Assembly: GCA_963965975.1 (NCBI GenBank)
Contig: OZ014417.1
Location: forward strand, 7,064,821 to 7,128,820
Reading direction: 5' to 3'
Length of the DNA stretch: 64,000 nt
Source of the DNA: Xestospongia bergquistia
Taxonomy: Eukaryota > Porifera > Demospongiae > Haplosclerida > Petrosiidae
In this document: in pieces, positions 1 through 64,000 of the stretch
Layout: the number at the start of each line of letters is the position of its first letter
Numbering within the stretch: the stretch's first letter is position 1
Translations under genes and position numbers: made by a program
The notes under the pieces: generated by a model
Seen by the model: only the letters and a program-made list of their open reading frames with translations
What the model was told of the DNA's origin: nothing
Database searches by the model: none

Positions 1-757
1 ACCTGTGTCAGAAACAGAACAACAATATTTGTGAAGACTTATACATGCATGAAACTAGATGTTGACTTGTATCATGTCCATAGCAATAGTAACACAACAT
101 ATATACATAATTTGGTTTATATAGTTGCCTCTGTTGAACGAGACTTCAGTTTGTACTAGCATTACAGTCCATGTATGCAGGTAAATTCATTTTGAGAATT
201 AATTACAAACCTTACTTTCATATGTAATGCACTGTACCAACGGACAGTATCGTGTTCTCAGCTTTAACTTAACAGAAAGCATATCATAAATAACAAAATA
301 AATAGACCAAAGTACAATAGACAAAGTAAGGTAACCACATAACAAAGAAGTGCAAAGTAAATATGACAAGATCTAATTAACACACATACACTACTTAACA
401 AGTCATTCAGTAAGACAAATACTGATTACCAGAACATTCAGTAGGACAATCAACAAGGTGAAGTGTTGAGTGAACTCTGTTACACATACATCACTGGTAT
501 ATCTATTTATATCACAACATTAAAACAAAAAAAGAGTAAATAAAGACAGTCCTTTCGAGAGTGTTTTGTAGTTTCAACTATATCACAGTTATGAGTTGTC
601 ATTGTGAAAAAAAAACATCTTGATATATTAAATGAAGCTGTTACCATATTGTTATATAACCATGATGTAACCATGAAGTATGCAGAATGACAACAGGAAA
701 TGGACAATATCATTAGATTAGATTAGGAAAAGAGCAGAATTTGTTCAAGTCTTCAAG
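1..757. other. 5' flank of receptor gene A, paralogous to the G flank
   Basis: No coding exon seen. The block resembles 19146-19551 and 21288-21492 (upstream of gene G), which lack roughly 250 bases present here between about 220 and 490. Shared landmarks are the ACAACAATATTTGTGAAGAC stretch near 17-40, a block at about 563-690 ending in repeated ATGTAACCATGA units, and an ACAGGAAATG core near 690-699 that could be a weak ETS-type site. The short ORF on the minus strand here has no recognisable features and is not called. Confidence 0.55.
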
Positions 758-2805
758 ATGTATCTTCACTATGTCTTTATTTTACTATGTTGTCTAAAAA
801 AAAGTATGGAAACTAATTGATTTTCCAAAGCTCTTAAATGCTTTATGATCTAGTTACTGGATGTGTTGAGGGAGAGCTCAGATTTGAGTCAAACAGCAGC
901 TCTCTAATACAGATTTGTGCTAAAGGACAATGGGGATATATTTGTGCTAATTATTATTACCAATGGAGTGAGGAAGAAGCCCAAGTTGCTTGTCAACTGA
1001 TGGGATATCAAAGTTTTAAAAAATTAGTTAGAGGTAAGAAACAAATGCATTTATGTTAAGATAACAAGATCAATTATAATATACTGATTTCAATTTAGGT
1101 GACTATAGAGTAAGAGATGCAGAAAAAAAAATAGTCAGTTATTCACATATCAAGTGCAAGGGTCTTGAACAACAAGTTACTCAATGTTATCTTAGAGAAA
1201 GTAATAATAAAAATGATTGCAAAAATGGTAATAATGGTAATTACTACTATGCTGCTACCATATGCCAAACTAGTTCTGGTAATACAAAGCTTTATAACTA
1301 AAATAATGACAAAACGGACTGTCTTCTTTAGGTTGTAAAGGTGGAAAATTATCCCTTAATGGAACACTACTTACAATTTGTGCATTTGGTCAATGGCACA
1401 CACTCTGTGGTAATACTTGGACATTAGGTCAGGCAAAAGTGGCTTGTAGGCAACTTGGAAGAAATCCTATTGGTATGATTCTTTGTATACATAATATGTT
1501 TATTTCTCAATAAAAACAAGGTGCTAACAACAGTATAATTGATGTTGCATTCTCTGCTGTTGATATTCAGTTCTATTGCAGTGGAAATGAGAATTCTCTT
1601 AGGAAATGCTCAGTGATTAATAATTATAAGTGTAGCTCACCAGGGAAAGCAGCAGAGCTTACATGTGGAGGTAGACAACTATAATTATGTAATAAAATTT
1701 ATGAAGTATATTAGAATGGCCCAGTCCACCTCACAATTTATCCATTCAATTACTGGAATCTTCAATACATATCTACTGGGAATATAATTATAGCAATCAC
1801 ATGATAAATGTTATCACTTTCAATGTATCCTGTAAAAACAGTGTACAACAAATTAAATACTGGTATTTCAATAACAGTACTTTTAATACATCTATTACTG
1901 GTCTATTACCTAATACTACATACACATGTTGTGTATTAACAGTAACATCATATAGAGAGAGTGAACCAGTATGTCAAAATATCACTACTACTAATTTAAA
2001 TACTACAACGAGTGAGTAAATAATAACATATAATCCTGAACAATATCTTTTTATGTCAATTGTATGTATGTACTATTTACACATAACAGATTATACCAAA
2101 GGTGTGTATTAACCTCATATCACCAAATCTGCTGTGTCAATAATAATTGTCATGTTGCTTTTATTATAACACAACCTACTAATGCAATAAGTGACATCAT
2201 AATGCACAGCTCTATTATTTTCAACTTATTTACTTGATGTTTGTAATCTACGTTTGCTCACATAGGTATCACTCCCATTACTAAAACTCAGACATCCACT
2301 AGTGGTGGTCCCTGGATAGGTGGTATATTGATAGGTATGATAAGTGGTATTCTTGTGATGGTTGTGGTATGGGTGATAGTGACATTGATTTGGAAAAGAA
2401 GAAGGAAAAAAGTGAATAACTCACAAAGATATCGTAACAGGTATGATGGCATGTTTATTGTGTCAAAATATTTATTTTCACTCTACATAGCAGTACTACT
2501 TCAAACGATATGGCTATGGAATGTTTAGGTAACCCCACATATGATGGACAAGTACATCAAATAACACTCATGATGTAACAGAACTACCTGAGGCCGAAGC
2601 TGACTATAGTTATGTACAGACACAACAAAATAAAGTATATGATTCTGTTAATAGTACTAGTATGGAAGGACCATCAACAAACCAAGATTCTACTGTTAAC
2701 AGTGGTGTCTGCTCTTATGATGAAGTTAACAATGTGAAAATTGAAGGAGTATACTCATTAGTTGAAGATGAAATTGAGACTTATTCAAAATTACAGAGAA
2801 AATAA
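758..2805 (+). pseudogene. Receptor A: SRCR-SRCR-FN3-TM-tail, frameshifted in the tail
   Basis: Exons by homology and splice sites: 758-803, 854-1033, 1099-1278, 1332-1472, 1521-1670, 1715-2011, 2266-2440, 2491-2805. Order: signal peptide (MYLHYVFILLCCLKK), two SRCR domains, an FN3 domain (motif TSITGLLPNTTYTCCV), a TM helix (GGILIGMISGILVMVVVWVI) with a basic stop-transfer RKRRRKK-like stretch, then a tail with NPTY. Compared with paralogue G (CATCAAAATAAC), this copy reads CATCAAATAAC at about 2555-2566. One A is missing, so translation stops at 2576-2578. The out-of-frame remainder still encodes a conserved tail ending YSLV-x6-YSKL, TAA at 2803. The lesion may be a recent null, a sequencing error in a short A run, or a truncated-tail allele. 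Transcription is not shown. Confidence 0.8.
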
Positions 2806-3944
2806 TTCAAAATGGATTATTTCAATAAACAGTACAACTACAGCCATAATAATTAAGTTTATAATATTTACAGAACTCACATATAACTCTCATACTATAT
2901 TGACACTGTTATTGAGCTATAAGTCTATAATTCTATTTTTACATATGTTATACTGGATGTTAGTGTTTCAGTAATTATGAATGTCATCATACTGTTTATG
3001 TTTGCTTTCATTCAAAGTTCTGTAATCATATATCATAAACATTAATACACATGACAATAATCATTGTATTCACTTGTATCAGCCATTGTCTAGTCCTTTC
3101 ATGTTTCCATGACAAATGTTATAACTCATGTTACCATAACTCAGTCCTAGTCCTGTACCCTTAACTTAACACTAATACAAATGAACATCTTTACTCATTG
3201 TTGCATTTGGTCCATGGTAACCAGGTGGTATTCTAGTTGTTATATAATAAACAGTTCTCTTGTCATGGTATGGGTAGAATCATAATTTTGACATTTGAAT
3301 TTCAGCATGATATTCTGTTTCTTTCTTTGCTTGGTAACAACAATACAATTTGAAATAACTTGTAACCTATTAAAATAGCAAAGTAGTTTCTAATCCTATT
3401 TGTTAGTATTTCTTGCCTACCTTTTCATAGCCATACCACTATAGTTATTGTCATCACAATAAAAGTGAATAATTACATTAAAATATGAGAACAAGTACCA
3501 TTCAACTATAAATAGATTGAGTGAAGATATCTTGTATGGAACTATGATGATAACATCATACCAATTTCAGTAAGTTATGTATAAACTGACAGTATACTGA
3601 ATAAACTTTAATGTAATGTAACTATAAACAAGTTGAGAAGCAAGTATGCTTAAATCACAATAAGAAGTATCTTCATTATGTCTTCTTTTTTGTTATTTTT
3701 GACTACAAAAGGATATGTCAAAATGGTTTTATTTATGTCATTTGAATATACCTGATTATCTAGTTACTAGAATATAATATGTCAAATGAGACATATTACC
3801 TGTACTCTATAACTGACAGCAGGATTAATATGTGGAGATAATTTAAATGACATTAATTTATGTAGTGAAAGTACTTAAACATAAACGTCCCTGAAGATTT
3901 TTAAGGTGTCAATATATATATATTTATGTATGTATGTATCTACG

Positions 3945-3951
<7 letters not shown>

Positions 3952-4014
<63 letters not shown>
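3952..4014. repeat. (TG)n microsatellite
   Basis: About 31 uninterrupted TG units in the A-B spacer. At the matching place the B-C spacer has a (TA)n tract (8262-8330), and the G-H spacer has only short mixed repeats. Confidence 0.95.
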
Positions 4015-4017
<3 letters not shown>

Positions 4018-4799
4018 TAAGGTAACAGCTGTTCTCATATCACTAATAGCTCTATCTACAGTATTATTGTGACAACTATATGTTTAGTCTGCTAATATAA
4101 TAAGTGATATCAAATTGGCATCAAGCAAATGAGTTTGTTTAGTCCATAATGTATATATGTTTTATATAATCCAAACATCATTAACAGGTAAAAATATCCC
4201 TATTGATATAACTTACATTTACACATCAACTCTGTGTATAGACATGTAAAATATTAGTCATGATTTATGGAGATAGAACTGCCTGAGGCTGACATTGACT
4301 GTATATGACTTAACTAATTAAAAGATACCAAAAGTGGATAACTATAAATGGAACAAGAACTTACTCTTTATAATTATAATAATATTATATACATGATTCA
4401 AAATATATGATGAGAAATATTTAAGTGGCAAAATAAAGAAATGTAGTCACCATGTAATCATAATCTAATAATTAAAGGAAATTAAATTATACATTAATCT
4501 TAAAGACTAAATAAAAACCAATCCAACACTATACCTGTATCATCTAGTCTAGACAAAATTAGGAAGACAAAGGAAGATGGCTCCTTAATTGGGATTTGTA
4601 CTGCAATCCATTATAGAAATCTTTCCTAGCTGACAAGATCAAGGATCAGTGTTTGTGACAAATACATCTGAATTAGTAGCAAAAAATTTTGTCAATATAA
4701 TAAAGACAATGTCTCTAAATTTTCACAGAAACTAGTTGAACAAATTATTCGAACAACGTTTAATTTCATATCACTAATAATTATTAATTATTTGATCAA

Positions 4800-4869
4800 A
4801 CAGGAAGTAGTCTAGACTATCAAACAATATATAAGTATCGGAATAGCAGAATATACTTGAGTAATTGAA
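4800..4869 (+). promoter_or_regulatory. Putative core promoter of receptor B
   Basis: An ACAGGAAGT ETS-type site lies at 4800-4808 and a TATATAAG box at 4828-4835, 35-42 bases before the ATG at 4870. The same arrangement precedes genes C (9358-9393) and H (25730-25765). The ETS-like site alone is also present upstream of E (16520-16528). If the TATA box is used, the 5' leader would be very short. Function is inferred from conservation only. Confidence 0.5.
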
Positions 4870-7179
4870 ATGTATCTACAATTTGTCTTTGTTTTATTTT
4901 GGTGGCTAGAACAAGGTATTGAATTTGGAAGATGATTTTGTATTTGAGAATGTTTGAGTAGTTGCTGGATGCGTTGAGGGAGAACTCAAATTTGAATCTA
5001 ATAGCAGACCTATATTACAGATTTGTACTGAAGGACAATGGGGATACATATGTGCCAAAAATGATTATCAGTGGAGTATAAAAGAAGCTCGAGTTGCTTG
5101 TCAACAAATGGGTAAAATAATCAAAAATAAAGGTAGATTAATTTTGAAACGTTTTGATGCTAATAAATATAAATACTCAGATATAACTTCAACTATTGGA
5201 TTTGATAGCATTTTAGAGACATGGTCAGTTAAGTATTCTCAATTTAAGTGCAGTGGTCTTGAGCAAAAAATTGTTAACTGCTATCACAAAATTAGTAATA
5301 ATGATACCAATGACTGTAAGAAAAATAATAATAAGTATTATTATGCAACTACATCATGTGAAAGTACTAATGGTAAGTAGTTTTTGTTAGTTCAGATAGT
5401 AATATCCATTTTTATTAGATTGTAAAGGTGGAGACATATCTCTTAATGGAACAATTCTTAAAATTTGTGCATTTGGTCAATGGCACACACTCTGTGGTAA
5501 TACTTGGACATTAGCTCAGGCAAAAGTAGCTTGTAGACAACTGGGAAGAAATCCAATGGGTATGGATGTTTAAGAAAGATATCAATGCATTTCTTTATAT
5601 TGTGGTGCTGTCAAAATAGCAACTAATTATACAATGAATGGTCAATATTATTAATAACAACTTTATATAAAATTGTGGATTCCATATTAATCTATCATAA
5701 CTTAATTTACAAATATCATGTGTGCTCATAACAACTTAATTTGCTTTTAAATTAATAAGGTGCTACAAACATGACACTTAGTCTTAATGTTCCAAATGAC
5801 TTTATTCGGTTTTATTGCAATGGAAATGAGAATTCTCTTCGTGACTGTTCAGTGGCTAATAACTATGACTGTCTCTCACCAGCTGTAGCAGCAGGACTCA
5901 CTTGTGGAGGTAATGACATTTTTATACAAAATATAAAGCAATCAAAATTTCAGAATGGCCTGATCCACCTCACAACTTATCAATCCAACAACTGGAATCT
6001 TCAGTACAACTCTATTGGGTATATAGTATCAACCACACAACTAATGTTACTGCTTTCAACATATCTTGTGAAAGTAAAACACAACAGAGCAAGTACTGGT
6101 ATTCTATTGAGGCAATACAGTATAACAATACTGTTAATACATCTATTACTGGTCTATTACCTAATACTACATACACATGTTGTGTATTAACAGTAACATC
6201 ATATGGAGAGAGTGAATCAGTATGTCAAAATATCACTACTACTAATTTAAACATCACAACAAGTGAGTTAATTATAATCCTGAACAATATGTGACCTTAT
6301 TTGAATAAGAACCATTTCTGGCAAAACATTTACGATCAAATTTGTGCTAAGGGACCACTGTTAAAACATCTCAAAAAACAGCTTTGTATACATACAATTA
6401 TCATGAATAGTTGTGTATATATAATAACTGTGTGTATACAAAGCTGTTTTTGAGATGTTTTAACAGTGGTCCCTATTCATAAATCAGAAACTAATCTTTA
6501 TTTCAAATCAGTACACATATCTTGCTATGTCAATTGTATGTAGGCCTATGTACTGTTTACACATAACAGCACAGCTCTATTATTTTTGAATTATTTACTT
6601 GATGTTTGTGATCTACATTTGCCCTCACAGGAATCAGCCCTATTACTAAAACTCAGACGTCTACTAGTAGTGGTCCCTGGATAGGTGGTATATTGATAGG
6701 CATGATAAGCGGTATTCTTGTTATGGTCATGGTATGGGTGATAGTGACATTGATTGGGAAAAAAAGGAGAAAGAAAGTGAATAACTCACAAAGATATCAT
6801 AACAGGTATGATGACATGTTTATCTTGTCAAAATATTTATTTTTATTTTCTTTTTTATTTATGCAGCTGTACTACATCACAAGATGCAACTATGGAAGGT
6901 TTAGGCAATGACACATATGGTGGACAAGTACATCAAAATAACAATCAGAATATAACAGAACTACCTGAGGCTGAAGCTGACTATAGTTATGCACAGACAC
7001 ATCAAAATACTGTATATGAGTCCGTTAATACTGGAATGGAAGGACAGGTAACAAACCAAGATTTTACTGTTAACAGCAGTATTTACTCTTATGATAAAGT
7101 TAACATTGTGAAAATTGAAGGAGTCCACTCATTAGCTCAAGATGAAATTGAGACTTATTCAAAATTACGGAGAAAATAA
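4870..7179 (+). CDS. Receptor B: intact SRCR-SRCR-FN3-TM receptor
   Basis: Exons 4870-4915, 4962-5111, 5181-5372, 5419-5559, 5760-5909, 5954-6262, 6631-6805 and 6867-7179 total 1476 bases (491 residues) with no stop. The signal peptide is MYLQFVFVLFWWLEQ. SRCR1 spans exons 2-3 (C-V-E-G-E-L, QIC, WGYICA, VACQQMG). SRCR2 spans exons 4-5 (CKGGD, WHTLCGNTW, ending LTCGG). FN3 is exon 6. The TM helix is in exon 7, and the tail in exon 8 has NDTY in place of NPTY, ADYSYAQ, VYESV and a final ETYSKLRRK. The upstream tyrosine of the terminal pair is His here (GVHSLA), so only one YxxL remains. It is probably a cell-surface recognition or adhesion receptor; the ligand is unknown. All extracellular introns are phase 1, the TM-tail intron phase 2. 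Intron 6 holds a mobile element (6291-6514). Confidence 0.85.
6291..6514. mobile_element. Composite inverted-repeat element (MITE-like), copy 1
   Basis: Outer arms: GTGACCTTATTTGAATAAG at 6291, inverted near 6498-6514. Inside lies a second palindromic element running from GGGACCACTGTTAAAACATC (6351) to GATGTTTTAACAGTGGTCCC (ending 6473). It sits in intron 6 of gene B. The paralogous intron of gene A (about 2038-2060) reads straight through from GAACAATAT to CTTTTTATGTC without it, which gives an empty site and suggests a short ATAT target duplication. No transposase is encoded, so it is non-autonomous. Confidence 0.8.
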
Positions 7180-8256
7180 TCCAAAATGGATTTCAATCAC
7201 CAGTACAACCACAGCCATATTAAATAAGATTATTTTATGTGCAGGACTCACATAAAACATTGACACTGTTATTGAACTATATCTCTATAACTATGTATGT
7301 AATACTGAAAGTTAATGTTTCAGTTACCATTAATGTAATTGTTTATGTTTGCCTTCATTCAAAGTTCTGTAGTCATAAACATTAATACATATGAGGAAAA
7401 TAATTGTACACACTTGTATTAGTTATTATCTATTCCTTTCATGTTTCCATGACAAATGTTATAACTCATGTTACGATAACTCTGTCCTAGTCCCGTACCC
7501 TTAACTTAACACTAATACAAATGAACATCTTTATCCATTGTTGCATTTGGTTCAGGGTAAGCAAATGGTATTGTTATATAGTAAGCAGTGCTCTTAGGAT
7601 GGTTTGTGTAGACTAATAATTTTATTCCTAATTGACATTCAGATTTCAGCATGATATTCTGTGTCATTCATTGCATATTAGCAACAATACAATTAGAAAT
7701 AAGTTTCTAATTTTATTTGTTAGTATTCCTTTTCTACCTTCTCATAGCCATACCACTTTTGTAAATGTCATCGTGATAAAAGTAAATAGTTACATTAAAG
7801 TACAAGAACAAATACCATTCAACTACTACTAGATTGTGTGAAAATATCTCATATGCAACTATGATGTTAACATCATGCCAATTTCAGTAAGATATGTACA
7901 TCAATTATAAACAGAGTGTACTTTAATGTAATGTAACTATAAACAACCTGAGAAGCAAGTATGCTTAAAATATCAATAGGTATCTTTAGTATGTCTTCAT
8001 TTTATTATTTTCACTACAAAAGGATATGTCAAAATGATTTTATTCATGTCATTTGAAAATACTTGATTATCTAGTTACTAGAATATACTGTGGTGAGTGA
8101 GACATATTTACTGCATTCTATAACTGACAGCAGGATTATATATGTGAAATCAATTTAAATGACATTGATATATGCAATGAAAGTACTTGAACATAGATGT
8201 CCTTGAAGGTTTTTAAGGTGTCAATATATATATTCATGTATGTTTGTATCTATGTA

Positions 8257-8261
<5 letters not shown>

Positions 8262-8330
<69 letters not shown>
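8262..8330. repeat. (TA)n microsatellite
   Basis: A long TA run in the B-C spacer, at the place where the A-B spacer carries (TG)n. Confidence 0.95.
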
Positions 8331-8335
<5 letters not shown>

Positions 8336-9357
8336 GTATATGTATGTGAAGTAAGGTAACAGGTGCTCTCATATCACTATCTACAGTGTTGTTGTGACAA
8401 ATATCTTTTTAGTCTGCTAATATAATAAATGACATTATTATTGATGGACAGCAGGCACTTTGATGAGTGTAGGAAGTGGTGTGCTTGTGATAGTGTAAGT
8501 GGTACGTGGTAGTGACAATGATTGGAAAAGAGAAGGAAGAGAGTGGACAACATAAATAAATATCATAAAAAGTATGAGTACTACTTGTATGTCTGAAACA
8601 TTTTATTGAACTTACACAAATGATTGAACTGTTAATATTCATATAATTATCTGGCATCAAGTTTAAAGTAGATCTAATAAGTATGTTTAGTCTCTAATAC
8701 ATATTTGTTTTATATAATCCAAACATCATTAACAGGTAAAGATATCCTTATTGATATAACTTATGTTTACACAGTGTATGGAATGTGTACATCTAAATAT
8801 CAGTCATGATGTATACAGATGGAACTGCCTGACTCTAACGTTGACTATATATGACTTAACTATTTAAAGATATCAATAGTGGATATCAATAGTGGATAAC
8901 TATAAATAATTTACTCTTTATATGTAATAATATTATATACATGATTCAAATATATGATGAGAAAACTTTAGGTGACAAAATGGAGAAATGTAGTCATCAT
9001 ATGACATGATCACAATTTAATGATTAAAGGGAAATTAAATGATACATTAATCTTAAAGACTAAATAAAAACCAATCCAACACTATACCTGTATCATCTAG
9101 TCTAAACAAAATTAGGAAGACAAAGGAAGTTAAGATGGCCTCTTAATTGGGACTTGTACTGCAATCCATTATAAAAAACTTTCCTAGCTGACAAGATCAA
9201 GGATCAGTGTCTGTGACAAATACATATGAATTAGTAGCAAAAACGTTTGTCAATATAATAAAGACCATGTCTCTAAATTTTCACAGAAATTAGTTGAACA
9301 AATTATTCGAACAACGTTCAATATTCATATCTCTAATATTTATTAACATTTGATCAA

Positions 9358-9427
9358 ACAGGAAGTAGTCTAGACTACCAAACAATATATAAGTATCGGA
9401 ATAGCAGAATATACTTGAGTAATTGAA
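9358..9427 (+). promoter_or_regulatory. Putative core promoter of receptor C
   Basis: ACAGGAAGT at 9358-9366 and TATATAAG at 9386-9393, nearly base-for-base the arrangement upstream of B and H, before the ATG at 9428. Confidence 0.5.
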
Positions 9428-12150
9428 ATGTATCTACAATTTGTCTTTGTTTTATTTTGGTGGCTAGAACAAGGTATTGAATTTGAAAGATGATTTTGTA
9501 TTTGAGAATGTTTGAGTAGTTGCTGGATGCGTTGAGGGTGAGCTCAAATTTGAATCTAACAGCAGACCTGTATTACAGATTTGTAGTGGAGGACAATGGG
9601 GATACATATGTGCCAAAAATGATTATCAGTGGAGTATAAAAGAAGCTCGAGTTGCTTGTCAACAAATGGGTAAAATAATCAAAAATACAGGTAGAGTTGA
9701 AACGTTTTGATACTAATAAATATAAATACTCAGGTATGTCTTCAAATATTGTATTTATTAGCAATTCAAAGAGACCTCCAGTTAAATATTCTCAATTTAA
9801 GTGCAGTGGTCTTGAGCAACAAATTGTTAACTGCTATCACAAAATTAGTAATAATGATACCAATGACTGTAAGAAAAATAATAAGTATTATTATGCAACT
9901 ACATCATGTGAAAGTACTAATGGTAAGTAGTTTTTGTTAGTTCAGATAGTAATATCCATTTTTATTAGATTGTAAAGGTGGAGACATATCTCTTAATGGA
10001 ACAATTCTTAAAATTTGTGCATTTGGTCAATGGCACACACTCTGTGGTAATACTTGGACATTAGCTCAGGCAAAAGTAGCTTGTAGACAACTGGGAAGAA
10101 ATCCAATGGGTATGGATGTTTAAGCAAGATATCAATGCATTTCTTTATATTGTGGTGCTGGCAACATAGCAACTAATTATACAATGAATGGTCAATATTA
10201 TTAATAACAACTTTATATAAAATTGTGGATTCCATATTAACTTATCATAACTTAATTTACAAATATCATGTGTGCTCATAACAACTTAATTTGCTTTAAT
10301 AAGGTGCTACAAACATGACACTTAGTCTTAATGTTCCAAACGACTTTATTCGATTTTATTGCAATGGAAATGAGAATTCTCTTCGTGACTGTTCAGTGGC
10401 TAATAACTATGACTGCAGCAGGACTCACTTGTGGATGTAATGACATTTTTATAAAAACTATAGAGTAATCAAAATTTCAGAATGGCCTCATCCACCTCAC
10501 AACTTATCAATCCAACAACTGGAATCTTCAATACAACTCTATTGGGTATATAGTATTAACCACAAAACTAATGTTACTGCTTTCAACATATCTTGTGAAA
10601 GTAAAACACAACAGAGCAAGTACTGGTATACTATTGAGACAACACACTATAACAATATTGTTAATACATCTATTACTGGTCTATTACCTAATACTACATA
10701 CACATGTTGTATATTAGCAGTAACATCATACGGAGAGAGTGAACCAGTATGTCAAAATATCACTACTGGTAATACAACAAGTTAGTTCTGTTGTTACACA
10801 TATTGTATTAATCATAGTGATACTTGTTATTTATTTCAATTATCAGGTCAAATATGTTCTTCTACTACTGTGACAGATGTATTCACTACTAGTGTCATCA
10901 AAACAACTGCTACAACAGTTACAATCATGACAACTGTTACTTCTAATACCATATCTCCATCTAGTAGTATCAATACAATAAAAACATATTGTCCTACTGG
11001 GAGTGGTGATACTAATGGTAGTTCATGGGTAGGTGGTATACTGGTGGGTGTAGTAATTGGTGTTCTTGTGATGGTGATGGTATGGGTGATAGTGACAATA
11101 GTCAAAAAGGAGAGGAGGAAAAAAATGGACAACACAATAACATATAACAATAGGTATGTTCAGAATTGTGTTTTATATATGTATAATTTACAAGAACAAG
11201 TTATATATATATATATAGTCATGTGAACATAACTTTATGCTAATAATGCAACATAGTATTTATATTGTTTCATATGTTGGTTTTTCAATAATAGTATGAA
11301 TTTTCTGTCATTTTTCAACTACTAATGCAATATGTACAGCTATACTAATACGTTTAATACATATATAAATACCCACAATGCTACAAACCTCATATTAGCT
11401 ATTATCTGCTGTTGTTATAACTGACTATACATTACAGTATGGTCATTTGATCTGGTATCATTATATCTGTGTTTTGTTAAATGTAATCCAAAAACAGGCC
11501 ACCACAGTAGTAATATGCAGTATATATACATGTGTAATATGTGTGTGTTGTTGTGACCTGATTTGCAATAAGGGACCACTTCTGTCAAAATATCTGTGAC
11601 CAGATTTATGAAAAGGGACCACTGTTAAAACACCAGAAAAAACAGTTTTGCATGCATACAGTTACCACAAACAGTTAGCTGTGCATATAGTAACTATATA
11701 GATACAAAACTGTTTTGGAGATGTTTTAAAAGTGGTCCCTTTTCATAAATCAGGGCACAAATTTTTATCAGAAGTTGTTCCTTATTGCAAATCAGGTCAT
11801 AATTATATTCATCATTATGTTAAGCATTTCTATGATATTTATATTTATATAGTTCTACTCCACAAATCTCGAACATAGAATGTTTATGTAACCCCGCATA
11901 TGATGGACTTGTACATCCTAATACCAATATTGAGCTTCCTGAAGCTGAGGCTACATACAGTTATGCTGTAATGCCACAGACTCACAAATATGATTCTATA
12001 ACTAATGTCACTGAGAAAAAACCAAGATTAAACCAAGATATTCCCATTAACACTGGTATATACTCTGTTGCTGAAAATGTCCAAATTGAAGGAATGTACT
12101 CATTAGCTAAAGACAAAATTGGCACATATTCAAAACTGAAGAGAAAATAA
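9428..12150 (+). pseudogene. Receptor C: chimeric copy with a 17-base deletion in SRCR2
   Basis: Exons: 9428-9473, 9520-9669, 9734-9922, 9969-10109, 10304-10436, 10481-10780, 10847-11153, 11853-12150. Exons 1-5 match gene B closely. Exons 7-8 match E/F: a Thr-rich stalk beginning SQICSSTTVTDVF, TM helix GGILVGVVIGVLVMVMVWVI, and a tail with NPAY, ATYSYAV and GMYSLA-x6-YSKL. Exon 5 lacks 17 bases relative to B, after 10415, and would meet a stop at the splice region. Exon 5 is phase 1 at both ends. Skipping it leaves 1431 bases in frame (476 residues), missing the second half of SRCR2. It could be a pseudogene or make a shortened receptor by exon skipping. RNA evidence is needed to decide. Confidence 0.75.
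11552..11801. mobile_element. Composite inverted-repeat element (MITE-like), copy 2
   Basis: Outer left arm TGTGACCTGATTTGCAATAA (11552), outer right arm TTATTGCAAATCAGGTCATA (ending 11801). The inner element begins TGTGACCAGATTTATGAAAA and ends in the inverse near 11760. This is the same nested design as copy 1. It lies in the TM-tail intron of gene C and is absent from the corresponding introns of E and F. Confidence 0.8.
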
Positions 12151-12445
12151 TTTACTAATGTACAGTCCATTATTTCTGTCATTGTATTAACAAGTTTTAC
12201 TATTACAAGTTATAAGTAAATTATTAAATGAACAATTGGATTCGATTAGTTTTGCAATTGGTTTATTTTTATTATTAGTCACAATAATGACAATATTAAA
12301 GGCAAAGTAAATCTAAGCATTTAGAGCAGAAATAAATTATAGATATTTAGTGTGTATAGAAATAAGGAAACATTCAATTAATTAAAGTGTTTATTAGTTT
12401 TATATGATTGTACATGTAAAGAATTAAGAACTATGTGCTTTTTTA

Positions 12446-12755
12446 TTAATAAATTAGTTAGCTAGGTGTGTCTTAAATTTTTATAATTGGTGGAATAGTT
12501 ACCAGTATTATTACTAGTAGTATTATTACTGCTATTACAATGACAGGAATGTTCTTGTACTGTCAAAGATATCAATCTATGAAGAATAAAGTAAAATCCA
12601 CCACTCCAGAAGCCTCACCTCTTGTGATTTATTATGAACTTAATAGAGCTCATGATTCTGATTTCCCAGGATCTAATAATTCAGTTTATAGTCCAGCTAC
12701 TATTAAAAATGTAACTATTTATTTTTGGGTGCATTTTATTTCAGCTTTTATGTAA
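12446..12755 (+). pseudogene. Possible receptor 3' fragment (TM plus tyrosine tail)
   Basis: The open frame from about 12484 reads a hydrophobic Ile/Thr-rich stretch (IIGGIVTSIITSSIITAITM), then FLYCQRYQSMKNK and a polar segment with VIYYELNRA and NSVYSPATI, ending at 12755. This looks like a TM exon and a short tail with ITIM-like tyrosines, but no acceptor, signal or ectodomain was found. The preceding 45 bases (TTAGTTAGCTAGGTGTGTCT) recur at 19005-19045 downstream of E, so this may sit in a shared 3' flank. Confidence 0.3.
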
Positions 12756-13289
12756 TGTTTTATAAATATATCAAATTGCTAGTAGAGAATTGTGTTCATT
12801 TAAACAAGCAAACATGCTGATTCATCTGAGAATTACATAAAGAAATTGAGTTAGTAGAACTTTGTCTACATTTATTATCATTTCATTATTGTATTCACAT
12901 AATAGCACTTCATAATGCAAATAAGACAATATGATTATGACTCATATCACAGTTCCTTTATACGCACAAACAAAAATTATTATCTAAATATTTATTAATG
13001 ATCACATAAGTCATAATTATAACAATAATTGATGACTTAAGTATACACAGTGGGTGTTCAGTAATCGATGTTTACTTTCAAACTGATTTATATAGACATT
13101 ATCTATTATGTAATGTTCATACAATTTTGCTTATACTTATTTAAATCAGTCACTATTTTAGGTACTGAAATGTGTTCTGGAGGATATGTAACTTGTTGTC
13201 ATGGTCTACAGTCTTTTCATTTTCTTTTACTACTGTACATTTTAACAATGATAACAATTATAATAATAATAATAATAATAATAATGGCA
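12756..13289. other. Spacer without recognisable gene
   Basis: AT-rich sequence ending in an (ATA)n tract at about 13258-13285. Short ORFs here read through the trinucleotide repeat and are not supported. Confidence 0.5.
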
Positions 13290-13441
13290 AACAACAAGCA
13301 CAACATATGGGTCTCCCACCATCTCATTCAATCAATCATCTCTTTCAATGCCTCTCTATTGTTCTTTGGCGCGAGAACGCCTGCTTGTGGGCATCCCGCA
13401 TGCCCATCCATTTGGCATCTGAGGATGGGATTGAATGATTA
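13290..13441 (+). mobile_element. Retroelement polyprotein C-terminal scrap, plus strand
   Basis: Reads GLPPSHSINHLFQCLSIVLW, then a stretch ending SEDGIE and a stop at about 13439. The LGxPPxxSxxHLFQxLxxxLW style matches, from memory of the family, the extreme C-terminus of reverse-transcriptase-like polyproteins common in marine invertebrate genomes. It is less AT-rich than its surroundings. The (ATA)n tract borders it on the left. See the minus-strand partner at 13515-13950. Confidence 0.5.
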
Positions 13442-13514
13442 ATTTCATTTACATAATAATATTGTTATGGTTATTGTAAAATTATAGTAATAATAATAAT
13501 AATAATAACAAGGG

Positions 13515-13950
13515 AAGAAGATATCAACTGGACGAGAGCTGGACGATGATACTAGAGATGGAACCTCTTTTGTAGAAGCTAAAGCAGCTGATTGGGCAGC
13601 AGAAAAAATGGTATCTCTGAGGGAGTTATGTTGATGAATGAGGTCCCCATTGCCTCTACAACCAACTTGATGGTCACCAAAGCCATCAGTCACCACCTGA
13701 CAAACAGGGCAAGTCGACCCCTCCTGACACATTTGAACACCCAGCCAATACCGTAAACACAATCGAAAATCACGATCTTGATATGCCGACCAAGAGCCTT
13801 AGAAGGCACCACCTTCAGCCAATCTCCAGCGTGATGAACAGAAGATGACAAAGCCAAAGCCTTTGACCGAGTGTCTGAAGCTGTGCCAGTCAGGATATTA
13901 AAGGATGCCTGGTCAATAACTCTGGACAAATAGTGTTGATATAATAACAA
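13515..13950 (-). mobile_element. Retroelement polyprotein fragment, minus strand, frameshifted
   Basis: Reading the minus strand from about 13950: YLSRVIDQASFNILTGTASD..., a frameshift near 13750-13765, then DFRLCLRYWLGVQMC, CPVC, FGDHQVGCRGNGDLIHQHNS, LRDTIFSAAQSAAL and SSRPVDIFFP. The CPxC...GDHxxxC...RHxxLRD pattern is typical of the region after the reverse transcriptase domain in these polyproteins (family knowledge). It stops at an (ATA)n tract near 13487-13510. It is a dead fragment in opposite orientation to its probable C-terminal partner. Confidence 0.6.
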
Positions 13951-14481
13951 TAAGAATAACCATAAAGTTGCTTTCTACATTGCTATAGAATCGAAAACTT
14001 ATCTTTAATTTATTGAACATTTAAAAATAAAACCTTTTTCTGTTTGGGTATAGAAGAAATAAATTTTTCAGTTGATAAAAATTTCTGATTGCTATTATAA
14101 TAGACCCTATACTATTATGCAACAGTTTATTGTCTTCCAGGTATATTCTATTATAAATCATCAGTCATCATAATTACTATTTTCAATTATTATAGCTAAT
14201 CAATCTTCTTAAATTAAAGCATGTTTCTAGTTGTATATTTATTGTTTTGAAATAAAAACTTGAATTTGTAAGACTGGCTTACTTTTTTGATCCTTATTTT
14301 TCACTCAAATTAAAAAGGAAAATAATATATTTTCTGGTACTATTAATATAATACATAGTCATATTGGTAGCACGTGATTATAGCGAAAACGCGGTGACAG
14401 ACAAACTTGGTTATCTACTAGACAATTCTTCAGTAAACGATGTGTACAGTCGTATAAAGGCAAGGTAAAAGCTTTATAATT
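13951..14481. other. Spacer upstream of receptor remnant D
   Basis: AT-rich and non-coding. A CACGTG E-box core lies at about 14372-14377, roughly 105 bases before the ATG of D. Nothing else is supported. Confidence 0.4.
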
Positions 14482-15483
14482 ATGTCTTCTTTTCTGTTAA
14501 TATTAATGCACCTTTTAATACTTCTATCTGGAGGTAATCGTAGTTGTAGTCCTTTTTTTATTTGTGAACACTTTTAGTAGCTATAGCATTTACAGAAAAT
14601 TGTTCTGATGAAGGAGCCCTCATATATAGCGGGTCCTCAGAAAGTCACATAGTACAGATCTGTGTTAGGGGCCTTTGGAGGGACATTTGTGATACACCAA
14701 ACTCTTATCAATGGGGAATAAATGAAGCTAAAGTGGCTTGTTATCAAATGGGGATGTCATGGAAAAAAGGATCGGGTAGTTCATGCTATAATATTTGCTT
14801 TTATTCTGTATATAGGATAATCTCAAAAATTGCCCAGTAAAACAGTACTCTAACTGTGATCTAAATTCATTTAAAGCAGGACTTGATTGTGGAGGTATAA
14901 CAATGTTTAAGGACTATATGACATCTTTGTTCACTTTATAGAGAGCCATCCACAGAGTGTATTAATACAGTCACTAGACTCCTCAGTACAGATACAATGG
15001 AACTACAATGTATCAAATGGCACAGAATACTTTTTAGTAAGGCTACAAATCAACAGTATCAGAGTAGCTATTGGTATTCTAAGACAATATTATATAATGG
15101 TAGCAATACATTTAATACATCTATTACTGGTCTATTACCTAATACTATATACACGTGTTGTGTATTAGCAGTAATATCATATGGAGAAAGTGAACCAGTA
15201 TGTCAAAATAACATTACTACTAACGTAACAAGTAAGTATACTGAATTTTATGTATGGTTCTTGTGTCCTCCATATTTTACACATGTATAATAATAGTATC
15301 AACATCTATTAATACACCTCCTATTGTGAGTAGTGATATATTCACTAGTGGTGGTCCATGGTTAGCTGGTGGTAAAATGGTAGGTGTGGTGAGTGGTGTT
15401 CTTATTAAAGTGATAATATGGGGATTGATAACAGTGATTAAGAAAAAGAGAAAAAACACTAATATGAAAAGACATGATGAAAG
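14482..15483 (+). pseudogene. Receptor D: truncated, decayed copy
   Basis: Exon 1 (14482-14533) encodes a good signal peptide, MSSFLLILMHLLILLSG. Exon 2 (14581-14775) encodes an SRCR half (VQICVRGLWRDIC, AKVACYQMG). Next comes only a stub of SRCR2 (NLKNCPVKQY..., about 14817-14893), whose frame does not fit the preceding donor. An FN3 exon follows (14942-15231) with a frameshift at the T run 15031-15035, then a TM exon (15297-15483). No cytoplasmic-tail exon was found. SRCR1 second half and most of SRCR2 are absent. The FN3 and TM parts clearly belong to the A-H family. Several independent lesions make a functional gene unlikely. Confidence 0.7.
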
Positions 15484-16595
15484 GTAATTTCTTTACAATT
15501 CTATTATTTATTAAACACTTTTAGATCACATGATAGGTACCAAGCAAACATGACCCATTGACATCAACTGAAGCCAATGCCACTTGCTAACAATTGGAAT
15601 TTCTTGAAAGGAGTAATTATTAGGTAAGAGAAGTACATACATGTCTATCCAAAATAATGGACACTCATCAATGTTGTGAGATTAAGAGTGAGCCAGATCT
15701 ATTCCCAAATTTGGGGATTGTTTACTTATGTGGGTACAATGTTATTTCATTATAGATATTATTGTTTATATTATGTTAATTTTGTTTATTCTTTCAACAG
15801 TTTAATTTAATGACAATACTAAAAACATTATCACTACCCTTAAACATTAATGTTCATGTTCAAGCAGTCTACTGTACTGTAATAGATCTAACTATAGATA
15901 CCATCTATAGTTTGGTAATAATACTACTAATAAGGCTACACAAACTGTTAACAATGTTACAACAGCAAACTCTTGTAGAGCTGGCAATGACTGCACAACA
16001 ACATTAGTAGAACAGGCTATTCATTTGGTCCAGTGGCATATAGGATACAGAGATGTCCGTTCCTTCTGTTTGTCAAATAGATGATGGTGGTACACATTTT
16101 TGCTATATCATATACTATTGTTTGATATTTTGTAATAATTTCTAAAAGAATTTTCTCGCTTTTTTGTTTCTTTCTCTGTTTTGTCCTCCATGCTAGTATT
16201 TTACATATTCATATTGACACAAAAACGAACAACCAATTTCTGACCCACCCACACGTGGAATTAGGCATGCACAATACAAGTCAAAATCAAGGTATAAAAG
16301 TTAGGGTATCTTGACAATCACCCTGAATTAGCTGATTTCAGTTAACAATACATACTATAATAAATAAACCATGGCTACTTCATCTTACAAGAATAACTAT
16401 GAAACTTTAAATAATAAAAAATATTTATAATACTACTAATAATTTAACTTAAAAGATTTGTTTTTATATACAAAGAGAGTCAACTAATGTAAGCAATATT
16501 AATATTATGTCAACATTAAACAGGAAGTAGACATCAAAGTCAGAACAATAAATAAACATTATTAGAAGCAGAATATTTCCTCAAGAAGGTGGAAG
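15484..16595. other. Spacer between D and E
   Basis: No supported exon; short ORFs lack family features. The right end carries ACAGGAAGT at 16520-16528, the same ETS-like site found before B, C and H, but without an equally clear TATATAAG box. Confidence 0.4.
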
Positions 16596-18849
16596 ATGAA
16601 TCTTGAAGTTTTTTTGGTTCTACTGTGCTCAATGTCTTGTTTACAACAAGGTAATGAAAGTATTAGCATGTGGTAATAATTAAAACTTTTGATCAGTTAT
16701 CACTGGAGATGTTAAGACACAAACTCCAGGAAATAGCCATATATTGCCATTTTGTTCCAGAAAATATATTTGTATTGAGAATGTCTGTCATTCAAGTAAG
16801 AGGAGATCAATCAGAGCTGTTTGCTTTGTTATTTCATACTGTTCTAAAGTCAAATCATGGCAACTAAATAAGCATTCATACATTATTGACATAAGTATAT
16901 GTAAATTTACAATTTGTGTACATCTATATGTCATAGTATAATGCTACAAGCAGCCAAAAGAATAGTCTCATACCCAGGTGTTTCAGTAAAGGAAATAGTG
17001 CAAGGCTTCAAAAGGGCTGTGATAAAAAATTTTATAGAAAAATACTATCTTCCTATAGATTGTACATGTGGAGACTTAATGTTAACAAATGAATCAGTTC
17101 TTACTATATGTTCATCAAATGGTGAACAGTACACATTCTCTGGTCATTGTTGGACATTAGCAGAGGCAAAAATAGCTTGTACACAACTTGCATATTGTTT
17201 TAATCAGTGTAATGTTCAATTCTGTTGTAATGGGAATGTGAATTCTCTCAAAAATTGTTTGATGGCAGGACTCAATTGCAGAGGTATATTATTTGTTCTA
17301 TATGTAATAACAATCAAAAACCATTAAAGATTGGCCCAGTCCATACAATTTATCTATACAACAACTGGAATCTTCAATACAGCTCAGCTGGCAATACAAC
17401 ATCAACCGCACAAATAACATGGTACTAATGTTTAATATATCATGTGAAAGTAAACAACAACAGATCAGCCATGTTTATTCTAAGACAATACTATATAATA
17501 ATGATAGTACTTTTAATACATTTATTACTGGTCTATTACCTAATACTATATACAACTGCTGTGTATTAGCAGTAACATCAAATGGAAAGAGTGGACCAAT
17601 ATGTGAAAATATCAATATAACTGGTAATACAACAAGTGAGTTTGTTCTTGTTACAACTACTATATTAATCTATAATGATACTTTGTTATTTATTTTTCTT
17701 ATCAGGTCAAATTTGTTCCTCTACTACTGTGACAGATGTATTCACTACTAGTGTCATCAAAACAACTTCTACAACAGTTACAATCATGACAACTGTTACT
17801 TCTCTTACTATATCTCCATCCTCTAATATCAATACAATAAAAACACTTTGTCCTACTGGTAGTATGACAATTGTTACTACTGTAACCATATCTCCATCCT
17901 CTAATATCAATACAATAAAAACACTTTGTCCTGCTGGGAGTAGTGATACATTTACTAATGGTAGTTCATGGGTGGGTGGTATATTGGTGGGTGTGGTAAT
18001 TGGTGTTCTTGTGATGGTGATGGTATGGGTGATAGTGACAATAGTTAGGAAGAAGAGGAGGAAAATGGTGGACAACATAATAACATATAATAATAGGTAT
18101 GTTCAGAATTATGTTTTGTATGTATGTAATTTACAAGAACAAGTTATATGTACAAAGAATGCATACTTTATGTTAATAATTAGACATAGTAATTACTTTG
18201 CTACATACGTTGCTATTTCATTAAAAATATGAACTTTCAGTAACTTTTTAAAGCACTAATGTAATAAGTTGACTGCTACAGCTGCACTAACAGTTTAATG
18301 TGTATATAAATAACCACAATGCTACAAACCTCATATTAGCTATTGTCATGTATACACTGTCATTATCACTAACTATACATTATAGTATGGCCATGGTATC
18401 ATTATATTTGTGTTATTTTAAATGCAATCCAAAAACAAGCCACCACAGTAGTAATATACAGTATATAAACATGTATGAAATACACACACACACACACATA
18501 TATATATATACACATCATTATGTTAAGCATTTATATGATATTTTTATTTAAAATTAATGGTTCCACTTCACAAACATCAAACAGAGAAGGTTTAGGTAAC
18601 CCTACATATGATGGACTTGTACATCCTCTTACCAATATGGAGCTGCCTGAAGCTGAGGCTACATATAGTTATGCTGTAATGCCACAGACTCACAAATATG
18701 ATACCGTAACTAATATCACTGAGGAAAGACCAAGGGTAAACCTAGATATTCCCATTAACAGTGGTATCTACTCTCCTGCTGAAAATATCGAAATTGAAGG
18801 AGTAGCTGAAGATGAAATTGGTACATATTCAAAGCTCCAGAGAAAATAA
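16596..18849 (+). pseudogene. Receptor E: single-SRCR copy with lost tail splice acceptor
   Basis: Exon 1 is 16596-16650 (signal peptide MNLEVFLVLLCSMSCLQQ). The SRCR exon (17059-17283) is one continuous exon in which the two halves are fused and shortened (CTCGDLMLTN, CWTLAEAKIAC, QFCCNGNVNS, AGLNCRG). FN3 is 17330-17635. The stalk/TM exon (17706-18096) contains an internal duplication of TISPSSNINTIKTLCP. The tail exon ends at 18849 with NPTY, ATYSYAV, YDTV and GTYSKLQRK. The SRCR1 module is absent. The expected tail acceptor reads AATGG|TT at about 18559 where twin F has AATAG|TT. An in-frame AG about 23 bases downstream (AACAG|A) could rescue splicing with loss of about eight residues. 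Possibly functional with an altered junction. Confidence 0.65.
17055..18768 (+). repeat. Recent duplication, source-type copy (E)
   Basis: Matches 19573-21288 at an offset of 2518 (2520 after a TA-repeat difference). By eye I find only about three substitutions in the aligned 1.7 kb: the acceptor A/G, CTT/ATT, and CTA/CAA. The two copies are therefore very recent, gene-converted, or an assembly artefact. Confidence 0.85.
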
Positions 18850-19436
18850 TTTTATAATATATAGTCTATTAATTCTGTCATTGTATTAAAACGTTTTACT
18901 ATTACAAGTTATAAGTAAATTATTAAATGAGCAATTGTATTCAATTAGTTTTGTAATTAGTTTAATTTTATTATTACAGTCACAATATTGATAATTTTTG
19001 GCTAATAAATTAGTTAGCTAGGTGTGTCTTAAAATTTATAATTCATTAGCATTTATTAGATGTTTTGGGAAAGGAGGAAATATTGTTTAAGACTTTTTAG
19101 ATTGCAATGTAATGTAAATATACTCTGTCTTGAATCTCGCCTATGTCAACAACAATATTTGTGAAGACTTATACCTGTATGAGACTAGACGTTGAATTGT
19201 ATCATGTCCATAGTAATAGTAACACAACATATATTCATTATTTAGTTTATAGATATAGTTGCCTCTGTTGAACAAGACTTCAGTTTGTACTAGTATTACA
19301 GTTCACATATGCAGGTAAATTTATTTTGAGAATTAATTACAGAACTTTACTTTCATACATCACTGACATATCTATTTATATAACAACATTTAAACAACAA
19401 AAAAGTTAAGACAGACCTTTTGAGAGTGTTTTGTAG
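18850..19436. other. 3' flank of E and start of the G-type flank
   Basis: 18850-19045 matches the region downstream of gene C (12151-12490). From about 19146 the sequence matches the 5' flank of gene A. No gene is seen. Confidence 0.5.
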
Positions 19437-19551
19437 CTTCAACTACATCACAGTTGTGAGTTGTCCTTATAAAAAAAAACATTTTGATAGATTAATTCAA
19501 GCTGTTACCATTATAGTTATGTAACTATGATGTAACCATGATGTAACCATG
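19437..19551 (+). repeat. 115-base direct repeat, left of F
   Basis: Nearly identical to 21288-21402 (one C/T difference seen). The two copies bracket the F duplicate, with 21 filler bases (19552-19572) on the left side. The block belongs to the G promoter flank and also resembles about 563-680 upstream of A. Confidence 0.85.
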
Positions 19552-19572
19552 CATCATTGTAACCATGTAACC

Positions 19573-20999
19573 ATAGATTGTACATGTGGAGACTTAATGT
19601 TAACAAATGAATCAGTTCTTACTATATGTTCATCAAATGGTGAACAGTACACATTCTCTGGTCATTGTTGGACATTAGCAGAGGCAAAAATAGCTTGTAC
19701 ACAACTTGCATATTGTTTTAATCAGTGTAATGTTCAATTCTGTTGTAATGGGAATGTGAATTCTCTCAAAAATTGTTTGATGGCAGGACTCAATTGCAGA
19801 GGTATATTATTTGTTCTATATGTAATAACAATCAAAAACCATTAAAGATTGGCCCAGTCCATACAATTTATCTATACAACAACTGGAATCTTCAATACAG
19901 CTCAGCTGGCAATACAACATCAACCGCACAAATAACATGGTACTAATGTTTAATATATCATGTGAAAGTAAACAACAACAGATCAGCCATGTTTATTCTA
20001 AGACAATACTATATAATAATGATAGTACTTTTAATACATTTATTACTGGTCTATTACCTAATACTATATACAACTGCTGTGTATTAGCAGTAACATCAAA
20101 TGGAAAGAGTGGACCAATATGTGAAAATATCAATATAACTGGTAATACAACAAGTGAGTTTGTTCTTGTTACAACTACTATATTAATCTATAATGATACT
20201 TTGTTATTTATTTTTCTTATCAGGTCAAATTTGTTCCTCTACTACTGTGACAGATGTATTCACTACTAGTGTCATCAAAACAACTTCTACAACAGTTACA
20301 ATCATGACAACTGTTACTTCTCTTACTATATCTCCATCCTCTAATATCAATACAATAAAAACACTTTGTCCTACTGGTAGTATGACAATTGTTACTACTG
20401 TAACCATATCTCCATCCTCTAATATCAATACAATAAAAACACTTTGTCCTGCTGGGAGTAGTGATACATTTACTAATGGTAGTTCATGGGTGGGTGGTAT
20501 ATTGGTGGGTGTGGTAATTGGTGTTCTTGTGATGGTGATGGTATGGGTGATAGTGACAATAGTTAGGAAGAAGAGGAGGAAAATGGTGGACAACATAATA
20601 ACATATAATAATAGGTATGTTCAGAATTATGTTTTGTATGTATGTAATTTACAAGAACAAGTTATATGTACAAAGAATGCATACTTTATGTTAATAATTA
20701 GACATAGTAATTACTTTGCTACATACGTTGCTATTTCATTAAAAATATGAACTTTCAGTAACTTTTTAAAGCACTAATGTAATAAGTTGACTGCTACAGC
20801 TGCACTAACAGTTTAATGTGTATATAAATAACCACAATGCTACAAACCTCATATTAGCTATTGTCATGTATACACTGTCATTATCACTAACTATACATTA
20901 TAGTATGGCCATGGTATCATTATATTTGTGTTATTTTAAATGCAATCCAAAAACAAGCCACCACAGTAGTAATATACAGTATATAAACATGTATGAAAT

Positions 21000-21030
<31 letters not shown>

Positions 21031-21375
21031 CACATCATTATGTTAAGCATTTATATGATATTTTTATTTAAAATTAATAGTTCCACTTCACAAACATCAA
21101 ACAGAGAAGGTTTAGGTAACCCTACATATGATGGACTTGTACATCCTATTACCAATATGGAGCTGCCTGAAGCTGAGGCTACATATAGTTATGCTGTAAT
21201 GCCACAGACTCACAAATATGATACCGTAACTAATATCACTGAGGAAAGACCAAGGGTAAACCAAGATATTCCCATTAACAGTGGTATCTTCAACTACATC
21301 ACAGTTGTGAGTTGTCCTTATAAAAAAAAACATTTTGATAGATTAATTCAAGCTGTTACCATTATAGTTATGTAA
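19573..21375 (+). pseudogene. Receptor F: promoterless twin of E with truncated tail
   Basis: SRCR exon 19577-19801, FN3 19848-20153, stalk/TM 20224-20614, tail from about 21081. The SRCR, FN3 and stalk/TM proteins are identical to E as far as I can read. F lacks exon 1, so it has no signal peptide of its own; the preceding ATG at 19549 is fortuitous. The tail acceptor AATAG is intact, unlike E. The tail is cut after IPINSGI at 21288, where the sequence joins the G flank and reads on to a chance stop at about 21373. The terminal YSKL motif is lost. It is a duplicated insert, probably not an independent gene. Confidence 0.8.
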
Positions 21376-21402
21376 CCATGATGTAACCATGATGTAACCA
21401 TG
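21288..21402 (+). repeat. 115-base direct repeat, right of F
   Basis: Partner of 19437-19551. It continues directly into the G promoter, so this copy is in its original context and the left copy marks the other side of the insertion. Confidence 0.85.
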
Positions 21403-21492
21403 ATGTATGCAGAATGACAACAGGAAATGAACTATATCATTAGATTTAGTTGATAAACAAGCAAAAGAGCAGAATTTGCTCAAGTCTTCAAG

Positions 21493-23554
21493 ATGTATCT
21501 TCACTATGTCTTTATTTTACTATGTTGTTTTAAAAAAAGTATGGAAACTAATTGATTTTTCAAAGCTCCTTAAATACTTTATAATCTAGTTATTGGATGT
21601 GTTGAGGGAGAGCTCAGATTTTTTGAGTCAAACAACAGCTCTCTAATACAGATTTGTACTACAGGAAAATGGGGATATATTTGTGCTAAGTACAATTATA
21701 ATTGGAGTAAAATAGAGGCTCAAGTTGCTTGTCAATTGATGGGATATTTGAGCAGTAGTTTATACAATGATGGTAGGAATGCTAATGCATTTATGCTAGG
21801 ACTACAAGATCAATTATAATATACTGATTTCAATTTAGGTGACTATAAAGTAGATCTGAAAAATACAGCTAAAATACCAGTCAGTTATTCACATATCAAA
21901 TGTAAGGGTCTTGAACAAAACATTACTCAATGTTATCTTAGAGAAAGTAACAATGAAAATAGCTGCAAAATTGTTGATGAAAATTCTTACTACTATGCCA
22001 CTACCAAATGCCAAAACATTTCTGGTAATATAAGGCTTTAAATTAAGAGTATTACAAAACTGACTGTCTTCTTTAGGTTCTAAAGGTGGAGAATTATCTC
22101 TTAATGGAACACTACTTACAATTTGTGCATTTGGTCAATGGCACACACTCTGTGGTAATATTTGGACATTAGCTCAGGCAAAAGTAGCTTGTAGACAACT
22201 GGGAAGAAATCCAATTGGTAAGATTTTTATACACATGAAATATTTATTTCTCAACAAAAACAAGGTGCTAACAACAGTGTAATCAACACTGAAGTATTAT
22301 CTACTGTTGATATTCAGTTCTATTGTAATGGAAATGAGAATTCTCTTAGGAAATGCTCAGTTATTAATAATTATTACTGTACCTCACCAGGGAAAGCAGC
22401 AGGACTTACATGTGGAGGTAGACAATTACAATTTTGTAATAAAAATTTATGAAGTATATTAGAATGGCCCAGTCCACCTCACAATTTATCCATTCAATTA
22501 CTGGAATCTTCACTACATATCTACTGGGAATAAAATTATAACAACCACATGATAAATGTTATCACTTTCAATATATCCTGTGAAAACAGTGTACAACAAA
22601 TTAAATACTGGTATTTCAATAACAGTACTTTTAATACATCTATTACTGGTCTATTACCTAATACTACATACACATGTTGTGTATTAGCAGTAACATCATA
22701 TGGAGAGAGTGAACCAATATGTAAAAATATCACAACTAGTAGTTTAAATACTACAATGAGTAAGTTAATAATAACATATAATCCTGAACAATATCTTACT
22801 ACGTCAATTGTATGTATGTACTATTTACACATAACAGATTATACTGAAGGTGTGTATTAGCCTCATATCACCAAATCTGCTGTGTCAATAATAATTGTCA
22901 TGTTGCTTTTATAATAACACAACCTACTAATGCAATAAGTGACATCATAATGCACAGCTCTATTATTTTAAACTTATTTACTTGATGTTTGTAATCTACG
23001 TTTGCTCACATAGGTATCACTCCCATTACTAAAACTCAGACATCCACTAGTGGTGGTCCCTGGATAGGTGGTATATTGATAGGTATGATAAGTAGTATTC
23101 TTATGATGGTTGTGGTATGGGTGATAGTGACATTGATTTGGAAAAGAAGAAGGAAGAAAGTGAATAACTCACAAAGATATCATAACAGGTATGATAGCAT
23201 GTTTATCTTGTCAAAACATTTATTTTCACTGTACACAGCAGTACTACGTCAAACAATATGGCTATGGAATGTTTAGGTAACCCCACATATGATGGACAAG
23301 TACATCAAAATAACACTCATGATGTAACAGAACTACCTGAGGCTGAAGCTGACTATAGTTATGTACAGACACAACAAAATAATGTATATGATTCTGTTAA
23401 TAGTACTAGTATGGAAGGACCAGCAACAAACCAAGATTCTACTGTTAACAGTGATGTCTGCTCTTATGATGAAGTTAACAATGTGAAAATTGAAGGAGTA
23501 TACTCATTAGTTGAAGATGAAATTGAGACTTATTCAAAATTACAGAGAAAATAA
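21493..23554 (+). pseudogene. Receptor G: paralogue of A with in-frame stop in FN3
   Basis: Exons: 21493-21538, 21590-21772, 21839-22024, 22077-22217, 22265-22417, 22463-22759, 23014-23188, 23239-23554, total 1497 bases. Order as in A. The FN3 exon reads TGG GAA TAA at 22525-22533 where A reads TGG GAA TAT. One substitution therefore ends the protein after both SRCR domains, predicting a secreted two-SRCR product if translated. Downstream, the TM and tail are otherwise intact, with NPTY, ADYSYVQ, VYDSV and GVYSLV-x6-YSKLQRK. The first cysteine of SRCR2 is Ser (GSKGGE instead of GCKGGE). Recently disabled gene, or one making a soluble form. Confidence 0.8.
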
Positions 23555-25799
23555 CTCAAAATGGATTATTTCAATAAACAGTACAACTACAGCCATAATA
23601 ATTAAGTTTATAATATTTACAGAACTCACATATAACTCACATACTATATTGACACTGTTATTGAGCTATAAGTCTATAATTCTATTGCTACATATGTTAT
23701 ACTGGATGTTAGTGTTTTGGTAATTATGAATGTCATCATACTGTTTATGTTTGCTTTCATTCAAAGTTCTGTAATCATATATCATAAACATTAATACACA
23801 TGACAATAATCATTGTACTCACTTGTATCAGCCATTATCTAGTCCTTTCATGTTTCCATGACAAATGTTATAACTCATGTTACCATAACTCAGTCCTAGT
23901 CCTGTACCCTTAACTTAACACTAATACAAATGAACATCTTTACCCATTGTTACATTTGGTCCAGGGTAACCAGGTGGTATTATAGTTGTTATATAGTAAA
24001 CAGTTCTCTTGTCATGGTATGGGTAGAATCATAATTTTGACATTCGAATTTCAGCATGATATTCTGTTTCTTTGTTTGCTTGGTAACAACAATACAATTT
24101 GAAATAACTTATAACCTATTAAAATAGCGAAATAGTCTCTAATCTTATTTGTTAGCATTCCTTTCCTACCTTTTCATAGCCATACTACTATAGTTATTGT
24201 CATCACAATAAAAGTGAAAAATTACGTTAAAATATGAGAACAAGTACCATCCAACTATAAGTAGATTGTGTGAAGATATCTTGTATGTAACTATGATGAT
24301 AACATCATACCAATTTCAATAAGTTATGTACAAAAAGACAGTATACTAAATAAAGTTTAATGTAATATAACTATAAACAAGTTGAGAAGCAAGTATGCTT
24401 AAATCATCAATAAGTATTTTCAGTATGTCTTAGTTGATTATTTTGACTACAAAAGGATATGCCAAAATGATTTTATTTATGTCATTTGAAAATACTTGAT
24501 TATCTAGTTACTAGAATATATTGTGGTGAGTAAGACGTATTACCTGTACTCTATAACTGACAGCAGGATTAATATGTGGAGATAATTTATATGAAATTAA
24601 TTTATATAGTGAAGGTACTTAAACATAAATGTCCCTGAAGGTTTCTAAGGTGTCGATATATATAATTTATGTATGTATGTATCTATGTATGTATATACAT
24701 ATATAAATACTTGTACATATATGTGAAATAAGGTAACAGCTGCTCTCATATAACTAATAGCTATATCCACATTGTTGTTGTGACAACTATCTGTTTAGTC
24801 TGCTAATATAATAAATGACATTATTACCCATAGATAGCTAGTACATTGATGAATGTAGGAAGTGGTGTGGTTGTGATAGTGATAGTGTAAGTGGTAGTGA
24901 CAATGATTGGAAAAGAGAAGGAAGAGAGTGGACAACATAAATAAATATCATAAAAAGTATGAGTAGTATTTGTATGTCTGAAACATTTTATTGAACTTAC
25001 ACAAATGATTGAACTATTAACATTCATATAATTATCTGGCATCAAATTGGCATCAAGCTTAAAGTAGATCTAATGAGTATGTTTAGTCTCTAATGTATAT
25101 ATGTTTTATATAATCCAAACATCATTAACAGGTAAAGAAATCCTTATTGATATAACTTATGTTTGCTCAGTGTATGGAATGTGTACTTCAAAATATTAGT
25201 CATGATGTATACAGATGGAACTGCCTGACTCTGACATTAACTATATATGACTTAACTAATTAAAAGACACCAAAAGTGGATAACTATAAATGGAACAAGA
25301 ACTTACTCTTTATAATTATAATAATATTATATACATGATTCAAAATATATGATGAGAAATATTTAGGTGGAAAAATAAAGAAATGTAGCCATCATGTAAT
25401 CATAATCTAATGATTAAATGGAAATAAAATGATACTAAACACAAACTAATCCAACACTATATTTGTATCATTTACTCTAAACAAAAATAAGAAGACAAAG
25501 GAAGATGGCTTCTTGAATTGGGACTTGTACCGCCAATCCATTATAAAAATTTTCCTAGCTGACAAGATCAAGGATCAGTTTCTGTGACAAATACATCTGA
25601 ATTAGTAGCAAAAAAATTTGTCAATATAATAAAGACCATGTCTCTAAATTTTCACAGAAACTAGTTGAACAAATTATTCGAACAACGTTCAATATTCATA
25701 TCACTAATAATTATTAATTATTTGATCAAACAGGAAGTAGTCTAGACTACCAAACAATATATAAGTATCGGAATATCAGAATATACTTGAGTAATTGAA
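23555..25799 (+). pseudogene. G-H spacer with relic receptor gene
   Basis: Co-linear with the A-B spacer. Relic pieces: exon-1-like at about 24405-24450, TM-like at about 24840-24960 (GTAGGAAGTGGTGTGGTTGT, then a basic AGAAGGAAGAGAGTG stretch), and tail-like at about 25212-25250 (ATGGAACTGCCTGACTCTGA). The frame is broken. No intact gene. Confidence 0.5.
25730..25799 (+). promoter_or_regulatory. Putative core promoter of receptor H
   Basis: ACAGGAAGT at 25730-25738 and TATATAAG at 25758-25765 before the ATG at 25800, the same block as in B and C. Confidence 0.5.
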
Positions 25800-28033
25800 A
25801 TGTATCTACAATTTGTCTTTGTTTTATTTTGCTGGCTAGAACAAGGTATTGAATTTGGAAGATGATTTTGTATTTGAGAATGTTTGAGTAGTTGCTGGAT
25901 GCGTTGAGGGAGAACTCAAATTTGAATCTGATAGCAGACCTATACAGATTTGTAGTGGAGGACAATGGGGATACATTTGTGCTAAAAATGATTATCAGTG
26001 GAGTATAAAAGAAGCTCAAGTTGCTTGTCAACAGATGGGTAAAAGAAGTAAAAGTACAGGTAGAGTTGAAACATTTTGATGTTAATATTATATATATAAA
26101 TACTCAGGTATGACTACAAAACGTAAAAAATCATCAAACAAATTGTCAGTTGGATATTCTCATTTTAAGTGCAATGGTCTTGAACAGCAAATTGTTAACT
26201 GCTATCACAAAATTAGTAACGATGCTGATGACTGCAAGCTTAAGAAAGATGATATGTATTATTATGCAGCTACATCATGTGATAATAATATTGGTAAATA
26301 ATTTTTGTTAGTTTAGATAGTATAATCCATTTTTTATTAGATTGTAAAGGTGGAGAATTATCTCTTGATGGAAAAGTTATTAAAATCTGTGCATTTGGTC
26401 AATGGCACACACTCTGTGGTAATACTTGGACATTAGCTCAGGCAAAAGTAGCTTGTAGACAACTAGGAAGAAATCCAATTGGTATGAATGTCTAAAAAAG
26501 AAATCAATGCATATATTTATATTATGGTGCTGGCAACATAGTAACCAATTATACAATGAATGGTCATACTATTAATAACAATTAACTTTATATAAAATTG
26601 TGGATTCCATATTAATCTACCATAACTTAGTTTATAAATATCATGTGTCTTTGTAACAACTTAATTTGCTTTCTTATAATGAGGTGCTATAAACATGACA
26701 CTTGATCTTAATGTTCCAAATGACTTTTTACGGTTTCATTGCAATGGAAATGAGGATTCTCTTCATGATTGCTCAGTGGCTAATAAGTATGACTGTCCCT
26801 CAGATATAGCAGCAGGACTCACTTGTGGAGGTAATGACATTTTTATGCAAAATATAAAGTAATCAAAATTTCAGAATGGCCTAATCCACCTCACAACTTA
26901 TCAATCCAACAACTGGAATCTTCAATACAACTCTATTGGGTATATAGTATCAAACACAAAACTAATGTTATTGCTTTCAACATATCTTGTGAGAGTAAAA
27001 CACAACAGAGCAACTACTGGTATTCTATTGAGGCAATACAATATAACAATACTGTTAATACATCTATTACTGGTCTATTACCTAATACTACATACACATG
27101 TTGTGTATTAGCAGTAACATTATATGGAGAGAGTGAACCAATATGTCAAAACATCACTACTGTTACTATTAATACAACAAGTTAGTCTAAAATTATTGTC
27201 TTAAAGTATGTTATATGATCTTTTAATGTTTATTCAGGTGATATCTGCTCTGAAGTTGTATCCAGTGTTGTGACAACTGTTACTACTACTACCATAGCAC
27301 AGACTAATAATGAAACCTGTGAGATTTCTATATATCCTCATTGTTTTTGTTTGAAATGATTCACTCATTATTGTTTATACAGTTATGACCTGCTCTTCTA
27401 CTGATATCAAAACATCCAGTGTTGTTGCCATGACAACTGTTACTCCTGTTACCATACCTACCCCTATTGAAAGTAGTGATACAATCAATAGTGGTGGTCT
27501 GTGGGCAGTAGGTGGTATAATAGTGGGTGTAGTGAGTGGTGTTCTTGTGACAGTAGTAGTATGGGTACTAGTAGTAGTTGTTAGGAAATACAGAAACAAA
27601 AAAGTGGACAACACTATAAAATATCATAACAGGTAATCTTATGGTGGCATGTTTACATTCTTTCTCCTTGTCAAAACATGTAATTGATTTCATTTTCCAT
27701 ATATGCAGCTGTACTACATCACAAGATACAGCTATGGAAGGTTTAGGTAATCCCACATATGGTGGACAAGTACATCAAAAGAACAATTATGACATAACAG
27801 AACTACCTGAGGCTGAGGCACAATATAGTTATGCAGTATTGCCACAGACACACCACAATAATGTAAATGATTCTGTTAATGGTACTGGTATAGAAGGACC
27901 ATCAACAAACCAAGGTTCTACTGTTAACAATGGTATATACTCTTATGCTGAAGTTAACAATGAAAAAATTGAAGGAGTGTATTCATTAGCTGAAGATGAA
28001 ATTGAGACTTATTCAAAATTACAAAGAAAATAA
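25800..28033 (+). CDS. Receptor H: intact SRCR-SRCR-FN3-TM receptor with ITAM-like tail
   Basis: Exons 25800-25845, 25892-26038, 26108-26293, 26341-26481, 26684-26830, 26875-27180, 27238-27318, 27383-27632 and 27709-28033 sum to 1629 bases (542 residues), no stop. The signal peptide is MYLQFVFVLFCWLEQ. Two SRCR domains and an FN3 domain follow, as in B. A longer Thr/Val-rich stalk is split over two exons (TTVTTTTIAQ, then VAMTTVTPVTIPTP). The TM helix is GGIIVGVVSGVLVTVVVWVL, then RKYRNKK. The tail carries NPTY, AQYSYAV, IYSYAEV and a final GVYSLAEDEIETYSKLQRK. It is the best-preserved A-H member. Ligand, adaptor and expression are unknown; a role in self/non-self or microbial recognition is inferred from SRCR family knowledge. 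Confidence 0.87.
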
Positions 28034-30443
28034 CTCAAAATGAATTTCAATATACATTTAACTACAACAATGATAATTAAGATTATATTATTTACTGAAC
28101 TTATATATAACTTATACTGTGTTGACACTGTCATTAAACTATAACTCTATTACATATAATACTGAAAGTTATAGTGTTTCACTAATCAGGAGTGTATTCA
28201 TAACATGCTGACTTTTAAGTTTATTGTATCAAAAACATCAATACACATGGCTATATTTAGTGATCATTTTCATTTCACACGTCATGTACACAGTGTTGTT
28301 ACAACAACACAGTACATTAGGAGGACAGTGGCAAGAGTGCATTAATGATGCTCATGTACTCCTGTTACTGGCAATCAACATCTGTATTTACTGCCAGAAA
28401 TTGGAAACCCTTGTTTAGTTAGTAAACTCATGTGCTTAATTTTTATAGGAGTTGATTTTATGTGGCACATCATAAAGAGATGGTCATTTGATACATTGAC
28501 ATCCTACAAGCTGACATCATTATGGAATAGATATTATAGCATATTACGTATTGGACATCCCTTGTTTTCATTTCCAATATACTAAACATCAGTTAGGGGA
28601 AATACAGCAGGTCACAATCAGCATCCTGAGTCAGAGTACTTATAGGACAAGTTTTTATGGGCTGATGCATAAGATGAAGTCATCTTTACATTTACTTCAT
28701 TTCCTATTGTTTTGGATTCACATTTTACTAATAATTATTTCAATAGTGTTGACATCCCAAAAAAGGAATGTATTTTGTTTATTACAAAATGAAATGAGCC
28801 AAAGTACACATACTGTATATGCAATATTATTAAAGTCAGTGGTACTTTAATAGTAACAATGGTAGATAATAAGGCCATACTTATACATAGTTGAAAGGTA
28901 AATGTTATGATATCAATTACAATAGTACTATAATAATAGATAATACAGCCACACTTTTATATAGTTGTAAAGTGAATGCTGTCATATCAATTATAATACT
29001 CACTTGACATTTTCATTTAACAAGAAGCCAAGATCTACCTACATTGCTCATACATAACCACAACACATAAAGACTCTCACAACAGTGCTGGTCTGATATA
29101 CTAATAGCATATTACATATGTTATTGTGAAAATATAGATGAAGTGGATGAACGAAGTATTTAATAAAAATTAATAATGCCTGTAGGTCTGACAGGAAGTC
29201 ATACTTTGCTTTGTACAGTTAATTGTTTAGGTTTAGGAGTTAGGTTTCTGTTTAATACACAGAAAAGTATGAATGTCCTGTCTGACAAATAGGCATTGCC
29301 ATAAAAATAAGCATATTATCCTGTGTTATTAACGTTCATGTCTTCCATTACAGCATTCACAACATATCTTAGCCACTGATATGTGCTCAAAGAATAGAGC
29401 CTGAATAGTCTAAATCGGTACCCTCATTACTGAAATAATGATGATTTTCTGGTCTTTGAGACTCTTCATGCTTCACGATGGAGTCATAATTATCATTATA
29501 ATATTAGGTTTTTCTGGCAGATCGTGTCCTACTGTTATAAAAACAGAAAATCAACCATCTGTTATCTGTTATGAGTATCATCTGTTTAAAAGATTTTGTT
29601 AAGATAAGATTCCTAAAAATTTTTGGAAACAGAAGAACATTTTATTATAATATTGAATTGTGACTAATAACTTCTTGTTTTGATATACTGATATAAATTT
29701 TAAATCTTGAAGGTTTTTATATAAGCTATTCATATATTAATTGGCCCAACCTATTCCTGTTACATAGCTTTTAAAAATGCAATTGTTTTTTTATTATAAT
29801 AATTGAGTATTGTATCACCATTTTTATCACCAGTCAGCTATACATGTGTACATATTAGGTGGTACATACCATATATGGTAATTGTAATTATTAATGTAAT
29901 TGTATCCTTTTATTAGGAAATATCACATATCATGATTAATTATCAGACAGTATTTAGAAAGACAATCATATTTTCTAGCCCACAACTAACTGGAGTAACT
30001 TTGAAAACAAAGCTCCTGATTCTGTACCAGGTTGGGTCAGTTAATTCACAATTCTATGATAATGTACACAGTATTGTCATTCACAAATGACAATAAGTTA
30101 ATTTAAGAAGAAAATAAGCCAGCTATCCTCTTTACTAATACAAAGTTCTACCTAATTTGTTATTGCTTACATCTGGTGATGTCAACTAATGAAATAATTA
30201 GATCAATTTACAAGCAATTAGGTACATTCCTCTTTGTCTACTGTTGATACTGAGTTGGTCGCAAATCAAATTAACATGTCTCAATATGGAAATGAGGTCC
30301 TAGACCTGTTTGACAAAGCCATGCTTGTGTATAATGTATATCTACTACTACAGACTTGTTTGCTTATCCACAAGGCCAGTCAAAAAAGTGGCACACAGCT
30401 TTATATCTAGATTGTCCAGGCAGGCCATTGTGTCATACTGATC
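28034..30443. other. Spacer between the A-H array and gene I
   Basis: No supported gene. Short ORFs (for example 28551-28850) lack recognisable features. It contains the hairpin element at 29175-29297. The rest is AT-rich. Confidence 0.5.
29175..29297. mobile_element. Small hairpin (foldback) element
   Basis: The left arm AATGCCTGTAGGTCTGACAG and the right arm CTGTCTGACAAATAGGCATT are inverted copies continuing for about 37 bases each (both reach ATACTTT/AAAGTAT), around a roughly 50-base centre. It has no coding capacity. It is probably a short non-autonomous DNA element. A structured RNA is a less likely alternative. Confidence 0.6.
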
Positions 30444-33400
30444 ATGAGATATATACCAAGTCTTCTTATTGTCATCTGTTGTTGGTGTGTATGGAGTCAG
30501 AAAGTTGATGGTAAGTAATTCGGATATACCTAATAATTCTATTCTTTACTTTCTAACTGTAGGTTGCTATGAGGGCGAATTAAACGAAGTCCCTTATAAT
30601 AAAGAAAGTGGTAAACGTGTACACATTGTTCAAATTTGTATTGGTGGCAGCTGGAGTGGGATTTGCTATGGTAACGGACCCAATCAACAATATTGGAATG
30701 ATATTGATGCTCAAGTAGCATGTCAACAACTGGGCTTTCTTAGCAATGGTAAGACATTGACAAATTAGTGGTAATTAACATGGAATAGGCTCTAATTTTT
30801 TGGGTATTAACATTTTGGTATTAAAATCTGAACTACAATGCTTGACAAATTGACAGTAATATAGGTAGTACTACTTAAAAGATGTTAATATGAGAATAAT
30901 GCATAATATGTGTATTACTTACTACATACAGGTGCTACAGCAGTCTCTATCAATATCAGTAATATTACTCCAACAATATATGTGTATGATGTTATCTGTA
31001 GTGCTGTTAGCAGCAGGATAAAGGACTGCCTGACCTATATACAAAACAGCAGCAGTCCTTGTGACTCAGTAGCTGGTATTCAATGTAATGGTAAGTCCAT
31101 AAAGTCAGATGATTTATTTAACGTTGTAGTATAAAATGTGTTTACATATGTTTGTATGCACTTAAACAAATAAGAACTATATTCATCTTTTAATGAAAGG
31201 ACCATCACACTGCAAACATGGTGAACTAAGGCGACAATCACCTAATGGAATATTAGAGTTCTGTGATAGAGGTATGTGGTCTGTTATTTGTGGAGACTTT
31301 TGGACTGACAGAATTGCTTCAGTTGTTTGTCAACAAATGAGTTATGCCTCAGAAGGTACTAATAGTTTTAGATATATCATTATTTTATTCATTGTTCTTT
31401 TGTTATGCTATAGGGGCTGAATTGTTGACAATAATTAATAATATGAGGTCACAAACTTTATCTCGATCACATTTCTATTGTTTTGGTAATGAAGAAAATC
31501 TCAACAATTGTTCCAAGGGTGAACTGAAAGATTACAATTGTCAAACTTTAGCTAATGTGTCATGTACGTAAGTTTTAACTTATGATTATGGATTATATTA
31601 AGTAAATAATAACATTACTAATATGAGTGCAATGTACTATAATATGGCAAATTGTATAGTGAGCATAATTGTGGTGGCTAGTACTTCCTTTAAGTTGTTG
31701 AGTTTACATTAAATGATCAAAGAACCCTAAGTACTAATAGCCACTTCTGAAGAGAACACATGACTATAGAAACAGTACAAGTATATGTTGTTATACTAAA
31801 TTTGTTATAGTAATTGAGAAATCTTATAAGGTTTCTAAAGGCTAGTACTATAGGTTATTGTACACTCCTAACTATCTATCACTACTAGTGTTGTTTTAGT
31901 ATGGTAAATTAGTTTTAGTTTTAGTTATAGTTTTCCTACTCTCTTTACTTTAAGTTTTAGTTTTAGTTATAGTAATGTAATTGAAAACAATTTTAGTTAT
32001 AGTTATTGTTATCAATTCTAAATTGTATTTTAGTTTTAGTTATAGTTCTCGTCACCAAATTCTTTTAGTTTTAGTTTTAGTTATTGTAAAAAATCATCAT
32101 AATTAATTATCATAATACTAATGAAATAAGACAACTAAGTATCTCGTTCTCTTCGGGTGGTGGAGGAGAATAAGTAGCAGAACACTCAAAAGAACCAGTA
32201 AATGAGTTATCAGCCATTTTGTTAATGGTACATGTGAACAAATGCCCCACCTACTTTAAGAAGTCACACCTCTGCTGAATACTGTAATAGTTTTGGTTAA
32301 TACTGTACAATTTTAGTTTTAGTTTTAGTTAATGTCAGTCACAATTACAGTTATAGTTTTAGTTATAGTTAGACACCAGTAGTTTTAGTTTTAGTTATTG
32401 TTATAAGCACTATGGAGTTTGAATTTTAGTTTTAGTTTTAGTATAGGAAAAGTGCTTTACTAAAATATGTTTTAGTTTTAGTTATTGTTAACTAAAACAA
32501 CACTAATCACTACAGGTCTTCCTCAAGCTCCACAAGACTTCCTAATATGGCCTCTTAATTCAACAGCAATAGCAGCCACATGGCATCTGATATATCCAAC
32601 TCAAGACATTCCAACTGATGTAGACATTGATTGTATGAACACAAACGATGATCATGATGTAATAATGTATCCAGCACTGCATACATTGGACAATGATGTA
32701 CCTCAGGTAGTCATCAATGGATTTAAAGCTAGCACAGAGTATATTTGTTGCATCAGTATCACTACTGCATTAGTGGGTACTAGTGAAGAAGTTTGTCGCA
32801 ATGTTACATTGCTGGAAGCCATTCGTATATCTACAGGTAATAAGAATGATGCATTTCTTCTCTTGCGACTGATAACATTTTGGTTTGTTTAGATTTTTGA
32901 CTATAAATGTAGTTGAAATATGTACAGCATTATTGACAAAAATGTCATTTTAGTGGTTTTCCTTTAATTTGGGAAGGTGCATATGACATTCATGACACAA
33001 AACAAATGACCTTTCAAATTTAAATATTACAGATGATTGGCAATAAGGACTAAATCAGCTGACACGTAATTGAATTAGACAATTTCATAATGTACTAGGT
33101 ATGATGTGTCTTGTGATAAGTATATTATTGACAAAGCAAAAGCTCAGATAGCACATGACATTTTATGGTATAATGTGACATTCCTTTGTCTATTACAATA
33201 CATCCATTCATTATTCTATCCATCTATCTCTCAGTCCATCTGTCTGCCTGTCCATCCATTCATTTGTCTATACATCTAATTCAAATGCTTCTTTTATGTT
33301 ATATAGTTGTCATGGTTACAACAGTTACCATAGCACCAACATCAGAGCCTATTACTCAACAAGCACTCACAACTGAGTCATTACTAATTGGACTCGCCAG

Positions 33401-35060
33401 TGGACTTATTTTTAGTATTATAATGGTAACCATTGTGGGTACACTAATATGTTGTGTGGTCATTCTTAAAAGAAGGAAGAAGAGACAGATATGGAAAACA
33501 AGGTAATATTAAAAAATATATATTATAGATGGATGACCAAGCAGAAAATGGACAGATAGATGGTTGAATGAATGGATAGACAAACAAATGGATTGATGAA
33601 TAAATGATATAAGATATACATACATATATATATATATATATATGTCACTGGGAAAATTTATTGGTTGCACTATTTGGTTATACAGGTTGTAATCATAAAC
33701 TAAAAAGTAAACATAACACTGTTTGATTACTAATGTCCACTGGTTATGTACATACATAAATATTCTATTTCAAAGTAATATTATGTTTACTTTTTACATC
33801 AAAAAAGTTTCCTATGTGTGTTTCTTATGTGGCTACATAACCATCAATTTCATAGTACATAAGTAATTAAATATAGTATTATGTCTACATTGCAACTAGT
33901 ATAACTATATGTTAGTTAGTTAAGTCAACTAATCAATTTTCACAGTGGTGCATGCAGTATTATAAAATGTTATATAATAAAAGAAACTAAAATATAATTC
34001 CATATATGCTTAATTTAATTTTAATTACAGAGCTCATGACACAGGTTTAGTACTAAGTAATCCCAATTATGAAGCCCCTCCAATTAACGTCATTATTGAC
34101 AGTAATATCGACCATGAACAATCCTCAAGCCAATCAAGAACTCATAGCCAAGATGAAGATATTGTCAGTAATATATCAAGAAGCCCACCTAATCATCCAA
34201 ATGAATCTTCGCTGCAAGATTCTGGTAACCAAACAATGGACGAAGTAGAATATACTTATGCTAGACCACAAAAGTTAACCAAGACACCTAATAACAGTCC
34301 AAGTTCTGTGAACCCCTCCCCATTACAAACATCCTTAATCTCAGACTATAGTGTTCCAATTGATACCACTCCTACTGAATACCTAGCTCCATTTACCAAA
34401 AAAGGAATAGGTACTAAAGTAATCAATGTTTATGATGATGTTGTAGTAACAGAAGATGTTTATGATAGTGTTGCAACTGAAAAAGAAAAGAAACCAAAAT
34501 TAAAGTCTCAATTAAACACCAAACGAGGCATTAACAGTTCGACCAATAATTCAAAAAACAAAGATGTACCTCCTGTTTCAAGAAAACCATTAGTTTCTCC
34601 TCAAAATTCTCATAGAGTTAGCTCTCCTATTGAGATTGGGTCACTACCTGCAGAACATGTTCGAATTACACCAAAAATCAGTCTGCCAATAATGGTTGGC
34701 TCAACAGATGAGGACTACTCAAAACAGAGGCACTACAAGTTTTCACCACAAAGTAGTAATGGTAGTAGTAGTCCACTATCAAGTCATTCTGTTACAGAAG
34801 ACACTAATACACATTCTCTATTAAAGAACACACAACCTATAAAGATACCAGGACGATACAGTCCCCGTCCTTCTGAGAAGAAATGGCCTGATAGTGAACC
34901 ACCAACAGGATCACACAAGGAACAATTTCTGTCTTCATCCAATCCCAGTGACCAATTTTTTAATATTCTACCTTCACATGACCCTGTGTATTCTTTGGTG
35001 GAATCTCCTGATCAGACAACAGAGAATGAAGATGACATATATTCATACCCTACACCATAA
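30444..35060 (+). CDS. Receptor I: SRCR-SRCR-FN3-TM with long tyrosine-rich tail
   Basis: Exons 30444-30510, 30563-30748, 30932-31090, 31200-31355, 31414-31563, 32516-32836, 33307-33502 and 34031-35060 total 2265 bases (754 residues). Signal peptide MRYIPSLLIVICCWCVWS. SRCR1: exons 2-3; SRCR2: exons 4-5 (KHGELRRQSPNGILEFCDRG, WSVICGDFWTD). FN3 is exon 6 (WPLNSTAIAATW). The TM helix in exon 7 is LIFSIIMVTIVGTLICCVVI, then KRRKKR. The tail is about 340 residues: NPNY near its start, EYTYARP, VYDDV, VYDSV, Pro/Ser-rich runs with PxxP, and a terminal VYSLVESPDQ...DDIYSYP. Intron 5 holds a long TTTTAG-type repeat. It probably docks SH2/PTB and SH3 adaptors. Diverged from A-H but with the same exon plan. 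Confidence 0.85.
31905..32490. repeat. Degenerate TTTTAG/TTATAG repeat block
   Basis: The intron between the SRCR2 and FN3 exons of gene I is filled with irregular GTTTTAGTTTTAGTTATAGT units in several clusters. It resembles an expanded hexamer satellite, all in one orientation. Confidence 0.8.
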
Positions 35061-35494
35061 AAACTCAGCTTTTAGAAATGCATTGTTTCATTTGATGTGA
35101 CTATATATAACAATACAAAGACTAATAGAAATGATAGAATTATTGTTTATATTATTTTGTCAACTGGTGTGCTCTAAGAAGGGACTTAAAAGCCTTACAA
35201 TTAAGTTAAGAGATACAAATCAGCTTACATCCTGCTAACCATCTGTGATCCCTTATCTAATAATAACAGTAGCCTTATATAGAGTATGTGTTCATTCTAA
35301 AATATACATAGTTTATACTAGTACATACAATGTATGACACTATTCCCAATTTGTCATACAAGTGTATATTATGTGAAGCCTGTTAAGTAAATGTGCTAGA
35401 CAAGCTGTTTTCTCCTTCTAAAATAAACCGTAATGTATGGCCATATTGACTGATTTGAGCTCATGTGTGACAACAGTATTTGTCATCTAGTGAG
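35061..35494. other. Spacer between I and J
   Basis: 3' flank of I and 5' flank of J; AT-rich, no gene or clear element seen. Confidence 0.4.
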
Positions 35495-38121
35495 ATGGGT
35501 TTGTTAAATACTCTGTTGATGTACTGCTTCATGTGGATATCTATCTCAGTATCAAGTTATGGTTAGTTATCTAATATACAGTCTATTCTCTTTACTCACT
35601 TATAGTACATGCTTCATGTACAGAGGGAGATTTAAGGCTAAGAGACATATCAGTAAATACAAGTACAGCTATCAGAGGTAGAGTACAGATATGTATTGGT
35701 GATAGATGGACTGGAATATGTCGTCGTCGTAATGGAAACTCAAGATTTTGGAATGACAATGATGCTCGCATAGCTTGTAAACAAATGGGATATACAACAG
35801 CTGGTAACTATATCATGTCAATTTTAGAAGTTAATGTGAAAAATAATTCAATAGGTGTTACTCCTAGAAGTTTTTCCCATTCTAGTGTATTATTATTTAA
35901 TGTTATCTGCTATGGGTATGAAGGTAAACTAGTGGAATGCTATACTTTATTCCGTAATCCTTCATCTTCATGCACCGAAGATGCAGGTGTGCAATGTAGT
36001 AAACAAGGTATCAACAATTAATGATGCCCAGAGATGACTTCTCTCTTTATTATCATAGTGTTATCATGTACTCAAGGTGATATCAGAAACAATAGCATTG
36101 GAATCCTAGAATATTGCAATGCTGGTACATGGAACAATATTTGTGCAGACTACTGGACTAATACTCATGCTACTGTAGCTTGTAAGCAATTAGGATATTC
36201 AAATCAAGGTCAGTTTATTGATTACTGGAAATTAATTTCATGACAACATTCTTAATTAGGAGCTGAAATAGCAGCTGTTCAACTAAATCCTTCCTCTTAT
36301 TTTCGTGGTCACTTTTATTGTTCTGGTAGAGAAGAAAAACTAGATGACTGCTTTAAAGGCAGTATACAATCTCAATACACATGTCAAAGTCTACCAAGAC
36401 TATTTTGTAAGTATTATCTGACATTCAAACATTCAAATTATTGATTGCTTATCATTATATACCAATTAAGGTATTCCCCAATCACCAAAGATATTTTTTA
36501 TATGGCCTCTTAACTCAACTACAATAATGGCAAAGTGGCAGCTCTTCTATCCAAATCAAGATATTGCTACTCACCTAAATATTACATGTTTTAATACAAA
36601 TGATAATGAAGACAATATTATATTTACAATATCAGATCCTATACTAACCACACAAGAGATATCTATTACTGGATTTACTGCCAGTACCAAATACACATGT
36701 TGTATTACTGTTAGTAGTAACATTGGAACAAGTCAAAATGTCTGTCAAAATGTTACTTTACTAAACAATGTGGAACAAGGTAAAATAAAATTGTCACTAT
36801 ATGAACCACTCTCCAAGTACAACTGACAAACAGTCTTTATAACCTGTCATACCCACCTGTGTATACTTAAATCTATACACAACAGTAATAATGTCCTATT
36901 ACATTTGTACATAAGTAATAAATTAATGTCAACACATGCCACGTTTGATAATTTTGACATATACATACTTTTATCACAGTTTGTTTTCCATCTGTAGTTC
37001 CAATTACTTTAGTTTTTAAATAATATTGCAATCTGACTTAATACAACACCCAAAAATGCTCTTAATTAATTATTTTATAACCATATTATAGCAAGGCTTT
37101 ACTCTGTCACTAGCCATAAACACACCACATACAGCTAAACTAATGTTTCATAAAAATTGCATTGATAACATAAAGTTATTTCTCCTTATAGTATCATGTA
37201 CTCAATGTCCTACAGTAACACAATGTGAACACTCAATGACAATTACCATATATCAAAGTCAAACAGAAATAACTCCATCTGTAACTAGTCAACAAATTAT
37301 AACTGAGTCTGTAATACCAGCACCTAATGTTGAAGAGAGAGATGTAGTATCTCCTATCATTGGAGGAGTTATAGGATTTGCCCTTGGAGTGACTACAGTT
37401 GTCATAATATGGATTATAACCATGTGCATTTTGTCATCTCTTAGGAGAGAGAAGATGAACTTAAAATTTAATGATAATAATCAATATACTACAAGGTAAA
37501 GTCAGTATATATACGCTCCACTCCATTCCATTCCATGCAGAATGAGTTGATATATAACTCTCCTTTCTATACAGGGAAGCTGCATCAGATAATGTCCTAA
37601 GCAATCCTACTTATGGAGGTGTCCCCTCTTTTCATCACATTACTAAACATTGTATTGCAAGTTCAATGAACAATGATACTAATATATATGACTCTACTGA
37701 TCAAAATGGATTCAAAAATAAAGAGTATTCATACACTACAATCAACGGGAATGCAGAACGTCTCACCGAAACTGAGAACCTTTATGAAATGGAAGAAGTA
37801 AATGATTACTTAGTTCCAACTACCACTTTAAAACGTACAGAGGTGTCAAGTGCTCCTGAAGATACAGATGTGTATTCCACTGTAGATACAATACAAGGCA
37901 ATAAACTAGTACCAAAGAAACCAGTTCTTCCAAAGGAGTCTAATGAATCTACCACATTGCTATCAGTTAATCCTTTACTTCCCACATCTACTAGTGATGG
38001 TCAACACTCTCAGCTAGCATCAATTCGAACAAGTCAACAACCCCTTATCTCCAGTGACGAAGAGGGACAAGGAGAAGGACCAGATGTTTACAATGACATT
38101 TACTCTGTTGTTGACAATTGA
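35495..38121 (+). CDS. Receptor J: SRCR-SRCR-FN3-TM with multi-tyrosine tail
   Basis: Exons 35495-35561, 35606-36007, 36059-36208, 36260-36406, 36471-36779, 37192-37495 and 37575-38121 total 1926 bases (641 residues). Start chosen at 35495 (MGLLNTLLMYCFMWISIS) because it gives a good signal peptide; a shorter start lies at 35519. SRCR1 is one exon here (intron lost relative to I). SRCR2: exons 3-4; FN3: exon 5 (WPLNSTTIMAKW). The TM helix is VIGFALGVTTVVIIWIITMC. The tail has NPTY close to the membrane, then NIYDST, EYSYTTI, NLYEMEEV, DYLVP, DVYSTV and a terminal VYNDIYSVV. The spacing suggests several SH2-binding sites. Sister of I by FN3 and SRCR sequence. Confidence 0.85.
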
Positions 38122-40114
38122 AAAACAATGCATTATGGATAATAAAAAATTGCATGTATTACCTCATATTTGCTAATTGAGATATTAATGAATCAACGTA
38201 TGTCTTGTGTCATTGTTCCAGTGTAGTAGTGTTAAGAAGTTGATAATGCTGACATTATATTATGCAGCATGTCATTAAATAATTTATGTATGTTTATGTC
38301 ACATGTTATTATCATAAATATATTAGTTCATTAAAATAAAATAAACCAGTATTGTCATATACAATGACAATGAACTCTTACTTTATTATATTATATTGAA
38401 CTAGAGTAAATCATACAGTTAAGATCATGATGATATTACAACTCATTACTATACAACTATAGGTAGCTAGCTAAGAGTATCAATAGCAAGCTTACATATA
38501 ACTTTTTATTGAAGTTAATACAATATATACTAAAATTGTTTTAAACGTTTTGAATTCTATGTGATAGGAGTTTTATATTAAAATTATAAATGTAAAAAAG
38601 TCAATTTTTCCCATAGTATTTGGCATTCATATAATTCCTATTACTAATTACTTGATAAAGAAAGGATTTTGAAAGTGCTGTACATTAGTTCAATGCAAGT
38701 GAATAGAATTGGCACCTTCTTCAGGAAACATATTGATTCTAAAAATTAAAATGAACAATGACATAATCATTTTTGAGTGGTGTGAGTTGCTATATCATAC
38801 ATCATATAGTCTATAGTTCCTGAAGATATAGACGTGTATTCATATGAAGATTTACCAATTACTAGTAAGTCTTCAACAGTAGATCCAATACAAGAAGATA
38901 AACCAGGTTAAAAGAAACATTGCTCTATAAGAGGTAATGATCATTTCTTTTATACTCATAGATACCTACTCACAATCATCATTATATCATGTCTTCCTTA
39001 AAATTTAATACCAATATTCTGTCATATAGCTTTCCCATCACATATCACATATATGTACATCTAACTTAAGCTCAGTTGGTGATTGAGGGATGTACTCATC
39101 ACTTGCAGTCACAGATACCTACTCATCATTACATCATTAGGTCCAATAATATGTTGTCACATAACTTTCCCATCACACATTACATATGCATACATTTAAC
39201 TCAACACATATAGATATACATTGACAATAGTCATGTAAATAAATTTGGATATTATAATTTCATTAGAATTATCCACTACAACAGTTCAGATCAAAAAATG
39301 GCAATGCTAATAGTTAACATTGAAAGGATTATAATGTGTCTTCATATATCAGAGAAATCAAAGGATTTAGAGTTGGAGCAGCTTGCTAGCTCATAGAGAA
39401 AATAGATGAGACTAAATAATAATTAAATAATAATTATGATAAAAATAAATGTAGTTATTTACACAAAATATATTAATATTATTATAAATCCATTCTAAGC
39501 AGAGATACAGTAACAACAATCATAATTATGATGAATAATACTAATTTAAATGACACTTTACTGAACAAACAGAAAATAAACAATATCTATACACATCAAT
39601 ATATAAAAGTCAATCCTTCAAGATGATGTAGATATAAACATCATAAAATTATATATAACTATGTGAGTATATGTGTGCTGCTGTTAACGAAGTTAGTTAA
39701 ACTGATATTAGGTAAAACATACCTAATATATATTAGTCAACAAATAATCAAACAAATAATATTATTTCTAAACCAAAATAAACAATAAATCCAATTATTC
39801 TTCAGTTTAAGGATAAAATATGATGTCACATGTAATATGCTATACCTTTCAAAGAGATGACAATGTGTTTATTACATTGTATAAACAATTAACTTTGCTC
39901 AGAAGTGTAGATCCTAGTCATCAACAAAAAGCCATAGAAGTGTCAACAAGTTTATTAAAATTTAATGTTTAACTTCAAAAGGATATTGGCTTAGAAGTTC
40001 CTGCAGAATCAGCAAACCACGCTATTCATTTATGTATATTAGTAGTGTACTGTACTACAAATAATCTACTTGTAGTCTCTGTAGTGTTGGAACTGATCAG
40101 TACAACTAAATATT
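38122..40114 (+). pseudogene. J-K spacer with relic receptor tails
   Basis: About 38815-38930 reads PEDIDVYSYEDLP... then STVDPIQEDKPG and a stop, a degraded copy of J tail text PEDTDVYSTVDTIQ. About 39087-39180 reads GMYSSLAVTDTYSSL, a relic of the K tail end (GMYSSLALTDNSHH) together with its 3' flank. A weaker K-flank echo lies at about 38950-39060. No extracellular exons were recognised. The rest is AT-rich. Confidence 0.5.
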
Positions 40115-42193
40115 ATGAGGATTGTGAAGTATTGTGTGTATTTTCTGACAATTATAACTTATTTAGAACTCAGTTCAAGTGAGTAGTAGTAGTAATAATC
40201 ATGTTAGCTAATATATTTGTCCTATATCTTTTGAATTGTCTCTTTCAGGTGAATGTACTGGTGGTTATAAAGATGGTTCATTGAAATTATTAAATGAGTC
40301 AACAAGCACTTCACAAAGTGGCCAAGTCATTCAGATTTGTTTTGGTAATACATGGACTTATATTTGTTATCAATCTTTCGATTCACATGATAAATGGGAT
40401 TTTCGAGAGGCTAAAGTTGCTTGCAGAGAGTTGGGCTACAAAAGTGGCAGTAAGTGAATAAACAATTTAAATTACCATAAATATTATTAATTAACTTTAT
40501 TAAGCGGCACATTCGTCTCTATTATCATCAACTGAACCAATACAATACGTTGATTATCTAACCAGTTGTACTGGTATAGAAAATAAACTATTACATTGTG
40601 GAATTCGTAAATTACTAAATCATCACTGTTCTCAACAAGCCAGTGTAGAGTGTTCAAATTTATCAGGTATAAAAGTATTTAGGAAGTATATATCATCATT
40701 ATCTTACAATTAGAAAGGCAATCAAACTGTTCCCATGGTGATCTTAGACAAGTAGGATCAACACAGATATTAGAGATGTGTATTCATGGTATATGGAGAA
40801 AACTGTGCTCTAAATTTTGGTCTATAGAACAGACCCAAGTTGTTTGTAGACAACTAAAACAAAACCCAGGTAAGAATAGTATATCATACTGTGTATAGTT
40901 TATTGTCTGTAATTAATTTTTGATTTATGCTTTATTTTTCATAAGGCACAACAACAGTGATGAGCTCTTCTGAAATCTCTTTCTTTGAATATCACTTCCA
41001 TTGTTCTGGGGAAGAAAATTCTCTGACTGACTGTATTTTAACATCACTACACAATTCATATTGTGGTAGTGCATTGGACAACACATATTATAATTGTTCA
41101 GGTACAGATGAGATAATTAAATGTTTAATCAAAGCCAAAGTAACTCCATACTCTGTTGTGTGTTATATAGACTTCTATTTTAGTAAACACAGAATAATTA
41201 ATCAGGATCCTATTAGCCCTACACAGATGTAGATTTTATGAGCCATGCCTTTTACATTAAAGTAATCTTTAACTATAAAAGTGATGCATTTTATGGACAA
41301 TTTGAACAATTCATTCTCTCTCTACAGACTCACAGACTACAGCCTCCTCAACAACAACTCTAACTACAATAATCATGAGTCCTACCAGCACTGTAGTACC
41401 TGTTACTGTGTTACAACAGACCCAGTCAGTAACTGGATGGATTGGTGGATTTATTCTAGGAGCTGTAGTTGGTGGTATAGTAGTAGCTCTTCTTTTACTG
41501 ACTGTAATGATTGTATTGAAAAAAAGACACAAAGAAAATATAGGGTAAGTACTAAACTACATATATATCTACTATATCTTTATATTTAAGGTTAATTAAA
41601 GTAATTAGATCAAACCATAGCCAAGATTCATTTACACAATTTCCTCCTATTCACTTACTATCATACTATGTTAAGTATATAGATATTAATGATATATTAT
41701 ATCATATAGGGAAATGACATCAGACAGAGATTATAATCAACCCAGAAACATATATGTTGAAAATACTGAAGTTGAGACTCAACTAGAACATCCTTACTTT
41801 ACTCTAGAGGGAAATACACAACAAAATGGTACTGATAGGGACACCAACTTGACCCGCAATATTTACGAAACACCAGAATCACCCAATACTGCTACCACAG
41901 ATCCAGCTGTCATTACAGGAGATTATTCTTACGCCACAAACAATAATAATGAAAACCCTCCAGATTATTTTTATGCTTATGTAAGAGCACCTAATCAAGA
42001 AAGTAACAATAATCCAACTATAAGTCAACCTTCTTTAGAAGACTCAGGTTATCACAAGACAAAACATACTCAACAAAGTAACAAACCAACTGACAACACA
42101 TACTCTGTGCTAGGACAAAAATCCACTTCAAGTCCAGCTGGTGATCCAGGAATGTACTCGTCACTTGCATTAACAGATAATTCTCATCATTAA
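40115..42193 (+). CDS. Receptor K: SRCR-SRCR-TM without FN3
   Basis: Exons 40115-40178, 40249-40449, 40505-40666, 40714-40869, 40946-41101, 41328-41544 and 41710-42193 total 1440 bases (479 residues). The signal peptide starts MRIVKYCVYFLTIITYL. SRCR1: exons 2-3 (QICFGNTWTYIC, AKVACRELGY). SRCR2: exons 4-5 (CSHGDLRQVG, HFHCSGEENSLTDC). The next exon goes directly to a Thr-rich stalk and the TM helix GFILGAVVGGIVVALLLLTV. The FN3 module present in every relative is missing, and none is visible in the 226-base intron. The tail lacks NPxY but has GDYSYAT, YFYAYV, NTYSVL and GMYSSL, the last two ITIM-like. Intron phases (1 outside, 2 before the tail) match the family. Confidence 0.85.
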
Positions 42194-44306
42194 CATGACT
42201 TCCTTCAATATATAATATTCTATCACACAAGTTTCTCATCACACATTACATATTAGTCTGTCCACCTCATTATATAACATGATAATACTCATGTACTGAA
42301 ATTTGAATCAATCTGATATATGATATTGATATAGCTCACATTACCAATGAATAACAGTATAGCAATACTGTTTGTATGTGTTTGTATAGTAACACTGTTT
42401 ATAAGTGTTAGTGGTTGGTTACCTTGATCAATAGAATCCCTATCATAGTAAGAAGTCACATTATGATATCTCATGTGTGGGTGTATTGTCATTAGCTTTT
42501 ATCTGCATTTAGTGATGTACTGTAAATATTATATTATAAAGAGGGCTACTTTTAACCTTATTACACAATAGTCTAACCTATATCACACACTGTTATGTGT
42601 TACTACAATATGAATGTATATAGTAATAATACTAATGTACACTACATTGTCAATATATGTACCTAAGGTTGTTGTTATCTCAAGTACTGTAGATTACCTC
42701 AACTAGAAATTTCAATGATTAATTGTACATTTATGACCATAACATGTCAAGAACAATAAGATTCAATTTTTAACCTGTTACTTTCTTGTATCAACTATGA
42801 GTATATTATAAAATTATATTACTACAGTAAACAATTATCTTCATTATGAAATGAACCAATGTTATTTTAATTTGTTAAAATAGAATTAACTTGTACTATA
42901 GGTTAGTGACCTCATTTACTTATATAGTATTTGTGTAATCATGTGTAGGAGGGAAGGGTAGTATAACTTTAATTGTAGCAATTCACTTTAATGTTACAGC
43001 ATATTACTCTTATACTGGGATTATATATAAAGACAATAATATGATGATGCCACTAGTATATATGACAGTTTATAAAAGAGGACAACAGTCATCTATTTAG
43101 ATGGTTTAATATCAGTACTAATCAAATATTCATTGATATAAACAAGTTATATTTTAATAAAGGGATAATTTATAATGAGGAAATGGTAATATCTCTGATG
43201 AGACTTCCACATTGTAATAATATAAATTCTACATAGTGCGTATAAATGGTAACAGATGATGTAACTAGAATGGCTAATAATAGAAAATGTTACTATTTTA
43301 AACAACAACTACTTACAATGTCATCATAATAATATGTCAGTTAGCTATTGTAACATCTTTGTCTTTAAAACGCACACAGTCACTACACACCAAAGCCTAT
43401 AAAAGACAAAAAGGTTTTATAGTTGATATAATAACTCATAACCTCATAACAATAACAATACTAGTTTGAATGTTGATTTATATATCACAACACTCATGTT
43501 TTAATAACAAAGTGTGTTATCAAAACGCTCATACACTTTCAGAAAGTTAGATGTCATTGAATCAAATGGCTAAAAGGTAGGAGTTAATCCAGAACACAGA
43601 GGGAGGGATGATGACTATATATAGGGTTCTGAAGTAGAGTAGTAGAGTACAGGCCAAATATTTTATTAGCCAACTGCCAATACCCAATATTCTTAGCAAA
43701 CTGGCAGTTAGTATATGTATGTTTACTATTAGTAACTATTAGTAACTATTAGTAACTGATAGTAACTACTAGTAACTGATAGTAACTGATATGTAGACAG
43801 TCAGTCCAGTCTTAATAAAATTATTCTTTTAACGATTTGTATTACTACATAAAGATAAAGAACATAGGGGTAGCTAGCCACGCCCTTTTGAATCACTTTT
43901 GCCAAGGAATTAGTGTTATTCTGTAAAATCATGTCATTTGTTGATAGTAATAATGAAGATATAGTTAAGGTCATGACATTTATCATGTTGAAAGGTAAAC
44001 AGAAGCCACTCTATTCTGTATGAAATTTCTATACATGAATACTTTGACTTAGTATACAATGTTTTTGGAAGAACAGCACAAGTCTTCTAGTACATGATTG
44101 TCAAGTGAATGTGTACATGTACATGTTGTGGGTTTATGATCACATGACTGGTCACATGACTTACCTTCCCTAATAATAATTGGCTACACTTGGGGCTAAC
44201 ACAATTCACTTTAATGCCGATTACTCGACCACACCCACATTCTATGATGGAATAACAGATGCCTAATTTATCGTCCCAGATTGCATTAAGTTGATGGGGT
44301 TTTGAC

Positions 44307-44353
<47 letters not shown>

Positions 44354-44411
44354 TTATGATTTAAAGAATGATAACAATATCATGGAGAAAATAAAATGAT
44401 TTTGTTATTAT
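42194..44411. other. Spacer between receptor K and BRIP1
   Basis: Intergenic between convergent genes (K on plus, BRIP1 on minus). It contains a short tandem repeat of AGTAACTATT/AGTAACTGAT units at about 43720-43795 and a (GA)n run at about 44311-44350. No gene seen. Confidence 0.5.
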
Positions 44412-47400
44412 TTATTGTGTATAGTCAATTTTAGGGTCAGTTTCTTTAATACCTTTACTAATTGAATAATTCATTAGACTCTCATCAGTTACACAATAAA
44501 CAACTAAGTCTTCAGAGCAACAACCAGTAGAATACAACAGAGATATAATTGAACTGGATTGTATCAATGAATGAGATAAGTCAGAACAGTGTAAAATTAA
44601 GACTTCCTCTAAACTCTGAGGTGCTGTAGTGAGAAAAACAAAATATAAATTAATTTATTATAAAACATAAAAGTACCTTGAAGGAAATATGAAGGAAAAA
44701 AGTATTATACACATACACAAATATGTAAATAAATTAATAACAAGCACTACACTACTACTAGTGATAGCAATGTAGTTGACATTACCTAATGTAGTGTTAC
44801 ATTGGACAACACAATGACCACATCGACATACTAGTGACTGTGAAATAGTGGAGAGGGGATTGACCCTATTTTTTCCCTAGTAAATTAAAAAGGTTTATTA
44901 ATAAATACTTATAGTCTAAAATAATAATACTATTATGTTATAATTATTAGATATTAATAATTTGATATAGTTCCAAATTTGTAACATTATAAATATTAAA
45001 TATCTTTACACTTGATTTGACACCTGTTAACAAATTTGTAATCAACTAACATCTGTCATACATAACAAATACACTATATAAAATATACAACATAACAAGG
45101 GAGACAACCTATAGCTACAAATATATAACATAACAAGGGAGACAACCTATAGCTACAAATATACAAGATAACAAAGGAGACAACCTATAGCTACAAATAT
45201 ACAACATAACAAAGGAGACAACCTATAGCTACAAATATACAACATAACAAAGGAGACAACCTATAGCTACAAATATACAACATAACAAAGGAGACAACCT
45301 ATAGCTACAAATATACAACATAACAAGGGAGACAACCTATAGCTACAAATATACAACATAACAAGGGAGACAACCTATAGCTACAAATATACAATGTAAC
45401 AAAGGAGACGTCTATAGCTACAAATATACAACATAGGAGGGGAGACAACCTATAGCTACTAATATACAATGTAACAAAGGAGACATCTATAGACATGAAT
45501 AGCTATAAATAGATTAACAACATAAAGGAAGCCTAAATATAAAGGTATTTTAGTATTGTAAATATAACTAATAGTATTATGAAACATTGTAATATATCCA
45601 AGGAATTATATTAATACCTTTTGTGGTAAGGAAAGTGATTTCTTTGCCCTTTGAGACTGTTTCTTAACAGGTTTAGTTTCTACAATATTTGTTGTATATC
45701 TAGTATTTCTACGTCGAGTTGTACGTACACTTCTTCTGAGGCTATAAGGAGGAGTGTCAAGTTCAACTTCAAGAGTATTCTCATATTTTGTGAGAGGGCA
45801 ATTTATATTTTTTGTTTCTTTTAATGGACTAGTCACAGATTCTTGTTTTACAATAGGTATTCCCAATGGTACATCTTGTGATCTGGTGATTGGTACATCC
45901 TGTGGTTCAGCTTTTGGTACATCTAGTAGTTCATCCTGTGGTTTATCTATTGGTACATTTAGTGGTACATCTTGTGGTGCAGTCATTAGTACATCCTGTG
46001 GTGCAGTCATTGGTACATTTAGTGGTACATCCTGTGGTGCAGTCATTACTATATCTTGTGGTCCACCCATTGGCACATTCAGTGATACATCCTCAGGTAC
46101 AGTCATTGGTATATCATGTGGTCCAGCCATTGGCAAATCCAATGGTACTGATATATCCTGTGATCCACCCATTGGCACATCCTGTTGTCTAATGGTCTGT
46201 TGCATTTCCATTGGCACATTTTGTAATGTCAGAGGTCTATAATTCTGTGGGGGACTTTTCAACTGCTGTTCAAGCAACTTTACAGATTCCTGAAGTGCCT
46301 CACTTTCAGAAGATATATGTAAGGTTGTATTGTTCAGTTGGTCCTGGTCATATGATTCAACAATGGTCATACTATTGTTAGTCATGTGATCAATAGGAGG
46401 AGGAGAATCACCAAATAATAAGGGAGAAGTGGAAGAATCACAAGGGGAGCTCTGTTCTGATTGGAAAGGACTATCAGTAATAGCTAGAGGTATATTAAGA
46501 CTATTGGGTCGTACAGCTGGATTGTGGAGAGAAGGAGAGGTATCATGAAGAGGTATCAGAGGATATGACTGGATCAGAGAGTCGTGATGAACTATTCGTT
46601 GTGTTAGTCGAGGGGTGCTACAATTCTTTGGTTGTCCAAATGTGGTCATGTTAGTATGGGTGGGTATGATCAAGGTTTGGTGTAGTGTATCTGGAGGAGA
46701 TTTAATGGAATGATTTGAGAGTGGAGCTTGAAGTGATGCTGAGTTGACGTGGAGACTAAGAGGTTGGTTCACAATAGATGCGTGTTGTTCAGTAGTTATC
46801 ATTGTAGTATTATCTAGTGCCGTTGAACTAATAAAAGAGAATATGTTTCAAATAATAATTATCATGTATTGTCAATTGGATTTGTTGTTTGATGTGCAAC
46901 TGTCATAAGTATAACTTATCACTACATACTAGTAGCCAATGAAAGTTAAATGCACCAATTTATGCTGTATAATATTAACATTCAATTATTAACCCTTTAT
47001 GTTTTTATAATAAATTCTACAGTACATAGATATAGTGTATTTTATTGTATTCCTTGAGAATTACATTAACAAACCACGTATTGAAACTAAAAGTCACTTA
47101 TGACAACATTATAATACAAATATGATATGTCACTATCAATTGTAAGTCAAATAAGGCTTTCCTTTATAAACATGTCATACTTTATAAACACATTTTACTT
47201 TCACTTTCATTTTTACATGTACTAATCTATTATCTGTAACCTTACTTTAATGTTGTATTATCTAATATAGTAGTCTCCTCCTGTTGAAGATGTGCTTGAG
47301 TGAATTCTCTCAATGAACTAATAGCATCAGTGAAGTGTGGTTGATGTCGTACTCGTTGACGAACCCATTTTGATAAACCCTTAATGTATTTTTGTCCTTT

Positions 47401-50400
47401 ACTAAAACGTTCATCAACAAGAATGAGAGCACCCCAATCTCTCCTATAAAATATACAATAATAAACACTTAATAAGCTTTAAAATTAACAATGTAGTTTA
47501 ATATTGTGTGAACAAAAGAGTATAGTCATATATTGTACAATATTATTATGTTCATTATAATATATAATAATTATGTCTGTACAATATTTTATATTGTGTA
47601 TTTTATATTACATCATATGACATACAACTGTGTATTATACTCTCCTAATACATGTTCAGTATAATAATTATATTGACACTACTAAGTACTTCAATTATTT
47701 CATATTTGGCTAGAACATACACACATAATACAATTTAATAAATAATGCTCTTTTTTGAAGGATATCATAGATATTCTGTAAATTGTTATTATAGCTTAAT
47801 GAGAGCATGGAGACAATAAATATTCCTCTTGGCTCATAAAAATATTATTTAAATGTGCTATAAAAATACAATTATTAGTACCAGTGCCAATAATAATAAT
47901 AATTGATATGCTGTTTACTGATCATCAAAGTTTTTGTAGACATGTATGTTGTTGATATACTCTAAGACTAACAGATTATGAAAACAAAAAATAGAAAGTT
48001 TAAATTTAGACAGTTATTAAATAGATAGATAGATGAATGAGTTAGTCCCTTATATTAAGATGATTAATAGTATAGTATATGTCAATAAGATAGATGAATG
48101 AGTTAGCCCCTTATATTAAGATGATTAATAGCATAGTATATGACAATAAGATAGATGAATGAATTAGCCCCTTATATTAAGATGATTAATAGTATAGGAT
48201 ATGTCAATAAGATATATGAATGAGTTAGCCCCTTGTATTAAGGTGATTAATAATATAGTATATGTCAATAAGATAGATGAATGAGTTAGCCCCTTATATT
48301 AAGATGATTAATAGTATAATATATGTCAATAAAATAGATGAATGAGTTAGCCCCTAATATTAAGATGATTAATAGTATAGATATGTCAATAAGATGTTGC
48401 CATAACATAGCACTAATTATTACAATACTAATGTGATACATTATGTGTCGTGAATGGTCATTGTGATATAACACTCATAATAATTACTATAATGTGTCCT
48501 GATTTGTAATAAGAGATTGTTGTTAAAACACCTCAAAAAGTTTTGTATGCATACAATTACCATGAATAGCTGTGTATATATATATATAATAACTATACAT
48601 ATACAAAACTGTTTTCTGAGATGTTTTAACAGTGGTCTCATTTTCACAAATCAGGTCACAACTGTTTATCCATTCGTCCATTCATTTATCCATTCATCCA
48701 TTTCATATCCTTACTTATGTCTTATACATCGTCCAAGAGCTTGATTAATAGCTCTATAAGCTTGTATCTCATACCACTCACTACCAGAGAGAAGTCCACG
48801 ATGATAGCATAGAGAATTATTATACTCTCGCTTTAACTCCACCTAGGAGAGAGGGGGAGAGAGAGGGGGGAGGGGGGAGGAAGGAGAGAAGAGAGAGAGA
48901 GAGGGGGGGGAGAGAGAGAGAGAGGGGGGGGGGGGGAGGGGGGAGGGAAGAGAAAGGAGAGAGAGAGAGGGAAAGAGAGAGGGAGAGAGAGAGAAGAAAG
49001 TTATAAACAGTTATTAATAGAACTGCACATAAGTCTATCTAAAATTATTATATTTAAATTAATATACATGTACATGTATTTATATTCACTATTAATCACT
49101 TTATCAGTAACACAATAACATTATTATTATAGATTATATTAAAATATAATACTACATGTACCTGTATATCTTTGATACTAGGAAATGGTATACCAACCTA
49201 ATAATATAACAAAATGAGAGAGTACATAGTAAATGTCTATAAGAACTGACTGTCACAACAGCTCTTGCATTATTATCAGCAAAATCTAGTCCTTCACTGA
49301 CTTTACCACGACATACTGCAAGGAATAATGAACCGTCTTGTTGAAATTCTGATTCATCTTGAAAGAGAGAGAGAGAGAGTTAATCTAACATGACATACAG
49401 TGTTTAACATACTGTCCTCATCACTTCTTTCATTCACTGATTTTTCAGTTGCCATTTTTATATGTTCATAAAAAGTTTTCAGAATAGTCTCAAATTCTAT
49501 AAAGATACTTAAACATCACTTTTATATCTAAGTCATGTGATCATCACATGATATGTCACATACTGTCACATTACCTTGCTTATCAGAAGCTCTTGGTTCA
49601 CATACAATATATTTTCTCTTTAATATCCTCTCCCATGTACCAATGTTCTATGGTAGAGGGTTAAAAATTAAAATGGGCTCTACATATCATGTTATTAAAT
49701 ACAGCTGCATTTTGTCATGTTTATTAAGTAACAAAACTTGCTAACATTGGTATATGCAATAACTAGCTGACTTCATGTGCTTTTGTTATGAACAATTGAC
49801 TCTCAATGATGTCTTGTCATTTGATCATTGGTAAAAATAATGATCATAGTTTGATAAAATAGAAAGTTATACTAACCATTCTATATTAATTTTTATTATT
49901 ACTTACACTACATTCTATATAGTTTGGTGTTATAATGTATCATACTGACCTTCCATCGACTGCTTAGTTTCTCTAACATCTTGTATGAAGAAAGAAAACA
50001 GAGAACACCAAATGGTACAGTCTAAATGAAGGAGATTGTTGATAAAAGAGAAACAAATTGATAGGAAGTACATGTTCAATATAATAAATATTTTCTTACA
50101 AACAACAAATATATCAGAACTTTAAGACGTGTACATTTTAAATTACCTCACAAACTTTAAGCAATACTTCTCCAATTTCATCTTGAAATTCAAATGTCTA
50201 ACAAACAAACTAAATCATTTGCATTATCAGATATATCACTATAATACCTCAGCAAATTGGTAACTAGCATTGAGGAGACGCCCATTAGGTCCATGTGATA
50301 AAGTGTATACCCACGTCTAATGATAAAAATGAATGGATTATTGTAATAAATTAGATTGTTATCACCTGAGATTGATTAATAACATGATTAGCTTCTAATT

Positions 50401-51204
50401 GTATGGAAAACTTAGTGCCGAGTTCTGATGAGAAAGAGTCCATTGGAGAGAGAGTGCCACTTGTAAGAATTATAGTGCGAGCTACTTGTAACTCTGAGAA
50501 TGCCTAGAAGAGAAATACAGAGAATAGCAGATTAACAAGACATGATAATACTAACCACAGCAGGATTAAGACACCAGAGATAAAGAGTGATGACCCATAC
50601 ATTCTCCTTAGGAGCTATATACAAATACATGACACAGTTTGAATGTTGTCATAGTAGCTTACCATTTCTTCTTCGTTTCCTATAATTACCAGGCTAAACA
50701 AGATGGATAGACGTTAAATGTAATGTACGCTACATATACATGTAATGTACGCTACATATACATGTAATGTACGCTACATATACATGTAATGTACGCTACA
50801 TATACATGTAATGTACGCTACATATACATGTAATGTACGCTACATATACATGTAATGTACGCTACATATACATGTAATGTACACTACATAATATACATGT
50901 AATGTACACTTCATATACATGTAATGTACACTACATATACATGTAATGTACACTACATATACATGTAATGTACAAATCTTACCCCAATACGTGCTGTTTG
51001 TTGAACACATGTTCTCTTGAGAGCTATTCTATTTTTAAAAAGTGTAATACTCCACACACATATACTCATTATAGTACTGTACCTGTAGTCATTGAGATAT
51101 TTTGATTCTTGTATAAATAAGTATCCAATAATAATAAAAGTACTATCTAAAATATTGAGTGCCCCTACAGACATTGTGGGCTTTGATAAATACTCTTTAC
51201 TATA

Positions 51205-51261
<57 letters not shown>

Positions 51262-51301
51262 GGGACAGAGGAGAGAGAGAGAGGGAGAGAGAGGGACAGA
51301 G

Positions 51302-51347
<46 letters not shown>

Positions 51348-52843
51348 AAGATATTCTTATTTATCAATCAATTCTTACTCTTTGAATGTTTCATTTCTTT
51401 CTTTAAACATATCATTTTTAATAGTTGTAATATGATCCTAAATGTATAGTAAAATATAATAATTAACCCCTTCAATTACTTACCATAATTAATTTATGAG
51501 TCTCAGCTGTCACACCAATTTCCTTCAAATAAGGTAGAAAATCCTCCCCATTCCAAATACCACAATTCTCTTCATACAGTTTCTTTGGAAGATCATGTGA
51601 CTGAGCCTCCATCCATCCAGCCATATTATGGATCTACATTATTTTGAATATATATTTATTAATAATACATATACTGGTAATGGTTGATCCAATATTGTAA
51701 CAATGTACATTGTGCGATAAAATTTACCAAAGATAGCAGCTGCATTCTTATACTAGTCTTTACACACAACATAATTATAAAGGGAATATTGAAAGTGATA
51801 AGTAGAACACTGCGTTTCAAAAATGCAATTCATTACAAAGAGATTCGGAATTCACTCACTGATTTTTAAGTCACATGAAATACAAGATGCTCACATGACT
51901 AAAGGGATCTTATTACACAAAAATTCAAACAAATGCCTGTATCCAAACTGTTGCTATATGGCCAACCACTTTAACAGAATGCTCATGAAAGTTCGTATGG
52001 AGGAAGAACAATGACTATCTTCCTTTATAATAACTTTTGTAGACTTCCTGGGTGGATAGCAACTGTTTACACACAAGTGTACATTCAAAATGTTTTTGTA
52101 CAATAAGACTCTTTTGACAGACTAGGTCACATATAACAAGAACTTACACATGCACTGATAATACGATAACTCTCCCTGCTATCTCCAAGATTGTCACACT
52201 GCACTATAAAGATATGATGAAGTGTTATATTTAATTTTGAAATGCTTACATAATTGAGTGAGTTCTTCTTCAATATCTTTGAGTTGACGATATGTGATAG
52301 ACAAACTAGCAGCCTCTCTGGCTGCATCCTCCATATTGTGGGCCTCATCAAGTATTAAAATATTACCTTTAAGATTAATTAACATCTAGTTATAAAATAA
52401 GATATATATCATAGTTTGTTAGTGTGTCCATTGGTCTGTCTATCCATCAGTCCAATTGTCAATCCATCTGTCCATCCAACCATCCATCCAGCCATTCACT
52501 CATCAATCCATCAAACATTCATTCATCCATTCACCTGGCCTCTGATAAGAGGATCAATTAGATAATTATAAGGACAAAATATAATATCTGCATCATCTAT
52601 TAAAGCTCTAGTGGCATAATAAGGACATGCCTACAAATGTATATATATTATTATCATTACAATAATATAATATCAGTAGTATCTACTTTTATTTTAGTTC
52701 CTAAAGTGACCAAATCTTCAATATCCCAAGCTGTAGAGAAACCATACTCTTTTAATTTACTTTGACTACCTAGTCTCTGTTGTACTCTATGATAATAGGG
52801 ACATGATATACCCTTTGAGAGAGAGAGAGAGACAGACAGAGAC

Positions 52844-52874
<31 letters not shown>

Positions 52875-53924
52875 GAGAGCAGAAAGAGAGAGACAGAGAA
52901 ATAAAATCAAAGACAGACGAAGAGTATCCTCTTGTCTAATCCAATGAATATCTTACCTCTTTAAAGTCTAGTAGTTTCTTGCACTCATCTTTCTTATTCA
53001 TTGATATAGAGACAAGTGGATGTATGCAGGCATGATCACGACTAGCTAATATTACCATTCTATAAAAGAAAAGAACACTACAATAGTAAAGTGTAGAGCT
53101 GTAAATATCATTATAATTATATATATTCTTAATAATATACAAATCAATGTGTCTTACGGTGTTGTGGCATAGTCAGTTCTAGCTAGCTCATGTGTAATTT
53201 GAGTAATTTGTTTGTGAGTACGAGTACCATAGAAGATCTTGATATTTCTACAGAGAGTGCAATTAAATGGATGAATAGATAGATGGATGGATGGAATACT
53301 GTATAGCTCCAAATTTCTGTGATTTTATTTTATTTAATTTTGCAATACAAATTATTTACCCTTTAATTGCAATTAATAATAATAATCATTATTATTATTA
53401 ATGAAAGACTGCCGCACTTACTTTCTATTTGCTTGTTCTGGAGGATGAATTGGTACGCTAGTTTTCTCATTACCAACCAAGGGACTCAAATGAAGAGTCG
53501 GATGTAATAATGATGTTCCATTAGTTGCATTATGTGGTATAATACACTTACATAGAGAACATGATGGCCCTCCATTAACAGGGATAGTAGATGATACATT
53601 AGTAGATAAAAGCTGGTTTGAACCAGATTGATGAACCTGAAAGAACATGCATGAGTAAGCCAATGTTAAGAGAATGAAGTTACGAGAATGAAAATGACAA
53701 ATTGATTATAGGATAAAGGATAAAGAGATAGACATGCTAAGATACCTGTGTATTGTCATTCATCAAAGTCATTCTCCATGTTGGTCGGCCATGTTCATCA
53801 GGGAGAAGTTGAGAGTCCACTATATCAGCTTCAGAGTCTGTGTACTCAATACCAACAAATTTTTGTCTCTTTTTCTTAGGAAAGAGGGAGGGTGAAAGAG
53901 AGGGAGGGAGACAGTGTGCATGAG

Positions 53925-54004
<80 letters not shown>

Positions 54005-55445
54005 TAATTTGTGAACAGAGGTAAACATCATGACTTACAGACAATTTATAACTACTTGTAGGTATTCTAAATCTCTTTTTTGTTTCTTTAAAATCATCAC
54101 TCTGAAATTCACTTTTATCTTCACAACACACCCTCACAGGAGCTGTACTAGGACCATACTCTGTCTTACAGCTAGTTAAAACTGATCCAGTTGGAATATG
54201 TCCTAATGAGGTACTAGATGTTCCATTGTTAACAGAACAGCACGTGTCATTTATTATACAGCTTGGTGCAATATCTGTGACAACTTGAGGAGGTGAAGTC
54301 ACTTTAATACTAGATATACAACCATTATTGCCATATGATGACATGTGACACGTGCATTTACAGTGAAGTTGAAGAATAGGGGATGCTCCTGTAGTTGGTT
54401 TAAGAGAAGGTTCATAATCATTAGTAGCTATATCTCCATTACTGCAACTAGTTGAGGTTGTAGGTTGAACGACAGATGAATTTAATTGATTTTGTTGTTG
54501 CCACGCCAAAGTGGAACACAATAGTGCTAAACTTTTACCGCTACCAGTGGGACTTTCAAGAAGAGCATTTTCACTAATGTTAAGTGCTTTAATTATCTAA
54601 AGAAATTTAAGAATCATTCATAAATTTAATCAAAATATGAAGTAATTATCTTAAGTAATTTAAGAATCATTTAAAAATTTAATCAAAATATGAAGCACAT
54701 TACACTAACAAAGAAAAAAATTATATTAAAATAAGTTCCTCTACTCCAAATTACTACTATAGATGACTTACATGGCTACGTAATATAATGTAAAATTAAT
54801 ATGTTTAGGTTTAAAGGTCTGTGGTCTAAATAGTATAGCAATATACCTCCTCCATACTTCCAAACTCTATCAATTTATCACTTGATGGCACCACCAACTA
54901 CCATCCATTCACTTCATGGTACAATGGATCCATCCTATCTTTCGTCCCTTCGTTACCAAATCCCTACTCTCAATACTGCCAGTTGCAATCCCTTAGTGGT
55001 AACTCCACTAAAACAATTTGATAGATTAACAATTGATTATTGTATTTGCCCTTCATAAATTAATTATAGTTTGACAGTATCACAATGTGACAGTAATTCA
55101 GCTTACTGAAAAGCCACACCCCCTATCAAATTTCTTACAAACAGTTACCCTTGCTATATACTTTTGCCTCAATCTGTTCCACAATAATACATTATTACAA
55201 AGTCTTACATATTTAAGACATTGTACACTCCCAAATATGTACTACACTATACAAGTTCCCACCCACTCAACTAATGAGACCACACTTACTTTAGACATCA
55301 TCTGGAATTGTGTTGAGTATGGCTTGAATGGGAACCGAACTGGTACGCCAGATATAGGATATGTCTCATGTTTATGTTTCACATATTCAACATCTGATAT
55401 GGTACTAGGTTTTATTTTTACAGATATTTGACTGGTCTGGTCCAT
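44412..55445 (-). CDS. BRIP1: BRIP1/FANCJ Fe-S DEAH DNA helicase, complete
   Basis: 29 coding exons traced on the minus strand, from 55445 (ATG) to 44412 (TAA); they sum to 4596 bases (1531 residues). First exon 55290-55445, last 44412-44623. Visible in order: Q-motif region FPFKPYSTQ; Walker [16 protein letters not shown] (54596 downward); an insert with CKCTCHMSS as in vertebrate [14 protein letters not shown]; the Fe-S cysteines in [19 protein letters not shown] and [21 protein letters not shown] in [10 protein letters not shown] (near 52340); [42 protein letters not shown]. These features favour FANCJ over RTEL1. FANCJ is a 5'-3' helicase acting in interstrand crosslink repair and G-quadruplex unwinding (family knowledge). 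The C-terminal part holds PQDVP-like repeats (exon 45618-46827). It is head-to-head with the SLC13 gene. Confidence 0.93.
45075..45490. repeat. About 38-base minisatellite in a BRIP1 intron
   Basis: About eleven copies of a unit containing AACAAAGGAGACAACCTATA and GCTACAAATATACAACAT, between the exons at 44786-44876 and 45618-46827. The last units are more diverged. Confidence 0.9.
48016..48400. repeat. About 60-base tandem repeat in a BRIP1 intron
   Basis: Six to seven copies of a unit containing GATGAATGAGTTAGCCCCTT, ATATTAAGATGATTAATAGT and ATAGTATATGTCAATAAGAT, between the exons at 47246-47443 and 48715-48842. Confidence 0.9.
48493..48660. mobile_element. Inverted-repeat element (MITE-like), copy 3, simple form
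   Basis: Left end GTGTCCTGATTTGTAATAAG, right end TTTTCACAAATCAGGTCACA, with internal TTAAAACACCTCAAAAAG...GAGATGTTTTAACAGTGGTC. It corresponds to the inner element of copies 1 and 2 without the outer arms. Located in a BRIP1 intron. Confidence 0.75.
48847..49000. repeat. Polypurine GA/G-rich tract
   Basis: About 150 bases of almost pure purine on the plus strand with G runs of up to 13, in a BRIP1 intron next to the exon at 48715-48842. Potential triplex or G-quadruplex former. Confidence 0.9.
50716..50972. repeat. 22-base palindromic minisatellite in a BRIP1 intron
   Basis: About twelve copies of a unit around ACATGTAATGTACGCTACAT between the 31-base exon 50663-50693 and the 46-base exon 50983-51028. 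Each junction contains TACATGTA, so the array can form repeated hairpins. The last units change TACGC to TACAC. Confidence 0.92.
51209..51345. repeat. (GA)n tract
   Basis: About 135 bases of GAGAGA with GGGACAGAGG interruptions, just outside the exon at 51083-51199 in a BRIP1 intron. The ORF running through it is not coding. Confidence 0.95.
53930..54001. repeat. (GA)n tract
   Basis: About 72 bases of pure GA in the intron between BRIP1 exons 2 and 3. On the minus strand it reads as (CT)n near the acceptor side and may act as an extended polypyrimidine tract. Confidence 0.95.
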
Positions 55446-55526
55446 CTTCAAAAGATAGAAGGCGCGGCAATTGTCTTATAGGCGTGGCTCAAGCTTGTTC
55501 ACTACAAGTTGGTTTTGTAGTAAGTG
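55446..55526. promoter_or_regulatory. Putative bidirectional promoter BRIP1/SLC13
   Basis: 81 bases separate the BRIP1 ATG (55445, minus) from the SLC13 ATG (55527, plus). The interval is more GC-rich than its surroundings, with GGCGCGGCAATTG and AGGCGTGGCTC, and lacks an obvious TATA box. It is conserved almost exactly at 60897-60977. Shared control is inferred from geometry. Confidence 0.6.
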
Positions 55527-58500
55527 ATGTCGACGACAAAAGAGGAGAGCTTTGACATAACACACACAAGTGAATCAGACTCAGTTTTATTACTAGAAGA
55601 GGAAGAGCAACAAGAACAAGAGAGAGAAAAGGAGAAAGAAGAACAAAGTTAGTCCAGCAATGATCATTTTAAATAGTGAATAATACAATCCTATTGTGTA
55701 CTTGAAAAATAAAACAAAGAATGATATAATTGTGTCTATAGCAAGGTATTCTAATCAAATTAGTTCAGTGCTAATACTCATCTATACTCTGTCCGAGTTG
55801 AGAAGACCTACCCAAACATGTGAATAATTTTGCCACTTAAAGTGCTATCCAAATTGGACTTTCATTAATTGATTCAGCCTGCAAACACACATTTTATATA
55901 TAAAATTTGGCTCTCTAGTGCTATGAGAAAGTAGCAAACTATTAAACTCCATACATTTTCAATGACATATTTTTCACATACTTCAAATTGTGCACCTTTG
56001 AGAACACGAAAGAAAAGGTGGTTTGTTCTTATGACATCAACATGAACAAAAAATCAATAAAATTAAAATGTGTTTCAGTGCTAATTGCATATAATAGGAA
56101 ATGAAATATCACACCTTACATCCATGCACAAAACACCTTTTTTAATGGATGGCTCTTCTCAACTCAGACAGAGTATAGTTGTTGGTAAAGTAGGTGGGGC
56201 TGCAATTATTAACCTATTTGTCCTATAATAGAAGATGCTATAATCAAAATTACCTATGTCACAATATGTGTGATTTGATGTGACCAGCTGTTTTTCTTTG
56301 TGTCTCCAGATGTTCTTACTGGACTGACAACAACATTAACACAACAATGTCATTTAGTGTGGCCATTCATCAAAGGATGGTGGAAAACAGCTGTAATTAT
56401 CATAACTCCTCTTATTCTTTGTCCTTTACCACTAGTATTGCAAGATTCTGTAAGCAAATTAGGGAGTTATATGGGTATTGATAGATGGATGGATGAACAA
56501 CAGACTGACAGACTGTAATTCCATGAGTGTCATTTCCTCATACTGAAAGGACTATTAATTAATATTGTTATTGTTGTCTATATAAACTAGAAATGGCAAA
56601 AATTCTATCAATGTTTATGTATAGTATAAAGTCTGCTATTATGATTGACAGACATAGTATTGAAGTTTGTGTGTGTATATACATATTCTGTAAACATGTG
56701 ATAAATGATAAAATTACAGCTGGTAATGAAGTTATATTATAATGGGAAATTTTGACACAAAGCTTTAAAGTATAGATTACATTACAATTATAATATTTAT
56801 TTTTATGCCTTGCCAAAGTTACTGCAAAAATCCAATAGTTAAGTTAATTCCTTCTAATAAATGGTATTCTATTCTATTTATATTCTTTCTTTAGGCAGCT
56901 ACTGCAGCCTATGCTATTGCAATTATAGCAATCTACTGGATTACTGAAGCAATACCTCTAGCAGCTACAGCACTCCTTCCTCTGGTCCTATTTCCTGCCT
57001 TTGGTATCCTTGATGCTGAGAGTACTGCTAAGAATTATCTTCAAGATACTAATATGTTATTTGTGGGCGGCCTGATGATTGCCGTGGCAATTGAGAAGTG
57101 GAATTTACATAAGAGGATAGCTCTATTGGTTTTGTTAGGTGTGGGATCCAACCCAAAATGGTAACTGGTAGAAGTAATAGAACGAATGATCTTAACACAT
57201 GATATCTCTATTTAAAATGATCAATTAATGACTAGTTAAATGAATGAATTGATAGATAGATGGTATATAGATAAATCTTGTGAGTTTTGTCTATATTTTG
57301 AATAGATCAAATTCTATGCAACTTCATAATTGTATCACTGTTGTGTCTCACAAGTTCCATTACTAGACACTTGTTCCTGCTTCAATATTTATAGTTACTG
57401 TTCATTGTCTAGGTTATTATTAGGGTTTATGAGTGTGACTGCCTTCTTATCAATGTGGATCAGTAACACAGCAACTGCTGCTATGATGCTTCCCATAGCT
57501 CATGCTGTACTACAAGAAACAAGAAATCAGACTGAGGAAGAAGTGGCAAGTAATGACAACAAATCTGAGGAAGTCAAACTAGTGTCTGCTCGATATTCAA
57601 GATCATATGATAGTGCTAGAGGAGAGAGTGAGGGAGTGTTGATAGAAGAATCACCAACAAATGAAAGCATTATTTTACATGATAGTTTGGAGGAGAAAAA
57701 TATTGAAGAGAAGAAAGAAAAAGATGATACTGAAAATCTTTTAAAGTAAGTTGTTTTTGTCTGTCTCGGTCTGTGACTGTCTGTCTGTCTGTCTCTCTCT
57801 CTATATATATAAATCTTTTCTCTTTTTGAAGAGATAATGATAATAAAGCTACTATCTCAGAAACTCTCAAATCACAGATGAATTCTTCACCAGATCCACC
57901 CGGTTTCTCACAGCTTACTAAAGGTCTCATGTTAGGTATAGCATACTCTGCTAACATTGGAGGCACAGCAACCCTCACTGGTACTGGACCTAACTTAATA
58001 TTAAGTGGAGATATAAGCAAGTAAGCTTATGTATGATAAGTTGTAATAACTAGTAATAATTTATAAACTAGTAATAACTTGTATTTAGTAATAACTAGCT
58101 ATTAACTAGTAATAACTAGTAATGACTTAATAACTTATAATAAATGATAACTCGCAATAAATATTGATAGCCAATAATAACTACTTCATAACTAGTAATA
58201 ACTACTAATACTGTATACAAGTAACTTTCATTGTTTTATGTTATTTAATAAAGGTTGTTTCCTGAAAGTCCTGGCATTAATTTTGGGATATGGTTTGTAT
58301 TTGCTACTCCACTAATGATCTTGTGTTTATTATGTTCATGGCTATATCTATCACTTGTCTTTTGTAATGATTGGTAAGAACACACATACATATAAATATC
58401 TCTGATACCTGTGAAAAGTATACTACATTAGATAGATGGTAGTTCTGCCTATATCAGGATAGGACAAGATTCTCTTTTTTTAGCCTACTATATGTAGAAG

Positions 58501-60267
58501 GCTGTTGTTTTACATTGAAAGTTATAAATTTATTTTGAAGACTTTCCTGTCTAGATGTAAAAAGGCCAACTTTCAAACAAGAGGTTATGGAGTAATTTAT
58601 CTTAAAGGTCACAGTTTGCTACCCTCTTGTTTTTTTGTATGTATCATATTATGTAGATATATAGGATAAATACGTTGAACAAATTATTATGTTCAAATTA
58701 TCACTTTAAAATATTCTATATTATAGCTATTAATGTATTCTATATATTTTATAATATGTTTTCACCTTTAATTTTGTAATACTGTTCTTACTTGTAGTCT
58801 TCAAGGTTGTAAGAGGGTAGTATGTAGAAGAACTGGATTAGCTTTCTACTCAAATAAGACAGCTCGTCAGGTTCTTAAAAGACAATATCAAAATCTGGGG
58901 CCATGGAAGTAAGCAAGTTCCATATAAAAAGAAGTTAGTTTATTATTTTTCTTTATTGTCTCAGATTTGCAGAAATTGTTTTGTTGATTTGTTTTGTGTG
59001 TTTGGTATTATTGTGGTTGTTTAGAGAGCCCAGGTTCATAACAGGATGGGGAGCTATCTTTAAAACTGTAGAGGGCTCACAAAAGAGGTAACAACATTTA
59101 GTATTATATGGTAGTGTCATCTTATTACATTTTGTTTGATTTGACTTGCAGAATATATTTAACCCTAAACTGTGATACTGCTATCTACATTGATACTTTT
59201 CCTAGCCTTATATATATGTACCTTGCAATAGCTTTTTTCAATCCCATTTTTTTTCTTGCTTCTAGTTACTTTTCTGATTCCAGTACTGTGATGTTCATTG
59301 TATTCCTACTGTTTGTGCTACCTGCCAAACCTTGCTGTCTATTTTACAGAAAAAAATGTCTTTGTTGTAAGTCACATGATTATCACATGATCATTTGTAA
59401 GCTGCATTACCTGTATTTCTTCTCCTTAGCCTGTCCAACTGATGGTACAGAGACACTATTAGATTGGGATAGTGTTCAACATAAGTTACCTTGGAATGTT
59501 GTCTTGTGGTTAGGATCTGGATTTGCATTAGCTGATGCTGCGGAGGTATTTAGTTGTAGTCTACTACGTTGAAATTCTCTCCCTTTCTCTTTAGGCATCT
59601 GGTCTCTCTTGTTGGATTGGGACTAGATTATTAGGATTCCAGTATTTACCAGATGTGATCAAAGCATTGTCTGTGTCAGTATTGGTTGCCATGGTGACAG
59701 AGGTTATTTCTAATGTTGCAACAACAACTCTTTTCTTGCCTGTATTAGCTCAGCTGGTCAGTACATAAATAGATGGATAGACAGCTGGATGAATGGACAG
59801 ATGCAAGGATGGATGAATCAAGGACTGACAGATAGATGAACAGGTAGATGTATGGATTGATGGATTATAGACAGAAGACAATTCATTATGCCTTTATTAC
59901 TTCATTTTAGGGTGTGGCATTGTCTATTAATCCTTTGTATCTTATGATACCAGCAACCATCTCGGCATCTTATGCCTTCATGCTACCAGTAGCCACACCT
60001 CCAAATGCCATTGCCTTTTCGTATGGATACCTCAAAGTGTATGATATGGTAATAACTAATAACACACCTATTACATATAATTAATGTATTGTTCTTTCTC
60101 TCTCTCTCTCTCAGGCACTCACTGGCATACTGATGAATATTATTTGTGTTATTATGGTCAATTTAGCTATTAATACATGGGGTGTTCCCCTTTTTGAACT
60201 TCATACATTTCCTAATTGGACAACCAGTAGTAGTACTATATCTAGTCAGTGTAACTATACACTATAA
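55527..60267 (+). CDS. SLC13-family sodium-coupled anion symporter, complete
   Basis: Exons 55527-55647, 56310-56449, 56895-57160, 57413-57745, 57832-58020, 58254-58373, 58798-58908, 58965-59087, 59266-59366, 59430-59545, 59595-59756, 59911-60048 and 60115-60267 total 2073 bases (690 residues). An acidic N-terminus ([11 protein letters not shown]) precedes membrane helices. The twin SLC13 signature sites are visible as [14 protein letters not shown] (exon 4) and [14 protein letters not shown] (exon 11). Also seen are the hairpin-like [14 protein letters not shown] and a conserved [12 protein letters not shown] near the end. A hydrophilic Glu/Lys-rich loop follows the first signature. Family members import di/tricarboxylates or sulfate with sodium at the plasma membrane; the substrate cannot be assigned here. 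It probably shares a promoter with BRIP1. Confidence 0.93.
55783..56177. mobile_element. TIR element in SLC13 intron 1, absent from the paralogue
   Basis: The left end TATACTCTGTCCGAGTTGAG and the right end CTCAACTCAGACAGAGTATA are inverted repeats (one mismatch). The matching intron of the second SLC13 copy (about 61218-61240) lacks all of this, so it inserted after the duplication or was excised. The ends suggest a TA target duplication, as for mariner-type elements. About 395 bases, no ORF. Confidence 0.75.
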
Positions 60268-60740
60268 ACAAAATTGGCTAATATTATGATAGTTTTCTCA
60301 AACATGTACAACATATACAGGTGTTATTTTGTATGAATAAACCATTACAATAATTATAGTGCATTATATTATAATTAATTGGTGCATGCCAAATTTATAT
60401 ATGAACAAAAACAGTGAGCACAGACTGAAAAGTTGTCATTAAAATAAACAGTTATATTACATAGTGATGGATAATGAAATTGTATTAAACTACCATGTTG
60501 CACGATGCGTCAAGAACATTAAAAGTGTTTGTATAAATTGAAACTTCCATTCTTACATCATTGTAATTGTACCTCTGATATCTGTAAAAAATATTTTGGC
60601 CCTACTATACACTTTTGCCTCGATCTGTTCAACAACAATACATTATTACAAAGTCTTACATATTTAAGACATTGTACACTCCTAAATATGTACTACACTA
60701 TACAAGTTCCCACCCACTCAACTAATGAGACCACACTTAC
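60268..60740. other. Spacer between SLC13 copies
   Basis: 3' flank of SLC13 copy 1, then from about 60607 the start of duplication unit 2 (equivalent to BRIP1 intron 1 sequence). No gene seen. Confidence 0.5.
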
Positions 60741-60896
60741 TTTAGACATCATCTGGAATTGTGTTGAGTATGGTTTGAATGGGAACCGAACTGGTACGCC
60801 AGATATAGGATATGTCTCATGTTTATGTTTCACATATTCAACATCTGATATGGTACTAGGTTTTATTTTTACAGATATTTGACTGGTTTGGTCCAT
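60741..60896 (-). pseudogene. Orphan duplicate of BRIP1 exon 1
   Basis: Encodes the same 52 residues as BRIP1 exon 1 ([14 protein letters not shown] through FQMMSK) with an intact GTAAGT donor. No second BRIP1 exon follows on the minus strand before the SLC13 copy 1 gene. It lies upstream of BRIP1 in the same orientation, so it could only contribute by long-range splicing to exon 2 at 54596. Confidence 0.88.
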
Positions 60897-60977
60897 CTTC
60901 AAAAGATAGAAGGCGCGGCAATTGTCTTATAGGCGTGGCTCAAGCTTGTTCACTACAAGTTGGTTTTGTAGTAAGTG
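60897..60977. promoter_or_regulatory. Duplicate of the bidirectional promoter
   Basis: Near-identical copy of 55446-55526 between the orphan BRIP1 exon and the second SLC13 start. Confidence 0.5.
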
Positions 60978-63455
60978 ATGTCGACAATAAAAGAGGAGGA
61001 GAGCTTTGACATAGCACATACAAGTGAATCAGACTCAGTTTTATTACTAGAAGAGGAAGAGCAACAAGAAAAGGAGAAAGAAGAACAAAGTTAGTCCAGC
61101 AATGATCATTTTAAATAGTGAATAATTACAATCTTCTTCTGTGCTTGAAAAATGAAACAAAGAATACTATAATTGTGTCTATAGCAAGATATTTCAATCA
61201 AATTAGCTCTGTGCTAGTACTTATCTAGTAGTTGGTAAATTGGTCTCGCATGTGAAAAAGTGGGTGGGGCTGCAATTATTAACCTATTTGTCCTAATAGA
61301 AGATGCTATAATCAAAATTACCTATGTCACAATATGTGTGATTTGATGTGACCAGCTATTTTTCTTTGTGTCTCCAGATGTTCTTGCTAGACTGACAACA
61401 ATGTTAACAAGACAATGTCATTTATTGTGGCCATTCATCAAAGGATGGTGGAAAACAGCTGTAATTATCATAACTCCTCTTATTCTTTGTCCTTTGCCAC
61501 TAGTATTGCAAGATTCTGTAAGCAAATTAGGGAGTTATATGGGTATTGATAGATGGATGGATGAACAACAGACTGACAGACTAATAAAGGAGTGGCCTTG
61601 TAACTAAGTCTTATTACCTCATACTGAAAGAACTATTAGCTAATATTGTTATTGTTATATTTGTTGTCTATAATAACTAAAACTAGCAAAAATTCTATCA
61701 ATGTTTATGTATAGTACAAAGTCTGCTATTATGATTTACAGACATAGTATTGAAGCTTGTGTGTGTGTATACATATTCTGTAAACATGTGATAAATGATA
61801 AAATTACAGCTGGTAATGTAGCTTTATTATAATGAGAAATTTTGACACAAAGCTTTAGAGTATAGATTACATTACAATTATAATATTTATTTTTATGCCT
61901 TGCCAAAGTTACTGCAAAAATCCAATAGTTAAGTTAATTTTTTAATAATAAATGTTATTTTATTCTATTTATATTCTTTCTTTAGGCAGCTACTGCAGCC
62001 TATGCTATTGCAATTATAGCAATCTACTGGATTACTGAAGCAATACCTCTAGCAGCTACAGCACTCCTTCCTCTGGTCCTATTTCCTGCCTTTGGTGTCC
62101 TTGATGCTGAGAGTACTGCTAAGAATTATCTTCAAGATACTAATATGTTATTTGTGGGCGGCCTGATGATTGCCGTGGCGATTGAGAAGTGGAATTTACA
62201 TAAGAGGATAGCTCTATTGGTTTTGTTAGGTGTGGGGTCCAACCCAAAACGGTAACTGGTAGAAGTAATAGAATGAATGATCTTAACACATGATATCTCT
62301 ATTTGAAATGATCAATTAATGACTAGTTAAATGAATGAATTGATAGATAGATGGTTTATAGATAAATCTTGTGAGTTTTGTCTATATTTTGAATAGATCA
62401 AATTCTATGCAACTTCATAATTGTATCACTGTTGAGTCTCCAAGTACCATTACTAGACACTTGTTCCTGCTTTAATATTTATAGTTACTGTTCATTATCT
62501 AGGTTATTATTAGGGTTTATGAGTGTGACTGCCTTCTTATCAATGTGGATCAGTAACACAGCAACTGCTGCTATGATGCTTCCCATAGCTCATGCTGTAC
62601 TACAAGAAACAAAGAATCAAACTGAGGAAGAAGTGACAAATAATGACAACAAATCTGAGGAAGTCAAACTAGTGTCTGCTCGATATTCAAGATCATATGA
62701 TAGTGCTGGAGGAGAGAGTGAAGGAGTGTTGATAGAAGAATCACCAACAAATGAAAGCACTTTTTTACATGATAATTTTGAGAAGAGAAATATTGAAGAG
62801 AAGAAAGAAAAAGATGATACTGAAAATCTTTTAAAGTAAGTTGTTTTTGTCTGCCAGTCTGAGACTGTCTGTCTGTCTTTCTCTCTATATATAAATCTTT
62901 TCTCTTTTTGAAGAGATAATGATAATAAAACTACTATCTCAGAAACTCTCAAATCGCAGATGAATTCTTCACCAGATCCTCCCGGTTTCTCACAGCTTAC
63001 TAAAGGTCTCATGTTAGGTATAGCATACTCTGCTAATATTGGAGGCACAGCAACCCTCACTGGTACTGGACCTAACTTAATATTAAGTGGAGATATAAGC
63101 AAGTGAGCTTATATACGATAAGTTGTAATAACTAGTAATAATTTATAAACTAGCAATAACTCGTATTAAGTAATAGCTAGCTATTAACTAGAAATAACTA
63201 GTAATGACTTAATAACTTATAATAAATGATAACTCGTGATAAATATTGATAGCCAATAATAACTACTTCATAACTAGTAATAACTACTAATACTGTATAC
63301 AGATAACTTTCATTGTTTTATGTATTTTAATAAAGGTTGTTTCCTGAAAGTCCTGGCATTAATTTTGGGATATGGTTTGTATTTGCTACTCCACTAATGA
63401 TCTTGTGTTTATTATGTTCATGGCTATATCTATCACTTGTCTTTTGTAATGATTG
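60978..63455 (+). pseudogene. SLC13 copy 2, truncated after exon 6
   Basis: Exons 60978-61089, 61378-61517, 61986-62251, 62503-62835, 62914-63102 and 63336-63455 are open and retain all splice sites. Differences from copy 1 include a shorter Glu-rich N-terminus, Trp to Arg at the exon 3/4 junction (AAACG instead of AAATG) and small changes in the loop. Exons 7-13, with the second signature ([14 protein letters not shown]) and the C-terminal helices, are absent from the rest of the window. A minus-strand fibrinogen gene begins instead. It cannot make a complete transporter unless exons lie far beyond 64000, past that opposite gene. Confidence 0.85.
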
Positions 63456-63810
63456 GTAAGAGAACACACATACATACATATAAATACCTCTGATACCTAC
63501 GAAAAGTGTACTACATTAGGCAGATGGTAGCTCTGCCTATATCAGGATAGTATAAGTTCATTTTCATAGCCTACAATAATTAGAAGCCTGTTAAGGGGTG
63601 TTTTACATTGAAAGTTATGAATTTATTTGATTTGTAAGTATAATTTTGAGTTTTTCAATCATTAATTTGGTGATTTGCAAGTTTTAAAACCCCAAATTTT
63701 ATTGTGAGAGACTAGTTGGTATTTTGACTATAAGTTTATCAAAAAGTCTACTTCAATAACTAGAGTATTTTTAATAATACCAAAAATTAATACATATCTG
63801 ATTTTGTCCT
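63456..63810. other. Junction region after truncated SLC13 copy
   Basis: To about 63640 it matches SLC13 intron 6 of copy 1, then becomes unrelated sequence leading to the 3' end of the minus-strand gene. No exon seen. Confidence 0.5.
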
Positions 63811-64000
63811 TTACTTGCGACGAACCATCATCTTGGTATACTTGAGAGAGGTCTTTGGTTTCCAACTAAACCATTGAATTCCTTTGTATTGAGGATCAGA
63901 TGGTCCACTTAGATAAAGACCATTAAGATGAGAGCCATTTGTATAACAATTATGAAACCACCAGGCACCTTCGTGGAAAACAGCACAATTTCCTGACCCA
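63811..64000 (-). CDS. Fibrinogen C-terminal domain protein, 3' end (partial)
   Basis: The minus strand reads GSGNCAVFHEGAWWFHNCYT, NGSHLNGLYL, a Pro-Tyr-rich link, IQWFSWKPKTS and TKMMVRR, ending KK-like RRK and TAA at 63811-63813. The CA...GAWWFxNC...SxLNGLY pattern and the final W..W...YSLK-like segment are the hallmark end of fibrinogen-related domains (ficolin/tenascin/FREP type). Such domains are often secreted lectin-like recognition modules. The start and other domains lie beyond the window, so the architecture is unknown. Confidence 0.85.
   Translation of the reverse strand, partial: GSGNCAVFHEGAWWFHNCYTNGSHLNGLYLSGPSDPQYKGIQWFSWKPKTSLKYTKMMVRRK

Follow-up and report, generated by a model that had tools for sequence, protein, structure and literature searches.

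CED-1, the engulfment receptor of the worm, binds CED-6 through an NPXY motif without phosphorylation, and in the parts of the source available the reader of its YXXL motif is NCK-1 and not Syk. Work on Draper argues, in the sections available, for an origin of Src–ITAM–Syk signalling in an ancient response to damage (PMC4503800). Mammals are already known to have SRCR receptors whose YxxL/I motif signals, WC1 being an example (PMC2906472, in part), and SRCR expansions and SRCR–FN3 combinations are already known in sponges: from the available portions of the two papers, Amphimedon has 296 SRCR genes (PMC10855680) and Halichondria more than 600 SRCRs, some of them with FN3 (PMC8242945). With hundreds of such receptors in sponges (PMC10855680, PMC8242945), a conserved tail code would be a testable handle from which adaptors, kinases and a role in uptake could be predicted. 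The words ITAM and tyrosine do not occur in the main text of PMC10855680. A search of the literature, mostly beyond subscription journals, gave no title, among the matches listed, on tyrosine motifs in sponge SRCR tails, nor one on NPxY combined with a terminal YxxL in an SRCR–FN3 family. To our knowledge, the downstream wiring of sponge SRCR receptors is little known.

The window considered here, i.e. the whole stretch of 64,000 nucleotides that was analysed, is part of contig C7 of a genome of 146 Mb in 21 contigs, in which at least 163 SRCR matches were counted. It holds a tandem row of receptor genes, of which gene H is one member, with the following features:

25888..26301, + strand, first SRCR domain of H in two exons (from the open reading frames; Pfam SRCR 17.8 bits on the second exon, below the cut-off)
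26341..26838, + strand, second SRCR domain of H in two exons (Pfam SRCR 32.6 bits on the first exon, cut-off 26.1; 20.2 bits on the second)
26889..27182, + strand, fibronectin type III domain of H (Pfam fn3, E 9.4e-9)
27505..27582, + strand, transmembrane segment of H (hydrophobic run judged by eye)
27709..28033, + strand, tail exon of H, cytoplasmic tail and stop (exon join, open frame, tail homologues)
27749..27760, + strand, NPTY of H within L-G-N-P-T-Y, phi-x-NPxY of the PTB/endocytic type (Asn and Tyr invariant in the 13 rows of alignment A1)
27980..27991, + strand, first C-terminal tyrosine motif of H, YSLA (from sequence; across the family the Tyr is lost in 7/24 tails and +3 is never L/I)
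28010..28021, + strand, terminal YSKL (YxxL) of H (from sequence; across the family Tyr in 20/20 and Leu in 16/20 retained ends)

The preceding exon ends at 27632 and the first base after the acceptor is 27709, so that the last coding exon runs from 27709 to 28033; once the transmembrane and tail exons are joined, the frame is open from the transmembrane segment to the stop and reads LGNPTYGGQVHQ, LPEAEAQYSYAV and IYSYAEVNNEKIEGVYSLAEDEIETYSKLQRK, the C-terminal end of the protein being GVYSLAEDEIETYSKLQRK. Membership of the SRCR superfamily is given by the second SRCR domain of H and by the open reading frame of paralogue B that corresponds to the first SRCR domain of H, which scores 34.8 bits, above the cut-off. 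No EMI or EGF domain was found in the six H open reading frames scanned with Pfam, which gave SRCR, fn3 and otherwise sub-threshold matches. From this architecture, family members are predicted type I surface receptors with two SRCR domains, one FN3 domain, a transmembrane segment and a tail of ~120 residues. The other tails of the row, and those of two neighbouring receptors, are as follows:

2491..2805, + strand, tail exon of gene A, frameshifted after 2558, NPTY in frame and YSKL out of frame (exon join, comparison with G and H)
6867..7179, + strand, tail exon of gene B, with NDTY, HSLA and YSKL (tail search, exon join)
11872..12150, + strand, tail of gene C, with NPAY, YSLA and YSKL (tail search, sequence)
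18580..18849, + strand, tail of gene E, with NPTY, YSL deleted, YSKL (sequence; GG at the acceptor, 18559-18560)
21100..21375, + strand, tail of gene F, NPTY kept, other sequence in place of the C-terminal end (sequence)
23239..23554, + strand, tail exon of gene G, NPTY ... YSLV ... YSKL (sequence, exon join)
34041..35060, + strand, tail of neighbouring receptor X1, LSNPNY ... YSLV ... YSYP (SRCR open reading frame 20.0 bits, below the cut-off)
37585..38121, + strand, tail of neighbouring receptor X2, LSNPTY ... YNDIYSVV (SRCR open reading frame 47.6 bits)

The sequence-only reading had described the tails of A, C, G and H as ending in YSL[VA]-x6-YSKL, with the first Tyr changed to His in B and YSL missing from E. 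This is what C, G and H have, and B and E differ as described while keeping YSKL; the acidic residues noted before YSKL in H also precede it in G and A. Gene A was misjudged as an intact YSKL tail and is ruled out as one by a deletion: compared with G and H, it lacks one base just after window position 2558, because of which YSKL is out of frame and the tail, joined to the transmembrane exon of A itself, is truncated soon after NPTY, ending in NPTYDGQVHQITLMM. Neither this frameshift nor the conserved NPxY had been noted in the sequence-only reading. In E the frame is kept, with GG at 18559-18560 where F and the copy just upstream of the window have an acceptor AG; an in-frame AG a few bases downstream could replace it. 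The C-terminal end of F has been lost to sequence that is also present near window positions 584 and 19449. E and F appear to be tandem units that are nearly identical to each other (window 16905-21375), and the end of the F tail is probably a duplication breakpoint.

Two further features of the region may be mentioned. A second, short transmembrane–tail cassette, possibly an alternative last exon, lies at window 12477-12755, downstream of several SRCR–FN3 units; copies outside the window, at C7:7036163, 7039916 and 7045069, have YDEL or YCDEV followed by NPAY, and at C7:7018818 a main tail begins and then passes into the NPAY end of the cassette, as a fused form. From window 56000-64000 and onwards along C7 there are tandem genes resembling a sodium/sulphate or citrate-type symporter, of which the one open reading frame scanned scored slightly under the CitMHS cut-off.

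A search of the genome with the tail gave three more close copies, at C7:7064110, C7:3072299 and C7:3066441. A second, divergent subfamily lies upstream on C7, with 53-59% identity to H in near-full-length FN3 matches. Its tails are homologous to those of the main family but diverged: they carry NP[ST]Y close to the membrane, then LPEA-x-Y and EG[VIM]YSL, and most of them finish in Y-N-[QH]-L-Q-R-N or Y-D-H-L, so that these ends read YN[QH]L or YDHL. In all, 26 family tails, complete or partial, were assembled, the fetched ones being u1-u12 and L44-L47 and the close outside copies D0, R1 and R2; with three neighbouring receptors these make up the set of 29 tails used for motif counts, which includes the out-of-frame end of A and whose members are not independent because their ancestry is common. 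Divergent tails were sought with one subfamily member as query, and four of the resulting places were left out of the 26: C7:7018818, where a tail start that keeps NPSY is fused to another ending with no terminal YxxL; C7:7049958, which has an internal stop and reads NPKY, YSLV and YNHL; C7:3079484/3079612 (3079484-3079767), which has frameshifts and reads NPTF and YSKF; and a weak match at C1:8859484 (E 1.87). NPxY was counted over 23 tails, A, u6 and u12 being left out as their frames were read short of the NPxY region; the ends of A and u6 are counted among the 20 retained ends despite their broken upstream frames. Copies that are damaged or missing one element comprise A, E, F, u1-u4, u6-u9, L46 and L47. 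Locus L028, read with stops as X, matched no Pfam family. A separate group of multi-FN3 receptors with short tails on C10 (4955624-4959000, 5008826-5012300 and 5129449-5132900; L049-L051) was searched for a terminal YxxL-type end, which is absent from these three stretches; their tails are instead rich in Y-x-x-P (YDVP, YDFP, YDLP).

The sequence-only reading proposed that the two C-terminal tyrosines form an ITAM with an unusual first half, or equally well a hemITAM, and held that the proposal would fall if other paralogues did not conserve the terminal motif. They do: among tails retaining their end the terminal Tyr is kept in 20/20 and the +3 Leu in 16/20, the end having been lost in six of the 26. 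A conserved tyrosine motif thus closes these SRCR tails, and it is the assignment to the ITAM class that does not stand. Of the 24 tails that include the site of the first C-terminal Tyr, 17 retain it, the other seven having His, Asn, Cys or a deletion, and in those 17 its +3 residue is Ala (8), Val (5), Pro (2) or Asn (2), never Leu or Ile. The strict form, Yxx[LI]-x6-12-Yxx[LI], occurs in one of the 29 tails (R2), at another place and formed by other tyrosines; shuffles of nine tails give it at 0.007-0.057 per tail, so there is no enrichment. A classical ITAM was rejected on the +3 residues and on the retention of the first tyrosine, 17/24 against 20/20 for the second. A hemITAM has the form [DE]n-G-YxxL, and the strict form, with acidic residues, Gly and YxxL, was likewise rejected, being found in 0/29 tails.

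An imperfect ITAM, in which both C-terminal tyrosines would be phosphorylated and bound together by the tandem SH2 domains of Syk, could draw on the presence of a Tyr 10-15 residues before the terminal YxxL in 12/29 tails and on a Syk-family gene in this genome with FLVR in both SH2 exons. The ITAM-like motif of CD5 has an imperfect first half. CD5, a mammalian SRCR receptor, is described as having this ITAM-like motif (PMC8158487, in the part available). Set against the +3 residues, the seven losses of the first tyrosine beside none of the second in tails that retain the end, and the single strict match elsewhere, this explanation appears unlikely.

What does stand out, by the shuffle frequencies that the ITAM fails to exceed, is a pair of other elements. 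YxxL/I at most eight residues from the end is present in 18/29 tails, against 0.04-0.11 per tail in shuffles of nine tails, and phi-x-NPxY, the form of the NPxY signal for PTB domains and endocytosis, in 20/29 including X1 and X2, against 0.002-0.013. The wiring of the tail therefore looks more like that of engulfing or internalising receptors than like a classical two-tyrosine immune motif, as far as can be judged from these motifs.

Seven columns do not vary in alignment A1 of 13 tails, among them the two that hold Asn and Tyr of NPxY and the one with the Tyr of the terminal YxxL. The two subfamilies (branch support 100/100) have a common tail plan and different middle residues. Over a set of 11 rows, the codon of the terminal Leu is TTA (4), CTC (3), CTG (1) or TTG (1), two rows being without Leu, and that of the terminal Tyr is TAT (9) or TAC (2), and so the residues are held as their codons drift. 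The NPxY Tyr is TAT in 11/11 rows, and the Ser-Leu after the first tyrosine is TCA and TTA in all 10 rows that have it, so these sites tell little of selection at the protein level. The EG[VIM]YSL core (e.g. window 27974-27988), with its uniform TCA/TTA against the drifting terminal Leu, is possibly subject to conversion or possibly a nucleotide-level element.

Of the 18 pairs for which dN/dS was computed, 16 gave values of 0.34-1.06, and the near-identical pairs E–D0 and R1–R2 gave 1.42 and 1.28. Over the last 25 columns there is a clear synonymous excess in some main-family pairs (H–G, H–R2), with 3 in 13 sites against 1 in 53 for H–G; it is absent in B–G and in second-subfamily pairs, e.g. 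u1–u2 (1 in 12.2 against 7 in 53.8). Taking the 3' flank as a neutral baseline gave a mixed outcome: for H–C the flank is 49% alike and the last 75 bases 80%, for H–R2 there is no contrast (flank 87%, tail end 89%), and for C–E the flank (88%) exceeds the end (69%), where the YSL deletion sits. It is conceivable that the likeness of the ends is residual, left by recent duplication and gene conversion with no function kept in the end, as the dN/dS of the near-identical pairs and the frequent damage to the ends would allow; the synonymous drift of Leu and Tyr codons, with the residues kept across subfamilies that differ at most tail sites, makes this the most improbable of the explanations considered.

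Of the 23 family tails counted, 18 retain NPxY, a signal of the PTB or endocytic kind. Both NPxY and the terminal YxxL, the tail plan of CED-1, Draper and MEGF10, are present in 8/23, and one of the two in the other 15 (NPxY alone in 10, YxxL alone in 5); none of the 23 has neither. The damaged copy at C7:3079484-3079767, outside the 23, has neither canonical form, with NPTF and YSKF. On a tree of 21 tails seven label changes are needed, and related copies have like states. The apparently complementary loss of the two elements is suggestive only, because related copies share states and one damaged copy is without both.

The genome also contains candidate partners for such tails. An SH2 search gave 81 matches. 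A C5 locus has two SH2 exons, in both of which FLVR can be read and whose best PDB hits are SYK (8e-38) and ZAP-70 (2e-39), with tyrosine-kinase exons adjoining. A Syk-family kinase is already known from a sponge, Amphimedon (PMC9601881, in the part available). An exon on C9 joins an SH2 domain to ankyrin repeats and looks like the start of a Shark-like protein; a candidate open reading frame for the kinase part at this locus matched no Pfam family. Ten SH2 matches are clustered at C6:1.62-1.70 Mb, where the one scanned has SH2 and kinase domains and is closest to Fgr and Src, and for an SH2–kinase open reading frame at another place on C6 the closest match is Src (1e-122). The genome thus holds a Syk/ZAP-70-family gene and Src-type kinases, in line with the sequence-only reading. 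The closest matches of a PTB protein encoded on C7 are the LDL receptor adaptor (1e-10) and, next, GULP1 (1.5e-6). Nine pairs of tandem SH2 domains, at a spacing of 318-366 bases, lie on C3, C6 and C7, with a tyrosine phosphatase domain in 4/4 scanned:

C3:1266387-1283528, C3:916188, C6:199640 and C7:8319015 (L036-L038, L048), tandem-SH2 loci of SHP-2 type, six of the nine in one C3 cluster

Humans have two SHP genes, and by this comparison, made with human alone, nine loci are an expansion. These loci would suit an inhibitory, ITIM-like tail that recruits SHP-2-like phosphatases. The ITIM form is [SIVL]xYxx[LIV]; it is found in 6/29 tails, all of the divergent subfamily (SLYNQL, SPYNQL, SLYDHL etc.), and shuffles produce it by chance in 0.19-0.37 of tails. 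No YSKL tail fits, because the -2 residue is E, G or K, and we regard this explanation as very unlikely.

The main rival is a plain endocytic receptor, in which YSKL and YNQL would be Yxx-phi signals read by AP-2 independently of phosphorylation and NPxY a signal for clathrin adaptors, the outcome being internalisation and recycling only. Yxx-phi is a Tyr with a bulky hydrophobic residue at +3 in a cytoplasmic tail, a form that YSKL and YNQL have and that even the YSKF of the damaged copy keeps. The terminal Leu in 16/20 retained ends fits it too, and this is weak evidence because shuffles give Yxx-phi somewhere in 0.60-0.89 of tails. YSKL has a basic +2 residue, which AP-2 signals show more often than SH2 ligands do. 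The 20/29 tails with phi-x-NPxY, two neighbours among them, and the LDL receptor adaptor as the best PDB match of the PTB protein fit this rival as well. The YREM motif of CD163A has an endocytic role. CD163A, a mammalian SRCR receptor, carries this YREM according to the available part of PMC2906472. For endocytosis alone the further tyrosine motifs of the tails (PEAxY, IYSYAEV) would be superfluous, as would the co-occurring Src, Syk and SHP-2 set, although constraint on the tyrosine is expected equally. Both YxxL and NPxY are short motifs that would equally suit endocytosis independent of phosphorylation, which on sequence grounds accounts for the tails nearly as well as two arms would; we consider it a plausible explanation, though less likely than not.

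We favour, at close to even odds (about 0.48), an uptake receptor with two tail arms, in which the SRCR tails couple ligand binding both to uptake and to phosphotyrosine signalling, as in CED-1, Draper and MEGF10. The sequences show the two tail elements and how they are conserved, and the genome encodes a Syk-family kinase, Src-type kinases, SHP-2-like phosphatases and a PTB protein resembling ARH/GULP; phosphorylation, binding partners, uptake and expression of the tails are what we infer from them, and to call the family 'immune-type' or 'signalling' is to interpret. Clustering of ligand by the SRCR domains would lead Src-family kinases to phosphorylate the terminal YxxL, which might then recruit an SH2 protein, i.e. 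Syk, a Shark-like protein or a Nck-type adaptor. The membrane-proximal phi-x-NPxY would recruit a PTB adaptor of the ARH/GULP (CED-6) kind and so bring about internalisation, and SHP-2-like phosphatases would remove the phosphate mark. The first YSL[VA] tyrosine would be optional and may give a second docking site in some copies. In effect, a tail working like those of engulfment receptors would be joined to an unrelated SRCR ectodomain.

A bolder version, which we think doubtful, is that an expanded SRCR family in a probable sponge independently acquired the whole engulfment wiring, with NPxY and terminal YxxL, Src, Syk/Shark and PTB readers and expanded SHP-2-like erasers; working paralogues would lose one arm and never both, and the family would therefore split into internalising and signalling forms. 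An engulfment-type tail on early-animal SRCR receptors would bear on the origin of phosphotyrosine immune signalling; if the tails serve AP-2 endocytosis only, the result is an ordinary one.

As to how these tails compare with known systems, the sponges Amphimedon and Halichondria have large SRCR sets as here, described in PMC10855680 and PMC8242945, which in the parts seen contain no tail analysis. Among cnidarians and tunicates, ITIM, hemITAM and ITAM motifs have already been described in the allorecognition receptors Alr of Hydractinia and fuhc of Botryllus, whose ectodomains are other than SRCR (PMC12065747, in part). CD5 and CD6, lymphocyte co-receptors, are SRCR receptors with an ITAM-like tail motif (PMC8158487, in part), likened to the present family by description only. 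WC1 and CD163c-alpha share with it a conserved Y-x-x-[IL] tail motif, the phosphorylation of which is required in WC1; unlike the tails here, their motif has acidic or Gln residues at +1/+2, and the available part of the paper mentions no NPxY (PMC2906472). The tails of Draper and MEGF10 combine NPxY with an ITAM read by Syk and Shark (PMC8092387, in part), whereas there is no ITAM here. The ectodomains of CED-1, Draper and MEGF10 are of EMI/EGF type and those here SRCR–SRCR–FN3, the tails being likened by motif plan alone. In those engulfment systems, as far as the sources were available, Src-family kinases are the writers, Syk and Shark the readers, CED-6/GULP serves NPxY and Corkscrew (SHP-2) is the eraser for Draper, and similar genes are present in this genome. 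CED-1, in the available account, has NPxY and one YxxL at the tail end, the same plan as in the SRCR tails described here.
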